Part shown: positions 1-64,000 of the stretch, piece by piece
How the letters are laid out: each line of letters starts with the position of its first letter
How positions within the stretch are numbered: the first letter of the stretch is position 1
Origin: Lachnoanaerobaculum gingivalis
Lineage (GTDB): Bacteria > Bacillota > Clostridia > Lachnospirales > Lachnospiraceae
Direction: 5' to 3'
Assembly: GCF_003862475.1 (NCBI RefSeq)
Contig: NZ_RRCO01000001.1
Location: 682,001-746,000, forward strand
DNA length: 64,000 bases
Made by a program: the position numbers and the translations under genes
The notes under the pieces: model-generated
The model's input: the letters and a program-made list of their open reading frames with translations, nothing else
Databases searched by the model: none
What the model was told of the DNA's origin: nothing

Positions 1-71
1 ATCCACTCAAAGGAAATAGCCAGACCGTTTCTTATAATCTCCTCATCTTCAACTATAATAATCTTATGCAT
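1..71 (-). CDS. Response regulator, N-terminal fragment (window edge)
   Basis: The first 23 residues are visible and the rest lies left of the window. The start reads MHKIIIVEDEEIIRNGL, the typical beta-1 strand and acidic pair (EDE) of a CheY-like receiver domain, followed by the ISFEW type of sequence common in YesN/AraC-family regulators. The ATG lies three bases beyond the TGA of the histidine kinase gene, with an AGGGAG ribosome site inside the kinase 3' end, so the two are translationally linked. By family knowledge, a YesM-type kinase usually pairs with a YesN-type regulator having a C-terminal AraC DNA-binding domain; that part cannot be seen here. Confidence 0.85.
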   Translation of the reverse strand, partial: MHKIIIVEDEEIIRNGLAISFEW

Positions 72-74
72 ATC

Positions 75-1778
75 TCATTCTCCCTGTCTGAAAATTTGAG
101 GTAATACCAAAACAACTTCGGTACCTTTATTCATTTCACTGTTTATTTCAACTCCGTATTCAGTACCGTATAGAAGTTCTATTCTCTTATGTACATTATA
201 AAGTCCTATATGATCTGAAAGGTTATACTTCTCCTTCAAATTTACAACCAACTCTTTTAAAAGTTCCCTCTCTATACCCACTCCATCATCTCTTACTGTT
301 ATATATACTTTTCCGGATTCTGTATAAGCTGATATTTCAACATTCAGTACTTCCACATCTTCTCCAAATCCATATTTAACGGCATTCTCCACAATGGGCT
401 GAATTATCATCTTCGGTACGCTTACCACCTTGACTTCATCCGGAATATTGTCATTAAACTCAAGCCTTTCCCCGAATCTCACCTTCATGATTTCTATATA
501 TCTTTTGACAAAATCAAACTCTTCCTTAAATCTGACCGTATCAACTGTGTTTTGGATACTATATCTTAAAAGCTTTGACAAGTTTACGACAGTCTTGTCG
601 GCGACCTTCGGATTGAATTTTACCAGATATCTTATAGACTCAAGTGTATTGAACAAAAAATGTGGGTTGAACTGCGACTCCATCATTTGAACTATTGCCA
701 TATTATTTTCCAGAGCCATTTTATCATGCCTTTCTATAAGATGTCTTATACTCCCAAGCATCATATTAAAAGAATGTCCTATAGATTTAAACTCATCATC
801 GGATTCTATATTCAAATTTATATCAAGCTTTCCATCCTCCACCTGCTTTAGAGCATCTATAAGCTGATATATTATGGCGGTCTTTTTTGCCGAGAACTTA
901 CCTGCACTCGAAGAAATTGCTGCCGCCATTATAATTGCTACAGCAATTATCAACAGCAGCATTATTATGCTTATATTAAGATAAGTGCTGCAATCTGTAA
1001 TCACATATATCCATGTATCTGCATAATCAACCCTATTCCTTGAAATATAGATTAGTTCTCCATCATTAAAGATCAGACCTCTTCTATCTCTGAAATTTTT
1101 AATAATCTTATTCCTATCATCGACAAAACGCTTTGAATTACTGAATATCACTCTATGAAATTTATTTACAAGCAAAACTGTACTATTTGTATTGTTAAAA
1201 ATAGCGTCAAGATTTTTAAGCTCCAGCTCATATGTACAAAGTCCTACAAATTCATTGTCTCTCACAATAGGCTTTACTATAAGATATGATGATGTTGGAG
1301 AATTTTCTGTTCCGTTACCACCGTAAATATATATTATACCGGAGCCCTCTTCCCAAAAGTTTGATTTACTTCCGGCTATCTGATATTTTATAAGGTCCTT
1401 TTTATTGTCACTTCTTTCCGTACTGAATAACATATCTAACTTTTTATCGAAAATATAAAATTGTGCCTTTATATCCTTTTGATTTATGAAGTTATATACA
1501 CCTTCAATTATCTCAACTTTGTATTGCTTGTTGTTTTTAAAAAGCTCTATATCAATCTCATTTGCAACATAATTTGTGTTTTCAATGTATCTGTTTAAAA
1601 CAAACTCAAGCTTTTCTTTTGAATTTAGAGCATATATATTATTATTCCTATAGATATTTACAAATGCAATTAAAATAAATCCAAGTACGCATATTATGCA
1701 TAAAATAAAACAGGGTGTAAGCGCATGAACTATAAGACTTCTTTTCAACTCTTCTTTAAAACTTATCTTTTTATTCAT
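75..1778 (-). CDS. Sensor histidine kinase, YesM/LytS-type (His_kinase PF06580)
   Basis: A membrane sensor kinase of 567 residues. An N-terminal membrane segment (about 15-40) and a second one (about 266-290) bracket an extracytoplasmic sensor domain of roughly 225 residues. A HAMP-like linker follows (about 300-350). The phosphoacceptor motif is of the QFNPHFLFNTL type near residue 370, which is diagnostic of the YesM/LytS class. The C-terminal ATPase domain shows the N box (PIVENAVKYGFG) and the G1 box (DDGVGI). It lies 34 bases downstream of the ABC permease gene with no terminator between, so it is probably part of the iron-type transporter operon and may sense the same substrate or the loaded binding protein. 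The signal is not known from sequence. Confidence 0.92.
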   Translation of the reverse strand: MNKKISFKEELKRSLIVHALTPCFILCIICVLGFILIAFVNIYRNNNIYALNSKEKLEFVLNRYIENTNYVANEIDIELFKNNKQYKVEIIEGVYNFINQKDIKAQFYIFDKKLDMLFSTERSDNKKDLIKYQIAGSKSNFWEEGSGIIYIYGGNGTENSPTSSYLIVKPIVRDNEFVGLCTYELELKNLDAIFNNTNSTVLLVNKFHRVIFSNSKRFVDDRNKIIKNFRDRRGLIFNDGELIYISRNRVDYADTWIYVITDCSTYLNISIIMLLLIIAVAIIMAAAISSSAGKFSAKKTAIIYQLIDALKQVEDGKLDINLNIESDDEFKSIGHSFNMMLGSIRHLIERHDKMALENNMAIVQMMESQFNPHFLFNTLESIRYLVKFNPKVADKTVVNLSKLLRYSIQNTVDTVRFKEEFDFVKRYIEIMKVRFGERLEFNDNIPDEVKVVSVPKMIIQPIVENAVKYGFGEDVEVLNVEISAYTESGKVYITVRDDGVGIERELLKELVVNLKEKYNLSDHIGLYNVHKRIELLYGTEYGVEINSEMNKGTEVVLVLPQIFRQGE

Positions 1779-1812
1779 AGCTTACACCCTTTATATTCCA
1801 TATTATATTTTA

Positions 1813-3468
1813 TTACATTGTAACATCCTTGCTTCCGGATACTTTGAAGAATACCAGAAGTGATATTACCGTTGTCAATGTCAATATACTTGCAAGAGCC
1901 GCCGCCGGTCCGTAGCTTGCTCTTATTACTTCATTATAAATGGCTACAGACATTGTCTTGGTCTTTGAAGTATATAACATAACTGAAGAACTCAACTCAT
2001 TTATTATTGTTATCCAACTCAAAATAGCGCCTGATGCCACTCCCGGAAGCATCATCTTTGCTGTAACCTTTACAAAGGATTTTGCAGGAGTATCTCCAAG
2101 ACTTACAGCGGCCTCTTCCATACTTGGGCTTATCTGATAGAGTATAGCAGAGCTTGAGCGTAATGTATATGCCAATCTTCTTATCACCAAAGATATAATT
2201 ATTATAAATGCCGTACCTGCAAGCATCAAAGGCTGATGATTAAATGCTATCAAAAGAGTTATACCCAGAACAGATCCCGGTACTATATACGGGAACATTG
2301 CTATACTGTCTATAGCTGATGTGAGAACACTTCTTCTTCTGACTGTAAGATATGCTATCAACATTCCCAAAGTTATAATGATTACAATTGCAAAAAAGCA
2401 GAATAAATATGTATTTGTTACTGCCGCCAATGCCTTATCAGCAACTTTTTTGTAACTTCCCAATGAAAAGCCGTCCACAAACACCTGCATCTTTGTTGCC
2501 TTAAATGATGTATATACCACCATAGCCTGCGGAATTATAGAAAGACCGGCAAGTAGATATATGTACACATAAATAAGTACTTTAAAGATTCCCTTCGGCT
2601 CCTTCGGCTGTATAGGTCTTATTGAGCTCATTGTAAATGATTTTGTATTTATATACCACTTTTGTAAGAAGAACACCAAGGCGGTTATAATTATCATTAT
2701 GGTGGCCATACAAGCCGCAAAGTTTGCAGATCCTCCCGACTCACCTACGAACTCCGAATAAACAAGAGTAGGCATAACTCTGTATCCCTCACCTATAAGA
2801 GCCGGTGTTCCAAAATCCGCCATACAGTTCATAAAAACCAAAAGTGCCGCCGCAACAAGTGTTGGGGTTATAAGAGGCATAATAACCGTAAATACCTTTT
2901 TAAGTCCACCGCAACCCAGGCTCTCTGCAGCCTCTGAAAGTGCTACGTCTATCTTTTTTAATGCACCCGATACATAGATATAGATAAACGGATATAGTTT
3001 AAGTGAAAATACCAAAAGCATTCCGGCAAATCCGTATATTGAGGGCATACTTATTCCAAGTGATTTTTCCAAAAACTTTGTAACACTTCCGTTTCTTCCA
3101 AGCAAAAGTATCCATGAATACGCACCGATAAAGTTCGGGCTCATCATTGATATAATAAACAATACCTCCAAGATACCCTTTCCCTTTATCTTATAAAAAG
3201 ACATAAAATATGCTAAGGGAACTCCTATCAAAACAGCTATTACAGTTACACTAATTGTAAGTTTAAAAGAATTTACAAGTGCACTTGTATAATATTTCTT
3301 TGAGAAGAACTGAATATAGTTCATCAAAGACCATACACCGCTTTTACTGTCTTTAAAACCGTCTAAGAACAGGCTTAGTAAAGGATAAATAAGGAAAATC
3401 GCAAAAACTATAATTATTAATATCGTAACTATATTCCAAAAATCTAATTTAATCTTCTTACTCAGCAT
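1813..3468 (-). CDS. ABC transporter permease, fused double domain, ferric-iron type
   Basis: An inner membrane permease of 551 residues carrying two BPD_transp_1 domains in one chain, the FbpB/ThiP-like arrangement with about 12 membrane segments. Each half has an EAA loop that contacts the ATPase: EAAESLGCGG in the first half and EAAVSLGDTP in the second. The start overlaps the 3' end of the ATPase gene by 11 bases. With the neighbouring binding protein and ATPase it forms a complete importer. The family handles ferric iron, and related members carry thiamine, phosphonate or polyamines, so iron is the most likely substrate but is an inference. Confidence 0.9.
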   Translation of the reverse strand: MLSKKIKLDFWNIVTILIIIVFAIFLIYPLLSLFLDGFKDSKSGVWSLMNYIQFFSKKYYTSALVNSFKLTISVTVIAVLIGVPLAYFMSFYKIKGKGILEVLFIISMMSPNFIGAYSWILLLGRNGSVTKFLEKSLGISMPSIYGFAGMLLVFSLKLYPFIYIYVSGALKKIDVALSEAAESLGCGGLKKVFTVIMPLITPTLVAAALLVFMNCMADFGTPALIGEGYRVMPTLVYSEFVGESGGSANFAACMATIMIIITALVFFLQKWYINTKSFTMSSIRPIQPKEPKGIFKVLIYVYIYLLAGLSIIPQAMVVYTSFKATKMQVFVDGFSLGSYKKVADKALAAVTNTYLFCFFAIVIIITLGMLIAYLTVRRRSVLTSAIDSIAMFPYIVPGSVLGITLLIAFNHQPLMLAGTAFIIIISLVIRRLAYTLRSSSAILYQISPSMEEAAVSLGDTPAKSFVKVTAKMMLPGVASGAILSWITIINELSSSVMLYTSKTKTMSVAIYNEVIRASYGPAAALASILTLTTVISLLVFFKVSGSKDVTM

Positions 3469-4579
3469 ACTTTACCACATCCTTTATAAGACTCTTTTCC
3501 ATATCCTTTGTAAATATATTGATCTTCTTCTTGTTCGGAAGCAGTTTTATACTTTCTTCCTCATCAAATATTCTGTCCGCCTGACCGAGGTCTTGAGAGT
3601 ATTCAATACTTGGCTGATCATCAAGTACCATACCGGGTGCAAACTCAAGGAAATAGTTGGTATATTTTCCAAGGAAAACTCTGCTTAGAATCTTACAATC
3701 AATTCCGGTTTCAGAAATAGAAAACTCCTCAGGTCTTACAGATATTACTACTTCTTCTCCATCCTTGGCTTCACTTGATATATTGTCCATAAATATACTG
3801 TATCCGTCATTAAATACTACTTTGTAGCCTCCATCCGCACTCTTTAGAGTTCCGTGGAAAAGATTTGAATGTCCGATAAATGTTGAAACAAATGCATCAT
3901 AAGGTCTGGCATAGATATCCTGCGGACTGCCTATCTGTCTGATAATACCGTCTTTCATTACAGCTATTCTGTCCGATATCGCAAGCGCCTCTTCCTGATC
4001 ATGAGTTACATATACTGTAGTTATTCCTATCTGCTTTTGTACATCTCTTATGGCACTTCTCATTTCTATTCTAAGCTTTGCATCAAGATTTGAGAGCGGC
4101 TCATCCATTAAAAGTACCTGCGGATGTATAACAATCGCTCTTGCAAGTGCAACTCTTTGTTGCTGTCCGCCTGACAACCTCTCAGGCAGCCTGTCCTGAT
4201 ACTCTTCTATCTTTACTATCTTGAGTATCTCATCCACTCTTTGTTTCATCTCTGCCTTAGGTACTTTTCTTATCTTAAGCCCGTACTCTACATTCTGTCT
4301 TACTGTAAGATGCGGGAAGATCGCATAACTTTGAAAAACCATTCCTATATTTCTGTTTTGTGCCGGCGTATCATTTATAATTTTATCATCAAATGCTATT
4401 GTACCGCCCTCTATTGAGTTAAATCCCGCTATCATTCTCAGTAATGTTGTCTTTCCGCAGCCTGAAGGTCCAAGCAGTGTAAAAAACTCTCCGTTTTTTA
4501 TAGTGGTGGACAGATCCGGTATTATTGTTATATCACCATATTTTTTTACAACATCTTTTACATTTATACTAACGCTCAT
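3458..4579 (-). CDS. ABC transporter ATP-binding protein, ferric-iron type
   Basis: The ATPase of the importer, 373 residues. Visible motifs are Walker A (GPSGCGKTT, about residue 37-45), the Q loop, the ABC signature (LSGGQQQRVALARA), Walker B followed by the D loop (LLMDEPLSNLDAK) and the H loop (VYVTHDQEEA). A C-terminal extension of about 120 residues is a TOBE-like regulatory domain, typical of the FbpC/PotA/MalK group. It overlaps the permease gene by 11 bases. A 135-base gap with a hairpin separates it from the binding-protein gene, consistent with lower expression of ATPase and permease than of the binding protein. Confidence 0.93.
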   Translation of the reverse strand: MSVSINVKDVVKKYGDITIIPDLSTTIKNGEFFTLLGPSGCGKTTLLRMIAGFNSIEGGTIAFDDKIINDTPAQNRNIGMVFQSYAIFPHLTVRQNVEYGLKIRKVPKAEMKQRVDEILKIVKIEEYQDRLPERLSGGQQQRVALARAIVIHPQVLLMDEPLSNLDAKLRIEMRSAIRDVQKQIGITTVYVTHDQEEALAISDRIAVMKDGIIRQIGSPQDIYARPYDAFVSTFIGHSNLFHGTLKSADGGYKVVFNDGYSIFMDNISSEAKDGEEVVISVRPEEFSISETGIDCKILSRVFLGKYTNYFLEFAPGMVLDDQPSIEYSQDLGQADRIFDEEESIKLLPNKKKINIFTKDMEKSLIKDVVKYAE

Positions 4580-4614
4580 CTTTTTCTCCTGATATATAGT
4601 TATTCTTTCCGGTT

Positions 4615-4644
4615 AAAGAAAGAGCTGCCGCCAACACAACTCTT
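4615..4644 (-). terminator. Hairpin between binding protein and ATPase genes (attenuator or mRNA stabiliser)
   Basis: On the minus strand an 8-bp stem (AAGAGTTG with CAGCTCTT, one G-U pair) and a 9-base loop are followed by TCTTT. This weak intra-operon hairpin could stop part of the transcripts or protect the binding-protein mRNA end, giving more binding protein than ATPase or permease. Confidence 0.45.
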
Positions 4645-4714
4645 ACAAGCTATATCTAAGTCTCTTTAGCTTTTACTTGTACTGTCCTGTATTATGCAGC
4701 AGCTTTTCCATAAT

Positions 4715-5782
4715 TTATTTTGTAAATATTTCTTTGAACTTATCCAACCACTCGGACTTATGCTCAGCTGTATTGGTCTCGTCGTCAGTGATAACCTTGA
4801 TTTCACTCATAGGCTTCATAGCATCGCCTGCTTCAACGTCTTTTCTGATACTTCTACGATACTGTGTATTATTCATAAATTCCTGTGTCTCTTTACTTGT
4901 CAACCAGTCAAGGAAGATCTGAGCACTTCTCTCATTGGCACAGTTCTTTATTATATATGCACCGTCTCCTCTAAAGATAACACCTTCATTCATGTATACC
5001 ACTTTTACAGGCGAACCTGCTCCTACATACTGTGCAGCACCCTGCTCAAATGTAAGTCCTACCGTATACTCACCGTCCGCTACTCCCTTATAAACTGCTG
5101 ATGAACCTCCAAGAAGCTTTCCGTCCAGCTGGTCTACAAGCTTATCTACATAGTCCCATCCCTTATCAGGATCACCGTTACCCATAGCATACAACATATT
5201 AACAAGGTGCTCAAATGATGAAGATGACGCTGACGGTTCTGCAAAAGCTATCTTTCCCTTAAGCTCAGGATTTAATAAATCCTCATAGCCTTCAACCTTT
5301 ATATCTCCTATCAAATCTGTGTTTACCATGATTACAGAAGGTATTGTATCAAATCTTGTAAGATTGCCCTCTTTATTCTTGTACTCATCATAGAATGCAT
5401 CTTCATTTGCACATTTGTAATCTGCAAAATACTCACTCTTATTCTTTACTGTACCGATTGTTCCCGACCACAGTACATCAGCCTGTGGGTTATCAGCCTC
5501 TGTCTCGATTCTTTTAAGAGCATCTCCTGTTCCCATTGCAAGGCACTCCGCCTCTATTCCGGTTTCCTCTTCAAACTTTGTGATCATCTCGTCGATCATA
5601 GACTCGGTCAAAGGACTGTATATAACAAGCTTTCCTGTTTCTTTAAGATCACCGTCCTTTGTATCCTTGCTTTCAACCTTAGCATCGGAACTTGCAGTTC
5701 CCTCACTCTTTTGACCTGAACAAGCCATAAGACTAAAAGCAGTCATAGCTGCCAAAGATATTGCAATTACTTGCTTTTTCAT
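4715..5782 (-). CDS. Iron-type ABC transporter substrate-binding lipoprotein
   Basis: An extracytoplasmic binding protein of 355 residues, anchored as a lipoprotein. The start is the ATG at 5782 (MKKQVIAIS), which has GGAGG six to seven bases upstream; a longer in-frame reading to 5803 lacks this. The signal peptide ends in the lipobox LMAC. The mature part begins with a charged, Ser-rich linker and then the fold typical of FutA/FbpA proteins (LVIYSPLTESMIDEM, PQADVLWSG). First gene of an operon with ATPase, permease, kinase and regulator. No clear Fur-type operator was found in the 130 bases upstream. Ferric iron is the likely ligand, but this family also contains proteins for other small anions or organic ligands. 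Confidence 0.88.
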   Translation of the reverse strand: MKKQVIAISLAAMTAFSLMACSGQKSEGTASSDAKVESKDTKDGDLKETGKLVIYSPLTESMIDEMITKFEEETGIEAECLAMGTGDALKRIETEADNPQADVLWSGTIGTVKNKSEYFADYKCANEDAFYDEYKNKEGNLTRFDTIPSVIMVNTDLIGDIKVEGYEDLLNPELKGKIAFAEPSASSSSFEHLVNMLYAMGNGDPDKGWDYVDKLVDQLDGKLLGGSSAVYKGVADGEYTVGLTFEQGAAQYVGAGSPVKVVYMNEGVIFRGDGAYIIKNCANERSAQIFLDWLTSKETQEFMNNTQYRRSIRKDVEAGDAMKPMSEIKVITDDETNTAEHKSEWLDKFKEIFTK

Positions 5783-5916
5783 AAATATTCCTCCATTACG
5801 CAAAACTTATATAGTGATTATATCTGTATAAAATAGTAAAATAAACCCAATAATAAGTCGATATATCCAAAATTCTGAACAAGATAAAAAGAATAACTTA
5901 TTAAGGAATTTAGGTG

Positions 5917-6561
5917 ATGAAAATGAGAGAAGAATATGATATAAGTATCTTGAAATATCCCGTACTCAAATTAGATACAATATTAAAAAGCTGCAAAGGG
6001 GTGATTTTGATTAAAAGTAAGGAGAACTTTATGGATCAATACATTTGTAATTATCGAACTATCGGAGAAATATCTACTACAGATATCAGTTTTTTACCGT
6101 CAGTCTATAATTTTTATAAAGATGATATTATTATGCCGAAGAAATCACTTGATGATATGATCTTACTTCTTTCCAAAGATTATGGTCTGACTAAAGTATT
6201 ATATAGTGAACTTGACAGGATGACAGCAGAGTCAGCCATATCATTGATTAATTATAATACCCACGAAAACAATCTGAATATTCCTACTAATGATATTTGG
6301 CAACTTCCACAAAATTTGTCAACTTCCCACTTTTATAAGGATTTTTATGAGAGATTTGTAAAAATCGGAGATTCTCCTAAGATTATATTGATTTATATAC
6401 CGGATAAAGATTACTTTATGTCCAATTCGTCTTTTTTTGAAACTGCAATTTATGTTTATAGAGGAATAAACGAAGATGATTTTAATAAAAAAGGGCCGCA
6501 ATATAAGCATTATCTCAACAGTATGTTTTTATTGAGTGAATCTCTAAAAATGCAATATTAA
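5917..6561 (+). CDS. Hypothetical protein, unrecognised
   Basis: A protein of about 214 residues that I do not recognise. It has no signal peptide and no membrane segment. An AAGGAA site lies about eight bases before the ATG at 5917; a GTG at 5914 is also possible. It is transcribed divergently from the iron-type transporter across a 134-base AT-rich gap and ends directly at a strong bidirectional terminator, so it is a single-gene unit. The sequence is rich in Asp, Tyr and Lys, with a central stretch around DIWQLPQNLSTSHFYKDFY and a hydrophobic strand (KIILIYIPD). Confidence 0.75.
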   Translation: MKMREEYDISILKYPVLKLDTILKSCKGVILIKSKENFMDQYICNYRTIGEISTTDISFLPSVYNFYKDDIIMPKKSLDDMILLLSKDYGLTKVLYSELDRMTAESAISLINYNTHENNLNIPTNDIWQLPQNLSTSHFYKDFYERFVKIGDSPKIILIYIPDKDYFMSNSSFFETAIYVYRGINEDDFNKKGPQYKHYLNSMFLLSESLKMQY

Positions 6562-6604
6562 AAACCGACCGTGAAAACTTTTTTTCACAGTCGGTTTCTT
6601 TATT
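6562..6604. terminator. Bidirectional rho-independent terminator
   Basis: A 16-bp near-perfect stem (AAACCGACCGTGAAAA against TTTTCACAGTCGGTTT, one mismatch) has runs of A on the left and T on the right, so it can terminate both the gene ending at 6561 and prfB arriving from the right. Confidence 0.9.
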
Positions 6605-6611
6605 TTCTACA

Positions 6612-7746
6612 TTATTCATCGCCCGCATTTCTTGCAGGGCAACCGAGACTCTGCCATGTAAGATATGCAATAATAAACTTATCAATATCTCCGTCCATTA
6701 CGGCACTTACATTTCCGCTTTCCGCTCCGGTTCTGTGATCCTTTACCATTGTATATGGCTGCATTACATAGGAACGAATCTGATTTCCCCAGCCTATATC
6801 CTTTACATCACCTCTGATATCCGAAAGCTTCTCGACATTTGCCTGCTGCTTTAGCATAAAGAGCTTTGCTTTAAGCATCTGCATAGCCTTGTCCTTGTTT
6901 TGGAACTGGCTTCTTTCATTCTGGCACTGTACTACCACACCTGTAGGGATATGTGTGATTCTTATAGCTGAAGAAGTCTTGTTGATATGCTGACCTCCGG
7001 CACCTGATGAACGATAAGTATCTATTCTCAAATCATCCGGGTTGATATCCACGTCAAGGTCTTCCTCTATATCAGGCATAATGTCACAGGACACAAATGA
7101 TGTCTGACGCTTTCCTGCCGCATTAAAAGGCGAGATACGCACAAGTCTGTGCACACCATGCTCACTTCTAAGATAACCGTAGGCATTTAAACCGTTTATC
7201 TGTAATGTTACAGACTTTATACCTGCCTCATCACCTTCAAGCATATCAAGAACTTCTACACTGTAGCCTTCCCCGGCGGCCCATCTTGTATACATTCTAT
7301 AAAGCATTGAACACCAGTCACAGGACTCGGTTCCGCCTGCACCTGCATTAAGTTTCATGATGGCATTTGAAGAGTCATATTCACCTGTAAGAAGTGTAGC
7401 TATCTTCAGTTCGTCTATCTCTTTTGTAAAGGCTTCAAGCATACCTTCTATCTCAGGTATAAGGCTCTCATCATTTTCCTCATAGCCCATCTCTATAAGG
7501 ACTCCGATATCTTCGTATTCAGACTTTAACTTATTATATTTTTCGACAGTATCTTTGAGCTGTTTTGCCTCTCTTACTATCTTGGTACTCTCCTTCGGAT
7601 CATCCCAAAATGTAGGCTCTTCCATAGCACGATCAAGCTCAATTATCTTTTTTTCCTTACTGTCCAAGTCAAAGTGAATCCCTCACTTCCAGCAATATTT
7701 TTTCGTAGGATTGTAGTGTGGTTTTAAAACCGTCTAATTCTACCAT
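6612..7746 (-). CDS. prfB: Peptide chain release factor 2, expressed by programmed +1 frameshift
   Basis: Releases finished peptides at UGA and UAA codons. The GGQ loop that reaches the peptidyl-transferase centre is present (SGAGGQHINKTSSA), and the RF2 anticodon tripeptide SPF is visible (RISPFNAAGKRQ). Reading begins at the ATG at 7746 (MVELDGFKTTLQ), runs 25 codons to an in-frame UGA and continues in the +1 frame after CTT TGA C. The joined product is about 377 residues, normal for RF2. The TTG at 7667 that begins the longer frame is not the true start. A TTTACA-N17-TATAAT promoter lies 50 to 80 bases upstream of the ATG. Frameshifting at the UGA makes RF2 levels self-regulating. Confidence 0.97.
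7668..7674 (-). other. prfB programmed +1 frameshift site
   Basis: The slippery heptamer reads CTTTGAC on the minus strand. A Shine-Dalgarno-like AGGGA lies just upstream, as in the classic bacterial prfB signal. Low RF2 slows termination at UGA and allows the shift to the frame that encodes the rest of RF2. Confidence 0.95.
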
Positions 7747-7797
7747 TTGCTCACCCACTTTCATTATTTTCTAAATATCCAAATGAATATCAACGAC

Positions 7798-7826
7798 ATT
7801 ATATTAAAGTTTGGGGATTCTGTAAA
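7798..7826 (-). promoter_or_regulatory. SigA-type promoter of prfB
   Basis: On the minus strand, TTTACA (7826-7821) and TATAAT (7803-7798) are separated by exactly 17 bases. The spacing and the perfect -10 box make this the likely prfB promoter. Confidence 0.75.
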
Positions 7827-7843
7827 CAGGGAGCTTCCATCTG

Positions 7844-9580
7844 CTACGCTATCTTCCAGCTTACCGCCAATTCTCTGGCATTTATAAATGTTTTGTAGAT
7901 TCCTTCCTGCTTTATCAGCTCTTCATGCTTTCCTTCCTGTACTATTTTGCCCTTATCTATAACCACTATCTTATCCGCATTTCTGACGGTCTTTAATCTG
8001 TGGGCTATCATTATTACCGTCTTTTTTCTGGTAAGTTCCTCTATAGCCTGCACAAGTTCCTTCTCATTCTCCGGGTCTACATTTGCGGTGGCTTCATCAA
8101 GTATTATAATAGGCGCCGATTTCATCATAGCTCTGGCTATTGAAATTCTTTGCTTTTCTCCACCTGAAAGAGAGGCTCCTCCCTCTCCTATCACAGTGTC
8201 ATAACCCTTATCAAGCTTCATTATAAAATCATGGCAACATGCCTTCTTTGCCACTTTTATTACCTCATCCATACTTGCATCCGGATTTCCGAACCTTATA
8301 TTATTTGCAACAGTGTCCTCAAACAGATAAACACTTTGAAAAACAAAGCTGAAGTTTTTCATCAGAGAGTCCATACTGTAATCACGCACATCCTTGCCTC
8401 CAAGCTTTATACTTCCGCTGTTGACATCCCAAAATCTTGCCATAAGCCTACATAATGTGGTCTTTCCGCTTCCGCTAGGTCCTACTATCGCAGTAGTGGT
8501 TCCCTCCTCTATATGCAAAGATATATTATTTATAATCTTTCTTTTATCGTATGAAAAATCAACATCTTCCAAATCTATATTACAGTTTTCAGGAACTATA
8601 TCATCTCCGTTTATATCCATAGGATTTATTTTTAAGATGGAATTAGCCTTTTCTATAGCTATATTTACACTTCTTATAAGAGCCGAGAAACTTCCGGCAC
8701 TGTCAAGTGCCGAATACATCATAAAGGCACATATAAGCATCATAATACAGTCTTCAAGACTCATGCTGTTATTTATATAAAAATATATGGAAACCGCCAC
8801 CAGACATACACCTGTAGCCTTTGTAATAATTATCTGCAATGCCATAAACGGAAGCAGCCTTTTTTCCATTTGAAAGTTTACATTTGAGGCATTTTCTATA
8901 GCCTCTGTCAATTTTTTATTTTCTCCTCCATACAGTGAATATGATTTTATCTCAGACATACCCTGCACATACTCCAACACTGAGGAAACCATAGTTCTGT
9001 CCGCATTGTCCTTGCTTTCAGATACACTTAGTGCTCTGTACTGCAGATATCTGTTTGTAGCCAAAAATATAAGTAAACCGGTAACGGCTATAAGAGCAAG
9101 ACGATAATCAAAGGTAAACATCATGCAGATTATAAGTAAAGTTGTAAGAAGTCCTTGAGTGGTCATCATAACTACCTTGGTCGCAACATCCGCCAAAGCC
9201 TCCATTGTATTTGTAGTAACTGAGGTAATATATCCCAGACTGTTTTCATTAAAATACCCCATAGGAATATATCTCATATGTTCCGCAATCTCTATACGCT
9301 TATTTGCACAGGTACCATATCCGGCCTCTGTCTGCAACATTGTGGTTTTTGCTTTTACTATTATGGTAAAAACTATACTTATAAGTAAAATCCCCAAACT
9401 TATATAGCCTGTATTTGTATTTACACTTCCCCCTACTATCGCCTTTATCACCACATAGGTTGCAGGTATACGCAAAGCCTCAAGGAAAGCCATCATTACT
9501 CCCAGCACTATAGATATATAAAATTTCTTTTTATTTACATTTCCGCAAAAATCAAAAAACTTTTTTAATACTTCTATCAT
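7844..9580 (-). CDS. ABC exporter half-transporter (membrane and ATPase domains), partner 2
   Basis: A 578-residue half-transporter with a six-segment membrane domain (about 15-300) fused to an ATPase domain. Motifs: Walker A GPSGSGKTT, signature LSGGEKQRISIARAM, Walker B IIILDEATANVDPENE, and the H loop (MIAHRLKTV). It starts nine bases after the preceding ABC gene, with AGGAGAAG as ribosome site, so the two are probably subunits of one heterodimer. Such TetR-ABC-ABC operons in Firmicutes are mostly multidrug or peptide exporters; the resemblance to YbtP/YbtQ-type pairs leaves siderophore-related transport open. Substrate not readable. Confidence 0.88.
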   Translation of the reverse strand: MIEVLKKFFDFCGNVNKKKFYISIVLGVMMAFLEALRIPATYVVIKAIVGGSVNTNTGYISLGILLISIVFTIIVKAKTTMLQTEAGYGTCANKRIEIAEHMRYIPMGYFNENSLGYITSVTTNTMEALADVATKVVMMTTQGLLTTLLIICMMFTFDYRLALIAVTGLLIFLATNRYLQYRALSVSESKDNADRTMVSSVLEYVQGMSEIKSYSLYGGENKKLTEAIENASNVNFQMEKRLLPFMALQIIITKATGVCLVAVSIYFYINNSMSLEDCIMMLICAFMMYSALDSAGSFSALIRSVNIAIEKANSILKINPMDINGDDIVPENCNIDLEDVDFSYDKRKIINNISLHIEEGTTTAIVGPSGSGKTTLCRLMARFWDVNSGSIKLGGKDVRDYSMDSLMKNFSFVFQSVYLFEDTVANNIRFGNPDASMDEVIKVAKKACCHDFIMKLDKGYDTVIGEGGASLSGGEKQRISIARAMMKSAPIIILDEATANVDPENEKELVQAIEELTRKKTVIMIAHRLKTVRNADKIVVIDKGKIVQEGKHEELIKQEGIYKTFINARELAVSWKIA

Positions 9581-9589
9581 ACTCTTCTC

Positions 9590-11326
9590 CTATGCCCTGT
9601 CTTTTACTTCTATATGTGCTTCCCACATATCTTTGTAAAGTTTACTGCTCTTTAATAATTCTTCATGAGTATTTGCAGCTTCCACTTTTCCGTCATTTAT
9701 CACATATATTTTATCCACATCCTTTATAGTACTTAATCTGTGAGCTATCACAATCATTGTTTTATTCTGTGACAGCTTTGCCACAGCTGATTGTATCAAT
9801 GCCTCATTTTCAGGATCGGTATATGCGGTAGCTTCATCCAGGATTATAAGCTTTGCATCCTTTAACATCGCCCTTGCTATGGAAATTCTCTGCCTTTCAC
9901 CACCTGATAGATGTCCTCCGGCACCTCCTACAACAGTTTCATATCCGTCACTCAGATTCATTATAAAATCATGACATCCGCTTTTTTTAGCAATCTCTTC
10001 CACCTCTTTATCACTTGCTTTCGGATTTCCAAGCCTTATATTCTCTCTTATACTCAAATCAAATAAATAATTGTCCTGTGATACATAGGCTATAAATTTG
10101 TTTTGCACATCTAAGGGTATTTCCTTTGTATTTACTCCACCTATTAAAATATTTCCCTCTCCGGTATCCCACAGACCCGCTATAAGCTTTGCTATTGTAG
10201 ACTTTCCGCTTCCGCTTGGACCTACAAGTGCCACAACATTTCCGTCATCTATTTTCATATCGATACCATGCAAAACTTCTTTTTTATGATAGCCGAAGCG
10301 AACAGCCCTAAGCTCTACATTAGCATTCACTAACTTGCGTTCGAAATTTTTAGGCCTTTCCATATCTTTTTCTTCCATCACACTGCTGATTTCAGACATA
10401 ATAGTGCCTACCTTGGCAAGATCCTCGGCAAAAGCCGAACATGTAATAAGTGGTGCTACGATTCCAAAAGACAGTATGATAATAAGTACAAATACCGAAC
10501 CTAAAAGACTTCCCTTATTATAAAGATATACTCCTATCGGCAAAATTCCTACCAAGGTTGCAGGCAGCAAAGACATTGCCGTAGCCGAATACCGGATACA
10601 TTCCCTCATCCATTCTATAAAGCAATCCGCTCCCTCCTTGGCAGCCAGCACAAATTTATCGTAGGAACTCTGCGCTTTTCCAAATACCTTTATTACCTCG
10701 ATACCGTTGATATATTCCACTGCGGTATCATTTAGCACCTTTGTTTTTACTATAGTATTATTATATCTTTCATCCATATTTTTAAACATTCCCATATAGG
10801 CAATTATACCCACGGGAACAGTTATAAGGGATGCCAATGCCATTCTCCAATCCAGAAAAAACAAATAAATCACTATACATACAGGTCCTAAAATATTGGC
10901 TGTAAGCTCAGGTATCATATGTGCGAGGGTAATTTCCATGCTGTCAACTCTTTCAACTATGATATTTTTTAGTGAGCCTGAAGGAATATCCTTTACATAG
11001 CCCAAGGGAAGTTTATAAAGTTTTTCACAGAGATTTTTTCTTATATCGGCAAGCATTTCAAAAGTTATTTTATGCGAAATAAATGTTGATATATTATGAA
11101 ATAATATTCTAGAAAGCCAGGCAATCATTATAACCAGGCATAAATTAAGATATATGGAATAATCCTTTACTCCCTCCAAGAGATTTACCATTATATTGCC
11201 TATTATAAAATAAGGTGCCATCGCAAAAAATACTCCAAGTATTGCCGCACTTACAGATATAATATACCATCCCCTCTTTTGTTTAATGATATTTTTTAAC
11301 CATGTAAAATCATATCTTTTCTTCAT
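9590..11326 (-). CDS. ABC exporter half-transporter (membrane and ATPase domains), partner 1
   Basis: A 578-residue half-transporter paired with the gene just downstream. The start is taken at the ATG at 11326 (MKKRYDFTW), eight bases after AAGGAG; an upstream TTG two codons earlier is less likely. Membrane domain about 15-310, then ATPase domain with Walker A GPSGSGKST, signature LSGGERQRISIARAM and Walker B LIILDEATAYTDPENE. Both partners carry a catalytic Glu after Walker B, so both sites may be active. The gene begins two bases after the stop of the TetR gene, showing that the regulator and both subunits are in one operon. Confidence 0.9.
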   Translation of the reverse strand: MKKRYDFTWLKNIIKQKRGWYIISVSAAILGVFFAMAPYFIIGNIMVNLLEGVKDYSIYLNLCLVIMIAWLSRILFHNISTFISHKITFEMLADIRKNLCEKLYKLPLGYVKDIPSGSLKNIIVERVDSMEITLAHMIPELTANILGPVCIVIYLFFLDWRMALASLITVPVGIIAYMGMFKNMDERYNNTIVKTKVLNDTAVEYINGIEVIKVFGKAQSSYDKFVLAAKEGADCFIEWMRECIRYSATAMSLLPATLVGILPIGVYLYNKGSLLGSVFVLIIILSFGIVAPLITCSAFAEDLAKVGTIMSEISSVMEEKDMERPKNFERKLVNANVELRAVRFGYHKKEVLHGIDMKIDDGNVVALVGPSGSGKSTIAKLIAGLWDTGEGNILIGGVNTKEIPLDVQNKFIAYVSQDNYLFDLSIRENIRLGNPKASDKEVEEIAKKSGCHDFIMNLSDGYETVVGGAGGHLSGGERQRISIARAMLKDAKLIILDEATAYTDPENEALIQSAVAKLSQNKTMIVIAHRLSTIKDVDKIYVINDGKVEAANTHEELLKSSKLYKDMWEAHIEVKDRA

Positions 11327-11328
11327 AC

Positions 11329-11958
11329 TCAATTCTCCTTATCATATTTTAATCCAAGTAATCTGTCCCAACCGGCTGCATAAAAATCCTGCAGACTGTT
11401 TACATATTCTATGGCATCATCCTTGCCAAAATCATGTGCAACGGTCTCAAAGATTCCGTTTAATAAAGAGCTTGCCAGCATATGACACAAATCCACTCTT
11501 ATATTTCGGACAATGTAGCCCTCTTCCCTAAGCACATCCATAAATTTAATGCTGCTTTCCACCTCCATATCTACAAGATTGTCTACATAATGTTCATAAC
11601 TTGAACCGAACCCATAACATACTATCAGCTTAAAGCTGTCAAAGTATTCATATATTATGTCCATTATTTCCTCCATTCCCTGCTCCGAAAAACTATGCAT
11701 GGAGGATATCTGTTCTTTAGGGGTGGAATTTCCGAACAAATCCAGCTTATTTTTAAAGCCGTTTAGAAGTTTATCCGCCCCCTCTTTTACCAGAATACTG
11801 AAAATCTTATTCTTATCGGCAAATCTGCTATAAAGCATTCCCGTAGTACATCCTGATTTTTCAGCAATAACCCTCATGGAAGCATTCATATATCCCTGCT
11901 CCATAAACTCTTTTTTTGCAATTTCAAGTATTTTTAATTCAATATCTGTATCTTTCAT
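11329..11958 (-). CDS. TetR/AcrR family transcriptional regulator
   Basis: A repressor of about 209 residues. The N-terminal helix-turn-helix is typical of TetR (MRVIAEKSGCTTGMLYSRFADKNKIF region, about residues 24-45). The C-terminal part is the divergent ligand-binding domain. The ATG at 11958 is chosen because GGAG lies six bases upstream; an ATG at 11970 overlaps that site. First gene of the operon with the two ABC half-transporters. Two tandem dyads directly upstream are the likely autoregulatory operator, so the exporter is probably induced by its own substrate. Confidence 0.9.
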   Translation of the reverse strand: MKDTDIELKILEIAKKEFMEQGYMNASMRVIAEKSGCTTGMLYSRFADKNKIFSILVKEGADKLLNGFKNKLDLFGNSTPKEQISSMHSFSEQGMEEIMDIIYEYFDSFKLIVCYGFGSSYEHYVDNLVDMEVESSIKFMDVLREEGYIVRNIRVDLCHMLASSLLNGIFETVAHDFGKDDAIEYVNSLQDFYAAGWDRLLGLKYDKEN

Positions 11959-11976
11959 AAGCCTCTCCATTTCTTA

Positions 11977-12001
11977 TAACACTGTTATTATAACGCTGTT
12001 A
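11977..12001. promoter_or_regulatory. Candidate TetR operator (two tandem dyads)
   Basis: Two 11-base dyads, TAACACTGTTA (11977-11987) and TAACGCTGTTA (11991-12001), lie 14 bases apart, directly before the TetR start. Both are symmetric except at the centre. Position, symmetry and repetition fit an autoregulatory TetR-family operator; binding itself is inferred. Confidence 0.6.
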
Positions 12002-12065
12002 CAGAAAAATGTGAACTAAAAATAAGCCACATTTTTAAAATTAATGTAGGTTTTTATAGCAATCA

Positions 12066-12106
12066 ACAAAAAAGAGATATGACTTTTCAGCCATACCTCT
12101 CTTTAT
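12066..12106 (-). terminator. Terminator of ftsH
   Basis: On the minus strand an imperfect hairpin (AAAGAGAGGTATG with CATATCTCTTT) is followed by a run of T. It separates ftsH from the TetR/ABC operon. Confidence 0.75.
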
Positions 12107-12168
12107 TCATAAACTGTCTAATACAAAGTATTTTTAGACAAATCAAATCTCTTTTGATTTTCCATATA

Positions 12169-13980
12169 TTATCTGTTTAATATCTCCATAAACTCATCAC
12201 CTGTAATAGTTTCCTTCTCATACAGGAAATGTGCTATTTCTTCCAGCTTTTCCCTGTTTTCCATAAGTATCTGAGCAGCTTTCTCATGCTGTTCCTTTAC
12301 TAATGCCACCACCTGCCTATCTATTATAGCCGCAGTTTCCGCCGAAGCCGCCAAAGAAGTATCACCTCCAAGGTACCTATTGTTAACAGTCTCCAGCGCA
12401 ACCATATCAAAGTCCTTACTCATTCCGTATCTGGTAATCATAGCTCTTGCAAGTTTGGTAGCCTGCTCTATATCATTTGAAGCTCCGGTGGAAACATCAC
12501 CGAACACCACTTCCTCTGCCGCTCTTCCACCGGTAAGCGTGGCTATTTTATTTTCAAGTTCCGATTTTGTCATCAGATAATGATTGCCCTCATCCACCTG
12601 CATAGTATATCCAAGTGCTCCTGAAGTTCTTGGAATAATGGTTATCTTTGTAACCGGTGCCGAATTTGTCTGCTTTGCGGCTACAAGTGCATGTCCTACT
12701 TCATGGTATGACACTCTCCACTTCTCGGCATCAGTCAATATGGAATTTTTCTTTTGATAGCCTGCAATAACCACCTCAATACTTTCTTCAAGATCCGACT
12801 GATTTACAAACTTTCTGTTATCTCTAACCGCCCTAAGCGCAGCCTCATTTATAATGTTTGCAAGCTCCGCACCCGAGGCACCTGAAGCCATTCTTGCAAT
12901 CAGCTTAAAGTCAACATCATCTGCAATCTTTATCTTCTTAGCATGAACTTTGAGTATTTCCTCTCTACCCTTTAAATCAGGAAGTTCCACAGGTACTCTT
13001 CTGTCAAACCTGCCCGGTCTTGTAAGCGCCGGGTCAAGTGCGTCAGGTCTGTTGGTAGCCGCCAAAATCATAACACCTGAATTTCCCTCAAAGCCGTCCA
13101 TCTCTGTTAAAAGCTGGTTGAGAGTCTGTTCTCTCTCATCATTTCCGCCTATCTGACCGTCTCTTTTCTTACCTATAGCGTCTATCTCATCAATAAAAAC
13201 GATACATGGTGCTTTTTCCTTTGCCTGTTTGAAAAGGTCTCTTACCTTTGAAGCACCCATACCTACAAACATCTCAACAAACTCAGAACCTGACATTGAG
13301 AAAAAAGGAACATTTGCTTCACCTGCTACAGCCTTTGCAAGCATTGTCTTACCTGTTCCCGGAGGTCCTACAAGAAGTATGCCCTTTGGCATTGAAGCAC
13401 CTATATCCTTGTATTTACTCGGATCATGTAGGTAATCCACTATCTCGGTAAGATTTTCCTTAGCTTCATCCTCACCTGCCACATCTCCAAATTTAATTCC
13501 TTCTGAAGACTTAACATATACTTTGGCACCGGATTTGCCCATATTCCCAAACATCAAAGAGTTTGCACTGTTTTTATCAAACATTCTTTTTGAAATTCTG
13601 TTCCAAAGAAAATAGAATAATGCCAGCGGAATAATCCAGCTCAAAAGCGCATCCACAAAAGGTGAATCTTTTCTGACTATTTCACTTGAAAACTGTACTC
13701 CTGCATTATGCAGTCTGTCTGTAAGTCCCGGATCATTCATAAGTCCCGTCTTATATACCGTCTTATCATTGGTTCCTGTAAAAAGAATTTGATTTGTCTG
13801 TATATCAACTTTCGAAATCTCTTTATTCTCAGTCATGGTCATAAATGTACCATAGTCTACCTGCTTTATCTGCCCTTCCTTTATAAACGGAAGTACCATA
13901 AAGTTTATTGCCGTCATTATTATCAAGACTATAAAATAATAATACAAAAACGGCCTTCTGTTTTTGGGATCATCTATCAT
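12169..13980 (-). CDS. ftsH: ATP-dependent zinc metalloprotease FtsH
   Basis: Membrane-bound AAA+ protease that degrades misfolded membrane proteins and short-lived regulators. The start is the ATG at 13980 ([10 protein letters not shown]) behind AAGGAGGT; a longer frame to 14010 has no ribosome site. 603 residues. Two membrane segments (about 12-32 and 115-135) flank a short outside loop. The AAA domain shows Walker A GPPGTGKT, Walker [10 protein letters not shown] and the second region of homology ([14 protein letters not shown]). The zinc site HEVGH is intact, with the third ligand region further on. Its promoter overlaps a CIRCE operator, so it appears to be under HrcA heat-shock control. 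Confidence 0.97.
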
Positions 13981-14050
13981 ATTACCTCCTTTTTTTGATA
14001 ATGTAATCAACCTTGTTTACTTTTATCCAACCGGTTTTAAGGGGTTGTTG

Positions 14051-14077
14051 TTAGCACTATATCACCTTGAGTGCTAA
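14051..14077. promoter_or_regulatory. CIRCE operator (HrcA binding site)
   Basis: TTAGCACTA, nine bases, GAGTGCTAA. This matches the CIRCE consensus TTAGCACTC-N9-GAGTGCTAA at all but one position. It sits about 70 bases upstream of the ftsH ATG and overlaps the ftsH promoter. The HrcA gene is not in the window. Confidence 0.92.
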
Positions 14078-14084
14078 ATGTCAA
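14056..14084 (-). promoter_or_regulatory. SigA-type promoter of ftsH
   Basis: On the minus strand, a perfect -35 TTGACA (14084-14079) and a -10 TATAGT (14061-14056) are 17 bases apart. The CIRCE element covers the spacer and -10 box, so HrcA would block RNA polymerase directly. Confidence 0.85.
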
Positions 14085-14090
14085 CGTAAA

Positions 14091-14124
14091 TATATGATTA
14101 GATTGTATACAATCTAACCATATA
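14091..14124. repeat. 34-bp loopless palindrome between ftsH promoter and kinase gene
   Basis: The central 20 bases (14098-14117) are a perfect palindrome centred on GTATAC; after one mismatched pair, six more base pairs extend it to 34 bases. It lies seven bases downstream of the kinase stop codon and just upstream of the ftsH -35 box. No T run follows on either strand, so a plain terminator is unlikely. An operator or an mRNA end structure is possible. Confidence 0.7.
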
Positions 14125-14131
14125 CCAATCT

Positions 14132-16414
14132 TTATGCTACTTTTTCAAATTTTATTTGAACTTTGAAAAGATCACCATCTATAATTATATCAAACTTTCC
14201 GCCTTGTAGTATTGTCAAAGACTTTGCTATAGAAAGCCCAAGTCCGCTGCCTTCAGTGGTTCTTGATACATCACCTCTTACAAATCTTTCTGTAAGCTCA
14301 TCAGGTCTTATATTTAGCGGATTTTCAGATATGTTTTTTATAACGAATGTTGCTCCGGTATTATCTGAAATAATATCAATATAAATTCTTGAATTCTTAG
14401 CCGCATACTTGAAAGCGTTATTATAAAGATTTTCCAAAACTCTCCAAAGATGTCTTCCGTCGGCCTTTATCATCACTCCACCTGAAGGAGTATTTGAAAT
14501 AATAGACAGTCCTTTTTCACTGAACTTTTCTTCAAACTCTCCGTTTGTCTGGTTTATCATCTCTACCAAATCAATATCTCTTAAATCTACCGATATATTT
14601 CCGCTTGAGACCTTACTTGCCTCCACCAAATCTTCAGTCAGATTTTTCAAATGCTGTGATTTAACTGAAAGTATGTCCAGATATTCCTGTATTTTGGCAT
14701 TTTCAGGTTTTTCTCTCTTTATAAGATCGACGTAATTTATGATAGAAGTGAGCGGTGTTTTAATATCATGTGACACATTGGTTATCAAATCGGCTTTTAA
14801 TCTTTCACTCTTTACCTGATCGTTGATAGCCCCCTGGAATCCCTTACTTATATTATTGAGATCCTTTACAACACTTGCCTCTCTTCCGGCAAACTCGTCC
14901 TCATTGAGTCTGTATCTTGTATCTCCGCTTGCAATCTCTTTTATAGCTTCGGCAATACTGTCAAAAGCTATAGCCGTCTTGTAAATCTTATTAAATATAA
15001 TAAAATTTACAACTAAAAATATAATAAAGCAGATGAATATCATCAATCTTCCAAGAAGTCTCTTTTCATTTATTGTTGTTACAAGGAAAAATGTAACCGC
15101 AATAAAATCCACAAGCATCAAAGCAAGAAAGTTTGATCCCCATTTTTTCTTAAAGCTTCTTTTTAACATATATACGGAAAAACTTTCCTTAATCACTTTT
15201 GTGTATGAGTTTTTCCATAAAAGTCCGGCCTTATACTCTCTTACAATTGAGAATACGATGGGTAATGCAACAATATAAACAGAAGCGTAATTCAGCATCT
15301 GATTTGCAAAATTCCAATATTTTTTTTCTATATAAATATGTAATACTTTCTGTCCTATAAAATTGTTTGCGGCAAAAACTAAAACTATTCCGAAGGTCAG
15401 TAACAGTATTTTTACTTCAACCGGTATAATATCAAAAAGCTTATTTATTTTTATGCCCTTTCTACCCTCACTGTGACCGCTGAAAACAAGAAGATAAGCC
15501 ATACTTAAAGCCATCAAAATAAGCCCTACCGTAGCAGATACCAATCCTATAGAATATGCTCTCCTCTGCCTCAAATAATCCACATTGGCTAAAGCATATG
15601 TATCTGTAGCGGTATATAAGGTATTCACGGCGATATATACTTTATAAGGCTTAGGCAGTTTATCTGTAAGTTTTTCCGCCTGATAAGACAACTCTTTGGG
15701 TATCTCACTCAAGTTCGTTTCCACCATCATTCCCTGTGAAGACGTTATGGCGTACTTTCCGTATTCATAAACACTTTTAATATTAAGTGTTCTGTCATTT
15801 GTGTATACAACATCACCATACTCAAGTCTGTACCTGAAATTTGAAGGGGTAAGAATAAATCTTTCATAGGCATTGTAATATTTTGAAAGCAAAACAAGAC
15901 TCTCTGTTATAATAGTCTTCATACTTATATATGCATCACCGGGTTCAACAAGACCTGAAGTATCCGCATATATTCTGTAATTAACAAAATATGATGTATC
16001 TTCTATCTGATTTACCAGACTTTGGTCTACAATACTGACCTGAAAATGCTCATCTATATAAAATCCATGTCGCTTGGCATACTCTATTATTGCACCTACA
16101 GTAAAATCCACATCATTGCTTGGACCCATATTCAAACCGAATATATCTTTATTTATGTCAAATTTCCCGTCCGTTTCAAAGATATTCTTTAAATTTGCAT
16201 ATGAAAAAAGCAATGAAATATCGGAGTCAAACTGTGTTCTGAATGCAGGAGAGTCATCATACTTCTCCGCATTTATCCACAGCAGACCCCTATTGAAATT
16301 TTCATTACAATAAATAATTGAAATACCTATAACAAAAACTATGAAAGCCGCTATATGTAATATGGTTACCCATACTTTCATCCTGCTTTTTGATAAAAAT
16401 GTATTCTTATCCAT
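14132..16414 (-). CDS. Sensor histidine kinase, multi-membrane, HisKA type
   Basis: A 760-residue membrane kinase. One N-terminal membrane segment (about 12-36) is followed by a large extracytoplasmic region to about residue 285, then a cluster of about five membrane segments to about 455, a HAMP-like linker, the H box (NVSHDIKTPLTSI, about residue 547) and an ATPase domain with NLYNNAFKYA and GSGLGLSIAK. The start is uncertain: the ATG at 16414 is coupled to the TGA of the response regulator gene, while a TTG at 16432 is also in frame. Order and class match VanS/PhoR-like kinases that sense envelope conditions. Signal unknown. Confidence 0.88.
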   Translation of the reverse strand: MDKNTFLSKSRMKVWVTILHIAAFIVFVIGISIIYCNENFNRGLLWINAEKYDDSPAFRTQFDSDISLLFSYANLKNIFETDGKFDINKDIFGLNMGPSNDVDFTVGAIIEYAKRHGFYIDEHFQVSIVDQSLVNQIEDTSYFVNYRIYADTSGLVEPGDAYISMKTIITESLVLLSKYYNAYERFILTPSNFRYRLEYGDVVYTNDRTLNIKSVYEYGKYAITSSQGMMVETNLSEIPKELSYQAEKLTDKLPKPYKVYIAVNTLYTATDTYALANVDYLRQRRAYSIGLVSATVGLILMALSMAYLLVFSGHSEGRKGIKINKLFDIIPVEVKILLLTFGIVLVFAANNFIGQKVLHIYIEKKYWNFANQMLNYASVYIVALPIVFSIVREYKAGLLWKNSYTKVIKESFSVYMLKRSFKKKWGSNFLALMLVDFIAVTFFLVTTINEKRLLGRLMIFICFIIFLVVNFIIFNKIYKTAIAFDSIAEAIKEIASGDTRYRLNEDEFAGREASVVKDLNNISKGFQGAINDQVKSERLKADLITNVSHDIKTPLTSIINYVDLIKREKPENAKIQEYLDILSVKSQHLKNLTEDLVEASKVSSGNISVDLRDIDLVEMINQTNGEFEEKFSEKGLSIISNTPSGGVMIKADGRHLWRVLENLYNNAFKYAAKNSRIYIDIISDNTGATFVIKNISENPLNIRPDELTERFVRGDVSRTTEGSGLGLSIAKSLTILQGGKFDIIIDGDLFKVQIKFEKVA

Positions 16415-16415
16415 A

Positions 16416-17111
16416 TCAGCTTTGTTTTTCAATCTTGTATCCTACTCCCCAGACAACTTTCAAATATCTTGGCTCCTTAGGATTTAACTCTATTTTCTCT
16501 CTTATATGTCTTATATGTACAGCCACGGTATTATCTGCTCCGATAGCCTCTTCATTCCAAATCTGCTCATATATTTCGTCAATGGAGAACACCTTTCCGG
16601 CATTCTTTGCAAGAAGCAAGAGTATATTATACTCTATAGGTGTAAGCTTTATCAGCTCTCCCGCAATTGTAACTTCCTTAGTCTCATCGTCAATTTCAAG
16701 GTCACCTACAACAACCTTTTGTGACTCAGGCACAGACATATTTCCAAGTTTTTTATATCTTCTAAGCTGACTCTTTACTCTTGCAACAAGCTCAAGAGGA
16801 TTAAAAGGCTTTGTAAGATAATCATCCGCACCGATATTCAGTCCTAAAATCTTATCCGCATCCTCAGATTTTGCCGAAAGCATTATAATAGGCACAGTAC
16901 TGTTCTCTCTTATCTTCATCGTAGCCCTTATTCCGTCCAGTACAGGCATCATAATATCTATTATAAGCAAATCAACTCTGTGTTTTGCCATCAATTTTAC
17001 CGCTTCTTCACCATCATAGGCTGTAAGTACTTCAAAGCCCTCCCCAGAAAGATAGATTTTTATTGCATCTACTATCTCTCTGTCGTCATCACATACCAAT
17101 ATTAATTCCAT
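16416..17111 (-). CDS. Response regulator, OmpR/PhoB family
   Basis: 231 residues. The receiver domain has the acidic pocket (CDDDREI), the phosphorylated Asp in LLIIDIMMPVLDG (about residue 53), the conserved Thr/Ser in IIMLSAKSE and the Lys in LTKPFNP. The C-terminal half is a winged-helix Trans_reg_C DNA-binding domain (VFSIDEIYEQIW, HIRHIREKI). First gene of the pair; the kinase gene begins at its stop codon. A TATAAT-type -10 box is visible on the minus strand at 17180-17175. Confidence 0.94.
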   Translation of the reverse strand: MELILVCDDDREIVDAIKIYLSGEGFEVLTAYDGEEAVKLMAKHRVDLLIIDIMMPVLDGIRATMKIRENSTVPIIMLSAKSEDADKILGLNIGADDYLTKPFNPLELVARVKSQLRRYKKLGNMSVPESQKVVVGDLEIDDETKEVTIAGELIKLTPIEYNILLLLAKNAGKVFSIDEIYEQIWNEEAIGADNTVAVHIRHIREKIELNPKEPRYLKVVWGVGYKIEKQS

Positions 17112-17282
17112 CGTTCCACCTTTATATCTTGATTTGATTTTTATTTTAATTTAGTTTAAATTATAACTGTTTACATTATACCATTTGTTTTAATATAAAA
17201 AAATGAATATTTTCTAACAGTTTTGTAGTTTTATAATTATAAACCAAAAGTGTTAATTTTTTGTGTCTTGTAAAGGAAATAT

Positions 17283-17750
17283 ATGAATAGAGATGAATAT
17301 TTTTTAAAAGAAGCCATAAAGCAGGCAAAAAAAGCCGGAGCTATAGGTGATGTTCCTATAGGTTGTGTGATTGTTTTTGAAGATAAGATAATAGCAAGAG
17401 GATATAATAGAAGAAACAAGGACAAGAGTACACTCTCTCATGCTGAAATTATTGCAATAAAAAAGGCCTGTAAAAAGCTTGGCGATTGGAGGCTTGAAGA
17501 TTGTACCATGTATATCACGCTCGAACCCTGTCCTATGTGTGCAGGTGCAATAGTCCAGTCCAGAATCAAAAAGACAGTTCTCGGCGCCATGAATCCGAAA
17601 GCCGGATGTGCCGGTTCCATTATAAATATTTTACAAACAAACGGCTTCAACCACAAAACGGAAGTAGAACTTATATCAGGTCCCCTTCAAAATGAATGTT
17701 CCGGTATGCTTACCGCTTTTTTTAAATCCTTAAGGCAGAGCAAATCATAA
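17283..17750 (+). CDS. tadA: tRNA-specific adenosine-34 deaminase
   Basis: Converts adenosine to inosine at the wobble position of tRNA-Arg(ACG). 155 residues, usual for the family. The zinc site is complete: His in SHAEI (with catalytic Glu) and the two Cys of EPCPMCAGA. The ATG follows AAAGGAAAT. Transcribed alone, divergently from the two-component pair, and ends at a strong hairpin. A guanine or cytosine deaminase of the same superfamily is the main alternative, but the overall motif spacing and the C-terminal stretch favour TadA. Confidence 0.93.
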   Translation: MNRDEYFLKEAIKQAKKAGAIGDVPIGCVIVFEDKIIARGYNRRNKDKSTLSHAEIIAIKKACKKLGDWRLEDCTMYITLEPCPMCAGAIVQSRIKKTVLGAMNPKAGCAGSIINILQTNGFNHKTEVELISGPLQNECSGMLTAFFKSLRQSKS

Positions 17751-17754
17751 AAAT

Positions 17755-17796
17755 AGCCGGGACTGTCAAAATGTATGGTCAGTCCCGGCTTTATAC
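17755..17796. terminator. Bidirectional terminator
   Basis: An 11-bp perfect stem (AGCCGGGACTG with CAGTCCCGGCT), 14-base loop, followed by TTTATA on the right and preceded by an A-rich stretch on the left. It serves tadA and the lipoprotein gene converging from the right. Confidence 0.9.
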
Positions 17797-18312
17797 TTAC
17801 TCTTCCACTATCTTCGCATCTTTTATTCTTCCATATGTATTAGGGCCTTCTTCATAAGTCTCAAATACACCTTCCACAGTAACAAGAGTATCTTCTTCAG
17901 GACAGTTTTCATGTCTGTTCATTTTTTCATCCGCCCAAAGAATTTCCAATCCCTGTGCACAACATGCCGCCGCATCTTTTATCATACAGAAATGATAGTA
18001 TACATCTTTATCATTGCTGTATGAAGAATAATAGTTTCCTCTTATTTTAAAGCTCTTGCCTATATATGACTTGGGGTCTATCATCATCTGATATACTGTG
18101 GCATATACCATATCTGCACCCATAACGGTCAAATCATAGTCTACATCTCCATCTTTTTTTACAGATTCACTCTCTGCCTCTGTACTGTTCTCATTTATAT
18201 TACTCTCATTTGCTATTTTGCTTTCAGCAACCGTCTTTTCATTATAGGCTTTACCGGCACTGCCGCATCCTGCCAGGAGAAGGCAGGAAAGCACTATTAT
18301 AAACCTCTTCAA
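17797..18312 (-). CDS. Lipoprotein with OB-fold-like domain, function unknown
   Basis: 171 residues, exported and lipid-anchored: the signal peptide ends in the lipobox LLAGC. A Glu/Asn/Ser-rich linker (about 20-55) leads to a compact domain with KSFKIRGNYYSSY, a Cys pair in DAAACCAQGLE, and VTVEGVFETY. The layout of an OB-like strand set with a CCAQG motif resembles the DUF1980/TIGR03943 type of protein, some of which sit with metal transporters, but no such neighbour is present here. Single gene, minus strand, with an AGGAGG-like site before the ATG. Role not known. Confidence 0.75.
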   Translation of the reverse strand: MKRFIIVLSCLLLAGCGSAGKAYNEKTVAESKIANESNINENSTEAESESVKKDGDVDYDLTVMGADMVYATVYQMMIDPKSYIGKSFKIRGNYYSSYSNDKDVYYHFCMIKDAAACCAQGLEILWADEKMNRHENCPEEDTLVTVEGVFETYEEGPNTYGRIKDAKIVEE

Positions 18313-18503
18313 AAGTATTTCCTCCTTTGTTTATTATGTCTATTATTATATTTTCTTCACCTAAATATGTACAGTTAAAATTTATATACTTTTTTTAAAA
18401 TAATTGTTGCTTATTTTTCGTCAATTGATTATCAACCCCCTTTTACTGTATAAATTCAACTAAATACCTTGTTTTATGTGTATTCTTACAATGTTTTTGT
18501 TGA

Positions 18504-18579
18504 CCTAAATTTTTTTTAGTTTGCTATTGATTTGCTTTGTTAAAGGTGCTATATTATAGATACCTAAAAAAAATTTAGG
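18504..18579. promoter_or_regulatory. Inverted operator pair flanking a SigA-type promoter
   Basis: Within the 302-base gene-free stretch 18313-18614, CCTAAA-T8-AG (18504-18519) and its exact 16-base reverse complement (18564-18579) are 60 bases apart. The right copy is itself part of the dyad ATACCTAAA-N5-TTTAGGTAT. Between them lie TTGATT (18527-18532) and TATATT (18550-18555), 17 bases apart, a plausible promoter for the whole plus-strand operon. Such flanking sites fit a regulator that bends or loops the promoter; the YheO-type protein encoded next is the obvious candidate. Confidence 0.65.
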
Positions 18580-18614
18580 TATTCAAATAATAAAGGAATG
18601 GCAATAGTGATTTT

Positions 18615-19277
18615 ATGAATAGAGATGATTTAACTTTAGAATCTTTGGTAATGATTGCACATGGTATAGCCAGACATTTTGGCAGTGATTGTGAAGTCTG
18701 TATTCATGATTTACAAGCTGACGATCTAGAGCACACTATCTGCTATATCATCAATGGTCATGTATCGGGAAGAAAAATTGGTGACGGTGCTTCAAAGATA
18801 GTTCTCGGAACTCTTGAAGCCTTAAAAAAAGGGGAAAACGTAAGTGATCACCTCGGATATAAGACTCATACAACCGACGGCAGGATATTAAAATCTTCCT
18901 CCGTATTCTTAAAGGATGAAACCGGTAAATACAGATTTATTCTTGGTATAAACCATGATATGACAAATTTCATAAATGCTCAGGCAACTCTCTCAAGTAT
19001 AGTTGAGAATTTTGAAGCTGCCGAGGAAGACGTTTATGGACAAATCCCACTTAGTGTAAATGATTTACTTGAAAATCTGATAGAACAAAGCGTAAGGATT
19101 GTAGGAAAGACACCTGCCCTTATGACAAAGGATGAAAAGATTAAGGCCATTAAATTTTTACAGGATGCCGGTGCTTTTCTCATCACTAAGTCAGGGGACA
19201 AGATTTCCCAATTTTTTGGAATCAGTAAATTCACGCTGTATAGCTACATTGAACAGGCTAAGACAGTTAATGAATAA
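18615..19277 (+). CDS. YheO-type transcriptional regulator (PAS-like and HTH)
   Basis: 220 residues. The N-terminal half is a YheO-like PAS domain (FGSDCEVCIHDL, GRKIGDGASKIV, ILGINHDMT) that would bind a small ligand; the C-terminal half is an HTH_22-type DNA-binding domain (ITKSGDKISQFFGISKFTLYSYIEQA). DauR, a D-amino-acid regulator, has this layout. It is the first gene of the operon and lies 39 bases before diaminopropionate ammonia-lyase. Its ATG overlaps the TGA of a six-codon upstream frame (18598-18618) that starts right at the AAAGGA site, so translation may be coupled. Ligand probably an intermediate of the downstream pathway (inference). Confidence 0.85.
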   Translation: MNRDDLTLESLVMIAHGIARHFGSDCEVCIHDLQADDLEHTICYIINGHVSGRKIGDGASKIVLGTLEALKKGENVSDHLGYKTHTTDGRILKSSSVFLKDETGKYRFILGINHDMTNFINAQATLSSIVENFEAAEEDVYGQIPLSVNDLLENLIEQSVRIVGKTPALMTKDEKIKAIKFLQDAGAFLITKSGDKISQFFGISKFTLYSYIEQAKTVNE

Positions 19278-19316
19278 TAGCATTTTTGCTAAACAATTTA
19301 GGAGGTTTAAAATTTC

Positions 19317-20510
19317 ATGTCACAACTAAAATGGGTCTTAAATAATATGCCCAAAACAGAGGATGCCAATCTTCCGATAATGTCTGTGGAAGAAGTAACA
19401 AAAGCGAAAGCATTCCATGAGAGCTTTCCTCAGTATACTCAAACACCATTGGCTGATTTAAAGGAAATGGCTAAATTCCTTGGATTAGGAACAGTAAAGG
19501 TAAAGGATGAGTCCTACAGATTCGGTTTGAATGCATTTAAGGTTCTTGGCGGCTCATATGCTATCGCTAAGTACATAGCTGATGAGATGAATGTAGATGT
19601 ATCGGAACTACCTTATTCAGTTCTTACATCCGATGAGTTTGCAAAGAAATTCAAACCTGCTACATTCTTCTCTGCTACAGATGGTAACCATGGTCGTGGA
19701 GTAGCTTGGGCAGCAAATAAGTTACATCAAAAATCAGTAATCATTATGCCAAAGGGTTCTACAGAAACCAGATTAAACAATATCAAGGCTGAAGGTGCTG
19801 ATGCTTGGATTTCCGATGTAAACTATGATGAGTGCGTTCGTGAGGCTGCAAAGCTTGCTGCCGGTGTTGAGCACGGTGTTGTGGTTCAGGATACAGCTTG
19901 GGAAGGCTACGAGAAGATTCCTGCATGGATCATGCAAGGATACGGTACTATGGCTCTTGAGGCTGATGCTCAGTTTGCTGAAAGACCTACTCATGTATTT
20001 GTTCAGGCAGGTGTCGGTTCACTTGCAGGTGCAATGGTTGGTTACTTTGCAAATAAATACAAAGAGAACCCACCTGTTATGGTAGTTGTTGAGGCTGAGG
20101 CTGCAGCTTGTCTTTACAAGGGTGCAAAGGCTGCTGACGGTAATATAAGAATAGTAGATGGAGATATGGATACAATCATGGCAGGTCTTGCTTGCGGTGA
20201 GCCGAATATCACATCTTGGGATATTTTAAAGAATCATGTGACATGCTTTATAGCTGCAGATGATATAGTAGCTGCCAGAGGTATGCGTATGTTGAACGCT
20301 CCGTTAAAGGGAGATCCTCAGGTACTTTCAGGTGAGTCCGGAGCCGCTCCGTTCGGTGCTCTCGCTACTATTATGATGGATGATGAGTACAAGGAGCTTA
20401 GAGAGAAACTAAACTTAACTAAAGATTCTAAGGTATTACTTTTCTCAACTGAGGGTGACACAGATCCACAGCGTTGGAGAAATATTATCTGGGAAGCTAA
20501 GGAAAGATAA
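19317..20510 (+). CDS. ygeX: Diaminopropionate ammonia-lyase
   Basis: PLP enzyme that breaks 2,3-diaminopropionate into pyruvate and two ammonia. 397 residues, the usual length. The PLP lysine lies in the RFGLNAFKVLGGSYA stretch (about residue 77), the phosphate/substrate loop in FSATDGNHGRGVAWA, and the glycine-rich cofactor loop in VQAGVGSLAGAMVGY. AGGAGG lies ten bases before the ATG. Also called dpaL. In the window it feeds from YgeY and YgeW and so forms the carbon-releasing end of a purine- or ureido-derived pathway. Codon use is strongly biased toward a few codons here, a sign of high expression. Confidence 0.93.
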   Translation: MSQLKWVLNNMPKTEDANLPIMSVEEVTKAKAFHESFPQYTQTPLADLKEMAKFLGLGTVKVKDESYRFGLNAFKVLGGSYAIAKYIADEMNVDVSELPYSVLTSDEFAKKFKPATFFSATDGNHGRGVAWAANKLHQKSVIIMPKGSTETRLNNIKAEGADAWISDVNYDECVREAAKLAAGVEHGVVVQDTAWEGYEKIPAWIMQGYGTMALEADAQFAERPTHVFVQAGVGSLAGAMVGYFANKYKENPPVMVVVEAEAAACLYKGAKAADGNIRIVDGDMDTIMAGLACGEPNITSWDILKNHVTCFIAADDIVAARGMRMLNAPLKGDPQVLSGESGAAPFGALATIMMDDEYKELREKLNLTKDSKVLLFSTEGDTDPQRWRNIIWEAKER

Positions 20511-20541
20511 GATAGTTATATATTGAAGGAGGAACAATACA

Positions 20542-21870
20542 ATGGGTAAATTATCAAAAGAAGAGTTGGATAAGATTAAGTCTTTAGCCGAAGGATACAA
20601 GGCTGATATGACAGCTTTCCTTCGTGCTATAGTTGCAAACCCGGGCGAGTCATCTGATGAGGCTGCTCACGTTGCTACTATCAAGGCTGAGATGGAAAAG
20701 GTAGGCTTTGACGAGGTTAAGGTGGATCCACAGGGTAATGTTATGGGATTCATGGGAAGCGGAAAGACTCTCATCGCATTTGACGGACATATCGATACAG
20801 TAGGTATCGGAAACAGAGATAACTGGAACTTCGATCCTTATGAGGGATTTGAGGACGAGGAAGAGATCGGCGGTCGTGGTGTTTCAGATCAGCTTGGCGG
20901 TACAGTTTCTGCAGTATATGCTGCAAAGATTATGAAGGATCTCGGACTTCTTAACGATAAGTATCGTGTAATGGTTGTAGGTACAGTTCAGGAAGAGGAC
21001 TGTGACGGTCTTTGCTGGGAGTACATCTACCATGAGGATAAGATCAGACCTGAGTTCGTTGTATCTTCAGAGCCTACAGACGGTGGACTTTACAGAGGAC
21101 AAAGAGGACGTATGGAGATCAGAATCGATGTTAAGGGTGTTTCTTGCCACGGTTCAGCTCCTGACAGAGGTGACAACGCTATCTACAAGATGGCTGATAT
21201 CTTAAGAGATGTTCGTGCACTTAACAACAACGGTGACGCTGAGTCTACAGAGATCAGAGGTCTTGTAAAGATGCTCAATCCTAAGTACAACGATCAGTGG
21301 AAAGAGGCCAGATTCCTTGGTAGAGGAACTGTTACAGCTTCACAGATCTTCTTCACATCACCTTCTCGTTGCGCAGTAGCAGACTCATGTGCAGTATCTC
21401 TTGACAGAAGAATGACTGTAGGTGAGACTTGGGAGTCATGTCTTGAGGAAATCAGACAGCTTCCTGCAGTTAAGAAGTATGGCGATGATGTAGTTGTAAG
21501 CATGTACAACTATGACAGACCTTCATTTACAGGAGTTGTATATCCTATCGAGTGCTACTTCCCTACTTGGGTACTTCCTGAGGATCACAAGGTTTGTACA
21601 AGTGCTGTTGCAGCTTACAAGGATCTCTTCGGTGACAAGAGAATCGGTAATGCAAAGACTACACCTGAGCGTGAGGTAAGACCGCTTCTTGACAAGTGGA
21701 CATTCTCTACAAACGGTGTTTCTATCATGGGTAGAAACGGTATCCCTGTAATCGGATTCGGTCCCGGTGCAGAGGCTCAGGCTCATGCTCCAAATGAGAT
21801 CACATGGAAGAAAGACTTGGTAACTTGTGCAGCATTCTATGCAGCACTTCCTGCTTACTACTGTGACTAA
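20542..21870 (+). CDS. ygeY: YgeY family M20-type hydrolase (selenium metabolism-linked)
   Basis: 442 residues. M20/ArgE-type zinc peptidase or deacylase: metal ligands in FDGHIDTVG (His and Asp), the catalytic Glu pair in VQEEDCDG, and a later Glu in VSSEPTDGG; the dimerisation domain carries [20 protein letters not shown]. The family is annotated as linked to selenium-dependent molybdenum hydroxylases because it clusters with them. In the uric-acid/purine scheme it would hydrolyse a carbamoylated or ureido form of diaminopropionate next to YgeX and YgeW; this assignment is from gene context. Codon bias is extreme, suggesting abundant protein. Confidence 0.92.
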
Positions 21871-21899
21871 TCTTTACAAATTGTATTTTGATAAATTTT

Positions 21900-21929
21900 A
21901 ATCCCGGATACACAGTTTAATCCGGGATT
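21900..21929 (+). terminator. Intra-operon hairpin between ygeY and ygeW
   Basis: Stem AATCCCGGAT with ATCCGGGATT, ten base pairs and a 10-base loop. It is followed by GTAAAAAAATG, not T, so it is probably an mRNA-stabilising or partial stop rather than a full terminator on the plus strand. Confidence 0.55.
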
Positions 21930-21990
21930 GTAAAAAAATGTATATTATAAAAACTAAAGCATTGCTTTTAAAAATAAGGAGTTTAAAAAA

Positions 21991-23190
21991 ATGTCAAATT
22001 TCAAGAATTTAGTTGAAAAGTTAAAAGGCCTGAAGACACAGGATATGTTCATGAACGATTTCTTCCTTACATGGGAGAAGACAGACGACGAGCTTAACGC
22101 TGTATGGACAGTTGCTGATGCACTTCGTGATTTAAGACAGAGAAACATCTCTACAAAGGTATTTGATTCAGGTCTTGGAATATCACTCTTCCGTGATAAC
22201 TCAACAAGAACAAGATTCTCTTTCGCTTCAGCTTGTAACCTTTTAGGTCTTGAGGTTCAGGATCTTGATGAGGGTAAGTCACAGATCGCTCACGGTGAGA
22301 CAGTTCGTGAGACAGCTAACATGATCTCATTCATGGCTGACGTTATCGGTATCAGAGATGATATGTACATCGGTAAGGGTAATGCATATATGCATGAAGT
22401 TGCAGACTCTGTTGAGGCAGGATACAAGGACGGTGTTCTTGAGCAGAGACCTACACTTGTAAACCTTCAGTGTGATATCGATCACCCAACACAGTGTATG
22501 GCTGATGCTCTTCATGTAATCCATGAGTTTGGCGGTATTGAGAACCTTAAGGGTAAGAAGATCGCTATGAGCTGGGCTTATTCACCATCTTACGGTAAGC
22601 CTCTTTCAGTTCCACAGGGTGTTATCGGTCTTTTCACAAGACTTGGTATGGACGTTGTTTTAGCTCATCCGGAAGGTTATGAGGTAATGCCTGAGGTTGC
22701 TGAGGTTGCTAAGAAGCAGGCAGCAGAGTGTGGCGGTAAGTTCACAGTTACAAACGATATGAAGGAAGCATTCAAGGATGCAGATATCGTTTATCCTAAG
22801 TCATGGGCACCGTTTGCTGCAATGGAGAAGAGAACAAATCTTTATGCAGAGGGTGATTCAGAAGGTATCAAGGCTTTAGAGAAGGAGCTTTTAGCTCAGA
22901 ACGCTAACCACAAGGATTGGGCATGTACAGAGGAAATGATGAAGCTTACAAAGGACGGTAAGGCTCTTTATCTTCACTGCTTACCTGCTGATATCACAGG
23001 TGTTTCTTGCAAGGAAGGTGAGGTTGATGCTTCAGTATTTGACAGATACAGAGATCCTCTTTACAAGGAAGCAAGCTTCAAGCCATATGTAATCGCAGCT
23101 ATGATCTTACTTGAGAAGTTCAAAGATCCGGCTAAGGTTTTAGAGCAGCTTGAGGCACGTGGACAGGACAGAATCTTTTCAGAAAAATAA
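21991..23190 (+). CDS. ygeW: YgeW family carbamoyltransferase
   Basis: 399 residues, a member of the aspartate/ornithine transcarbamylase superfamily but longer than ArgF or PyrB. The carbamoyl-phosphate loop is present (SLFRDNSTRTRFSFASA), along with HPTQCMAD and LHCLPAD. The YgeW clade has a knotted fold and does not act on ornithine or aspartate. With carbamate kinase next door the likely direction is phosphorolysis: a ureido compound gives carbamoyl phosphate, which then yields ATP. An AAGGAG site precedes the ATG. Codon bias is strong, as in ygeY. Confidence 0.92.
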   Translation: MSNFKNLVEKLKGLKTQDMFMNDFFLTWEKTDDELNAVWTVADALRDLRQRNISTKVFDSGLGISLFRDNSTRTRFSFASACNLLGLEVQDLDEGKSQIAHGETVRETANMISFMADVIGIRDDMYIGKGNAYMHEVADSVEAGYKDGVLEQRPTLVNLQCDIDHPTQCMADALHVIHEFGGIENLKGKKIAMSWAYSPSYGKPLSVPQGVIGLFTRLGMDVVLAHPEGYEVMPEVAEVAKKQAAECGGKFTVTNDMKEAFKDADIVYPKSWAPFAAMEKRTNLYAEGDSEGIKALEKELLAQNANHKDWACTEEMMKLTKDGKALYLHCLPADITGVSCKEGEVDASVFDRYRDPLYKEASFKPYVIAAMILLEKFKDPAKVLEQLEARGQDRIFSEK

Positions 23191-23216
23191 AGAGGCCAGT
23201 GAGTCTTAGTAAATCC

Positions 23217-23280
23217 GGCGGTAGATAATCTATCGCCTATACAAAGGGGGGCGGCTATTTTAGGCTGCCCCTTTATCTTT
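23217..23280 (+). terminator. Two tandem hairpins between ygeW and carbamate kinase
   Basis: First: GGCGGTAGA with TCTATCGCC (9 bp, one G-U, loop of 3). Second, six bases later: AAAGGGG with CCCCTTT plus an imperfect upper stem, followed by ATCTTT. The second resembles a leaky terminator that would lower transcription into carbamate kinase and the permease. Confidence 0.6.
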
Positions 23281-23314
23281 ATAAACTATATCCTAACATT
23301 AAGGGGAAATTTAT

Positions 23315-24256
23315 ATGAAATTCAAAAGCAAGATTGTTATAGCTCTTGGTGGTAATGCCCTAGGTAATAATTTAAAAGAGCAGATGGTAGCTGTAAAAAC
23401 TACTGCAAAGGCTATCGTAGATTTGATCGAAGATGGCCATGAGGTTCTTATCGTTCATGGAAACGGTCCACAGGTTGGTGTAATAAACAATGCCATGACA
23501 GAGTATGCGCATAATACCGACTCCGATTCAACTCCACTTTCAGTATGTGTGGCAATGAGCCAGGCTTATATCGGATATGATATACAGAACGCTCTTCGTG
23601 AGGAATTTTTAAACAGAAATCTTGAAGTTCCTCCAATAGCTACAGTTGTTACTCAGATCAGAGTAGATGAGAATGATAAAGCATTTGAAAATCCTACAAA
23701 GCCTATCGGTAAGTTCATGGGCAAGGATGAAGCTCTTGAAGCTGCAGGAAACAGAGGCTGGATCGTAAAAGAGGATGCCGGAAGAGGTTACAGAAGAGTT
23801 GTTGCTTCTCCTGCTCCACAGGAAATTATTGAGTTATCTGCTATTAAGTCAATGGCTGACAACGGACAGGTTGTAATCTGCTGCGGTGGTGGCGGAATCC
23901 CTGTAATATCAAACGGAAAGCATCTTTCAGGTGCTCCTGCAGTAATCGATAAGGATGCCGCTGCCGCTCTTCTCGCAAAGAATGTAGGCGCAGATACACT
24001 TATTATCCTTACTGCTGTAGAAAAGGTTGCCATCGGATATGGCACAGAAAATGAAAAATGGTTGGATAAGCTCAGCACAGCTGAAGCTTTAAAGTATGCT
24101 GATGACGGAGAGTTCGCTCCGGGATCAATGCTTCCAAAAGTACTTGCTGCAGTAGATTTTGCTGCTTCAGGCGAGAACAAAACAGCAATGATAACATTGC
24201 TTGAAAAAGCTAAAGATGCAATTAACGGCAAGACAGGTACAAGAATTGTAGATTGA
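23315..24256 (+). CDS. arcC: Carbamate kinase
   Basis: Makes ATP, CO2 and ammonia from carbamoyl phosphate and ADP. 313 residues, typical. Motifs: VIALGGNALG at the N terminus, HGNGPQVG, CCGGGGIPV, and IDKDAAAALLA for the amino-acid-kinase nucleotide site. AAGGGG lies eight bases before the ATG. Here it follows ygeW rather than an arginine deiminase and ornithine carbamoyltransferase pair, so it serves the ureido/purine pathway (YqeA-like role) rather than arginine fermentation. Confidence 0.95.
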   Translation: MKFKSKIVIALGGNALGNNLKEQMVAVKTTAKAIVDLIEDGHEVLIVHGNGPQVGVINNAMTEYAHNTDSDSTPLSVCVAMSQAYIGYDIQNALREEFLNRNLEVPPIATVVTQIRVDENDKAFENPTKPIGKFMGKDEALEAAGNRGWIVKEDAGRGYRRVVASPAPQEIIELSAIKSMADNGQVVICCGGGGIPVISNGKHLSGAPAVIDKDAAAALLAKNVGADTLIILTAVEKVAIGYGTENEKWLDKLSTAEALKYADDGEFAPGSMLPKVLAAVDFAASGENKTAMITLLEKAKDAINGKTGTRIVD

Positions 24257-24275
24257 TCAGGGAGGTATTGATAAT

Positions 24276-25619
24276 ATGAGTAATTCAGCAAATGCAGGCC
24301 AGAAGCAGTATGCTTCTATATTTGAATTGGACGGTTTCCCAAAGTTTTCAGAAGCTCTTCCACTTGCACTTCAACACGTGGTTGCAATGATTGTAGGATG
24401 TATAACACCTGCTATCATCGTATCAAATGTTGCTGAGCTTTCAGGTCCGGACAGAGTGCTTATGGTTCAGGCGGCTTTGGTAGTTGCCGCATTGTCTACA
24501 CTTTTACAGCTTTTCGGTATAGGTACCAAGACATTTAGAATCGGTGCAAAACTTCCTGTTATTATGGGTATAAGCTTTGCATACGTTCCTACTATGCAGG
24601 ATATTGCGAAAACTTCGGGTGTAGCTTCCATACTTGGAGCTCAGATAGTCGGTGGTATTGTTGCTATATTGGTAGGTTTCTCTGTTAAGAAAATTCAGAA
24701 GCTTTTCCCACCGCTTGTAACAGGTACTGTAGTATTTACTATCGGTCTTTCACTTTACTCAGTTGCTGTAAACTATATGGCAGGCGGTCTTGGAAAAGAT
24801 GACTACGGCTCTTTAAAGAACTGGGGTGTAGCAATTTTTACACTTATTATTGTTATAGTACTCAACAACTTTGCTACAGGTATCTTAAAGCTTGCTTCCA
24901 TATTGGTGGCAATGATTTGCGGTTATATTCTTGCATTGGTGCTTGGTATGGTCAACTTCTCATCTGTCGCAAGTGCAGGTGTATTCTCACTGCCTCAGAT
25001 ACTTCACTTCGGTATAAAGTTTGACCTGGCAGCTTGTATAGCAATCGGACTTTTGTTTGCTATAAACTCTATTCAGGCTATCGGAGATTTATCAGCTACA
25101 ACAAGCGGTTCTATGGACAGACTTCCTACAGGTGATGAGCTTAGAAGCGGTATCATCGGTTATGGTATCTCAAATATACTCGGTGCCGCACTTGGCGGAC
25201 TTCCTACAGCTACATTCTCACAGAATGTAGGTATTGTAACAACAACAAAGGTTATAAACAGAGCAGTACTTGGACTTGCAGGTATTATAATACTTATAGC
25301 AGGTCTTATACCTAAGTTCTCTGCATTGCTTACTACTATCCCTGTTTGTGTACTCGGTGGTGCTACAATATCAGTATTTGCTTCAATAGCAATGACAGGT
25401 ATCAAGCTTATCTTCACAGAGAAGATGGACTTTAGAAACACATCTATTGTCGGACTTTCAGTAGCTCTCGGTGTAGGTATATCACAGGCACAAGGTTCAC
25501 TTGCCGCTTTCCCACCGGAATTTACTACTATCTTCGGAAAGAGCCCTGTAGTTGTTGCAACTATCATGGCTGTTCTATTGAATGTATTCCTTCCAAAGTC
25601 AAAGGAAGGAACAAAATAA
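24276..25619 (+). CDS. Nucleobase:cation symporter 2 family permease (xanthine/urate type)
   Basis: 447 residues with about 13-14 membrane segments. The NCS2 signature region appears as SIQAIGDLSATTSGSMDRLPTG with the downstream FSQNVGIVTTTKV, which is typical of xanthine/uric acid rather than uracil carriers (compare UacT, PbuX). It starts 19 bases after carbamate kinase with GGGAGG before the ATG and closes the operon at a strong terminator. Its presence argues that the pathway starts from an imported purine such as urate or xanthine. No purine-ring-opening enzymes are in the window. Confidence 0.9.
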   Translation: MSNSANAGQKQYASIFELDGFPKFSEALPLALQHVVAMIVGCITPAIIVSNVAELSGPDRVLMVQAALVVAALSTLLQLFGIGTKTFRIGAKLPVIMGISFAYVPTMQDIAKTSGVASILGAQIVGGIVAILVGFSVKKIQKLFPPLVTGTVVFTIGLSLYSVAVNYMAGGLGKDDYGSLKNWGVAIFTLIIVIVLNNFATGILKLASILVAMICGYILALVLGMVNFSSVASAGVFSLPQILHFGIKFDLAACIAIGLLFAINSIQAIGDLSATTSGSMDRLPTGDELRSGIIGYGISNILGAALGGLPTATFSQNVGIVTTTKVINRAVLGLAGIIILIAGLIPKFSALLTTIPVCVLGGATISVFASIAMTGIKLIFTEKMDFRNTSIVGLSVALGVGISQAQGSLAAFPPEFTTIFGKSPVVVATIMAVLLNVFLPKSKEGTK

Positions 25620-25645
25620 TAGCTATATTGTAATCATAGCAAAGT

Positions 25646-25671
25646 GAAGTTGTCTAGAAATAGATAACTTC
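25646..25671 (+). terminator. Hairpin downstream of the permease gene
   Basis: Stem GAAGTTGTCTA with TAGATAACTTC, 11 base pairs with one G-U and a GAAA loop. The GNRA-type loop suggests an RNA structure that protects the operon mRNA before the true terminator. Confidence 0.5.
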
Positions 25672-25675
25672 AAAA

Positions 25676-25719
25676 TAGGGAGTGTGAGGCTCGTTTTAGT
25701 CTCACACTCCCTAAATTTT
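25676..25719 (+). terminator. Terminator of the ygeX-permease operon
   Basis: A perfect 13-bp stem (TAGGGAGTGTGAG with CTCACACTCCCTA), 12-base loop, followed by AATTTTATCTTT. Confidence 0.92.
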
Positions 25720-25724
25720 ATCTT

Positions 25725-25805
25725 TAGCAAGTAACTTAAACCAAGCCTACCTGTGTAGTGTCATATTCGTAGGCTCTAGTTTTTCTTTCCTCTATCTGTT
25801 GCTTT
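25725..25805 (-). pseudogene. Rhs core remnant (scar)
   Basis: About 80 bases that match the minus-strand Rhs core around 33,763-33,830 and 39,900-39,970 (the stretch coding for LGLSYSKSG and YEYDTTGR), with small insertions and changes. Marks the outer end of the toxin-tip array. Confidence 0.75.
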
Positions 25806-25825
25806 GACAAAATCTTCTATTTTAG

Positions 25826-26191
25826 CTACTTTTTGCCACTTATAAAATCCTTCACTCTTTTCTTTAAAACCTTTATCACAAGAATCAGTCCTCCTAGTAA
25901 ATAAATGTATATATACATTTTGAATAATATTTTAAAAATATACTCAGTATTAGTTATATATGATATCCACAATAATATAAATACTATACTTTCACTAATT
26001 ATAAGTATATATACTAACCAATATACTTTTTCATTCCTTGGCCATAAAAAAAATAATATGTTTGTATACTTATTAAGCTTTATTTTTTTCTTATGTTTTT
26101 CTATATCTGTTTTATCTATACTCCAACAAGCTCCATAAAGTAATATATACAATGCAAAAGTCCCTAATAATAAAGTCAATATATCCGGCAT
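25826..26191 (-). CDS. Small three-to-four-segment membrane protein, immunity candidate (family A, copy 5)
   Basis: 121 residues. Membrane segments at about 4-22, 57-78 and 87-107 with a Lys-rich cytoplasmic loop (DIEKHKKKIKLNKYT) and the family hallmark FFLWPRNEKVYWLVY. It closely resembles the proteins at 27,347, 37,259 and 38,223 and the broken copy at 36,295. In the copy at 38,223 the gene sits directly behind a Rhs toxin end, the position of a cognate immunity gene, so this copy is likely a spare or orphan immunity gene. The toxin it matches would be the glycine-rich hydrophobic Rhs tip. AGTAGGAG precedes the ATG. Confidence 0.75.
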   Translation of the reverse strand: MPDILTLLLGTFALYILLYGACWSIDKTDIEKHKKKIKLNKYTNILFFLWPRNEKVYWLVYILIISESIVFILLWISYITNTEYIFKILFKMYIYIYLLGGLILVIKVLKKRVKDFISGKK

Positions 26192-26228
26192 AAATTTCTC
26201 CTACTCTGTAAATCATTTGCTCTTTTTG

Positions 26229-26262
26229 GCTTCTTGCTTTCCACAAATTTGAGTAACTTAAG
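26229..26262 (-). repeat. Short Rhs core scar
   Basis: About 30 bases with the GGCTTCTTGCTTT and TTGAGTAACTTAA blocks seen in the Rhs core (minus-strand frame coding KARSY and LSYS). It lies at the junction between two immunity candidates. Confidence 0.6.
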
Positions 26263-26270
26263 CTTCATCC

Positions 26271-27278
26271 CTACCAATCAATTCCATAAAACATATCTGT
26301 TGTCTTCCATTTAACCAGCTTTGTTTTGTTTCCTGATTCTATATCAACCAGATAAAAAGTTCTTCTATAAAAACTCCCACCAAAAAACGGATTGTCACCT
26401 ACTGTATAAAGCATATATTTTCCATCAGGTGAGAATTTCAATTCCATAATGTTTTGATTAAATAAGCATTGATTTGCTACATGTTTCTTTTTTCTTGTAT
26501 GTAAATCGTAAATGTATATTTCCGGTTCCTCATAATATGCAATCTTACTTATGTCAACCAGCATATCCATAAGTCCATCTGAATCAATAGCGTCTGTTAA
26601 ATCTATGTCCAATATTCCCTTTTCTTCACTACTACCAACTTTTTTTTCGATAATAGTTCCTCTACCGGTTTTCTGATGGAATAACTTTTTACTTGTTTCT
26701 AAAAAAAGTATATCTGATTCTTCATTTATAAAATATGCATAGCATCTAAAATCACTTTTGTTAACTATTTTCATATTCCAAATATTATTTTCTTTTTCTA
26801 TATAGCAAATATCTCTTTCTATATCATTCCAAAAAAATGTGTAACCTCCTTTATAATACCTAGGTATATGAATATATGTAACACCGGGCAGACTATAACT
26901 TATTTCATCCAATCCCAACTCACTGGCACATCTATTTAAATTTTCCAACTCTATAATAGGCTTAAATGTATTATCTCTCATATCAAGTTCTGCAATCCCC
27001 TGAAATCTGTCCTCCCATATTACGCCTATAATCTTTTCATAATCATCACTATAGGATAATTCCTGAAATATATAGTCGGAAATTTTTTCATATTCTCCGG
27101 TTTTAATATTGTACTTAAAAGTTCCTTTATTCCCGTCTTCAAATTCTGCTGCAAATACTATCGGTGTACTATCATCTATTTCTTTCAACATCCTATACTT
27201 GTTGTATTTATTATAAAGGCAGTATATACTACCGATTATTATCAAAAATATAAATACTTTTATTATATTTTTCTTCAT
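26271..27278 (-). CDS. Membrane-anchored beta-rich protein, immunity candidate (family B, copy 4)
   Basis: 335 residues from the ATG at 27278 (MKKNIIKVFIF, with AAGGGG upstream); the frame extends further up only through remnant toxin sequence. One membrane anchor (about 6-24), then an extracytoplasmic domain with repeated beta motifs of the YSDDYEKIIGVIWEDRFQGIA and YMLYTVGDNPFF kind, reminiscent of a beta-propeller. It is a paralogue of the genes at 27,779, 28,936 and 31,439. The 31,439 copy follows an intact Rhs toxin tip; before this copy only the last codons of that tip remain (27,284-27,330). This is strong context evidence for an immunity role. Confidence 0.78.
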   Translation of the reverse strand: MKKNIIKVFIFLIIIGSIYCLYNKYNKYRMLKEIDDSTPIVFAAEFEDGNKGTFKYNIKTGEYEKISDYIFQELSYSDDYEKIIGVIWEDRFQGIAELDMRDNTFKPIIELENLNRCASELGLDEISYSLPGVTYIHIPRYYKGGYTFFWNDIERDICYIEKENNIWNMKIVNKSDFRCYAYFINEESDILFLETSKKLFHQKTGRGTIIEKKVGSSEEKGILDIDLTDAIDSDGLMDMLVDISKIAYYEEPEIYIYDLHTRKKKHVANQCLFNQNIMELKFSPDGKYMLYTVGDNPFFGGSFYRRTFYLVDIESGNKTKLVKWKTTDMFYGIDW

Positions 27279-27283
27279 AACAC

Positions 27284-27330
27284 TCCCCTTTAGTAGTACA
27301 ATCTTTACTCTTATGAATTTTGACTTCATA
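27284..27330 (-). pseudogene. Remnant of Rhs toxin C-terminus
   Basis: The minus strand codes for a degraded KIHKSKDCTT, which corresponds to the last residues (EIHKSKDCTTVD) of the toxin tip that ends at 32,457. It lies directly before a family B gene, as in the intact locus. Confidence 0.7.
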
Positions 27331-27346
27331 TGGCACTAAAATATAT

Positions 27347-27715
27347 TTATCTATTCTTACTTATAATATAATCCCTTACTCTTTTCATCAAAATTTTTAT
27401 TACAAGTATCGTATCGTATATTGAACATATTCCTACATATATATTTAAAAATTTTCTAAAAATATTTATATCACCTAGGAAATAAAGAACCCAAACCACA
27501 ATAAAAAGTATACTTTCACTTATAATTATGATATATACCAACCAATATAATTTTTCATTCCTATTCCATAGAAAAAACAATTTTTCAGTATATTTATTAA
27601 GTTTTATCTTTTTTTCATATTTTTCTATTTCTCTCTTATCTACTACAAAGCAAAAAATATACTGCATTATATAACATAAAAATGTAGTCAAAATTACAAT
27701 AGTTAAACTTGGCAT
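27347..27715 (-). CDS. Small membrane protein, immunity candidate (family A, divergent copy)
   Basis: 122 residues from the ATG at 27715 (MPSLTIVILTTF) with GGGAGGAG upstream; a longer reading to 27748 runs through a Rhs scar and is not real. Three membrane segments with the family A loop (EKYEKKIKLNKYTEKLFFLW) and RNEKLYWLVY. Less similar to the other copies than they are to each other, so it may protect against a different toxin variant. Sits between two family B genes. Confidence 0.72.
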   Translation of the reverse strand: MPSLTIVILTTFLCYIMQYIFCFVVDKREIEKYEKKIKLNKYTEKLFFLWNRNEKLYWLVYIIIISESILFIVVWVLYFLGDINIFRKFLNIYVGICSIYDTILVIKILMKRVRDYIISKNR

Positions 27716-27750
27716 TCTTGTCTCCTCCCAAGATAGTCTTAATCCCATTT

Positions 27751-27770
27751 CTAATTTTGAGTAACTTAAG
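27751..27770 (-). repeat. Short Rhs core scar
   Basis: Twenty bases with the TTTTGAGTAACTTAAG block of the Rhs core, at the junction of two immunity candidates. Too short to prove descent on its own; the repeated occurrence at junctions supports it. Confidence 0.5.
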
Positions 27771-27778
27771 ATTCCTCT

Positions 27779-28795
27779 CTACCAATCAACTCCATAAAAT
27801 GTATCTCCATTTTTCCACTTATCCAATTGGATTTTATTTCCTGTCTTGCTATCTACTATGTAAAAAATTAATCTATACCCATCAGCCCAGAAAAACGGAA
27901 TGTTTCCTACCGCATAAAATACATACCTCTCATTCTGTGAAAACTTTATATATACAATATCCTGCCAAAATAAGTATTGACTATTTATATTTATCTTACT
28001 ATTTTTATCTATATCATAAATAGATATATTAGGTTTTTGATAGTATACAATCCTATTTGTATCATTAGATACATCCATGTTTCCGGTTGAGTTGCTAAAG
28101 TTCTTTCTTGAAGTAATTAATAATTCTTCATCTCCTAATGTTTCTAAATTGTTTTTATTTATGTTTGTTCTTTCAATCTTTTGGTTATAAATTTCATGGC
28201 GTGATTCTACAAATAACAAGTCTTTATCATTTCCTTCTTTAATAAAGTAACTATAATTTCCATGATCGGTTTTATATAACACCTCCATTTCCGGAGCATC
28301 GTTTTCTTTATAAAAATAGCAAATCACATCTCTACTATCTTTCCAAAAAAAAGTATATCCACCTTTATAAAATTTAGGCATATGGATATCAGTTACCCCT
28401 TGCATTTGATATTTGATGTCATCTAATCCTATACTTTTAGCACATTTATTTAATTCTTCTAAATCTACAATAGGCCTAAATAAATAGTGTCTAATATCCA
28501 ACTCAGCTATTCCCTGAAATCTATCTTCCCATATCACACCTATAATCTTTTCATAATCGTCACTATACGATAATTCATGAAATATATAATCAGAAATTTT
28601 TTCAGCTTTACTCGTCTTTACATTATATTTAAAAGTTCCTTTATCTCCACTATTAAAATCAGCTGCAAATATTATTGGTGGTTGATTAGAGGCATTTAGA
28701 ATTATCTTATAGCCGTTATATTTTTTATATCCCAAAAATACACATATAAAAGCAAAAAAACATACCACTATCTTTATTAATTTTATTCTTTTCAT
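27779..28795 (-). CDS. Membrane-anchored beta-rich protein, immunity candidate (family B, divergent copy)
   Basis: 338 residues. N-terminal anchor (about 5-22, IKIVVCFFAFICVFLGY), then the same extracytoplasmic beta-rich domain as its paralogues; the block YSDDYEKIIGVIWEDRFQGIA is retained, but the middle (about 120-250) has diverged strongly. AAGGGG precedes the ATG. Upstream lies only a Rhs core scar, so its own toxin has been lost. Divergence in the middle with conserved ends fits immunity proteins selected for a different toxin variant. Confidence 0.76.
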   Translation of the reverse strand: MKRIKLIKIVVCFFAFICVFLGYKKYNGYKIILNASNQPPIIFAADFNSGDKGTFKYNVKTSKAEKISDYIFHELSYSDDYEKIIGVIWEDRFQGIAELDIRHYLFRPIVDLEELNKCAKSIGLDDIKYQMQGVTDIHMPKFYKGGYTFFWKDSRDVICYFYKENDAPEMEVLYKTDHGNYSYFIKEGNDKDLLFVESRHEIYNQKIERTNINKNNLETLGDEELLITSRKNFSNSTGNMDVSNDTNRIVYYQKPNISIYDIDKNSKININSQYLFWQDIVYIKFSQNERYVFYAVGNIPFFWADGYRLIFYIVDSKTGNKIQLDKWKNGDTFYGVDW

Positions 28796-28810
28796 ACTAT
28801 CCCCTTAATT

Positions 28811-28925
28811 CGATGTTTCCAAGCCCGTCATAGCTGTAGCTTCTTGCTTTTCCCAAATTTGAGTAACTTAAACCAAGCCTACATGTGATATCATATTCAT
28901 AGGCTCTTACTTTTCTCTATCTTAC
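28811..28925 (-). pseudogene. Rhs core remnant (scar)
   Basis: About 115 bases matching the Rhs core stretch that codes for SYSYDGLGN, LGLSYSK and YEYDTTGR (compare 33,715-33,810), with a small deletion. Separates two family B genes. Confidence 0.78.
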
Positions 28926-28935
28926 ACATTACCAA

Positions 28936-29949
28936 CTACCAATCAATCCCATAAAACATATCTCCAGTCCTCCATTTAACCAGCTTTGTTTTATTTCCTG
29001 ATTCTATATCAACCAGATAAAAAGTTCTTCTATAAAAACTACCACCAAAAAATGGATTGTCACCTACTGTATAAAGCATATATTTTCTATCAGGTGAGAA
29101 TTTCAATTCTATAATGTTTTGATTAAATAAGCATTGATTTGTTACATGTTTCTTTTTTCTTGTATTTAAATCGTAAATGTATATTTCCGGTTCCTCATAA
29201 TATGCAATCTTGCTCATATCAACCGGCATATCCATAAGTCCATCTGAGTCAAGAAGATCCGGTAACTCTATATCTAATATCCCTACTTTATTATCTTCTC
29301 CTATATTTCTTTCAATAATAGTCCCTCTATCTTCATTCTTACTCATCAACGTTTCATCTGTTTCTAAAAACAATTTATTCTCCATATATTCTTCCTTTAT
29401 GAAATATGAATAACATAAGAATTTACCACTATTAACAATACTAATATCCCAAGTATTTTTTACAGGTTTTATATAACATATATGTGTTGAATAATAACCC
29501 CAAAAGAATGTATATCCATCTTTATAGTATTTAGGCATACGAAGCTCTGCCTCTCCTGGAATATCATACTTAATCTCCTCCAATCCTAATTGTTTAACAT
29601 ACTTATTTAAATCACTAATGTTTATAATAGTCGTGAATGTGTAATCCCTCATATCAAGTTCTGCTATGCCCTGAAACCTATCTTCCCATATCACACCGAT
29701 AATCTTTTCATAATCATCACTATAGGATAATTCCTGAAATATATAATCTGAAATTTTTTCATATTCTCCGGTTTTTATGTTGTACTTAAAAGTTCCTTTA
29801 TTTCCGTCTTCAAATTCTGCTGCAAATACTATCGGTACACTATCATCTATTTCTTTCAACATCTGATACTTGTTATACTTATTATAAAGGCAATATATAC
29901 TTCCAATTATTATCAAAAATATAAATACTTTTATTATATTTTTCTTCAT
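28936..29949 (-). CDS. Membrane-anchored beta-rich protein, immunity candidate (family B, copy 2)
   Basis: 337 residues from the ATG at 29949 (MKKNIIKVFIF) with AAGGGGAA upstream. One membrane anchor (about 6-24) and an extracytoplasmic beta-rich domain. The first 110 and last 90 residues are nearly identical to the copy at 26,271, while the middle differs, a mosaic pattern. Immediately upstream (29,962-30,030) are the last 22 codons of the toxin tip of 32,457, including its stop. So this gene was once the direct downstream partner of that toxin, as the 31,439 copy still is. Confidence 0.8.
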   Translation of the reverse strand: MKKNIIKVFIFLIIIGSIYCLYNKYNKYQMLKEIDDSVPIVFAAEFEDGNKGTFKYNIKTGEYEKISDYIFQELSYSDDYEKIIGVIWEDRFQGIAELDMRDYTFTTIINISDLNKYVKQLGLEEIKYDIPGEAELRMPKYYKDGYTFFWGYYSTHICYIKPVKNTWDISIVNSGKFLCYSYFIKEEYMENKLFLETDETLMSKNEDRGTIIERNIGEDNKVGILDIELPDLLDSDGLMDMPVDMSKIAYYEEPEIYIYDLNTRKKKHVTNQCLFNQNIIELKFSPDRKYMLYTVGDNPFFGGSFYRRTFYLVDIESGNKTKLVKWRTGDMFYGIDW

Positions 29950-29961
29950 AACAATTCCCCT

Positions 29962-30105
29962 TAATCTACTGTGATACAATCCTTGCTCTTATGTATTTCA
30001 TCCCAAACTTCTTTGAAATCACCATACTTTTCATATTCCAAATATTATTTTCTTTTTCTATATAGCAAATATCTCTTTCTATATCATTCCAAAAAAATGT
30101 GTAAC
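29962..30105 (-). pseudogene. Chimeric scar: fragment of family B gene fused to toxin tail
   Basis: Positions 30,030-30,105 match an internal piece of the family B gene (26,766-26,848) almost exactly. They are joined to the last 22 codons and stop of the toxin tip of 32,457 (KYGDFKEVWDEIHKSKDC then ITVD). The joint lies at a short AAAGTATGG-like homology. A clear product of recombination between cassettes. Confidence 0.8.
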
Positions 30106-30162
30106 TTTTGTGAGGAAAACACTTTTTCTTCTATAAAATATATATTACATCCTTTTATTTTA

Positions 30163-30642
30163 TTAAGTTCTATAAAAATCTCTATACTTTAACAAATCAT
30201 AAGTTTTTGGATTTTCAAAATCGCTTTTTTTAATATTCTTATCCTCAATAAGTATAGCTATTCCAGATATCCACATTTCATCATCATCTTCATATGCTCT
30301 CCACAGTAGTCTTTCTACATAGGGTAACAAATCATTTTTATTGTAAGACACCAATAATGAAACAGTATACTCAAATGTAGGCCAATTTGCATCTTGTAAT
30401 AGTTCTATTAAAAATGGTATATACTCTAATTTTCCAGTGTAACTCATCCTTTCTATAATATATAGAATATTGAACCATGAAAACTTACTTTTGTATCTCA
30501 AAGGATTAAAATAAGTTTCTGTATTATTTTCTTCTTTTTCTAATAATAATGCTAATTTGTCTAGTTTTTCCCCAGATATATTCTCATTAATGTAAATATT
30601 ATATTCATATTTTTTAATTAAGTTATCAATCAATTTTGACAT
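30163..30642 (-). CDS. DUF5071-like HEAT-type protein, immunity candidate
   Basis: 159 residues, cytoplasmic, no membrane segment. The centre (EYIPFLIELLQDANWPTFEYTVSLL, here LQDANWP is the mark) and the later WISGIAILIEDK stretch resemble the DUF5071 family of HEAT-like proteins found as immunity proteins in polymorphic toxin loci. It overlaps the 3' end of the toxin-tip gene at 30,626 by 17 bases, the tight coupling expected for toxin and immunity. Assigned from memory of the family; a profile search would settle it. Confidence 0.72.
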   Translation of the reverse strand: MSKLIDNLIKKYEYNIYINENISGEKLDKLALLLEKEENNTETYFNPLRYKSKFSWFNILYIIERMSYTGKLEYIPFLIELLQDANWPTFEYTVSLLVSYNKNDLLPYVERLLWRAYEDDDEMWISGIAILIEDKNIKKSDFENPKTYDLLKYRDFYRT

Positions 30643-31099
30643 TACATGGTCCTCTATTATCTCTTATAGATATTGATATTGATGCTAATGTTTTTGTTAA
30701 GTAGTATGGATTCTCTTTTGCTGTTGGCCTGCTATTAATCCATTCCATCATATCCAAAGGATTTACAGGTCTTACAGAAACATGATTTGGTTTATCTATA
30801 ACTGCCATTAATACTCCTGTTGCATTTCCATTTTCACGTCTATATATAACTGTTTCATTAGGTCTTTTTGTTGTTACTTGTTCTAATGCAATTACCCTAG
30901 CCTTTTCTTTCTCCTTTGCCGTACTATTTATATATGTACCAACTGCTACTCCTCCGGATACAACTAATGTTATACCTAGTATGCCTAATGCAACTAAATC
31001 CATTGGTCCAGGTGCAGGACTATCAGCTAAGGCAGCTGCTCCTGCCATTTCAGTTCCTGTTTTCAGTATATCAAATACTTGTGAATAGTTACTAGCCAT
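30626..31099 (-). CDS. Orphan Rhs C-terminal toxin tip
   Basis: 157 residues from MASNYSQ. The frame is open further up through the Rhs remnant (EFGEYAYNTRGQIQ, then PFGYTGYRYDRDGKTPE) to a TAA near 31,262, so this is a tip once fused to a Rhs core. A hydrophobic helix (about 33-57, MDLVALGILGITLVVSGGVAVG) precedes a C-terminal domain of about 90 residues with RENGNATGVLMAVID and SVRPVNPLDMMEWI, which I do not recognise. No convincing ribosome site. Probably silent unless recombined onto an intact core; the immunity gene behind it remains intact. Confidence 0.65.
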   Translation of the reverse strand: MASNYSQVFDILKTGTEMAGAAALADSPAPGPMDLVALGILGITLVVSGGVAVGTYINSTAKEKEKARVIALEQVTTKRPNETVIYRRENGNATGVLMAVIDKPNHVSVRPVNPLDMMEWINSRPTAKENPYYLTKTLASISISIRDNRGPCNVKID

Positions 31100-31106
31100 T
31101 TCCGGT

Positions 31107-31430
31107 GTTTTTCCGTCCCTATCATATCTGTAACCTGTATAGCCGAATGGCTGTATCTGTCCCCGTGTGTTATAAGCATATTCTCCAAACTCATCATAAC
31201 CATATATAACTTGACTTACTCCACCCTGCTCAAGAAGGCGAATTGTACTTCCAGGATGGTCTTAAGCCAGTCTTCACCATAGCCTATCTTTCTTTCATAC
31301 TCTTTTATTCTCATCTTGTTTCCAAGCCCATCATTGCTGTAGCTTCTTGCTTTTTCTAATTTTGAGTAACCTAAACCAAGCCTACATGTAGTGTCGTATT
31401 CGTAGGCTCTTACTTCTCTCTATCTTACAC
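31107..31430 (-). pseudogene. Rhs core remnant with internal deletion
   Basis: This 339-base gene-free stretch is Rhs core sequence. It runs from the GLGNR/LGLSYSK region through ILEEN, then jumps to STIRLLEQGG and on to QPFGYTGYRYD. Compared with 33,360-33,810, about 200 bases are missing, joined at a TGGAAG microhomology. Frameshifts and a TAA break the frame. Confidence 0.82.
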
Positions 31431-31438
31431 ATTACCAA

Positions 31439-32446
31439 CTACCAATCAATCCCATAAAACATATCTCCGGTCTTCCATTTAACCAATTTTGTTTTATTTC
31501 CTGATTCTATATCAACCAGATAAAAGGTTCTTCTATAAAAACCACCTCCAAAGAATGGATTGTCACCTACTGTATACAGCATATATTTCCCATCAGGTGA
31601 GAATTTCAATTCCATAATTTTTTGATTAAATAAATATTGATTTGTCAAGTGTTTCTTTTTCTCAGTATTCAAATCATAAATATATATTTCCGGTTCTTCA
31701 TAATATGTAATTTTGCTCATATCAACCGGCATATCCATAAGTCCACTTGGATAAGCGGCATCTTTTAAATCTATATCCAATATTCCCTTTTCTTCACTAC
31801 TACCAATTTTTTTTTCGATAATAGTTCCACGCCCTATCTTTTTACTAAACAACCTTTTTTCAGTTTCCAAAAATAGTAAATCTTCTTCTTTTTTTATAAA
31901 ATATGTATATCCTTGAAACCTACTGCTATTTACTATGTCCACCTTCCATTTATTATTCTCTTTTTTTATGTAAATAATATCCCCCGAATTATTCCCCCAA
32001 TAACATGTATATCCATCATTGTAATATCTTGGTACATTAAGATGCACCACTCCTGGACCATCATATTTAATCTCATCCAACCCTTTTGATTTTACTAACA
32101 CATTTAAGTTACTCATATCTATAATAGGTGTAAATGTATTATCCCTCATATCAAGTTCTGCTATGCCCTGAAACCTGTCCTCCCATATCACACCTATAAT
32201 CTTTTCATAATCATCACTATAGGATAATTCCTGAAATATATAGTCCGAAATTTTTTCATATTCTCCGGTTATTATATTGTACTTAAAAGTTCCTTTATTC
32301 CCGTCTTCAAATTCTGCTGCAAAAATTATTGGCGTACTTACATCTATTCCTTTTAACATCTGATAATTATTATATTTATTATAAAGGCAATATATACTTC
32401 CGATTATTATCAAAAATACAAGTGCTTTTATTGCTTTTTTCTTCAT
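31439..32446 (-). CDS. Membrane-anchored beta-rich protein, likely immunity of the adjacent toxin (family B, copy 1)
   Basis: 335 residues from the ATG at 32446, eight bases after AAGGGG (an ATG two codons earlier is too close). One membrane anchor (about 5-23), the remainder outside the membrane. It begins ten bases after the stop of the Rhs gene with a cysteine-peptidase-like tip, the classic position of an immunity gene. An immunity protein held outside the membrane fits a toxin that acts on the cell wall or envelope. Four related genes in the window indicate repeated capture of this immunity type. Confidence 0.82.
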   Translation of the reverse strand: MKKKAIKALVFLIIIGSIYCLYNKYNNYQMLKGIDVSTPIIFAAEFEDGNKGTFKYNIITGEYEKISDYIFQELSYSDDYEKIIGVIWEDRFQGIAELDMRDNTFTPIIDMSNLNVLVKSKGLDEIKYDGPGVVHLNVPRYYNDGYTCYWGNNSGDIIYIKKENNKWKVDIVNSSRFQGYTYFIKKEEDLLFLETEKRLFSKKIGRGTIIEKKIGSSEEKGILDIDLKDAAYPSGLMDMPVDMSKITYYEEPEIYIYDLNTEKKKHLTNQYLFNQKIMELKFSPDGKYMLYTVGDNPFFGGGFYRRTFYLVDIESGNKTKLVKWKTGDMFYGIDW

Positions 32447-32456
32447 AGCCATCCCC

Positions 32457-34763
32457 TTAATCTACTGTAGTACAATCCTTGCTCTTATGGATTTCATCCC
32501 AAACTTCTTTTAAATCACCATACTTTGCGTTTGAATATATCCACACCTTTGCATCTATTTTCCTTGTCATGTACATATATATCATATTCGGTGCTATATG
32601 ACCTCCGGTATCTATTGTTATTCCTCCTGCTTGTATCCATCTTCTGGCATTCTGATCACAATTATTTAAAAATAATTTATAATCTTTTCTATCATGTCCG
32701 TCTCCATTTGTGTTTAAGATTGTTTCTTTTGCAGCAGCGGCTATTGCTTTTCCTGAATCATCTGTTATTGGAAAGTAAACACCTCTGTTGTATGTATCTA
32801 TCTTATTAATATTTCTTTCTTTAATATCAAAATCATACTCCCTACTGTACTCACCCGCATTCACAATACTTCCCACATCTACTCCGTATGCATAATTCAC
32901 ATTTGCATCATTATAGCCCAATATGACAGTATGTACCTTATCGTAACTACCCACAAAACTATATAAATCCCCTGTGTCGTCACTCCTAAGCAACATCATT
33001 GCTGCATGTCCAAAGCCATTGGCACCTGATTCGATGTTTAAATAAAATACTCCCACATATGGAGCTCCACTCTCATTTTGTAAAGCATCGTTTTCTGCAT
33101 ATTTCCTTGGTTTTGGCGGATTGGCATTTGACGGATTAGCCAATGGAACTCTAGGCTTCTTTCCATCATAATCCACCAATCCAAACGGATTCCCATAACA
33201 GTACCCATACTGATCCAGGCTAAATGGCTGTTCTATACTTCCCTTTATCCAATCCTCTCCGGCAAACCTGCCAACTCCCGGTACATATTCTCTTGCCTGT
33301 GCAAAGTAGGTATCGGCTACATTATCATATCTATAGCCTGTATAACCGAATGGCTGTATCTGTCCCTGTGTGTTATAAGTATCTTCTCCAAACTCATCAT
33401 AACCATATACAGCTTGACTTTCTCCACCCTGCTCAAGAAGGCGAATTGTGCTTCCAATCTCATCCTGTAGATAGGTAAACTCTTTTTCCCCTTCTTTCAT
33501 ATATGCAACATTAAAGTCCCAAATATAGCTTTGTATTGCCTGACTGCCTCTTTTTATGGTTTTATTTTGCAAAAGATTGTGATATGCCCTTGTTCTGTCA
33601 AGTATATAACTTTCTTCATATGACGGTGTCAGTTCTGACAAGTTTTCTTCCAGGATGGCCTTAAGCCCGTCTTCCCCATAGCCTATATTTCTTTCATACT
33701 CTTTTATTCCCATCCTGTTTCCAAGCCCGTCATAGCTGTAGCTTCTTGCTTTTCCTGATTTCGAGTAACTTAAACCAAGCCTACCTGTAGTGTCGTATTC
33801 GTAGGCTCTTACTCTCTTCCCTCTATCTGTTATTCCGATAAGATTTCCTCTTTTATCGTATTCGTATGTCTTATTTCCCTGTAATCCTCCCTCTTTTATA
33901 AGTCTGTCCAAGGCATCATAAGTATATCTTATCTCTAAATCATTACCACTTTTTAGTGATTCCCTGTTTCCATAGGCATCATAGGTATACTTACTTACAA
34001 GTCTGTCTCCTCTTTTTACTTCTATAAGTCTGCTTAGGGCATCATAACTGTAATAAAAGGTGGCTGAATCATCCCATAGTTTATGTATTATCTTTTCTTT
34101 ATTATCATTTTCCTTTATTCCCTTCGAGTTTACATCCCTATGTCTTGCAATCTTTGTTTTATTCCCTAAAAGATCATAATCATAGGCATACTCTTCAAGC
34201 TTTACATTATTCTTTAAATGACAAAGACCGCTTAATAGTCCTCTTTCATTATATTCATAGATACTGCTTACTTCCTCAGACATATCCTTTCTGATAAGTC
34301 TTCCCTCTTTATCATAAGTATAATCCACTCTTTTATTTCCTGAGGTAAGGCTTGTCAGTCTTAAATATTTATCATATTCATATGATACACTGCTTCCGTC
34401 AGGATATAATGTCTTTAATCTCTCACCATTCTTTCCGTATCTATAGCTGACTTCTTCACCGTTATAATCCACTACCTTTGTGGTTCTGCCAAACTTATCA
34501 CTCTCTATATTTATAAAACCGAGTGCATCCTTTACCTGGCTTAACTCTCTTAGGCTGTTATAGGCGTAATCTACACTTTTCCCGTCATTATATATAATAC
34601 TTTTGATATCTCCGGCTTCTGTGTAGGAATAGGCGGTATTATAACCTTCTCTATCTTTCTTTTCTGTCACTCTTCCTAAAAGTTTATATGAAAATATAAT
34701 GAATACCCACATCAATTCAAATATTCTTAAATGCTCTACTTCACCTTCATATTTGATGTCCAA
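32457..34763 (-). CDS. N-terminally truncated Rhs protein with cysteine-peptidase-like tip
   Basis: Up to 768 residues. From about residue 28 it is nearly identical to the second half of the 1715-residue Rhs protein (YD repeats, ending QYGYCYGNPFGLVDYDG, about 505-524). The tip from about residue 525 is unrelated to the tip of the big Rhs: it has GFGHAAMML (His about 576) and LFLNNCDQNARRW (Cys about 692). A His before a Cys in these settings is typical of permuted papain-fold/NlpC-P60-like enzymes, so a peptidase or amidase acting on the wall is a reasonable guess. The 5' end is fused to the end of another immunity gene and has no clear ribosome site. Likely a silent or donor cassette. Confidence 0.78.
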   Translation of the reverse strand: MDIKYEGEVEHLRIFELMWVFIIFSYKLLGRVTEKKDREGYNTAYSYTEAGDIKSIIYNDGKSVDYAYNSLRELSQVKDALGFINIESDKFGRTTKVVDYNGEEVSYRYGKNGERLKTLYPDGSSVSYEYDKYLRLTSLTSGNKRVDYTYDKEGRLIRKDMSEEVSSIYEYNERGLLSGLCHLKNNVKLEEYAYDYDLLGNKTKIARHRDVNSKGIKENDNKEKIIHKLWDDSATFYYSYDALSRLIEVKRGDRLVSKYTYDAYGNRESLKSGNDLEIRYTYDALDRLIKEGGLQGNKTYEYDKRGNLIGITDRGKRVRAYEYDTTGRLGLSYSKSGKARSYSYDGLGNRMGIKEYERNIGYGEDGLKAILEENLSELTPSYEESYILDRTRAYHNLLQNKTIKRGSQAIQSYIWDFNVAYMKEGEKEFTYLQDEIGSTIRLLEQGGESQAVYGYDEFGEDTYNTQGQIQPFGYTGYRYDNVADTYFAQAREYVPGVGRFAGEDWIKGSIEQPFSLDQYGYCYGNPFGLVDYDGKKPRVPLANPSNANPPKPRKYAENDALQNESGAPYVGVFYLNIESGANGFGHAAMMLLRSDDTGDLYSFVGSYDKVHTVILGYNDANVNYAYGVDVGSIVNAGEYSREYDFDIKERNINKIDTYNRGVYFPITDDSGKAIAAAAKETILNTNGDGHDRKDYKLFLNNCDQNARRWIQAGGITIDTGGHIAPNMIYMYMTRKIDAKVWIYSNAKYGDLKEVWDEIHKSKDCTTVD

Positions 34764-35518
34764 AAATACAGTGGTTTTCCATTCTTATCTACTATGATAT
34801 ATGCCCTTTTATTACCATGTAATGAATATATGTTACTTCTATACCACCCCTTTTCACTAATATAATATGAGTAGATTTCCCAACTTTCTTTATCTAAGTA
34901 ATCTTGTTCATCACTTGTGTTTTTTAAATAACTCATAACGTATCTGTACGCCAGATCATCTACTGTATCATATCTAACATGCTGTATTCCACTATATCCA
35001 AACTTACATAATGTACTGTTTTTAACAAAGGCATCTTTTCCAATAGGTTCGTCACTTAGCACCTCAAAAGAAATTATATAATGTGAATTTTTTAAATATT
35101 CATATTCAAACTCCATATTTTCTTTCATATTCCCAATATTTGGTGCAACGTAGTAATGTGTATTTCCTATTACAACCGCATTAACACCTTTTTCATATGA
35201 ATACATTTTATCTACAATACCTATAGATTTTATTACTGACATTTCTTTCAAATCTTTTTTTAAATCAACTGTCCGTTTTAAGTGCTTTATCATCGGCATA
35301 ATAATTGATAGACATATAATAGCAGACATACCTATAGAAAATAAAAAGGACATCGTTAACCTGATTTTCTTTATATATTCTTTTTCTTTCAATTTTTGTC
35401 TTCTAACCACACAAATACATGCCACTATTATCAATGCAATAACTACAACAATATCACAAAAAAAATTTGTATTTAATATACTATTTCTCTCTATTAAAAA
35501 ATTTATATTTTCTTTCAT
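34736..35518 (-). CDS. Membrane protein, immunity candidate for the orphan tip at 35,553
   Basis: 260 residues. Two membrane segments (about 18-38 and 53-74), then a domain of about 180 residues outside or inside the membrane. AGGTG lies about nine bases before the ATG. It starts 34 bases after the orphan toxin tip at 35,553 and overlaps the truncated Rhs frame by 28 bases, where recombination joined the two. Not recognised as a known family; assigned as immunity from position only. Confidence 0.65.
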   Translation of the reverse strand: MKENINFLIERNSILNTNFFCDIVVVIALIIVACICVVRRQKLKEKEYIKKIRLTMSFLFSIGMSAIICLSIIMPMIKHLKRTVDLKKDLKEMSVIKSIGIVDKMYSYEKGVNAVVIGNTHYYVAPNIGNMKENMEFEYEYLKNSHYIISFEVLSDEPIGKDAFVKNSTLCKFGYSGIQHVRYDTVDDLAYRYVMSYLKNTSDEQDYLDKESWEIYSYYISEKGWYRSNIYSLHGNKRAYIIVDKNGKPLYFWTSNMKVK

Positions 35519-35552
35519 TATAAAACACCTACAAAAAATATTATAGCCTTAC

Positions 35553-35942
35553 TTAATATACCTGTGTACAATAAGGATTACTTTTTTGCGGAACATCTCC
35601 TGTATCATGGAAATAACTACCATGAATCCAATTTTGAGTATCTAACTCATAATAAGTTTTGCTATATCCCAAACTCATCTGAAACTTTGAAATAGCTAAC
35701 TTCGAAACAGATGTAACCTTTTCTCCTGTTCTTGCACTAACTCCTGTTGCTGTAATTTTTCCACCTTTTAATATATTATATGTATATAGTGCATCGAATT
35801 CTCCTTTAAAATCTACAGGTTCATAAACATTACGTACAACCCCAAGTGATATAGTCGTATCAACTACCGGATTTCCATAGCTAATATTAGCTGCAAATCC
35901 CCCATAATCATATCTGTAACCGGTATACCCGAATGGCTGCAA
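35553..35942 (-). CDS. Orphan Rhs C-terminal toxin tip
   Basis: About 129 codons. It begins in the conserved Rhs junction QPFGYTGYRYD and then carries a tip of about 115 residues (GGFAANISYGNPVVDTTI, then an ITATGVSARTGEKV stretch and NWIHGSYFHDTGDVP) that is found nowhere else in the window. The first codon shown is part of the Rhs core, so there is no real start; the piece looks like a displaced tip available for recombination. Toxin activity not recognisable. Confidence 0.55.
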   Translation of the reverse strand: MQPFGYTGYRYDYGGFAANISYGNPVVDTTISLGVVRNVYEPVDFKGEFDALYTYNILKGGKITATGVSARTGEKVTSVSKLAISKFQMSLGYSKTYYELDTQNWIHGSYFHDTGDVPQKSNPYCTQVY

Positions 35943-36260
35943 ATGTCCCTGTGTGCCATAGGTATCCTCTTCATATTCTTTAAAGCCTATCCTGTTTCCA
36001 AGCCCGTCATAGCTGTAGCTTCTTGCTTTTCCTGATTTTGAGTAAATTAAGCCAAGCCTACCTGTGATATCATATTTTTAGGCTCTTACTCTCTTTCCTC
36101 TATCGCTTATGCCGATAAGATTTCCTCTTTTATCGTATTCATATGCCCAATTTCTCCAAATACCATAGGCATACTTCTCAAGCTTTACACCTTCCTTTAA
36201 ATTGCAAAGTCCGATTAATAGTACTCTTTTATTATATCAATAGATATTACATACCTCATT
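35943..36260 (-). pseudogene. Rhs core remnant, degenerate
   Basis: This roughly 350-base stretch between genes is degraded Rhs core. Segments for GLGNRIGFKEYEE, LGLIYSKSG, YEYDKRGNLIG and LKEGVKLEKYAYG can be followed on the minus strand, with deletions, frameshifts and a stop. The last part (36,208-36,260) recurs at 37,172-37,230 and 38,136-38,194. Confidence 0.8.
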
Positions 36261-36294
36261 GAAATATACTATCTATACTACATTATCCTTAGGT

Positions 36295-36663
36295 TTATCT
36301 ACTCTTACCACTTATAAAATCTTTTATTCTTTTTTTTAGAATTATTATACAAAGAATAACCATTCCGGATAAATATATTCGTATGTATAAATTAATTAAT
36401 ATTTTATATAAAAACACTATATTTAAGAGGTATGCTATCCACACTAATATAAATGCGACACTTTCTATAATTAATATTATATATATTAGTCAATATACTT
36501 TTTCATTCCTTGGCCACAAAAAAAATAATATGCTTGTATACTTATTAAGCTTTATTTTTTTCTTATATTTTTCTATATCAGTTTTATCTGTTCCCCAACA
36601 GACACCATACATTAGTATATACAATGCAAAAGTCCCTAATAATAAAGTCAATATATCCAGCAT
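36295..36663 (-). pseudogene. Family A immunity candidate broken by a nonsense mutation
   Basis: Otherwise equal in length to the gene at 37,259 (122 codons, start ATG at 36663), but Trp58 (TGG) has become TGA at 36,492-36,490, inside the motif KVYWLVY. A few other substitutions are present. The outermost of three tandem copies has thus lost function while the inner two stayed intact. Confidence 0.88.
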
Positions 36664-37250
36664 AAATTTCTCCTATTCTGTAAAGCATTTACCTTTTTAG
36701 TGGCTGAATTTATATATTTTTTAAGCTTATCTTTCAGTTCTTCATCCGAAATATTTCTGTTTTGTTTTTATAAATTTTTTTTTATTTCTTTCATTGATAT
36801 ATCTGAAAACCATGATAGCATTGTAGTTAACAAATTCGTTCTTATGCTTGCAACGGTCATTTCCCAAATAAATTCTGTATACTGCCACTTATCTACATCA
36901 ACCATATTCTCTCCCACTGCTTCACCCATATATGCACCTCCTTGTACAGCCTTTGCCAAAGCAATATTATATAATCCGTTATCAATTATTTTACTAATTT
37001 CTTTCAATTCTTGTACTTCTTTTTGCACCACTGGCTACCGCAGAAATACCCCATACAGCACTTGAGATTACTCCAGCTACTATAATATATCCTATTCCTA
37101 CACCTACTGTACGTCCTGATATAGTTGTATCTACAATTGCATTATTCCAATTAATGCTCCTTTTTGTGCCTTCCTTTAAATTGCCAAGTCCGCTCTTATT
37201 ATAACCATAGATATTACATACCTCATTGATATTTACTGCATTTTACTACT
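36664..37250 (-). pseudogene. Displaced Rhs C-terminal tip, frameshifted (copy 1)
   Basis: A piece homologous to the tip of the 1715-residue Rhs protein (its residues about 1525-1715). It holds QKEVQELKEISKIIDNGLYN and the GENMVDVDKWQYTEF region, but frames change near GTGGTGCAAAA and again in an A9 tract (after SMKEIKKNL). No start codon context. The upstream end (37,172-37,240) is a Rhs core scar. Together with the family A copy before it, it forms one 964-bp unit. Confidence 0.82.
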
Positions 37251-37258
37251 TTTTAGGT

Positions 37259-37627
37259 TTATCTACTTTTACCACTTATAAAATCTTTTATTCTTTTTTT
37301 TAGAATTATTATACCAAGAATAACAATTCCGGATAAATATATTCGTATGTATAAATTAATTAATATTTTATATAAAAACACTATATTTAAGAGGTATGCT
37401 ATCCACACTAATATAAATGCTACACTTTCAGTAATTATTATTATATATACTAGCCAATATACTTTTTCATTCCTTGGCCACAAAAAAAATAATATGCTTG
37501 TATACTTATTAAGCTTTATTTTTTTCTTATATTTTTCTATATCAGTTTTATCTGTTCCCCAACAGACACCATAAATTAGTATATACAATGCAAAAGTCCC
37601 TAATAATAAAGTCAATATATCCAGCAT
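37259..37627 (-). CDS. Small membrane protein, immunity candidate (family A, copy 2)
   Basis: 122 residues with three membrane segments and the FFLWPRNEKVYWLVY hallmark. Identical to the copy at 38,223 from about residue 19 onward, differing in the first 18 residues (MLDILTLLLGTF here). Part of the 964-bp repeat. It lies directly behind a frameshifted Rhs tip, so it is a spare immunity gene. Having several intact copies may give dosage or protect against sister-strain toxins. Confidence 0.78.
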   Translation of the reverse strand: MLDILTLLLGTFALYILIYGVCWGTDKTDIEKYKKKIKLNKYTSILFFLWPRNEKVYWLVYIIIITESVAFILVWIAYLLNIVFLYKILINLYIRIYLSGIVILGIIILKKRIKDFISGKSR

Positions 37628-38214
37628 AAATTTCTCCTATTCTGTAAAGCATTTACCTTTTTAGTGGCTGAATTTATATATTTTTTAAGCTTATCTTTCA
37701 GTTCTTCATCCGAAATATTTCTGTTTTGTTTTTATAAATTTTTTTTTATTTCTTTCATTGATATATCTGAAAACCATGATAGCATTGTAGTTAACAAATT
37801 CGTTCTTATGCTTGCAACGGTCATTTCCCAAATAAATTCTGTATACTGCCACTTATCTACATCAACCATATTCTCTCCCACTGCTTCACCCATATATGCA
37901 CCTCCTTGTACAGCCTTTGCCAAAGCAATATTATATAATCCGTTATCAATTATTTTACTAATTTCTTTCAATTCTTGTACTTCTTTTTGCACCACTGGCT
38001 ACCGCAGAAATACCCCATACAGCACTTGAGATTACTCCAGCTACTATAATATATCCTATTCCTACACCTACTGTACGTCCTGATATAGTTGTATCTACAA
38101 TTGCATTATTCCAATTAATGCTCCTTTTTGTGCCTTCCTTTAAATTGCCAAGTCCGCTCTTATTATAACCATAGATATTACATACCTCATTGATATTTAC
38201 TGCATTTTACTACT
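37628..38214 (-). pseudogene. Displaced Rhs C-terminal tip, frameshifted (copy 2)
   Basis: Second copy of the tip fragment described for 36,664-37,250, with the same two frame changes, at +964 bases. Its upstream end (38,136-38,204) is again the Rhs core scar. Confidence 0.82.
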
Positions 38215-38222
38215 TTTTAGGT

Positions 38223-38591
38223 TTATCTACTTTTACCACTTATAAAATCTTTTATTCTTTTTTTTAGAATTATTATACCAAGAATAACAATTCCGGATAA
38301 ATATATTCGTATGTATAAATTAATTAATATTTTATATAAAAACACTATATTTAAGAGGTATGCTATCCACACTAATATAAATGCTACACTTTCAGTAATT
38401 ATTATTATATATACTAGCCAATATACTTTTTCATTCCTTGGCCACAAAAAAAATAATATGCTTGTATACTTATTAAGCTTTATTTTTTTCTTATATTTTT
38501 CTATATCAGTTTTATCTGTTCCCCAACAGACACCATAAAGTAGTATATATCCTAAAAAAGTCACTATTGCTGTAGTACAGACATTCGACAT
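38223..38591 (-). CDS. Small membrane protein, likely immunity of the full-length Rhs (family A, copy 1)
   Basis: 122 residues, three membrane segments. It begins nine bases after the stop of the 1715-residue Rhs gene, the expected position of the cognate immunity gene. The first 18 residues (MSNVCTTAIVTFLGYILL) differ from the tandem copies, showing a recombination joint within the gene. A polytopic membrane immunity protein fits the hydrophobic, glycine-rich tip of this Rhs, which could act in the membrane (inference). Confidence 0.82.
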   Translation of the reverse strand: MSNVCTTAIVTFLGYILLYGVCWGTDKTDIEKYKKKIKLNKYTSILFFLWPRNEKVYWLVYIIIITESVAFILVWIAYLLNIVFLYKILINLYIRIYLSGIVILGIIILKKRIKDFISGKSR

Positions 38592-38600
38592 AATATCCTC

Positions 38601-41600
38601 CTATTCTGCAAAGCATTTTCCAACTTTGGTCGATCTATTTATATATCTTTCAAATTTTTCCCTCAATTCCTCATCAGACATATTATTGTTTTGTTTTTTA
38701 TAAATTTTATCTTTGGCAAATTTCATTACTATATCTGATAATATAGATTTAGCTGTCGCTAAGACATTTGTTTTTAAGCTTGCTAATGTCATCTTCTGTA
38801 CAAAATCTGTATACTGCCACTTGCCTACATCAACCATATTCTCTCCCGGTGCATCACCCATATATGCACTTCCTTGTACAGCCTTTGCCAAAGCAATATT
38901 ATATAATCCATTATCAATTATTTTACTAATTTCTTTCAATTCTTGTACTTCTTTTTGCATTGTTCCACCGGCTGCCGCAGAAATACCCCAAACAACACTT
39001 GAGATTGCTCCATCAACGAAATGCTCCTGCAAGCTTTTACTTTTAAATTCACCATTAGCAGCAACCTTTGTAACATAATTACCTGCTCCAACGGACATTC
39101 CTCCGGCTACTAAATATCCTATTCCTACACCTGTACCTGCTATTGCTCCTACTGCAAGTCCTGATGTAGTATCTACAATTACATTATTCCAATTAATATT
39201 CTTTTGGTTACCTTTTGCTATTTCTATTTCTTCTGAAATGAGTCCACCGGCAAATCCAAATACTGCTCCTATACCTGCACCAATAAGTATAGTCGGTGTT
39301 TTTCCATCTAAATCAACAAACTTCTCAGGGTTCCCCAAGCAATACCCATACTGATTCAATGAAGTGGGATAATAAATCTCTCCCTTTATCCAATCCTCTC
39401 CTGCAAACCTGCCAACTCCAGGCACGTACTCTCTCGCCTGTGCAAAGTAGGTATCAGCTACATTATCATATCTATAGCCTGTATACCCGAATGGCTGTAT
39501 CTGTCCCTGTGTATTATAAGTATCTTCTCCAAAATCATCATAGCCATATACAGCTTGACTTTCTCCACCCTGCTCAAGAAGGCGAATTGTACTTCCAAGC
39601 TCATCCTGTAGATAGGTAAACTCTTTTTCCCCTTCTTCCATATATGCAACATTAAAGTCCCATATATAGCTTTGTATTGCCTGACTGCCTCTTTTTATCG
39701 TTTTATTTTGCAAAAGGTTATGATATGCCCTTGTTCTGTCAAGTATATAGCTTTCTTCATATGACGGTGTCAGTTCTGACAAGTTTTCTTCCAGAATGCT
39801 CTTAAGCCCGTCTTCACCATAGCCTATCTCCCTTTCATACTCTTTTATTCCCATCCTGTTTCCAAGCCCGTCATAGCTGTAGCTTCTTGCTTTTCCTGAT
39901 TTCGAGTAACTTAAACCAAGCCTACCTGTAGTGTCGTATTCGTAGACTCTTACTCTCTTCCCTCTATCTGTTATTCCGATAAGATTTCCTCTTTTATCGT
40001 ATTCGTATGTCTTATTTCCCTGTAATCCTCCCTCTTTTATAAGTCTGTCCAAGGCGTCATAAGTATATCTTATCTCTAAATCATTACCACTTTTTAGTGA
40101 TTCCCTGTTTCCATAGGCATCATAGGTATACTTACTTACAAGTCTGTCTCCTCTTTTTACTTCTATAAGTCTGCTTAGGGCATCATAACTGTAATAAAAG
40201 GTGGATGAATCATCCCATAGTTTATGTATTATCTTTTCTTTATTATCATTTTCCTTTATTCCCTTCGAGTTTACATCCCTATGTCTTACAATCTTTGTTT
40301 TATTCCCTAAAAGATCATAATCATAGGCATACTCTTCAAGCTTTACATTATTCTTTAAATGACAAAGACCGCTTAAGAGTCCTCTTTCATTATATTCATA
40401 GATACTGCTTATATCATCAGACATATCCTTTCTGATAAGTCTTCCTTCTTTGTCATAAGTATAATCCACCCTTTTATTTCCTGAGGTAAGGCTTGTCAGT
40501 CTTAAATATTTATCGTATTCATATGATACACTGCTTCCGTCAGGATATAATGTCTTTAATCTCTCACCATACCTTCCGTATCTATAACTTACTTCTTCAC
40601 CGTTATAATCCACTACCTTTGTAGTTCTACCAAACTTATCACTATCTATATTTATAGTACCGATTACATCCTTTACCTGACTTAACTGTCTTAAGCTGTT
40701 GTAGGTGTACTCTACACTTTTTCCGTCATTGTATATAATACTTTTGATATCTCCGGCTTCCGTGTAGGAATAGGCGGTATTATAACCTTCTCTGTCTTTC
40801 TTTTCTGTCACTCTTCCTAAAAGATCATATGAAAATGTCTCTTCATATCCAAGTGCATTTATAACAGACACTATATTTCCCATAAGATCTCTTTTGTATC
40901 TTGTAACCCTTGGGATACTTACTGCATCTATAGGTTCTTTTAGGGAAGTATTTGCCGATTCAACACCTGATATAAGTTCTTTATCACCTTCATGTCTATA
41001 TACGGTAATTAACCTGCCCACCTTATCATAATTGTATTCCGTTCTGTTTCCCATGGCATCTATTACTGATATCAGTTTTCCTCCAAGAGAATAATTGTAT
41101 TTTGTCATATGTCCCATGGCATCCGTTTCTTTTATTACATTTCCCATGGCATCATATTCAAAGCTTTGTTTTTGTGAAAAGTTATTCTTTGCCTCTATAA
41201 GTCTGTTCAGCTTGTCATAGGTAAATAAAACATAATCTCCCTTTTCATTCTCCCTTTTTACTACATTCAAATTTTTATCATATGTGAATATTTCATATCT
41301 TTTATCAGGATATGTTTTTCTTTGTAGAAGACCACCTTTATAATAGTCATAAAGAGTTTCCAATTCCCCCGACTTTATCTTTTTTATTTTTCCAAGTTCA
41401 TTGTATTCATATTCTCTTGTAAAACCGTACACATCTGTTTCAAGTATTATCCTTCCCAAAATATCATACTTTATTTTATGTGTTCCAAGATTATTTGTTA
41501 TATTCAGGCTATGTTTTCCATACTCATACTCTGTTTCCTCTCCGGATTTATCTCTGTAAGATATAAGTCTGTTTCTTTCATCATATGAATACTCTTCAAT

Positions 41601-43748
41601 ATTTCCCAAAGGATCGATTATCTTTATCAGATTTCCGTTTGCATCATAGTGATACTTATACTCACCCTTATTTTGCAAAGTCTTTTTTTCTACCAGATTT
41701 ATTGCATTATAACTATACTCTACCTCTCCTCCGTCAGGATATACTTCCTTTATAAGGTTTTGGCAAAGATCATACTCCATTCTGTAAATCTCACCGTCAG
41801 GCAGGGTAAAATCATTTATATTATTTAACTCATTATAGTTTATCTTTGTTATACCGCCTCTAAAGTCTTCAAATAAAGACAGTTTCCCATTCTCTGTATA
41901 GCTATATCTACAGGTATTTCCTAAGGCATCCTTTACAGCGGTCAATAAGTCTCTCTCATCATAGTAAAACCCTGTTTTATTACCTTCTCCGTCAATGCTT
42001 GCAATCACACGATTAAGGTTATCATACTCATAAGTGGTTACTTTACCGTTTTCTTCTTCGATACCGGATATATTCCCTCTGTTATCATAGTAAACTTTTC
42101 TTTTGGAATTGTCAGGCAAAGTTATTATAAGGCTTTCTGTGTTGCCAGCTTTGCTGTAATCAAGCTTTGTACCTTCTCCTAAAGCATTTTTACTTTCTAT
42201 GATTCTTCCTTTATCATCATAGAAATACTTTTCAATCTCTTCACCGTTTATATAATGGACTGCTGCATTCCCTTCTCTGTCATAGTCTATACCTTCGCTT
42301 TGATTGTCAGGAAAAGTAACCTTTGTAAGTTTTCCTTCCTTATCATACTCATAGGATGTTATATTTCCTTTTTTATCCTTATATGAGGTCAACAGATTTC
42401 TTGTATCATAAGTAAAGCTTTCCGACTCACCTGCGTACTCACTTTCTATATTTCTGAAATTCTCATCATGTATATGTACCTCTGCGTTTCCATTCTGATT
42501 TATGACAAAGGTCTTACTTTCCTCACTTTTATACTCATATCTTATTATTCCTCCGTCGGCAAATTTTTGTATCTTTACCCTGTTTTCACCGTCGTAAAGG
42601 TTTTTAAGGACATAGATTCCCCTTGGATTTTTTATCTTTTCCAAAAGTTCATCTTTATAGTAATAGCTGTATGTAAGTTTTCCCTCATGGTATACTTTTC
42701 CAAGTTGATTTCCTTCATACCTGTACTCTACTTTTCTTCCGGTATGATCTTTTATCTCACTTAATTTTCCGAAGTCATTGTAGTAAAGGGCTATTTTACT
42801 TCCACTTTTTTCGGATACTTCTATCAGTCTGCCTTTTGCATCATAAGAAAGATAGACCTCCTCGCCATCCTTTCTTTCTATACGCAAAAGCTTCCCCTCT
42901 TTATCAAAAAGGTATATAAGTCCGCTTTCAGCATTGTAAATAAATCCTGTTTGCGTTTGCTTTAAACGATTGAAATCATCAAAAACAGAATGTATTCGTT
43001 CTTCTTCATCCACAAAATATGCTTCATCCTGTCCGTCGGATAAATGTAATATATATCCGTTTGCTTCACGACTTATAGATATTTCATAGCTGTGTCTCCA
43101 ACCTTTTCCCAGTACTCCCGTTCTTTTTTCACTACTGTTATAAGACCTTATAAAACCTACAGGAAATTTTGATCTGAGCACAATATCTTCTTTACTATAT
43201 GTAAAGTTTCCGGTATTTGCATTTACCGGATCTCCCGTCATGGCACATAATGCACCCCTTGCCCCCTTTAAAAAATCTTCCATACTGTTGTTTTTCATAA
43301 GATCTTTTAAAAGTTCATTCCATGAGGCAAAGGCAGGACCGTTCTTTTCAAGCATCTTTGAAATGATTTTATAGATTTCTTCCTTTAGCTGTACATCACT
43401 AAGTTCTAAAACCGCCGGCACTGCATTATTTCTTACACGATTTAACGCACCCGTATAAACCGCACTGTAACTTCCATCCTGATTTTTGATTATCTTTACT
43501 CCTGCACAGGCTGCCAAACTTCCCATAAGTTTTAACATAAGCTTGTCTTTCTCACTTGGCACTCCTGCCGTGACAGGCATTGCACCAAGCATCATTGGAA
43601 GCAGTCTTTCAAAGTCCTTTGACATATCCTTATAAGGCTCTTTTAATTCTTCATATGTCCTTGATTTTTTCCCCTTAAGCAATACTTTATCAGCTGATAT
43701 ATTTACATCACTTTTTAACTTTATGGAACTTCCCTTTACTTTTTTCAT
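38601..43748 (-). CDS. Rhs/YD-repeat polymorphic toxin, full length
   Basis: 1715 residues. The first 160 or so form a helical N-terminal region; DUF6531-like start of the Rhs shell follows (GDPVNANTGNFTYSKEDIVL, about 168-187). Over 25 YD-type repeats (YDxxGNxxxxxD) form the cocoon up to QYGYCLGNPEKFVDLDG (about 1465-1482), which replaces the usual DPxGL cleavage motif. The tip of about 235 residues has glycine-zipper hydrophobic stretches (GAGIGAVFGFAGG, GTGVGIGYLVAGG) and a helical C-terminal domain of unknown activity. No signal peptide, so export must use a special route; spike and chaperone candidates lie just upstream in the operon. Ends at the family A immunity gene. Confidence 0.92.
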   Translation of the reverse strand: MKKVKGSSIKLKSDVNISADKVLLKGKKSRTYEELKEPYKDMSKDFERLLPMMLGAMPVTAGVPSEKDKLMLKLMGSLAACAGVKIIKNQDGSYSAVYTGALNRVRNNAVPAVLELSDVQLKEEIYKIISKMLEKNGPAFASWNELLKDLMKNNSMEDFLKGARGALCAMTGDPVNANTGNFTYSKEDIVLRSKFPVGFIRSYNSSEKRTGVLGKGWRHSYEISISREANGYILHLSDGQDEAYFVDEEERIHSVFDDFNRLKQTQTGFIYNAESGLIYLFDKEGKLLRIERKDGEEVYLSYDAKGRLIEVSEKSGSKIALYYNDFGKLSEIKDHTGRKVEYRYEGNQLGKVYHEGKLTYSYYYKDELLEKIKNPRGIYVLKNLYDGENRVKIQKFADGGIIRYEYKSEESKTFVINQNGNAEVHIHDENFRNIESEYAGESESFTYDTRNLLTSYKDKKGNITSYEYDKEGKLTKVTFPDNQSEGIDYDREGNAAVHYINGEEIEKYFYDDKGRIIESKNALGEGTKLDYSKAGNTESLIITLPDNSKRKVYYDNRGNISGIEEENGKVTTYEYDNLNRVIASIDGEGNKTGFYYDERDLLTAVKDALGNTCRYSYTENGKLSLFEDFRGGITKINYNELNNINDFTLPDGEIYRMEYDLCQNLIKEVYPDGGEVEYSYNAINLVEKKTLQNKGEYKYHYDANGNLIKIIDPLGNIEEYSYDERNRLISYRDKSGEETEYEYGKHSLNITNNLGTHKIKYDILGRIILETDVYGFTREYEYNELGKIKKIKSGELETLYDYYKGGLLQRKTYPDKRYEIFTYDKNLNVVKRENEKGDYVLFTYDKLNRLIEAKNNFSQKQSFEYDAMGNVIKETDAMGHMTKYNYSLGGKLISVIDAMGNRTEYNYDKVGRLITVYRHEGDKELISGVESANTSLKEPIDAVSIPRVTRYKRDLMGNIVSVINALGYEETFSYDLLGRVTEKKDREGYNTAYSYTEAGDIKSIIYNDGKSVEYTYNSLRQLSQVKDVIGTINIDSDKFGRTTKVVDYNGEEVSYRYGRYGERLKTLYPDGSSVSYEYDKYLRLTSLTSGNKRVDYTYDKEGRLIRKDMSDDISSIYEYNERGLLSGLCHLKNNVKLEEYAYDYDLLGNKTKIVRHRDVNSKGIKENDNKEKIIHKLWDDSSTFYYSYDALSRLIEVKRGDRLVSKYTYDAYGNRESLKSGNDLEIRYTYDALDRLIKEGGLQGNKTYEYDKRGNLIGITDRGKRVRVYEYDTTGRLGLSYSKSGKARSYSYDGLGNRMGIKEYEREIGYGEDGLKSILEENLSELTPSYEESYILDRTRAYHNLLQNKTIKRGSQAIQSYIWDFNVAYMEEGEKEFTYLQDELGSTIRLLEQGGESQAVYGYDDFGEDTYNTQGQIQPFGYTGYRYDNVADTYFAQAREYVPGVGRFAGEDWIKGEIYYPTSLNQYGYCLGNPEKFVDLDGKTPTILIGAGIGAVFGFAGGLISEEIEIAKGNQKNINWNNVIVDTTSGLAVGAIAGTGVGIGYLVAGGMSVGAGNYVTKVAANGEFKSKSLQEHFVDGAISSVVWGISAAAGGTMQKEVQELKEISKIIDNGLYNIALAKAVQGSAYMGDAPGENMVDVGKWQYTDFVQKMTLASLKTNVLATAKSILSDIVMKFAKDKIYKKQNNNMSDEELREKFERYINRSTKVGKCFAE

Positions 43749-43794
43749 TAGACACTACCTCCTCCTATGGATGATTACTTTTTTAGTGCTTTAC

Positions 43795-44340
43795 TTAGTG
43801 CATATTTGGATTTACCTGCTTTAGTTCTCCCATATATTCACCAAAGAGAAATAATAACTCTTTAGATGTATCTTTAAAGATATCCGTATCGATTACCGAC
43901 TCTAAGGCTTTTTTCCAAAGAATTGAAATGATATCTTCATATCCCTTTAAAACAAACCTTATTCCTTCTTCTATCTCCGGCTCACTTAACAAATGTTTTC
44001 CTATACCCTCCATCATTTCTTCACGAATTTTAAAGGAATCTTTTTTCATAAAATCCGGAATCCAATACCTGATACCTAAAGGTTTATCTATATACAAGCC
44101 CTCATCTGAGGCATATAGCATAATTTTATAGCTTTTTGTATAAATACTTGTATTAAGGAAAAATAATATAAGATACTTAAGCTTATATATCCACTTTTCC
44201 TCTATCACATTTGACAGTATGCTTTTTATTTCTTCAGATAAATCCTGTATATTATAATCTCTATACTCCCGAATTTTTTCGCTGAGCCACCTGTATCTGA
44301 AACTTTTAAAATATTCCTTTTTTTGTTTTTCCCTATTCAT
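43795..44340 (-). CDS. Hypothetical protein of the injection locus
   Basis: 181 residues, Lys/Glu/Ile-rich, probably all-helical and cytoplasmic. It overlaps the chaperone candidate by eight bases and ends 46 bases before the Rhs gene, so it is co-translated with both. No family recognised. Possible roles are a second Rhs chaperone or adaptor, or an immunity protein for an upstream effector; position favours a role in loading the Rhs protein. Confidence 0.75.
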   Translation of the reverse strand: MNREKQKKEYFKSFRYRWLSEKIREYRDYNIQDLSEEIKSILSNVIEEKWIYKLKYLILFFLNTSIYTKSYKIMLYASDEGLYIDKPLGIRYWIPDFMKKDSFKIREEMMEGIGKHLLSEPEIEEGIRFVLKGYEDIISILWKKALESVIDTDIFKDTSKELLFLFGEYMGELKQVNPNMH

Positions 44341-44920
44341 TTGTCTTCTTTCTTACCGGTTTTATATTTTGAAGTATGTCATTCACAGCTTTTTTCCATG
44401 CCCATGATAATGGCTCCCTACAATTAAACATAATCTGCACTGTTTCTCTACCTATCTTCCCCAGACCTGTTTTATGATATATTCTCTCATCTATTCCGGG
44501 TATAATAAAATCAAAGCAATACATTTTTACACATCCTTCTTTCTCCAATTCATCATATTCTAAAAACTTTATCCCGGTATGTGCTTTTGAAAGCAGATTT
44601 TTAAAATCAGTTACCAAAGTTTTTACTTCTGTATCTTCACTGACTTTAATAAGGCTAATACTTAGATTTACATCTCCGGCAAGATTTGTTTTTATTATCT
44701 CAGGTCTAAAATTGGTAGGATATTTTATTTCTCTTATCTCTTTTGGCATATCTATAAAAGATGAAGGGGTGTATATGGATATGACATCATTAAAGTATGA
44801 AGCTTTTATAAAAATCTCAAGCTTACCGTCTATAAAATACCCTTCTTTTAGAGACATATCTTCATTCCCACAGTATTCTAATTTAAGTGGAATAATTTTT
44901 TCGTCGATATAGTTGCTCAT
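44333..44920 (-). CDS. DcrB/DUF1795-like protein, Eag-type chaperone candidate
   Basis: 195 residues, cytoplasmic. The pattern ISIYTPSSFIDMP, then KYPTNFRPEIIKTN, a central LEYDELEKEGCVKMYCFDF and a C-terminal Trp-rich helix (EPLSWAWKKAVNDIL) is that of the DcrB/Mog1-like fold. DUF1795 proteins of this fold (EagR) bind the N terminus of Rhs and other effectors and mount them on the VgrG spike in Proteobacteria. Being encoded between a DUF4280/LRR pair and the Rhs gene supports a similar role. The fold assignment is by pattern and memory, not by search. Confidence 0.65.
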   Translation of the reverse strand: MSNYIDEKIIPLKLEYCGNEDMSLKEGYFIDGKLEIFIKASYFNDVISIYTPSSFIDMPKEIREIKYPTNFRPEIIKTNLAGDVNLSISLIKVSEDTEVKTLVTDFKNLLSKAHTGIKFLEYDELEKEGCVKMYCFDFIIPGIDERIYHKTGLGKIGRETVQIMFNCREPLSWAWKKAVNDILQNIKPVRKKTNE

Positions 44921-44944
44921 AGTAGCCCTCTCAATAAATTCAAC

Positions 44945-45664
44945 TTAATAATACTCTATAATAACTCCAGACTCATATTTAATATCCAAATGGAAGCTTT
45001 CAGGTAACTTGATTTTATTTAATTTTATACATTCATCAAAAAGATAACCTTCTGCATCTATATACCGTAGCGATTTTGGGAATTTTACTTCTTCTAAATC
45101 CATCGCTCCCATAAAAACTTCACCACCTAAATATATTAAACCCTCCGGTAATTCTACATTTTTTAGACCTGTATAGCAAAATGCCAGTTCTCCTATTTTT
45201 TTTATGCTTTCAGGAAATTCTATGTACTGCAAATTACTGCATCCTGCAAAAGCAGCTATCCCAATATTTTCTAGTTTTTTATTTAAATGTACTGTTCTTA
45301 AGTTTTCACAACTTTCAAAACAAAATAGTGGGATTTCCACCAAATTTTCCGACAACTCTACTTCTGTTAAATTTTTACATCCCGAAAATGCAGCTGAATT
45401 AATTTTAACTACACTGTTAGATATAATAATTTTTTTGAGTTCAGAACAATTTTTAAAAGCACTCTCTCCAATTTCCATTACCCCATCAGGAATTTTAATT
45501 TCCTTCTTTGGCATTATATATGCTGAAATACCCATTTTGTATTTAATTAAAACATTATTTTCAATTAGAAATTTAGATTGAAAATTTAAAATGATATAGC
45601 ATAAGATAACACATATAAACAGAGTAATTAAAACATTATTATACTTTTTACTATTATATACCAT
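44945..45664 (-). CDS. Membrane-anchored leucine-rich repeat protein (BspA-like), immunity or surface protein
   Basis: 239 residues. An N-terminal membrane anchor (about 11-28) is followed by a short linker (KYKMGISAYIMPKKEIKIP) and about seven LRR_5/BspA-type repeats (IGESAFKNCSELKKI, INSAAFSGCKNLTEV and so on). It starts 19 bases after a DUF4280 gene and is a close paralogue of the 243-residue protein at 55,523, which follows the other DUF4280 gene. Repeating the pairing at two sites suggests a functional link, for example immunity against the DUF4280 effector end. AGGAG precedes the ATG. Confidence 0.82.
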   Translation of the reverse strand: MVYNSKKYNNVLITLFICVILCYIILNFQSKFLIENNVLIKYKMGISAYIMPKKEIKIPDGVMEIGESAFKNCSELKKIIISNSVVKINSAAFSGCKNLTEVELSENLVEIPLFCFESCENLRTVHLNKKLENIGIAAFAGCSNLQYIEFPESIKKIGELAFCYTGLKNVELPEGLIYLGGEVFMGAMDLEEVKFPKSLRYIDAEGYLFDECIKLNKIKLPESFHLDIKYESGVIIEYY

Positions 45665-45683
45665 TGCAATCTCCTATTTTGGT

Positions 45684-47120
45684 CTAATTAATACCTTCCA
45701 TATCGTCACATATTCTTTTTATTTCATTATTGATTACATCGTTTACACTTATACTTGTATCAAATTTATATAATAACTTAAAGCTTCCTTTTTCATACTT
45801 TACTCCCTCTAATTGTCTGCCTATACATAGTTCAGAACTCCCTGAAAAATTATAGTGATAATAATTATACACTATTACTGGTCTATCCCGTTCATAAATC
45901 CAGTCTCCAGGATATCTGTTACTCTTCACTTCAATTATTATATAGTCGTTATTTGAACTTACTTTTTTAAGGTTATCTCTGAATTTTTTTAGATTAGCAT
46001 CATATATATTATCAAATCCTAATAATAAGACCGAAAGAGCCACTCCTGCACTTGTACTATCCATACCTACTTTGATGGCAGTAACATTTAGGATATTACT
46101 TACCCACCTTGGTATTGACCTCGAATCTATAATATTATCAATTAGCTTTTCTAATAGCAAAGCGTACCATGAGTTAAGATAGTATATACTTCTTGTAGCT
46201 CCATGATGATTCTCTTTTACCATTTTTTCATAATTCGTAGGGTATATGTCTTCATGCTCTTTATTAATAACCCAAACCCCTGATACTTCCTCCCTTTCAC
46301 CATTTTCAGTTTTCACCTTTTTTAATATATGTTGGTCCAAATTCCCCTTGAGTACATAATCAAACTGGTACATGTTGGGAGCATCTATCTCAATATAATA
46401 TTCTATTCCGCTATTTAAAATTATTTCAGCATAGATACATATCTCACCACTTCCCTTCACTTTTTCAATTAGTTCGTATGCACCTATATATTTAATAGAT
46501 CCCAACATATTTTTCCAATAGATAAAAATTGAACCCAGATCTGTGATTGACTTACGAATATTATAGTCTATATATATACAAAAATTATAAATTCCTGAGT
46601 TTTTAACCTTTACATGACCTATAAAGTCTTTTTTGTCACTTTTGCGACTCCAATTTTTCTTTTCATCTTCAACTATTTCTACAGCATATTTTATTTTCAC
46701 ATTATCATAGCTTGGTAAAGTTTGCCCTGATGTCTTAAATGAAACTAAACCACCCTTATTACATGTGGCTAAAGAGTCCTCCATAACGGCATAACTTTCC
46801 TCACCAACTGCGGTATCAAATATTTTCATGTTTGAATTATCGGTAGCCCACCACTTTCCAAGTTTAGGGTCACATTCACAAGGTTTACTCCTGTTTTTAT
46901 TGCACATTCCAAAGCCTTTTATATTGTCAGTAGTACTGTCATTTTCTGTAATTAAAGGCCTTCCATCTGAAGTGTGCACTCCATGATCATCTTTCAAGTT
47001 TAATACGCATGTTTTGCTTCCATAGCTGCAGGAAACCTCTGCACCTCTTACCACATATTCATATCCTCCATATCCCTTCATTTCCTGATGCTCATACATT
47101 TTCTGTATACCGTCTGCCAC
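45684..47120 (-). CDS. DUF4280 (PAAR-like) spike-tip effector candidate
   Basis: 478 residues, GTG start at 47120 (its paralogue starts with ATG at the same place), behind AAAGGGG. N-terminal DUF4280 domain: YEYVVRGAEVSCSYGSKTCVL, conserved Cys in GFGMC and CECDP, and CNKGGLVSFKTSGQ (about residues 15-125). A beta domain (RKDFIGHVKVKNSGIYNF type, about 150-270) follows, shared with the 498-residue paralogue. The last 200 residues differ between the two and contain a hydrophobic helix (about 350-368), as expected for an effector end. Sits after two VgrG-like genes, where a PAAR tip belongs. Confidence 0.85.
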   Translation of the reverse strand: MADGIQKMYEHQEMKGYGGYEYVVRGAEVSCSYGSKTCVLNLKDDHGVHTSDGRPLITENDSTTDNIKGFGMCNKNRSKPCECDPKLGKWWATDNSNMKIFDTAVGEESYAVMEDSLATCNKGGLVSFKTSGQTLPSYDNVKIKYAVEIVEDEKKNWSRKSDKKDFIGHVKVKNSGIYNFCIYIDYNIRKSITDLGSIFIYWKNMLGSIKYIGAYELIEKVKGSGEICIYAEIILNSGIEYYIEIDAPNMYQFDYVLKGNLDQHILKKVKTENGEREEVSGVWVINKEHEDIYPTNYEKMVKENHHGATRSIYYLNSWYALLLEKLIDNIIDSRSIPRWVSNILNVTAIKVGMDSTSAGVALSVLLLGFDNIYDANLKKFRDNLKKVSSNNDYIIIEVKSNRYPGDWIYERDRPVIVYNYYHYNFSGSSELCIGRQLEGVKYEKGSFKLLYKFDTSISVNDVINNEIKRICDDMEGIN

Positions 47121-47167
47121 TTTGCACCCCTTTCTTCGGATTTGTACTCCATTACTGCTACAGAATT

Positions 47168-48409
47168 TTACTCACTTATATACACTATCTCTTCTTTACT
47201 GCTTAGTCTTATATTTCTTGCCTTTATAGTCAATTTATCAGCTGCACTTATGCTCAAATCTCTACCGCCTGTAAGCTTGAATCTTCTATCATTTAATGTC
47301 AGTATATCATCTGCAATGAAACTTATTCCCTCCTTTGAGAAATTAAGACTTTTCTTTCCAACTTCAAATTGCTTTTTATTTTCATCACTACCTTTACTGC
47401 CGAAGGTTCGTACTACATACATATCTCCTGTTCCCATACCTGATATATAAAGTTGTGCTTTTTCTCCTACATCAGGTACCGCATATAATGCATTTCCGGT
47501 CTCAGGATACCACTCAAATCCATAATCCGGCTCTTTTTTGTCTATATCAAGTCTTAAGTATACTTTCCCATCCTTATATTTCTTAATTTTTCCCATAAGG
47601 CTCAAACCTATTATATTTTCATTTCCAAGCGGATATATCATATCGTCTATATATGACCTTTCAACTCCTTGAAAATTAAATATCAGTTCACCCTTTGTAA
47701 ACTCCACCTCTTTTTTATATAAAGTTAAAATCTTATTATCTAATGCTATGTTATCACCTATATCATAAGAGTTATATGTCCTTAGTCTATACTCTATCCG
47801 ACTTGTATTCTCCTTTTTCTTGATCAGATCTCTGCTCTCACTTATAATACCTCCGGGCTCAATCATATTCCCTGTATGTATGCCCATATGAATATGTGGC
47901 CTATCATATTCCATACCCGGATACAGAAATGTTTTTATGTGGGATGCCATCCTAACTGCAAATGCCCAGGCACTCTCCTTATAGCAAAGTACAGGCCTTT
48001 CAATTTCCTTATCCTTTATATTGTAGTTGCCGATATTTCCTGAGTATCTTCTAACCACATCACATGCAAGGTCACTATAAGTTTTTTCTATATTTTGAAA
48101 TAATTCTGTATGCTCTTTATTGTCTAATTTTTTACTGTATGAATATGCTTTAAGGTCAAAATAATGTACATCGGCGGATGAATGAATGCTTATTTCTTCC
48201 ACAAATCCTCTAAATACAGTGTTTCCTTTGTATTTTATATGGATATCCATATCCTTTTTGTCTGTAAGAATTGTTTCTCCGGGTTTTTCCTCCAACACCC
48301 CGTTAATATTACAGCAGGTATGCATGTTTGGAACAGTTTTTATAACAAAATTTTCAACCAGATAAATAGGTAATGCTATTTCTATTTCTAAATTTTCTAT
48401 AATCAGCAT
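47168..48409 (-). CDS. VgrG-like spike protein 2 (phage late control D type)
   Basis: 413 residues from the ATG at 48409 (MLIIENLEIE), AAAGGG upstream; an in-frame GTG at 48430 is less likely. The first 230 residues have the gp27-like late-control-D pattern (YKGNTVFRGFVEEISIH, TYSDLACDVVRRYSG, YKESAWAFAVRMASH). An OB-fold (gp5-like, LMGKIKKYKDGKVYLRLDID to MYVVRTFGS) and a short beta-helix end (LNDRRFKLTGGRDLSISAADKL) complete the VgrG architecture. Encoded between VgrG-like protein 1 and DUF4280. Two non-identical VgrG proteins could form a mixed trimer or serve two effectors. Confidence 0.85.
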   Translation of the reverse strand: MLIIENLEIEIALPIYLVENFVIKTVPNMHTCCNINGVLEEKPGETILTDKKDMDIHIKYKGNTVFRGFVEEISIHSSADVHYFDLKAYSYSKKLDNKEHTELFQNIEKTYSDLACDVVRRYSGNIGNYNIKDKEIERPVLCYKESAWAFAVRMASHIKTFLYPGMEYDRPHIHMGIHTGNMIEPGGIISESRDLIKKKENTSRIEYRLRTYNSYDIGDNIALDNKILTLYKKEVEFTKGELIFNFQGVERSYIDDMIYPLGNENIIGLSLMGKIKKYKDGKVYLRLDIDKKEPDYGFEWYPETGNALYAVPDVGEKAQLYISGMGTGDMYVVRTFGSKGSDENKKQFEVGKKSLNFSKEGISFIADDILTLNDRRFKLTGGRDLSISAADKLTIKARNIRLSSKEEIVYISE

Positions 48410-48446
48410 AAAAAATCCCTTTCTGCTCACACCAAAAACACATTTT

Positions 48447-49799
48447 TCAACTTATATGAATACCTTCACCACTCACAGTTATTCCGTCTTTTAATATTAT
48501 TTGTGTATCATCTTGTAAAAGCATAATCCTTTTACCTGCCACCATGGATATATTTGAATCCTCACTGCTTATCTCAACAGTGTCCTTTGCTTTTATCAAA
48601 ATACTTCCACTGCTTACTATCTTGACTCCTGTACTGTCATTTAGTTCAATATAATCTCCCGTATCGCTTTTTATGGTTATACCGTCCGGTGTCAGTCTTA
48701 TTTCCTTTCCGTATTTATTTCTCCAAATCTTATTTTCAGGATCGGTTCGTATTCCATCGCCCTCATTTTCATGTACCGCACTGCAAACATAGGCTTTTTC
48801 TTCATTTTCTGTGGGAAAATACAGTCTTACGCTGTCTCCCTCTTCCGGCATACAATACCACCCCGCTCCGTCACTTGAAGAATATACAGTGGAAAAATCA
48901 AACCATCTTTCTATTTCTTCATCCTTATTTTCTATATCCTCTATTGCTATCTTAACCTTTTCTTTTTCTACATTTGTAACTTTAGCGTAAAGTGATGCTC
49001 CTATTATTTTTAAATCATACTTGCTTTCTTTTTTTACTATATAGTCTATATCCTGTGTTAAATAATATGTATGGTAAAGTTCACTTCCCTCTGTTTTAGA
49101 TAAAATTTTCACTATACGGTAGTCCCTTCTGTTAAAGCTTACTCTATCTCCTAAACAATGGATTTCCCTTGATTTGACTTCATAAACTGTATATTCTTTA
49201 TTTACAACAATACGCACATCACCAGAAGTTAAAACCTTGCTTTCTCTTTTTGGCATACCGAAAAAATACTTTACCCCCTCACTCTGATAATCCGGCATTA
49301 CCACTGTCTGCTTTAAAGCTGCAATCCTTTTTATAAAGTTCCAGTCATTTTCTTCATACTGTACCAAAAATCCGGGCAATACTCCCTTTCCGTCTTCTCC
49401 TGTTATATAGTATGACTCTTCATATCCTTCTTTTAATGCATTAAGTATATCAGCATATTCTCCGGTACCCTTAGAAAATCCTCTTGTATGTACTTTTTCT
49501 TCCATTAAAGAACTTCCTGTGATCAATTCCAATTCAACAAGGAAACTTCCACTTTCTTTAAAAAAACATATCTTTTCTAGCAGTCCATAAAATATCGTAC
49601 TCTCTTTATCTGTTTCATCAAGGGCATTAACCCTTACCCATCTTGTATTTTGGGCAGTATTAATATACTCTTCTTCTCTTTTTTCTTCTATTATGGCTCT
49701 TATTATTGCCCTACCATGCTTGCCCACCTCATGTTTTGCTTCATATCCCGTTACCGCAAGTACATCAAAAATATCAAGTTTTATAAGGTTTTCTCTCAT
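48447..49799 (-). CDS. VgrG-like spike protein 1 (gp27/gp5 type)
   Basis: 450 residues; its ATG overlaps the TGA of the preceding gene (ATGA). gp27-like part about 1-260 (GFLVQYEENDWNFIKRIAAL is the typical second-domain motif); OB-fold about 270-360 (YAKVTNVEKEKVKIAIED, WYCMPEEGDSVRLYFP); beta-helical spike to the C terminus (IRLTPDGITIKSDTGDYIEL, then repeating ISMVAGKRI-type strands). This is the spike of contractile phage tails and T6SS. Found in a Gram-positive without an outer membrane, it points to an injection-like or extracellular contractile particle. Confidence 0.88.
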   Translation of the reverse strand: MRENLIKLDIFDVLAVTGYEAKHEVGKHGRAIIRAIIEEKREEEYINTAQNTRWVRVNALDETDKESTIFYGLLEKICFFKESGSFLVELELITGSSLMEEKVHTRGFSKGTGEYADILNALKEGYEESYYITGEDGKGVLPGFLVQYEENDWNFIKRIAALKQTVVMPDYQSEGVKYFFGMPKRESKVLTSGDVRIVVNKEYTVYEVKSREIHCLGDRVSFNRRDYRIVKILSKTEGSELYHTYYLTQDIDYIVKKESKYDLKIIGASLYAKVTNVEKEKVKIAIEDIENKDEEIERWFDFSTVYSSSDGAGWYCMPEEGDSVRLYFPTENEEKAYVCSAVHENEGDGIRTDPENKIWRNKYGKEIRLTPDGITIKSDTGDYIELNDSTGVKIVSSGSILIKAKDTVEISSEDSNISMVAGKRIMLLQDDTQIILKDGITVSGEGIHIS

Positions 49800-50272
49800 A
49801 CACTCTCCTCCACTTCCACAAACTCTATTCCCTTAACATCTCTTCTTATTAAACTTTCTGCAAAATCAAGATTTACAATAAATCTTATCTTTTTATTCTC
49901 TTCCCTGACAGCTTTAAAGAAATTATTGAAATCAGTGTTTAGCAGATTTTCGGTATAAAGCAAATAATAGCTTTGCATCTCTCTACTCTCTTTATCTATC
50001 AGCATAACTCTTTTTACAAAGATTTCTATATCAAAAAGAAGCAATACCTCTCTAAATCTTTCTGAAATAAGAGGATATACATTCATCATCAAATCAGGAA
50101 ATATAAAATTCTTTGTTTTTTCTATTTCAAGAACAAGCTCTCTTGGCATTTCATAAAATCTTTCATTAAGAGCATCTATATTACTTGGAATATTCTCTAA
50201 AGTATATATTCGTATCCCTCTTGTATTTTCAAGATTTTCTTTTATATAAAAATATGGCAAGTTTCCTTTCAT
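49796..50272 (-). CDS. Imm11/Imm43-like (DUF1629-type) protein
   Basis: 158 residues from the ATG at 50272 (MKGNLPYFYIKE), with GGAG six bases upstream; a GTG at 50323 overlapping the FHA gene is less likely. The ordering FPDLMMNVYPLISERFREVL, VKRVMLIDKESREMQ and a closing VNLDFAESLIRRDVKGIEF is the pattern I associate with DUF1629-type immunity proteins. Located between a double-FHA gene and VgrG, an odd place for an immunity gene, so a structural role in the spike or adaptor is also possible. Low certainty on the family. Confidence 0.55.
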   Translation of the reverse strand: MKGNLPYFYIKENLENTRGIRIYTLENIPSNIDALNERFYEMPRELVLEIEKTKNFIFPDLMMNVYPLISERFREVLLLFDIEIFVKRVMLIDKESREMQSYYLLYTENLLNTDFNNFFKAVREENKKIRFIVNLDFAESLIRRDVKGIEFVEVEESV

Positions 50273-50316
50273 AGTTTCTCCATAATTATTCTCTTTATAT
50301 TTATTGTTCCATGTTT

Positions 50317-51282
50317 CTACCACTGATGGTATTCTTTTGCAAAGTCAAAGTAGAAAAACTTACTCTTGCCAACCTCCAAGATGTCTCCTTCTTTTAAATC
50401 TTTCGATGTATATGTTGCCGATTCATTTAGCCTTACAAATCCCATTGACTCTTCTCCAAGAAGTGTTCCTTGCAAATTTCTTGTATCATAGGCTATAACA
50501 GCATGATTCTTATCTCTTATATCTTCATCTCCTATAATCTGTATGCTCATAATATCATGACTTCCTATATAGTTTTTTCCTTCCACTACATTGTAAGACT
50601 TTCCTTGACGCTTTCCTTCTATACATACAAGCCATGCATAAATCGGCTTTTCTTCTTCAAAAGAAAGATTTTTACCTACCCTTTTATCTCTGTATTTTTC
50701 TTCCTCCGTTGGTTTTTCTCTTTTAAGCTTCCTATACTTTCTCTCTTTTTTTATCAGTTTTTCTTTATCCTCATTATCTATCTCTTCATATTCAAATCCC
50801 GGAAAATATTTGATGATTGCGGATAAAAGCTCCACATACATGAACTTACTCTCACCTATTTCCAAGATATCTTTATTTTTAAGAACATATTTATCATATA
50901 CAGGCTTATTATCCATATATACAATTCCGTCAGCTCTTGCAGGAATCAGGTTTGCTTCTCTTGTCTCTTTATCAAAAAACACCAATGTAAACTTACCCGG
51001 CATCTTCTCATCCCCAAGTATCTGTATCTCATTGTCTCTGTCCGTACCTATAAAGTTTTCTCCAAAGCTTATTACATAACTCTTTCCTCGTCTTACACCC
51101 TCTATACATACAAGCCATGCACATACCGGTCTCTCTTCCTTTAGGGAAAGTCCACATTCTTTTCTTAAATTTACATAGACTTTTTCAGGAGTGTCCAGAT
51201 CAAAACCGCAGTGCGGACATATTGTTCCATATCTTGTTTTTGAAAACCTGTGTCCGTAAGGGCAGTCCATTATGTTTGACAT
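50317..51282 (-). CDS. Zinc-ribbon protein with two FHA domains
   Basis: 321 residues, cytoplasmic. N-terminal zinc ribbon (CPYGHRF and CPHCGFD, about 7-29). First FHA domain about 50-155: GENFIGTDRDNEIQI is kept but the Ser/His recognition loop is replaced by KMPGKFTL. Second FHA domain about 210-318: NYIGSHDIMSIQI and DKNHAVIAYD retain the Asn-His pair. FHA domains bind phosphothreonine, so one site may be active and one structural. FHA proteins switch on T6SS assembly in Proteobacteria (Fha1/TagH). AGGAGG before the ATG. Similar in plan to the protein at the right edge. Confidence 0.88.
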   Translation of the reverse strand: MSNIMDCPYGHRFSKTRYGTICPHCGFDLDTPEKVYVNLRKECGLSLKEERPVCAWLVCIEGVRRGKSYVISFGENFIGTDRDNEIQILGDEKMPGKFTLVFFDKETREANLIPARADGIVYMDNKPVYDKYVLKNKDILEIGESKFMYVELLSAIIKYFPGFEYEEIDNEDKEKLIKKERKYRKLKREKPTEEEKYRDKRVGKNLSFEEEKPIYAWLVCIEGKRQGKSYNVVEGKNYIGSHDIMSIQIIGDEDIRDKNHAVIAYDTRNLQGTLLGEESMGFVRLNESATYTSKDLKEGDILEVGKSKFFYFDFAKEYHQW

Positions 51283-51301
51283 CTTTTCCTCCTAACTGCT
51301 G

Positions 51302-52078
51302 CTAATCCACCAAGATCTTTCTTTGCATAAAGCCTGTGTTTTTTTGTCCGTCCGGATCTTTTGCACTGTTTAATATATCCAAAAGTCCGGTATAAATTTC
51401 TTTATTGCTTAAGTGGGTTCCCTTTAGCTTCCCTTCTTTAAATGCAATATAGTTTTCTATAATACTTCTATCTATTCCTTCCATACTGTTTATGACCATA
51501 TAACAAAAGATTCTGTCAGTTTCTTCACATTTTTTTGTATTAAGGTATTCTTTAGCATATGCTTTTAATACATCTATATTAAATGACTTCTCACCATAAC
51601 CTGCATAATCTGCATTCATCAGATGTATAGTATCATACTCAGATCTCATGTCGGCAAAGTCAAGATAAGTATCCCTTAATATAAACCCCGACTTGAGCAA
51701 AAAGTCGCAAAGCAAAATCTCTCCATCACTATTTTCTTCCTCTTCAGACAGAAAAGCCTCTATTTCGCTTATTATAAAGTCTTTATCCCTTACCTCTTTA
51801 CGCTTTAACTTTAAATACTCCCTTTTCTCGGCATTCGTGTAGGCTACTTTTATTTCTTTATGTATCTGATATACCTCTCCTTTTAGCTTTACAATTCCCT
51901 TTCCTATGATAATACATTTATTTTCATGGTCTGAGCTTAATCTTAGGCCTCTTATAACTCCGTTTGTATATCCATCATAAAGAATTGAGAGCAGATCCCT
52001 TGGGTAGTCTCTTATTATTTCAAGTGCTTCTTTTTTTAAGATTCTTCCGTTCTCAAACAAAGGGTATCTGTTTTCCAT
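51302..52078 (-). CDS. Injection-locus protein, possible fibre or baseplate component
   Basis: 258 residues, not recognised by name. The N-terminal third (LKKEALEIIRDYPRDLLSI, then YDGYTNGVIRGLRL and IIIGKGIVKLKGEVYQI) has the pattern of phage tail-fibre or baseplate-attachment modules, in which a short beta unit describes position and orientation (GxxxGLxx..IxxGIxKxxGxxY). The rest is helical and acidic. AAGGAG before the ATG; 19 bases separate it from the Hsp70-like gene upstream. The structural reading is an inference from pattern and neighbours. Confidence 0.6.
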   Translation of the reverse strand: MENRYPLFENGRILKKEALEIIRDYPRDLLSILYDGYTNGVIRGLRLSSDHENKCIIIGKGIVKLKGEVYQIHKEIKVAYTNAEKREYLKLKRKEVRDKDFIISEIEAFLSEEEENSDGEILLCDFLLKSGFILRDTYLDFADMRSEYDTIHLMNADYAGYGEKSFNIDVLKAYAKEYLNTKKCEETDRIFCYMVINSMEGIDRSIIENYIAFKEGKLKGTHLSNKEIYTGLLDILNSAKDPDGQKNTGFMQRKILVD

Positions 52079-52096
52079 TAGCTTCTCCTTCTATAT

Positions 52097-54697
52097 TTAG
52101 TGTTCTCCATCAAAAAAGTCACAAATCCACTCGTCGGTTTCAAACTTATACTCCTGCCCCTCTCCTGCATATAATATATCTTTCAACCTATATACCGGTA
52201 CTATCTGAAATCCCCATTTTTTATAGTCTACAAAGGCAAATATCTTCAGTTCTCCATTTTGTATATCATCAGTGTCTTCCTGCTTAATATATCCGCTATA
52301 TCTTCCGGCAAGTTCCATCCTGTCAGTCTCTCTTGCCTCATCTTTTTTAAAGTGAAACAGATATTCGTATCTTATATTCTCCGAAGCATCATACAGATAC
52401 ATTCTAAGTAATATATCCTCCAAACTTCTTAACAAACTACCGGTCATTTTATTACTTTCAAAACCGTCAATTAGTACTTCCTCTTTGCCTGAATAGGACA
52501 ATGCCTTAATCTTATATGGTATCAGTGCTTCTTCTTCTCGAATATCAAAACCTGCATATCCTGTACGCTTATCATACAGATACCTCATAAGTCCATCGAC
52601 ACATGCAAGTTTAAGTTCTTCTTTTTTAACACTTCCCCCACTTTGCATCATATTACCGGGTACAAATTCTTTCAGTGCATCTCTAAAAAGACCGATCTTG
52701 CAGGACTGCCCTGTAAGTCTTATCATATCAAAGTTATAAAGTTCCCCATTTATATAAAGTCTTTCCATAAATGCTTTCATAACCGCATATATTTCACCGG
52801 CAATAAGCTTTTCCACTTCATAACGGTTAAAATTTATCTTTGGCATTTCCTCCAGTATCTCAAGCTTATCTTCTTTAAATACAGAAATCTTATAACGATC
52901 CGCCTCAAGCCTTAGAAGTCCCGACTTTATATTCTTATCCTCCGGTACCTCTATAGCGATATCATTTCCCGAAAAAAGTCCTTGTTTTATTTCATCTGCC
53001 AGGGTGAATAAAAAGAAGTAATTATTTCTTACCCTGTAATACCCTTCCTTTCCATAGGTCTCAAAGTTCTTAAAAGCAGTAGGTAAAATTTCTTCCACAC
53101 TTTCATAAGCTTTTTGCAAACCCTCGTAGAAGCTTTCCACACTTTCCTCATCAATATATCTGTAAGGATCTCCTGAGAGTTCATCAATCACTTCACTTCC
53201 AAGATCTTTCTCAAGTCCAAGAAGTTTGGATACAATTTTCAGTTTTAGAAGTTGCATTATTCTGTAGGTAATATTATTACCTCCAAAATCCGTATTACCG
53301 TTTTTGTAGCTGTTTTCCATGATATAGGTCTGTATATCACCCTTTGCATGTACCTTAAACTTACAGGCACTAAGATCCGTGGTTCCTCCTCCACAGTCCA
53401 TTATCAGTGCCTTATAGCTTTCACCGTCTTTTAAGCGATTTTTCTCCCTCATCTTACTTATAAAACTATAAAGTACTGCCGTGCTTTCATCCAAAGTAAC
53501 CTTTATTTCTACCGATAGCATTTCCGACAGAATACTAAGCATTTGCTCATACACATGCTTTTGCTTTACCGGTACTGTAATATACACCTCTTTTATACGG
53601 CATTTAAAACTGTCCCTTGTAATGTCCAGTACATGCCTTAGGTATGCCCCTATAATCTCTATTCTTTGTACGTATCTGTACCTTCCCTTTGAGTCTGTGA
53701 GTTCTTCCTTCCTCTCAAAATCTCCTACCCATCTTTTGATATCATAAAATACTGAAAATCCTTTATCCGTATAGCTTAGATTGGCATACCACAAAGCTTT
53801 TCTCCCGAAAGCGTACTCTATACTACCTTCTTTAACCTCTGTTACCGCCACAACTGTTGGAATCATCATCTCTGTAAAATTTTCTCCACCAACAGATTCA
53901 AAAAACAGTGTATGGCAGATAGTATTTTCCTTTATACCTCTTTGCTTTGCAGTATTTATCTGTCTGTAATAGCTGCTGTCCGCATACATGGCAACAGTTG
54001 TATTGGTAGAGCCCAAATCCAGAGCTATCGGCATATGTAAATCTATAAGTGGAAGTACTTCAAAGTCCATTATAGGAAGTTTATAGGCTTTATATCTTAG
54101 AAGTGTCGTATTTCCTTCTTCATTTCCCATATATGTATGATAAATAAATCCGGAAGCCTCTCTTTCCATAAGATAAAGGCTGTAATCCTTGATTTCTGTA
54201 GCAACACCTGGCAGATCCGCCTCTTTTACCAAATATAAAGAATCCTTTTTATCTCCCATTGCTACAACATTAAAGACGGCACACACCTTTTTATCTCCAC
54301 TTACAATCAGAGCATTTGTATTTAAGAATTTATCTTTGTACTCAATTTTATAATCATCTAAAAAATTTAATGCAGCACCTTCATAAATACTGATCTTTCC
54401 GGATATGCGAAGTTCTTCTTTCTCCGGCTCTCTTATGCTGAATTTATCAAGAACTTGCTCTATACGTTCCCTTCCACCGGGTATCTCTTTTCTTATCAAC
54501 TCATCTTCAAAGCTTTGGCAATATGAAAGAATCATCTCTATAAGCTCTTCATTTGTCAGGTTCTTATCAAGTCCCTTTACTATATGCTCCCTACGACAAA
54601 CCTCCCTTAGTCTGTATTCACTCATTAACTCAAGCTCGCTTCTTGAATACAGTGCAGCCTGTTCCACTTTTATTTCTCTGTTAAGCTTATAGCCCAT
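52097..54697 (-). CDS. Hsp70/actin-like ATPase with N-terminal SAP-like extension
   Basis: 866 residues. The N terminus (about 17-62) has a SAP-like two-helix motif (YRLREVCRREHI, then NLTNEELIEMILSYC). About 100-215 is an extra beta domain. The Hsp70-type nucleotide domain runs from about 222: phosphate 1 ALDLGSTNTTVAMY, phosphate 2 LIMDCGGGTTDLSACKF (about 435), and an adenosine-like segment MIRLTGQSCKIGLFRDAL. No standard substrate-binding domain is visible; the C-terminal part is unlike DnaK. A dedicated chaperone or assembly ATPase for large secreted proteins of the locus is plausible. Not the housekeeping DnaK. Confidence 0.82.
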   Translation of the reverse strand: MGYKLNREIKVEQAALYSRSELELMSEYRLREVCRREHIVKGLDKNLTNEELIEMILSYCQSFEDELIRKEIPGGRERIEQVLDKFSIREPEKEELRISGKISIYEGAALNFLDDYKIEYKDKFLNTNALIVSGDKKVCAVFNVVAMGDKKDSLYLVKEADLPGVATEIKDYSLYLMEREASGFIYHTYMGNEEGNTTLLRYKAYKLPIMDFEVLPLIDLHMPIALDLGSTNTTVAMYADSSYYRQINTAKQRGIKENTICHTLFFESVGGENFTEMMIPTVVAVTEVKEGSIEYAFGRKALWYANLSYTDKGFSVFYDIKRWVGDFERKEELTDSKGRYRYVQRIEIIGAYLRHVLDITRDSFKCRIKEVYITVPVKQKHVYEQMLSILSEMLSVEIKVTLDESTAVLYSFISKMREKNRLKDGESYKALIMDCGGGTTDLSACKFKVHAKGDIQTYIMENSYKNGNTDFGGNNITYRIMQLLKLKIVSKLLGLEKDLGSEVIDELSGDPYRYIDEESVESFYEGLQKAYESVEEILPTAFKNFETYGKEGYYRVRNNYFFLFTLADEIKQGLFSGNDIAIEVPEDKNIKSGLLRLEADRYKISVFKEDKLEILEEMPKINFNRYEVEKLIAGEIYAVMKAFMERLYINGELYNFDMIRLTGQSCKIGLFRDALKEFVPGNMMQSGGSVKKEELKLACVDGLMRYLYDKRTGYAGFDIREEEALIPYKIKALSYSGKEEVLIDGFESNKMTGSLLRSLEDILLRMYLYDASENIRYEYLFHFKKDEARETDRMELAGRYSGYIKQEDTDDIQNGELKIFAFVDYKKWGFQIVPVYRLKDILYAGEGQEYKFETDEWICDFFDGEH

Positions 54698-54736
54698 AGC
54701 ATTCCTACCGTCCTATACCTTTATTTTTATAATAGC

Positions 54737-55429
54737 CTAATATATTGCTATCTCTCCGATTCTCATACTCTCACCTACTCCTATGACACCAAAATGATGT
54801 TTCCAAAAGACATCCATTTCATAAGACAATGACAAGAACATATCTTTAAGCATTTCTATTGTTTCAATATCTTTTTTTGTCTTATCCACCCCTGTAAAAA
54901 GAATAAGTTTTTTAACATCCTCACTATGAATGTAAAGATTGGAGTTTGGATAAAGCTCTCTCAATGCTTTTTTAAAAATGGTGATATAATCACCGCAGCT
55001 ATATAAATCAAGCAGACAAAATATAATTCTTTTCGCCTTTTCAAAGCCAAGATAAAATAGTGTCTCTCTAAATCTCTTCAAAAATGCTCCCGACTCTATC
55101 TCTTTTAAGATATACATCGCCCTAAGCTCCTTTTTATCCGTTCCGCTCCTAAGATCCCATACTGCAATATAATGCATCATCACATCCAGAAATAGTTCTC
55201 GTATATGTTCATATCCTACTATATCCGGCAAAAATATATCACCCAGTTCATTTGAAAAACGATACAAAGGATTCACTTCCAATTCCGTATCTTCAACTGT
55301 ATCATAATTTAAAAAATCAAAAGAACTTTCCGTATACGGGCTGGGACTTTTACTGTTTATAAATCTAAGTTCCTCCAATTTATATCCGTTTTTCTTTGCT
55401 TTTAATACAATTTCCCATATACAGTTCAT
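54737..55429 (-). CDS. Hypothetical protein of the injection locus
   Basis: 230 residues, cytoplasmic, unrecognised. It opens with MNCIWEIVLKAKKNGYKLEEL, has YRFSNELGDIF and MMHYIAVWDLRSG in the middle and closes with FWKHHFGVIGVGESMRIGEI. The compact, strongly patterned ends suggest a conserved family rather than a random frame. GTAGGAG before the ATG. Encoded between the LRR protein and the Hsp70-like ATPase in the same direction. A structural (baseplate or cap) role is possible but not shown. Confidence 0.7.
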   Translation of the reverse strand: MNCIWEIVLKAKKNGYKLEELRFINSKSPSPYTESSFDFLNYDTVEDTELEVNPLYRFSNELGDIFLPDIVGYEHIRELFLDVMMHYIAVWDLRSGTDKKELRAMYILKEIESGAFLKRFRETLFYLGFEKAKRIIFCLLDLYSCGDYITIFKKALRELYPNSNLYIHSEDVKKLILFTGVDKTKKDIETIEMLKDMFLSLSYEMDVFWKHHFGVIGVGESMRIGEIAIY

Positions 55430-55522
55430 ACTTTGCTCCTACTTTTAATAATGAATGTTTTATTGTTTATAAAGTACTTTAACATTCCTCCACTTAACAA
55501 TATCCGCTACTTTATCTTATTC

Positions 55523-56254
55523 CTATTCATAATACTCCACATTTACAGCATCATCATACTTCAAATCTAAAGAAAACCCTTTTGGTAATATTATTTTTTT
55601 TAAGCTTGGGCACTCATCAAAAAGATATCCTTTTGCATCTATTATTTCCAGTGATTTTGGAAACTTTATCTCTTCTAATTTCTCAGCACCCATAAATACC
55701 TCTCCACCTATATATTCCAAGCCTTCCGGAAGTTCTACTTTTCTTAAACCGGTATAACAAAATGAAAATTCATCTATTTTCCTAATACTGTTTGGGAAGT
55801 CTATATACTCCAAATCCTTGCAATTAGCAAAAGCAAACATGTCAATATTATCTAATTTTTCATTTAGTACTACCGTTCTCAAATGTTTGCAACCTTCAAA
55901 GCAAGCAAATGAGATTTCTGTTACATTCTCGGGTAACTTAACCTCTATTAAATTTTTACAACCTAAAAAAGCACAAGAATTAATTTTTACTACACTATCA
56001 GGTATAACTACTTTTTTTAACTCTGAACAATTTTTAAAAGCTTTTTCTCCAATCTCTGTCACACCATACGGAATCTCAATTTCCTTTTTGGGCATAATAT
56101 CTGCTAAAATCCCTCTTTTATATTCCAGTAGAACGTTGTCTTCGATTATAAACTTGTGTTGAAAGTTTAACCCAATATATATTACAACGGATATAATTAT
56201 GAATAATACTAAAAATGTGATTTTCTTTTTACTGCATCTATTGCAACTTCTCAT
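55523..56254 (-). CDS. Membrane-anchored leucine-rich repeat protein (BspA-like)
   Basis: 243 residues. N-terminal membrane anchor (about 12-28), linker with the motif ADIMPKKEIEIPYG, then about seven LRR_5 repeats (IGEKAFKNCSELKKV, INSCAFLGCKNLIEV and others). It matches the protein at 44,945 over the whole length, so the two arose by duplication of a cassette. Both follow a DUF4280 gene, here with one further LRR gene between. Immunity candidate for the DUF4280 effector, or a surface adhesin as BspA proteins often are. Confidence 0.82.
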   Translation of the reverse strand: MRSCNRCSKKKITFLVLFIIISVVIYIGLNFQHKFIIEDNVLLEYKRGILADIMPKKEIEIPYGVTEIGEKAFKNCSELKKVVIPDSVVKINSCAFLGCKNLIEVKLPENVTEISFACFEGCKHLRTVVLNEKLDNIDMFAFANCKDLEYIDFPNSIRKIDEFSFCYTGLRKVELPEGLEYIGGEVFMGAEKLEEIKFPKSLEIIDAKGYLFDECPSLKKIILPKGFSLDLKYDDAVNVEYYE

Positions 56255-56349
56255 TAAGCCACCTTATCTTTATGTCTTTTAATTCAATTTGTATATAAGT
56301 AAATCAAAACTATATAGCAAGTTTTTCCAATAGTAATGACTTCTACATC

Positions 56350-57981
56350 CTACTCTATATATATCAGCTTAACATTTTCATTAAATTCAATACTGTCGGC
56401 TATCGCCTTACTTACAGCAACTTCTTTTAATTTTTTACAATTTAAAAATATTTCGCTTCCAACATTCTCCATAGACTTCGGCATATAAACTTTTTTTAAA
56501 TTTTTACAATCAAAAAAGCATCTGTAGCCTATATAAGTTACCCCCTCCGGAAACTCTACATTTTTTAAATTTTCACATTCGCCAAAAACCATTGAACCAA
56601 TTACTCTTAATTCTTTTGGAAATACCACACTTTCTATTTTAGAATTGTAAAAGGCATGATCTGCTATGCTGACTGTTCCCTCTTTTATAACAACCTCCTG
56701 CGTTTCTTTATCCAAGGCTTCTATAAGATGATTACTCACATATTTGCAGCCATACTCATCCTCTCTAATATTATTGTAGAATTTTGTATCTTGAAATGCA
56801 TACCCTATATATTCAGGACACCCTTCAAACTTCACATCTTCTAAGTTTATACAACCTGAAAAAGTTCCCCATTCTACTTGTTCAACCTTATTTGGAATTA
56901 ATATGTTTTTTAATTCAATGCAATCACCAAATGCTTCTTTACCAATGTATTTAAGATTTTTAGGCAATACTATCCTACTCAGTTTCTCACAACCTTTAAA
57001 TGCCCAACTATGTATATCAATTACTAAATCCGGTATTGATATGTCAGTCAGACTTTTACAATTATAAAATGCTGAAAATCCTATATGTTCAACACTCTCA
57101 GGTATAAAAATATCTTCAAGATTTATACATTCTTCAAAAGTACTGTTCTCTATATATTTTAAACCTTCCGGTAAAGAAATACTTTTTAGGTTCTTTGAAT
57201 ACCTAAATGCCCCACTTGCAATCACTGTAATATCATTCGGTATTATAATATCTTCTTCACTATCGATCGATTTAAACAAAATATGCCTATAACATTTTAA
57301 TCCGTAGGGGCTTGTAGGCAAGCTTTTAAGCCACTTCGTTTCTTCAAAAGCATATTCGCCAATTTGAGTAATACTATTTGGTATATTTATTTCTATAAGG
57401 TTATAACATCCGCTAAAAGCACTGCCTTCTATGACCTCAACATTTCCTAATTGTATGATTTCAAGATTTTTACATTCAGAAAATGTCGCCTGCCTTATAA
57501 TATTTAAATTTTCAGGTAATATCACTTTTTTCAGGTTTGTGCAGCCAAAAAATGCTTCTTCACCAATATTAGTTACAGAAGATGGTAACTCCACAAACTC
57601 AAGCGTGGAACAATTACTAAAAGCACCATACTCAATTGTTTCTAAAGATTTACCAAAATCTATATTACTCAAATTAATGCAGTTTTTAAAAGCATATTCG
57701 TGTATTATTTTTACACTCTCAGGCATATGTACTTCTTTAATAAAAATACAATTTGCAAAAGCACCATACATTATCTCTGTCGTACCTTCAGGTATGGTTA
57801 TAATCACATCCCTTTTTACTTTTTCCACTATACCCCATTTGTAACCAATAACTTTGTTATTTTTTATAACTATATGTCCTCTAAAATTTAATACTGTGTA
57901 GAGAATACAAATAATAATTATACTGAAAATAACTATGCATAAAAAACTACATTCGAATTTCTTATTTGATTTCTTCAACAT
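56350..57981 (-). CDS. Large membrane-anchored leucine-rich repeat protein (BspA-like)
   Basis: 543 residues. Basic N terminus, membrane anchor (about 12-31), linker, then about 19 LRR_5-type repeats with the signature FxxCxxLxxIxIP (for example ANCIFIKEVHMP, FKNCINLSNI, FYNCKSLTDI), interrupted by three non-repeat inserts near residues 225, 410 and 440. Cys at the conserved repeat position throughout. It begins 16 bases after the stop of the DUF4280 gene, so it is its direct operon partner. LRR proteins of this type bind proteins; immunity or receptor function is an inference. Confidence 0.83.
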   Translation of the reverse strand: MLKKSNKKFECSFLCIVIFSIIIICILYTVLNFRGHIVIKNNKVIGYKWGIVEKVKRDVIITIPEGTTEIMYGAFANCIFIKEVHMPESVKIIHEYAFKNCINLSNIDFGKSLETIEYGAFSNCSTLEFVELPSSVTNIGEEAFFGCTNLKKVILPENLNIIRQATFSECKNLEIIQLGNVEVIEGSAFSGCYNLIEINIPNSITQIGEYAFEETKWLKSLPTSPYGLKCYRHILFKSIDSEEDIIIPNDITVIASGAFRYSKNLKSISLPEGLKYIENSTFEECINLEDIFIPESVEHIGFSAFYNCKSLTDISIPDLVIDIHSWAFKGCEKLSRIVLPKNLKYIGKEAFGDCIELKNILIPNKVEQVEWGTFSGCINLEDVKFEGCPEYIGYAFQDTKFYNNIREDEYGCKYVSNHLIEALDKETQEVVIKEGTVSIADHAFYNSKIESVVFPKELRVIGSMVFGECENLKNVEFPEGVTYIGYRCFFDCKNLKKVYMPKSMENVGSEIFLNCKKLKEVAVSKAIADSIEFNENVKLIYIE

Positions 57982-57997
57982 ATAATCACCTATATAC

Positions 57998-59494
57998 TCA
58001 TTCCGAAAAATTGTATAATTTAATTATATCTTTCATATTCTTTGTGCCAATCTTGCAATCATTAACCGAGGCTTTTAATTCAATATTTGGTTTATTCTTG
58101 AGCTTTTTTATCTCCCCCCACATATACTTTTCACCATATAGTGTATAGACATCGCCCTCTTTGTTATTCTTGTCGTACCATGAAACTTCTGTTCTTCTTC
58201 CCTCCACATCATAAATATTACTTGTACTTGTATATCTATTATCTTCATATATGTCTATCTTTATAAGTTTTCCTCCCCACTCTATCACATTATTATAAAC
58301 AGACATTTGCTTAAGCAATATATCTATTTCTGACTCAAAAAAATTTGTTGCTAAAAAGTCTATTGCAGTAGCGTAAACCCCTACTGCTGCATTATATAAT
58401 CCTGCTGTAGTAATAACTGTTGTTTTTATTCCTCCCAATATAGTATCTTTCAACTTATCTTTAGATTCCTTTATAAATTGTTCATCTTCTAATGCCTTTT
58501 GAAAAAAATAGGAATTCACTTCATCTAAGTAAACAATATATCTTTTTACAGTAACTAAACCAGTATTTGTTGCAAACCAGTTTTCACATGTATGAGGTAA
58601 CATCCATTGCACTAAACCTATATCATTAGAAATTATCTTATCCTGATTACCAATCAGTTTATAATCAAATGCATTTTCTCTCTTACAATCTATCTCGAAA
58701 TAATAATCTCTATTCGCATAAAGTTTAATATCTATCCAATATTTCCAGTGGTATGCAACTGTTTTACTCTCATGAGAATCTATATCAATATATAATATTT
58801 CTTCCGGAAACCTGTCTTCTCTAATTATATCATGCTTTTTTATCTCGTACTCACCTATACAACAAGCTTTACCACGTATATGTTCATAAACAAATATAAA
58901 CCCAGGTACCTCTATAATTGTATTATTATAAAACTCTATGCCAAAATTATATAAACCCGAATTTCTAACCCTTACATGACCGATAAAATCCTTTCTATCT
59001 CTCCCTCGCCTCCAACTTCCTTTTTCATCCTCAACTATTTCTACAGCACCTTTTATATACTCATTTTTATAGCTTGGTGTATTTTGACCTGATGTTTGAA
59101 ATGAAACTATTCCCCCTTTTGAACATATTGTTGTTGCATTCTGTGTAACTGCTCTACCAGGTTTTTTAGCATCTTCATTTGATATTATTAAATTAATATT
59201 TACAACATCTGACCACTCTCTCAATTCCGGCTTACATTTACACCAATTGTTTTTATTTTTCTTACACATACCAAAACCTTTTACATTGTCAGACTTATAA
59301 TCATTTGATGTAATTAGTTGCTTTTCATCTGCTGTATAAATTCCATTTCTATTTATCAAGTTTAACACACATGAGCTACTTCCATAGTTGCAAACTACTT
59401 TAGCCCCCCTTACAACATAATCATAATATCCTTTCCCTACCACTTCCTGATAATCATACATTTTCTGTAAATTGGTTTTACCGTTTTCAGCCAT
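57998..59494 (-). CDS. DUF4280 (PAAR-like) spike-tip effector candidate
   Basis: 498 residues. DUF4280 domain about 20-125 (YDYVVRGAKVVCNYGSSSCVL, GFGMC, WCKCKP, CSKGGIVSFQTSGQ). Beta domain about 145-280 (RKDFIGHVRVRNSGLYNF), as in the paralogue at 45,684. The last 180 residues are unique: a hydrophobic segment (about 355-385, ILGGIKTTVITTAGLYNAA start) and a C-terminal domain with EVSWYDKNNKEGDVYTLYGEKY. DUF4280 is related to PAAR, the sharp cap of VgrG. A variable end on a constant tip is the standard build of a spike-borne effector. AAGGGTGA before the ATG. Confidence 0.83.
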   Translation of the reverse strand: MAENGKTNLQKMYDYQEVVGKGYYDYVVRGAKVVCNYGSSSCVLNLINRNGIYTADEKQLITSNDYKSDNVKGFGMCKKNKNNWCKCKPELREWSDVVNINLIISNEDAKKPGRAVTQNATTICSKGGIVSFQTSGQNTPSYKNEYIKGAVEIVEDEKGSWRRGRDRKDFIGHVRVRNSGLYNFGIEFYNNTIIEVPGFIFVYEHIRGKACCIGEYEIKKHDIIREDRFPEEILYIDIDSHESKTVAYHWKYWIDIKLYANRDYYFEIDCKRENAFDYKLIGNQDKIISNDIGLVQWMLPHTCENWFATNTGLVTVKRYIVYLDEVNSYFFQKALEDEQFIKESKDKLKDTILGGIKTTVITTAGLYNAAVGVYATAIDFLATNFFESEIDILLKQMSVYNNVIEWGGKLIKIDIYEDNRYTSTSNIYDVEGRRTEVSWYDKNNKEGDVYTLYGEKYMWGEIKKLKNKPNIELKASVNDCKIGTKNMKDIIKLYNFSE

Positions 59495-59520
59495 ACTTAT
59501 TCACCCTTACTTGATTACAA

Positions 59521-60801
59521 TTATAAATTATAACTATTTTCCAAAACACCTACACAACTATACTCATCAAAACCAAGATCAACCTGTGAAACAGCGTATC
59601 TTACCATCCCCTCACAAAGATTGCTGTCACTGTTTCTTAGGAACCTTAAAATTAATTTGGGGCTGTCTTTCTTTATCGCAATCTCTCCCTCAAAAAAACT
59701 ATTCATATCAGGTAAGATTTTATCTTCTTCTTTTAAAAATTGTTCCTCTACAGCTTCAAACCTTTCACAGGATTTTAAAGATATATACTCTGAAATATCC
59801 AGTTCTTCAATTATCCTTTCTATTTCTGCCTTGGTATGTATTTTTACATTTCTATTTTTCTCCCATCTTCCAATCATGTTTTCTTTTCTTTTATTACTTA
59901 TTAAATCTATGGGTAATTCTTCTTTTGTATAACGAATATCAAAGATATTATAGCCGGTAAGGTCACTGTAGCTTTCCTCATAGGACTTTATAAAAATTCT
60001 TTCATCTTCATGTCTTATGCTGACCATTCCTTCTGTTTTTGCTATCAGTCTTAATGCTACTTCTTTATCTTTTGATAATACCATCTCCCTCTCATAGTAC
60101 AATCCGTCGTTACTTGGACTCAAAAAAGTGCTGCTTTTAAATATAGTTTTTTCTATATTCCATACCGGATATATATCTTCTTTGATCATATCAGAGTATT
60201 TCCCATAGTCCACTTCCACTCCTCTTGCATCATCCGGAATATCTGACAAGTCAATATCAAAAAAACGATCAATATATACTGTATTTACAGTATCCCATAT
60301 AAGCCCGTTGTGTGAGAAAGTTTCATGTAAATTAGCTACTTCTCTCCTGTATCGAAAAGCTTTCTTAGGCTTTACAAAAATCTCCACTTGTTCTCTTTCT
60401 TTTGTGAAAGTAACTCTCAATTTATCCTTTGAAAAATTTTTGCAAATACTGTCCGTTGCATTTAAATATACAGCTTTCACATTGTTTTCTCTTTGTTTTT
60501 CTTCTATTGCATCATTCTCCTCTAATACATCTTCCTCAGATATAGGATAAAATCGTTTTAAAAATACCTTTTCTTTTTTTGAAAGCAACATTATCGCAAT
60601 TTCATAACTTTCTTTCCTATCTTCCAGTTCATCATATACTTTCTGATATAATGTTTTGAATCTTTCTTCAAATACTTCACTCATCTTATACAGGCCTTCA
60701 TATAAAACACTTTTAGCCAGAGCATATTCATCTTCATCCTTTATCTCGGAAAGTCTGTCCTTCACATATTTTTTTACATCAAATTCGTCTAAATATCCCA
60801 T
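59521..60801 (-). CDS. Hypothetical protein of the injection locus
   Basis: 426 residues from the ATG at 60801 (MGYLDEFDVKKYV); the frame is open to 60,936 but that part overlaps the preceding gene and has no ribosome site, whereas AGGAG lies 11 bases before 60801. No signal or membrane segment. N-terminal third is helical and acidic (DEDEYALAKSVLYEGLYKM); the middle is beta-rich (KAVYLNATDSICKN, VFIKSY-like strands). No family recognised. The size and mix of helix and beta domains would fit a baseplate or adaptor protein (TssF-like or gp6-like), but no motif proves it. Confidence 0.72.
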   Translation of the reverse strand: MGYLDEFDVKKYVKDRLSEIKDEDEYALAKSVLYEGLYKMSEVFEERFKTLYQKVYDELEDRKESYEIAIMLLSKKEKVFLKRFYPISEEDVLEENDAIEEKQRENNVKAVYLNATDSICKNFSKDKLRVTFTKEREQVEIFVKPKKAFRYRREVANLHETFSHNGLIWDTVNTVYIDRFFDIDLSDIPDDARGVEVDYGKYSDMIKEDIYPVWNIEKTIFKSSTFLSPSNDGLYYEREMVLSKDKEVALRLIAKTEGMVSIRHEDERIFIKSYEESYSDLTGYNIFDIRYTKEELPIDLISNKRKENMIGRWEKNRNVKIHTKAEIERIIEELDISEYISLKSCERFEAVEEQFLKEEDKILPDMNSFFEGEIAIKKDSPKLILRFLRNSDSNLCEGMVRYAVSQVDLGFDEYSCVGVLENSYNL

Positions 60802-60823
60802 ATCCGTATCAACTCCTATAATA

Positions 60824-62662
60824 TCAGTTGGAAGAAGACTCCGACTCGCTTGTTTGCTGTACCGTAGATTCATTAGTCGCTGTGGAGGGTACTGCTTCTT
60901 TCTGTTTTTTCTCATCAATCCTTTTTTGTACATCATTAAGCTTTTTATCCATCTCTATGGTGTTTATCTCATCATTAAGCTTGACATAAAGTCTTCTTGC
61001 ATACTCATAGTTTTCCCTTGCTGTTTCAAAATCACCTCTTAAAAAAGCCTCATCTCCTGTAATTGCATAGCCGTTTGCAGATTTTTTCTCCTCCTCACTT
61101 TCATTGATTTTCTTATCTGCTGTAGAAATTTTTTCTTCGATTTCAGCAAGTCCGGCACTTTCGCCTGATTTTTCCAATAAATCCTTTGCTGTATTATAAT
61201 TTGCTCTTGCTGACAAAAAATCCCCCTTACTTAATGCCTCGTCTCCTGCACTTAACATATCATTTGCCGATTGAAAGTTCTTTGACTGTTTATCCGCTTC
61301 AGCTTGTTTTCCCTCCTGATCCTTTGCAATAGCTTGATCCACTGCTAAGAGTTTTGCCTCTGCCTTTAACTTTCCCTCTTCATAGCCAATCTTTCTTGCC
61401 TCATTTTTTGCATCAAGGTATCTTTCTCTTGCCCTATCATATATTTCGGAATCCAAAAGAATATCTCCATTATCCAGGCTCAGATTTACGCTTTCATATC
61501 CTGATATAAAATTAAGTTTTCCTTTTACATAAGAAATCCCGGCATTATCCGCATATGGAATTTCATCCAGTACCAGCTCATACAGGGATTTTGCTTCACT
61601 ATAACTTTTCCCATCATATTTTTCATCTACCTCAAGTATTCCCTCTATAACTTGTTCATAGTGATAAAGCAAGTCTTTCATTTCCTTATCTCTTAGGCTT
61701 TCCGCCTTCTTTATAGACTCTTCACATTCTGTATCCGCTTTTTTATAATTTTCCATTTCAATAAATTTAAGCATCTTATCATAATGTGTATCCATATCTT
61801 CTTTCAATTCTCTTCTATACCGACTATAAAAATAAAAAGCAATAAATGTCGCCAAAATTAAAACTACAGCAACAATCGAACCGATTAAAATAAGCCTTCT
61901 TCTTTTTTTCTTCTTTGTGTCCGACTCAATAAATACTTTATCAATATAAATTCCTGCAATGGTATAATTGTCAATATATTTTCTGTTTTTATCAAGTAGA
62001 GCAGTTTCCACTTCTCCGAGACATTCGCTTGGATCTTTTCCACTGTTTTCAAAAATCTTATCAATTTCTCCCTCGGACACATTTTCCCAAATGCCCTTTG
62101 TATAGAGAATTAAAATATCTGTATCAAAAAGCTTTATTTTCCCTGATATCACAGGTGAAAAATTCTTCTGCCCCAAGTATGCATATAGATTACTTCTTTG
62201 TTCATGCCTTGATAGGGCATCTTCACTAAGTAACTCCTTTGATACCATCTCAGTACTTAGAGATGTATCGGTACTTTTGTAAAAAACCTTATTATTTCTG
62301 TATAACCTTATTCTTGCATTTCCGGCATAGGCTAAACGTAAACTTTCATAATCAGTTATTGCAACTACTATTGACGCTTTCAATCTCATGTACTTTTCAG
62401 CCTTTAAAAGTACTTCATTGGCATATTTTAGGTACTTATGTATACTCGTCTTTGACATTGACGGTTTTTCCTGAAATTTTGCAATTATACTTTCAACCGC
62501 TTCCTTTGCAGACTCGGTATCTGCTATATCCTCAATACCGTCTGCCAATACATAACAGGCAAAATTATCAAGCTCTGCATAAGCAAAATAATCACTGTTT
62601 TTAAGTGCACTGCCCTCTTCTGAAATAAAGTTTGTATTAAATCTGCTGTTTTGCTTACGCAT
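60824..62662 (-). CDS. Membrane PP2C-like phosphatase with extracytoplasmic TPR-like repeats
   Basis: 612 residues. PP2C-like cytoplasmic domain about 12-240: the metal motif is changed to CYVLADGIEDIAD (canonical DGMGG), the second motif is AGNARIRLYRNNKV in place of GDSR, and the last reads DNYTIAGIYI (canonical DNxT). So part of the metal site is altered, and activity is uncertain. A KKKKRRRLI stop-transfer and one membrane segment (about 257-280) follow. Outside are two to three TPR-like helical repeats (GDEALSKGDFLSARANYNTAK, GDEAFLRGDFETARENYEYAR) and a Ser-rich tail. With the FHA proteins this suggests a phospho-signalling switch reaching across the membrane. Confidence 0.8.
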   Translation of the reverse strand: MRKQNSRFNTNFISEEGSALKNSDYFAYAELDNFACYVLADGIEDIADTESAKEAVESIIAKFQEKPSMSKTSIHKYLKYANEVLLKAEKYMRLKASIVVAITDYESLRLAYAGNARIRLYRNNKVFYKSTDTSLSTEMVSKELLSEDALSRHEQRSNLYAYLGQKNFSPVISGKIKLFDTDILILYTKGIWENVSEGEIDKIFENSGKDPSECLGEVETALLDKNRKYIDNYTIAGIYIDKVFIESDTKKKKRRRLILIGSIVAVVLILATFIAFYFYSRYRRELKEDMDTHYDKMLKFIEMENYKKADTECEESIKKAESLRDKEMKDLLYHYEQVIEGILEVDEKYDGKSYSEAKSLYELVLDEIPYADNAGISYVKGKLNFISGYESVNLSLDNGDILLDSEIYDRARERYLDAKNEARKIGYEEGKLKAEAKLLAVDQAIAKDQEGKQAEADKQSKNFQSANDMLSAGDEALSKGDFLSARANYNTAKDLLEKSGESAGLAEIEEKISTADKKINESEEEKKSANGYAITGDEAFLRGDFETARENYEYARRLYVKLNDEINTIEMDKKLNDVQKRIDEKKQKEAVPSTATNESTVQQTSESESSSN

Positions 62663-62671
62663 TGTCCCCTC

Positions 62672-63487
62672 CTATATTCCAATAAGTATCAGTCCCAGAT
62701 TAGCCGTTTCTTCATCTTTATTCTTGATAACTTCTATAATCTCTCTCGCTTTTTCTTTGCATCCATTCTTTTTTACAAGAACCTCTTCAATTTCCCTAAC
62801 TGAAATACTGTTTTGTACACTTTCAGTTATCATAACAACTATATCTTTTTTCTTTAATTTTATCTCGCTACTACTTACAAGAGGAGACATATAATCATCT
62901 CTTCCTACAAAGTTATATGCCCTGTTTATATCTGAAATTCTAAGTGCCGCCTCTTTACTTAAAAGTCCCTTATTTACTTTTTCTTTTATAAGTTCCTCCA
63001 TAATCTGTCCCCTACTAAGAAGTATCAGTTCCTTACCACGAAATACATAAACATTCATATGTCCGACAATACCATACTTTAGTATATTTCTATTAAGTAT
63101 AAGACAACCTGCATATGCTTTTCCTGTCTCCAGTGTATTTAAAACATTTGTATTAGCTAATTTAAATGCCTTTTCAAAGAAATTATCCGGACTTTGTGTA
63201 CTGTCATATTGATTATATAATTTAGTAAAAGTTCTGACTGTTGTCAGTGCTGCAACTTTTCCGACATAATCTCTTCCTTCTCCTGCTGTAAGAATCGCCA
63301 TCATACCGGTATTCATTCTTTTAAGTCCATATGCATTTGCCTGAATCTGTCTTTTTCCTATATCAAGCACAGCCTCTGCATCAAATATCCGTTTTTTTTC
63401 TTCCGTAATTTTTATACATATTCTCATGATTAAAATTCCAAAAGCAATTGTAATGCAGATTACATCTGCCCAAAAAGCAGTTCCCAT
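62672..63487 (-). CDS. Membrane-anchored degenerate PP2C-like protein
   Basis: 271 residues. One membrane segment at the start (about 4-22, FWADVICITIAFGILIMRI), then a PP2C-like fold: GEGRDYVGKVAALTTV where an active enzyme has GDGMGG, AGCLILNRNILKYGIVGHMNVYVFRG where GDSR is expected, and KKKDIVVMITESVQNSI near the end. The metal-binding Asp residues are missing, so this is probably a pseudophosphatase acting as a phospho-reader or scaffold. It lies nine bases before the second PP2C-like gene and 29 bases after the FHA gene. Confidence 0.75.
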   Translation of the reverse strand: MGTAFWADVICITIAFGILIMRICIKITEEKKRIFDAEAVLDIGKRQIQANAYGLKRMNTGMMAILTAGEGRDYVGKVAALTTVRTFTKLYNQYDSTQSPDNFFEKAFKLANTNVLNTLETGKAYAGCLILNRNILKYGIVGHMNVYVFRGKELILLSRGQIMEELIKEKVNKGLLSKEAALRISDINRAYNFVGRDDYMSPLVSSSEIKLKKKDIVVMITESVQNSISVREIEEVLVKKNGCKEKAREIIEVIKNKDEETANLGLILIGI

Positions 63488-63516
63488 ATTTATTTACCTC
63501 TTATTGTTCTTAGTTT

Positions 63517-64000
63517 CTACCATGAAAACTGCTTACCACATAAAGCAATATATAAAAACTCGCTCTCACCCATGGTAATTACATCATATGTTTCCAAAAC
63601 CTGAGGTGTATACACAGCTTTTCCATTTAAATAGGTAATCCCTCCTCCTTCGGTACATATCAAAGTTCCTTCAAGGTCTCTTTCATCAAAGGATAAAATA
63701 GCATGATTTTCCTGTTTTATTGCATTATCACCTATAATTTGAATATCCATAGCATCTGTTCTTCCTATATAGTTTTTCCCAAATACTACTCTATAATCCT
63801 TTCCATACCTCGGTCCTTTAATGCATACCAACCATGCACACACAGGCTTTGTTTTTATTCTGATTAGACTTTCTTCAAGTTCCTCGTCATCAAAAGATTC
63901 CTCAATTTCTTTTCTTTCAGTCATATCCATGTTACAGTATGGACATATATTTCCATATCTTCTCTTTGAAAACATATGTCCATTTTTGCATCGTATTAAA
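63517..64000 (-). CDS. Zinc-ribbon FHA protein, 5' end beyond the window
   Basis: About 160 residues are visible. The first ATG in frame (63,975) is not the start: the frame stays open to the window edge and reads LIRCKNGHMFSKRRYGNICPYCNMD, which aligns with the N terminus of the FHA protein at 51,282 (MDCPYGHRFSKTRYGTICPHC). So the zinc ribbon continues off the edge. One FHA domain follows (about residues 60-160 of the visible part): GKNYIGRTDAMDIQI, QENHAILSFDERD, GITYLNGKAVY. The Arg, Asn and His of a working phosphothreonine reader are kept. Start of the visible injection locus. Confidence 0.85.
   Translation of the reverse strand, partial: LIRCKNGHMFSKRRYGNICPYCNMDMTERKEIEESFDDEELEESLIRIKTKPVCAWLVCIKGPRYGKDYRVVFGKNYIGRTDAMDIQIIGDNAIKQENHAILSFDERDLEGTLICTEGGGITYLNGKAVYTPQVLETYDVITMGESEFLYIALCGKQFSW

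Follow-up and report, generated by a model that had tools for sequence, protein, structure and literature searches.

The window, by which we mean the entire 64,000-nucleotide stretch of Lachnoanaerobaculum gingivalis DNA that was analysed, contains an intact ORF of 195 aa with an ATG start, which occupies exactly positions 44333-44920 of the minus strand. The encoded protein, referred to below as DcrB-like, has a PsbP/Mog1/DcrB domain (residues ~46-188), preceded by an N-terminal tail (residues 1-45) in which a DEK[IV] motif is conserved. Homologues were identified in all 5 genus mates searched: in 4 of these they are intact or near-intact and share 58-93% identity, and the genus also has paralogues with 28-29% identity, the only type found in the fifth genus mate. 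Relatives outside the genus were obtained from Clostridium, Tepidibacter, and Bacillota MAG contigs. The ORF is a real gene that is conserved across Clostridia. A truncated paralogue was additionally observed at 755117-755470 of genome C1 (L083 9111-9386). Since it has neither a signal peptide nor a TM segment, the DcrB-like protein is probably cytosolic.

Read along the minus strand, on which all of them are encoded, the neighbouring genes start with a ~175-aa cassette protein (175 aa in the window; 49796-50323), which is Imm11-like in that its relatives reach Pfam Imm11 with an E-value of 6e-6. This is followed by a VgrG spike of 450 aa (48447-49799; profile match to the T6SS VgrG 8gra, E 1.7e-15), a second VgrG-like spike of 420 aa (47168-48430; VgrG profile, 2e-119), a PAAR-like DUF4280 tip of 478 aa with a C-terminal extension (45684-47120; domain match, E 3e-15), a BspA-type LRR protein of 239 aa with an N-terminal TM segment (44945-45664), the DcrB-like protein, p181 (43795-44340), and an Rhs protein of 1715 aa (38601-43748). 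As originally predicted, the DcrB-like gene is thus located two genes upstream of rhs, with the ORF of p181 intervening; it does not, however, directly follow the tip gene as had also been stated, because the LRR gene lies between the two. Two more genes of this BspA-type LRR kind, again encoding proteins with an N-terminal TM segment, are inserted elsewhere in the cluster (55523-56254 and 56350-57981). The intervening p181 belongs to a ~200-aa family that occurs once per VgrG cassette and matches no known fold; its own structure was predicted (pLDDT 74), without structural match.

Further genes of the cluster, likewise on the minus strand, encode an FHA-domain protein with two Yop-YscD/FHA stretches (50317-51282); the conserved p258 (51302-52078), whose gene is found immediately before the DcrB-like gene in the majority of Clostridium main clusters; a conserved 866-aa protein (52097-54697); p230 (54737-55429); a second DUF4280 protein (57998-59494); p471 (59521-60936), which like p230 is a conserved protein of the cluster; the conserved p612 (60824-62662), with a weakly PP2C-like N-terminus and one TM segment; the conserved p271 (62672-63487), with one N-terminal TM segment; and an FHA protein at the window edge (63517-63975), beyond which the cluster continues. 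In the 866-aa protein, the motifs DLGSTNTT and CGGGTTD resemble actin/Hsp70 phosphate motifs by eye; since a PDB search with this protein returned no match, "Hsp70-like" is a visual motif reading only.

Fold of the DcrB-like protein and comparison with Eag chaperones

Direct scans of the DcrB-like protein against Pfam, NCBIfam, and PHROGs yielded no match, a phmmer search of the single sequence against the PDB returned noise only, and none of 17 family members matches PF08786 at E<=1. Therefore, the DcrB resemblance is not derivable from standard domain calls. In 150 genomes of the host's family, nothing scored over the PF08786 cut-off, and those weak matches that were examined are other proteins, e.g., lipoproteins. 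The DcrB/Mog1-like pattern that had been claimed was borne out by a family profile of 17 relatives, which was searched against 177,635 PDB sequences and at E<0.01 retrieves DcrB alone (13cz, E 6e-4; 6e8a, E 8e-4; over ~148 positions), as well as by structure prediction. An AlphaFold2 model, for which the window protein and 18 relatives served as input, has a pLDDT of about 62-86 across residues 51-190, and its low mean pLDDT of 64.5 results from residues 1-45, which are not confidently modelled. A Foldseek search with this model at E<=1e-3 yielded 38 PDB chains, nearly all with the PsbP/Mog1/DcrB fold: PsbP was the top match (4e-7), followed by DcrB (6e8a, 5e-6) and PA94 (1tu1, 2e-4), and the SciW/EagT6 complexes were matched with E-values of 1e-4 to 6e-4 and target-normalised TM values of mostly 0.61-0.69. 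Alignment of families with hhalign gave 71% and a P of 3.7e-5 over 144 columns for DcrB, and a P of 0.006, colinear across 132 columns, for a set of nine Eag sequences; two unrelated families from the same cluster, used as controls, gave P values of 0.11-0.13 over 8-15 columns. In the same test, DcrB itself gave 0.06 against the Eag set, and the DcrB-like family is therefore no further from Eag than DcrB is. The protein has a PsbP/Mog1/DcrB fold and is homologous to DcrB; both structure and HMM comparisons with DcrB and Eag point to a DcrB/Eag-like fold and not to an unrelated one.

DcrB (PF08786; 6e8a, 13cz) is the sole significant sequence relative among solved structures, and the two share a near full-length colinear alignment and the same fold. 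However, DcrB carries a signal peptide and is a lipoprotein of the envelope, whereas the DcrB-like family is apparently cytosolic, adds the 45-residue N-terminal extension with its DEK[IV] motif, and is encoded within a secretion cluster. It should also be noted that the PsbP/Mog1 fold occurs in proteins without a secretion role and that PsbP, not Eag, is the top structural match, both of which, like the low mean pLDDT of the model, speak against the reading as a spike adaptor that we develop below.

With Eag chaperones (SciW, EagT6, EagR; DUF1795), the DcrB-like family has in common the fold, the small size, the probable cytosolic localization, the location near VgrG and an effector, and a domain start of the form [LI]P..[WF].D. 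An eLife article on the family (PMC7773334) links Eag proteins to effectors that possess N-terminal TM helices and the prePAAR motif, and the residues invariant in our set of nine Eag sequences, E7, D18, R40, Q98, and T113, provided a yardstick. According to the hhalign alignment with this set, R40 and Q98 are replaced in the DcrB-like family and D18 is kept; E7 falls outside the alignment, and T113 is absent from the window copy and kept only in its relatives from Clostridium. Besides lacking R40/Q98 and a PF08786 match, the family differs from Eag in that its gene is linked to VgrG, not to a single effector gene, and in that the client has no prePAAR motif or TMD. The genomic context can be gauged in the same way: in 6 of 7 Proteobacterial plasmid loci, the DUF1795 gene immediately precedes the Rhs-core gene, and rhs adjoins the DcrB-like gene in 0 of 33 loci, with one gene between them in the window. 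Of the original proposal of an Eag-type chaperone, the shared fold and the probable cytosolic localization thus stand, and the PF08786 match, the R40/Q98 signature, and a client with prePAAR and N-terminal TMD do not. On this evidence, the protein is not classed as a member of the Eag family, but may still work like an Eag chaperone or adaptor.

Linkage of the DcrB-like gene to VgrG cassettes and the place of Rhs

Across the 33 loci, which are related and in part located near contig ends, so that all counts are descriptive, vgrG adjoins the DcrB-like gene in 25 and lies within 6 kb in 30 (a spike-Rhs fusion, L089, was scored as VgrG). The ~200-aa, ~175-aa, and DUF4280 genes are each found within 6 kb in 28 of the loci, and Rhs in only 7. 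The distance matrices of DcrB-like and VgrG proteins from 28 cassettes correlate with r=0.93, a value that includes shared phylogeny. There is one DcrB-like gene per VgrG cassette, linked to VgrG, and it stays beside vgrG whatever the effector. Because the gene travels with the VgrG spike and not with the Rhs toxin, it is better read as encoding a spike adaptor than an Rhs-specific Eag chaperone. The original suggestion of an Eag chaperone that loads Rhs is thus not upheld in its specific form, and what stands is a broader statement: in monoderm Clostridia, VgrG/DUF4280 spikes have a conserved partner from the DcrB superfamily.

In Clostridium, the cassette order is DcrB-like, VgrG, ~200-aa, ~175-aa, DUF4280, and second spike with effector; one of the species with this cluster is C. 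beijerinckii (strain HUN142, L103). Iterated profiles revealed that p181 belongs to the same family as the ~200-aa Clostridium protein and the Imm11-like protein to the same family as the ~175-aa one. The window therefore contains the same five cassette families in shuffled order, which is the reason why the DcrB-like gene does not adjoin vgrG in this genus. This separation nevertheless counts against the spike adaptor reading, as does the existence of a few solitary or degenerate copies (L087, L073, and L083).

The surroundings of the gene could also suggest an immunity or regulatory protein for a neighbouring toxin that has no part in loading, since the locus near Rhs is toxin-rich and a neighbouring cassette gene is Imm11-like. 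Immunity genes, however, vary with the toxin and follow it, whereas the DcrB-like gene precedes it and is kept with unrelated effectors; because of this independence from the effector, we have set this reading aside as very improbable. The Imm11-like protein itself is present in nearly every VgrG cassette seen and, because of this conservation, is probably a structural or adaptor protein rather than an immunity protein.

More weight has to be given to the reading that comes closest to the original prediction, namely that the DcrB-like protein is an Eag-type TMD chaperone for the downstream Rhs, shielding its hydrophobic helices and mounting it on VgrG. The protein belongs to the fold class of SciW/EagT6, its gene is close to rhs in the loci of the genus, and the Rhs protein has TM-like segments at residues 1486-1549. 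These are, however, its only ones: in the N-terminal 200 aa of Rhs, there is no TM segment (best 19-mer, KD mean 1.41), and both PAAR and the prePAAR motif AARxxDxxxH are absent. Furthermore, some Rhs proteins of the genus that are encoded near a DcrB-like gene have no TM segment whatsoever, and locus L074 carries the gene despite a TM-free Rhs (KD below 1 past the N-terminal region, N-terminal maximum 1.31). In addition to the low number of loci with Rhs nearby, genome G502 has rhs adjoining vgrG with the DcrB-like gene absent, so that Rhs can be linked to the machine without this protein. A plausible Eag-like client does exist in the form of a strong TM hairpin (KD 2.6-3.1) that immediately follows the VgrG domain of the second spike in six Clostridium/Tepidibacter cassettes (L090, L094, L095, L096, L099, and L106), where it lies at about residues 500-550 and is followed by the toxin region; a seventh cassette with a spike-Rhs fusion has a hairpin with a KD of 2.5. 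As the other cassettes have none, a TM-shielding role is possible in those with a hairpin, but cannot be universal. Considering also the missing match to the Eag Pfam model and the replacement of two of five invariant residues, we regard a dedicated chaperone of Rhs as unlikely.

A different connection between Rhs and the spike is suggested by the N-terminal ~45 residues of Rhs in the window, whose sequence is similar to the end-of-spike segment found in spike-effector fusions of Clostridium. When a 3-row profile of this segment was compared with 12 sequences, six Rhs N-termini of the genus ranked first (5e-5 to 3e-3). Owing to this resemblance, the window Rhs might represent a split-off spike effector, although the similarity is suggestive only. 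Giant VgrG-Rhs fusions were observed at L089 and L175 (the latter in genome G343), with 2521 aa and at least 2285 aa, respectively. Next to the window rhs, 36768-38591 on the minus strand holds tandem duplicated orphan Rhs C-terminal fragments, each accompanied by a near-identical 122-aa protein with three TM segments (37259-37627 and 38223-38591); these look like displaced toxin-tip/immunity cassettes.

Tube-like proteins, a probable sheath, and reduced clusters

Just outside the window, at 746708-749893 of genome C1 (L083 705-3893), two tandem genes for ~141-aa proteins are located together with a gene for a 737-aa protein. The former belong to an Hcp/TssD-like tube family, 8 of 14 members of which match Pfam TssD (PF17642; best E 3.2e-4); for the single member that was scored on its own, the curated cut-off was not reached. 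Such tube-like proteins are linked to the DcrB-like/VgrG cluster. The 737-aa protein shows 53-58% identity across Clostridia and adjoins the tube genes; because of this linkage and conservation, it is a probable sheath, and a domain search revealed no recognisable sheath domain in it. A profile search of the PDB matched parvovirus NS1 only, over 40 residues (E 7e-4), which was judged spurious. That the sheath is assigned from gene order and conservation only is a further point against the spike adaptor reading. The phage sheath PF04984 and Baseplate_J PF04865 are absent from the genome, and viral contigs contained no relative of the DcrB-like or 737-aa protein; as far as that viral collection shows, the cluster is therefore not a prophage tail.

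Putative sheath and tube are both present in 14 of 15 genomes tested. In a sample of 391 Clostridia genomes, the 737-aa gene was found in 9 and a confident DcrB-like gene in 7, all 7 of which also have the 737-aa gene; weak DcrB-like matches in two other genomes (G296 and G390) disappeared with a better profile and were dropped. The remaining two of these 9, G262 and G502, have the 737-aa gene but no DcrB-like gene, in agreement with a broader profile. Within the stretch read, their reduced clusters (L170 and L168) keep the genes for the 737-aa protein, tube, ~200-aa and ~175-aa proteins, FHA, p271, p612, DUF4280, and VgrG, and are without DcrB-like, p258, the 866-aa protein, p230, and p471. 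The machine thus also occurs in two genomes that lack the gene, which weighs against the spike adaptor reading, and the DcrB-like protein is accordingly an accessory of the fuller version.

This pattern also bears on a structural role, in which the protein would be a baseplate or hub accessory instead of a chaperone, present in one copy per VgrG and needed to dock the spike into the baseplate. The one-per-VgrG linkage is fixed and independent of the effector. Also in line with such a role, the gene co-occurs with those for p258, the 866-aa protein, p230, and p471 and is missing together with these four from G262 and G502. On the other hand, the fold is the one seen in soluble adaptors and assembly factors, and the genes for the putative sheath, tube, VgrG, DUF4280, and the ~200-aa and ~175-aa proteins are retained in genomes without the DcrB-like gene, which makes its product dispensable for the core machine. 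Thus, we consider a structural accessory rather unlikely.

Proposed role and significance

Taken together, we favour as reasonably probable that the DcrB-like protein is a cytosolic DcrB-superfamily adaptor or chaperone that serves the VgrG-DUF4280 spike cassette of a T6SS-like contractile injection system in monoderm Clostridia. Before firing, it would bind the spike complex (VgrG, second spike, and DUF4280 tip) or the attached effector segment, keep this complex soluble and competent, and help to mount it on the tube. The effector mounted in this way would be Rhs in the window, with its N-terminus like a detached spike end, and in many Clostridium cassettes a toxin that a hydrophobic hairpin connects to the spike. 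The protein would hence work like an Eag chaperone or adaptor without belonging to the Eag family.

In work on polymorphic-toxin operons, a PsbP/MOG1-like protein has been proposed to act in T6SS operons as an adaptor that connects the toxin with the injection apparatus (Zhang et al. 2012, PMC3482391); the proposal covers these operons, and the part of the article that sets it out describes no Clostridia cassette with VgrG linkage. In Firmicutes, a 2021 survey (PMC8651086) reported VgrG (Phage_GPD) beside DUF4280 (PAAR_H2) with no eCIS/T6SS components nearby and speculated about an unknown delivery system. These are very probably the same loci as the VgrG cassettes analysed here, for which, in contrast to that description, we observed linkage to TssD-like tubes and to a putative sheath. 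In the openly accessible, published articles that the search covered, we found no description of the DcrB-like/VgrG cluster and no established delivery machine for VgrG-linked Rhs toxins in Gram-positive bacteria.

The DcrB-like gene provides a conserved handle on a putative Gram-positive delivery machine: the VgrG cassettes that it marks are accompanied by a putative sheath and TssD-like tubes, and the fold of its product hints at a way in which effectors may be mounted. If it is true that the protein is an adaptor, whether DcrB-fold spike loading is common to monoderm and diderm bacteria becomes a testable question. More tentatively, it is possible that the T6SS-like system of monoderm Clostridia uses a separate branch of DcrB-fold adaptors, with one adaptor for each VgrG, to handle spikes whose toxins are either attached through a TM hairpin, as in Clostridium, or carry a detached spike end, as Rhs of the window genus may do. 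If so, Eag-like loading would be general to VgrG-based injectors of both envelope types and attached to the spike, not to the effector.

Follow-up and report, generated by a model that had tools for sequence, protein, structure and literature searches.

An Hsp70-like ATPase as a core component of a contractile injection locus in Bacillota

Described systems and the present locus

Proteins of the DUF4280/PAAR_H2 type in Gram-positive genomes have been treated in a 2016 note (PMC5349215) and a 2021 survey (PMC8651086). Both speculate on a phage-like translocation system, and the survey places DUF4280/PAAR_H2 genes beside genes for Phage_GPD-type VgrG proteins, in surroundings without T6SS or eCIS genes. 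PMC7182274 assigns disassembly of the Francisella T6SS to ClpB, independently of DnaK, and PMC11566945 describes haloarchaeal CIS as closest to Bacillota CIS. Hsp70 is not named in the available portions of PMC11566945, PMC12210884 and PMC10598620, and those of PMC3482391 name neither Hsp70, DnaK, DnaJ nor DUF4280. Searches of an open-access library (subscription papers and bioRxiv preprints fall largely outside this scope) turned up no account of a contractile injection machine with a core Hsp70.

The window, that is to say the whole 64,000-nucleotide stretch of DNA analysed here (C1:682001-746000), carries the features collected in Table 1. Past its end, at C1:746014-749893 and on the same strand, lie genes for an FHA protein, a pair of Hcp-like proteins and a protein of 737 aa. 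Comparison of the last by VIA returned 30 sheath entries from T6SS, Afp, PVC, pyocins and phages, which score Z 9.6-15.6; the match below them stands at 6.0. The pLDDT of this model is low (58.9); Foldseek gave nothing significant for it (best E 0.1, unrelated), and a sequence-profile comparison against the PDB gave unrelated viral NS1 rows and nothing else. Thirty sheaths in one block and then a drop in score leave little room for another reading, and the 737-aa protein is, by its modelled fold, a single-chain contractile sheath. The Hcp-like tube match is weaker than that of the sheath (Hcp1 6bdc, E 0.016; TssD, E 0.071). The locus encodes a Bacillota contractile injection system.

The usual gene order in relatives runs (VWA), sheath, Hcp, Hcp, (J-domain protein), FHA and FHA, followed by PP2C, PP2C/TPR, C7, C4, the Hsp70-like gene, C6 and the VgrG/DUF4280/effector module. 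For 24 of the 33 copies of the Hsp70-like gene, C4 lies no more than 300 nt away, and the count for C6 is the same. Neither these two nor C7 gave a Pfam or useful PDB sequence match that would identify them as baseplate parts; C4 and C6, which adjoin the Hsp70-like gene, may belong to the baseplate. The hydrophobic segment listed for the larger PP2C-like protein was read off the sequence.

Table 1. Coordinates, within the window, of the locus genes and of the regions of the Hsp70-like protein
Feature	Position	Strand	Remarks
Rhs protein, 1715 aa, likely effector	38601..43748	-	PF05593 and PF20148 above cut-offs
C13, effector-module accessory protein	43795..44340	-	
C12, effector-module accessory protein	44333..44920	-	
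DUF4280 PAAR-like tip protein	45684..47120	-	PF14107 57.1 bits, above cut-off 26.3
Second VgrG-related protein, 420 aa	47168..48430	-	phmmer grouping with VgrG-like proteins
VgrG-like hub/spike, 450 aa	48447..49799	-	PF04717 24.2 bits, above cut-off 23.8
C10, weak Imm11/Imm43 similarity	49796..50323	-	
FHA (Yop-YscD_cpl) double-domain protein	50317..51282	-	PF16697 36.1 bits, above cut-off 33.2
C6, 258 aa	51302..52078	-	baseplate part (guess); no useful PDB sequence match
Hsp70-like ATPase, core gene of the injection locus	52097..54697	-	866 aa; ORF, fold, sheath co-occurrence
Beta domain and FF(D/N)G tail, residues 715-866	52097..52555	-	model, VIA, tail count
Hsp70 nucleotide-binding domain, residues 219-714	52556..54043	-	VIA, hhalign, residue count
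N-terminal extension, residues 1-218	54044..54697	-	AlphaFold2; no Pfam family in 14 homologues
C4, 230 aa	54737..55429	-	baseplate part (guess); unmatched in Pfam and PDB sequences
Second DUF4280 PAAR-like protein	57998..59494	-	PF14107 52.6 bits, above cut-off 26.3
C7, 471 aa, conserved C4 partner	59521..60936	-	
PP2C-like protein, hydrophobic segment (~255-280) and TPR-like region	60824..62662	-	NF033484 71.8 bits, below cut-off 230
Second PP2C-like protein	62672..63487	-	NF033484 50.4 bits, below cut-off
FHA protein, zinc-ribbon-like start	63517..64000	-	extends beyond the window to C1:746008

Domains of the Hsp70-like protein

The Hsp70-like frame begins with ATG, and its full-length homologues at 28-95% identity mark it as a conserved gene rather than a chance frame; the nearest named relatives, at 95%, are Lachnoanaerobaculum strains. 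Since the Pfam HSP70 score is 11.0 bits, under the cut-off of 20.6, assignment to the Hsp70 family rests on profile-profile and fold evidence. An AlphaFold2 model built on an alignment of 14 homologues reached pLDDT 79.4 and pTM 0.78. Among the 50 VIA matches listed, residues ~219-714 of this model align with Hsp70 folds at Z 25.9-27.6, where the top value is shared by the Hsp70 of the RAC complex (7x3k_B) and DnaK. Foldseek likewise led from the model to DnaK (E 2.6e-19), and hhalign against 26 DnaK sequences gave Prob 96 and E 4.3e-9 over 215 columns. The 866-aa ORF is real and encodes an Hsp70 relative.

Inspection of the nucleotide-binding domain reveals an ATPase fold with an intact ATP site. 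The motifs DLGSTNTTV and DCGGGTTDLS are present, and D227, N232, T233, K321, E404, D434, G436-438 and T439 are invariant in 33 of 33 homologues. The same holds (33/33) for the equivalents of the DnaK ATP-site residues D8, K70, E171, D194 and T199. The equivalent of R167 of DnaK, a J-domain contact, is not conserved in the family.

Upstream of this domain, the model of the N-terminal extension presents helices at residues 19-59 followed by an alpha/beta region, with pLDDT ~90 across most of residues 71-190. Downstream, residues 715-852 form a beta-rich folded region in the AlphaFold2 model. Four of the 50 VIA alignments listed extend beyond the ATPase domain, as far as residue 825-852 of the model. 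Three of the four reach residue 852 with 455-458 aligned residues, and the alignments that end at the ATPase domain span 347-368 among the matches listed. A profile-profile comparison of the post-ATPase region with the SBD-beta of DnaK was negative (Prob 0.1%), and the alpha-helical lid is absent after the beta domain. By its modelled fold rather than by profile, the region probably resembles a diverged substrate-binding beta domain that has no lid. FF(D/N)G plus two residues forms the C-terminal end in 32 of 33 homologues, while the remaining one is truncated by a contig end, and this ending occurs in no other frame among 9185 open frames of the loci.

A preliminary description of this ORF, made from the DNA letters, had called the nucleotide domain clear and had counted about 220 residues before it. 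Both statements agree with the motifs, fold scores and residues given above and with a domain that begins near residue 219, preceded by ~218 residues. Its claim that no DnaK-type substrate domain follows is now doubtful in view of the beta domain aligned in the four VIA matches, even with the profile negative and the lid lacking. It had also termed the N terminus SAP-like; because the extension gave no consistent Pfam family across the 14 homologues, this label stays unproven. A SAP domain as such was rejected, as no SAP family appeared in Pfam at E <=10 in any of the 14 homologues; helices are predicted there.

Linkage to the sheath and proposed role

Among 398 Bacillota genomes, the sheath profile was found in 13 and the Hsp70-like profile in the identical 13 (Fisher p 1.2e-24, uncorrected for kinship). 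A family sample of 200 genomes contained both in 12, neither in 187, the Hsp70-like profile alone in 0 and the sheath alone in 1 (G084). Profile search of this one genome gave no Hsp70-like match, and its contig stops inside C7, just before the expected Hsp70-like position. The class draw yielded full-length Hsp70-like matches in 9 of 391 genomes, or 10 of 391 if G432 is counted; where a class genome belonged to neither of the other draws, its sheath turned up in the surrounding sequence or by search. G432 was not accepted as a member: its two partial hits (38.3 and 33.6 bits) fall in frames of 586 and 625 aa, and the sheath is absent. Copy number of the Hsp70-like gene equals that of the sheath in 28 of 30 gene-bearing genomes, the exceptions being G111 (two Hsp70-like genes, one sheath) and G524 (one Hsp70-like gene, two sheaths). 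As part of these 30 genomes were located through the Hsp70-like gene itself, the family and phylum draws carry the co-occurrence argument.

Linkage to the sheath is near one-to-one, and the Hsp70-like gene is a core component of the locus. Zero matches to the protein were found among 50,697 phage and 72,556 plasmid records, and viral contigs gave a single partial match (27%). The preliminary description had placed the protein inside an injection locus and had named homologues lying mostly away from such loci as the finding that would speak against it; the sheath and the gene instead coincide, and the protein is specific to injection loci of this kind. Together they offer a clean marker pair for locating such systems across Bacillota. 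Even a reduced form of the locus (G068, G823, G949) retains the gene: reliable matches there are to the sheath, Hcp, C4, the Hsp70-like protein and C6 only, and the FHA, J-protein and C7 profiles are without a match. By the Mantel test, distances among the Hsp70-like proteins follow those of the sheath (r 0.72, n=32) no more closely than those of C4, C6 or FHA (0.82-0.83), so that these values do not separate partnership from shared descent.

Most loci also carry a gene for a J-domain protein. This protein of 120-165 aa is locus-encoded in 25 of 30 genomes, where all 25 have HPD and 22 an FFG(F/Y)-like motif; the one example compared with PF00226 scored 97 bits. In G620, G913 and G951, no more than 900 nt separate its gene from the Hsp70-like gene. 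When 200 genomes were searched with the J-protein, all 8 matches above 115 bits fell in system loci, but 6 of the 8 belong to the query alignment. The protein is absent from the locus in 5 of 30 genomes, namely G000 (the genome of this window), G088, G068, G823 and G949. The locus in the window's own genus is one without a J-domain protein, and the sole J-domain match in G000 and G088 is a DnaJ-sized frame of 369 aa. Judged from these sequences, most of the systems probably use a J-stimulated cycle.

The reading that we favour, with a probability of roughly 0.55, makes the protein an Hsp70-type ATPase dedicated to a Bacillota contractile injection machine, at whose core it helps to build or reset the cytoplasmic parts. 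An Hsp70 cycle of ATP hydrolysis, triggered by the J-domain protein in those loci that encode one, would assist assembly or reset of these parts, and the N-terminal extension and FF(D/N)G tail may dock the Hsp70-like protein to the machine. We infer that the Hsp70-like and J-domain proteins act jointly, that proteins are remodelled, and that the client would lie on the baseplate or sheath side rather than being one effector. A dedicated assembly or reset chaperone is favoured because the facts tie the protein to assembly or upkeep of the machine. Such a role is preferred to service for a single effector since no ClpV exceeded its cut-off in 21 positive genomes, the reduced form keeps the gene and extra VgrG modules come without an Hsp70. 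Against this reading stand the J-protein missing in 5 of 30 genomes, the unkept R167, a substrate domain recognised by fold and not by profile, the unmatched C4, C6 and C7, a second G111 copy in an effector module and the G084 sheath without an Hsp70-like match. With an Hsp70 as a fixed part, machines of this kind may be assembled or reset by Hsp70 in place of the ClpV motor of known relatives.

A narrower alternative is that the Hsp70 and J-protein substitute for ClpV, stripping and recycling the contracted sheath by analogy with Hsc70 and auxilin, which uncoat clathrin. None of 21 positive genomes exceeded the ClpV cut-off (TIGR03345), which was exceeded in 1 of 14 control genomes, and no other remodelling ATPase family was recognised in the core operon, where unlabelled flanking ORFs were partly scanned. 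A one-piece ClpB-size match is also missing in 4 of the 21 (G647, G794, G907, G913), and ClpB is therefore not the general answer there. The near one-to-one ratio to the sheath would also suit this explanation. Yet G524 has two sheath genes for its one Hsp70-like gene, and the latter is placed with C4 and C6 instead of adjoining the sheath. Most positive genomes, moreover, own a ClpB-like protein, and in the Francisella T6SS this task falls to ClpB (PMC7182274). A sheath-stripping role is rather unlikely. Replacement of ClpV, as raised in the preliminary description, stays possible, with the reset step a conjecture.

The protein may, alternatively, be a structural or switch subunit, with a nucleotide-bound Hsp70 fold built into the machine and the J-protein recruiting housekeeping DnaK, on the model of Ssz1 in RAC. 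The RAC Hsp70 among the two top fold matches, a large and conserved N-terminal extension, the R167 that is not kept and the genomes that lack a J-protein would all fit such a subunit. Conservation in 33 of 33 homologues of the ATP-site residues, including the equivalents of K70, E171 and T199, speaks against it, and we consider it unlikely.

Still less probable is a chaperone that keeps Rhs and PAAR-like effectors loadable. The large size and modular build of Rhs and DUF4280 proteins would suit this role, and the second Hsp70-like gene of G111 does sit inside a VgrG/Rhs effector module, away from the sheath. However, the additional VgrG modules of G172 and G366 carry no additional Hsp70-like gene, an Rhs profile is found in just 7 of 33 Hsp70-bearing regions (some of these regions being incomplete), and the reduced subtype keeps the Hsp70-like gene while the usual effector accessory proteins are missing. 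The gene keeps to the sheath and not to the effector modules, which makes the help with Rhs folding proposed in the preliminary description less likely, the G111 copy being the contrary case. A housekeeping chaperone gene that strayed into the locus by accident would explain the Hsp70 fold and nothing more, and it is refuted by the co-occurrence with the sheath (13/13 in 398 genomes), with the ordinary DnaK of this 3.1-Mb genome encoded by a separate gene on another contig (C10 of G000).

Comparison with known systems

Compared with the Hsp70 family (DnaK, HscA, Ssz1), the protein shares the ATPase-domain fold, the ATP-site residues checked and, probably, the beta domain. In contrast to that family, it has a long N-terminal extension and an FF(D/N)G tail, is without a lid, and has no evident VLLLD linker. 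SrfB offers a second likeness, limited to a weakly similar stretch at the second phosphate motif (E 0.014), but matches of any kind at E <=10 occur in just 3 of 14 homologues. Membership in SrfB (PF07520) was rejected, since the score of 13.9 bits lies below the Pfam cut-off of 27.1.

As for the machine, a contractile sheath, a putative Hcp-like tube, VgrG-like, PAAR-like and Rhs proteins, and FHA and PP2C proteins are shared with the T6SS (TssB-M, ClpV). FHA and PP2C proteins act in T6SS regulation. The present locus differs in its single-chain sheath, in having no ClpV above the cut-off and in the Hsp70 and J-protein of its core. A single-chain sheath, with fold matches at similar Z, is instead common to the eCIS (Afp, PVC and Streptomyces CIS), whereas the core operon here contains no recognised Afp15-type AAA+ ATPase and combines a DUF4280 tip with an Hsp70 core. 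It is conceivable, at a little short of even odds, that Bacillota possess cell-held contractile injection machines that form a class of their own, with an Hsp70 (as a rule accompanied by its own J-protein) in place of an AAA+ ATPase as the conserved energy-using core for assembly or reset of the baseplate/sheath. The locus opens to direct test the idea that an Hsp70/J-protein pair could assemble or reset a contractile nanomachine, a job done in known systems by the AAA+ protein ClpV (or ClpB).

The closest likeness in content is to the 'unknown phage-like translocation system' of Firmicutes associated with PAAR_H2, which in PMC8651086 and PMC5349215 has DUF4280 proteins and Phage_GPD-type VgrG neighbours in Gram-positive genomes. 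The present locus matches that description and may be the same PAAR_H2/DUF4280 system. The two papers state or surmise that the remainder of the machine was unknown, whereas the sheath, tube and Hsp70-like core are assigned here. If the two are the same, the locus supplies a sheath, a tube and an energy-using core for the phage-like translocation system that PMC5349215 and PMC8651086 consider possible.

Composition of the locus and a candidate control layer

Three genomes (G068, G823 and G949; locus regions L049-L050, L201-L202 and L210-L211) carry a divergent, reduced form of the injection locus, where reliable matches are confined to the sheath, Hcp, C4, the Hsp70-like protein and C6. The J-protein, FHA and C7, the conserved partner of C4, found no match in these regions. 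A tandem pair of sheath genes occurs within a single locus of genome G524 (C2:3179810-3184927). In genome G054, a Ser/Thr kinase gene is flanked by VWA and sheath genes, and its occurrence with FHA and PP2C suggests phosphorylation control.

Features within and beside the injection loci
Feature	Position	Strand	Details
BspA-type leucine-rich-repeat gene	window 44945-45664		inserted in operon
BspA-type leucine-rich-repeat gene	window 55523-56254		inserted in operon
BspA-type leucine-rich-repeat gene	window 56350-57981		inserted in operon
Rhs fragment	window 35553-35942		behind full Rhs gene
Rhs fragment	window 32457-34763		behind full Rhs gene
Membrane ORF, repeated	window 37259-37627		122 aa
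Membrane ORF, repeated	window 38223-38591		122 aa
Ser/Thr protein kinase gene	L043:10960-11862	-	PF00069, 118 bits; G054
Series of related ORFs	L003:10670-20000		218-233 aa, hydrophobic starts; upstream of sheath gene

Inserted and repeated genes

Both BspA-type proteins scanned (of three in the operon) match LRR_5, and all three sequences display an N-terminal hydrophobic segment. The Rhs fragments and the repeated membrane ORFs that accompany them look like a reserve of spare Rhs ends. The ORFs of the L003 array occur as numerous near copies, and the array possibly represents immunity or effector-cassette genes.
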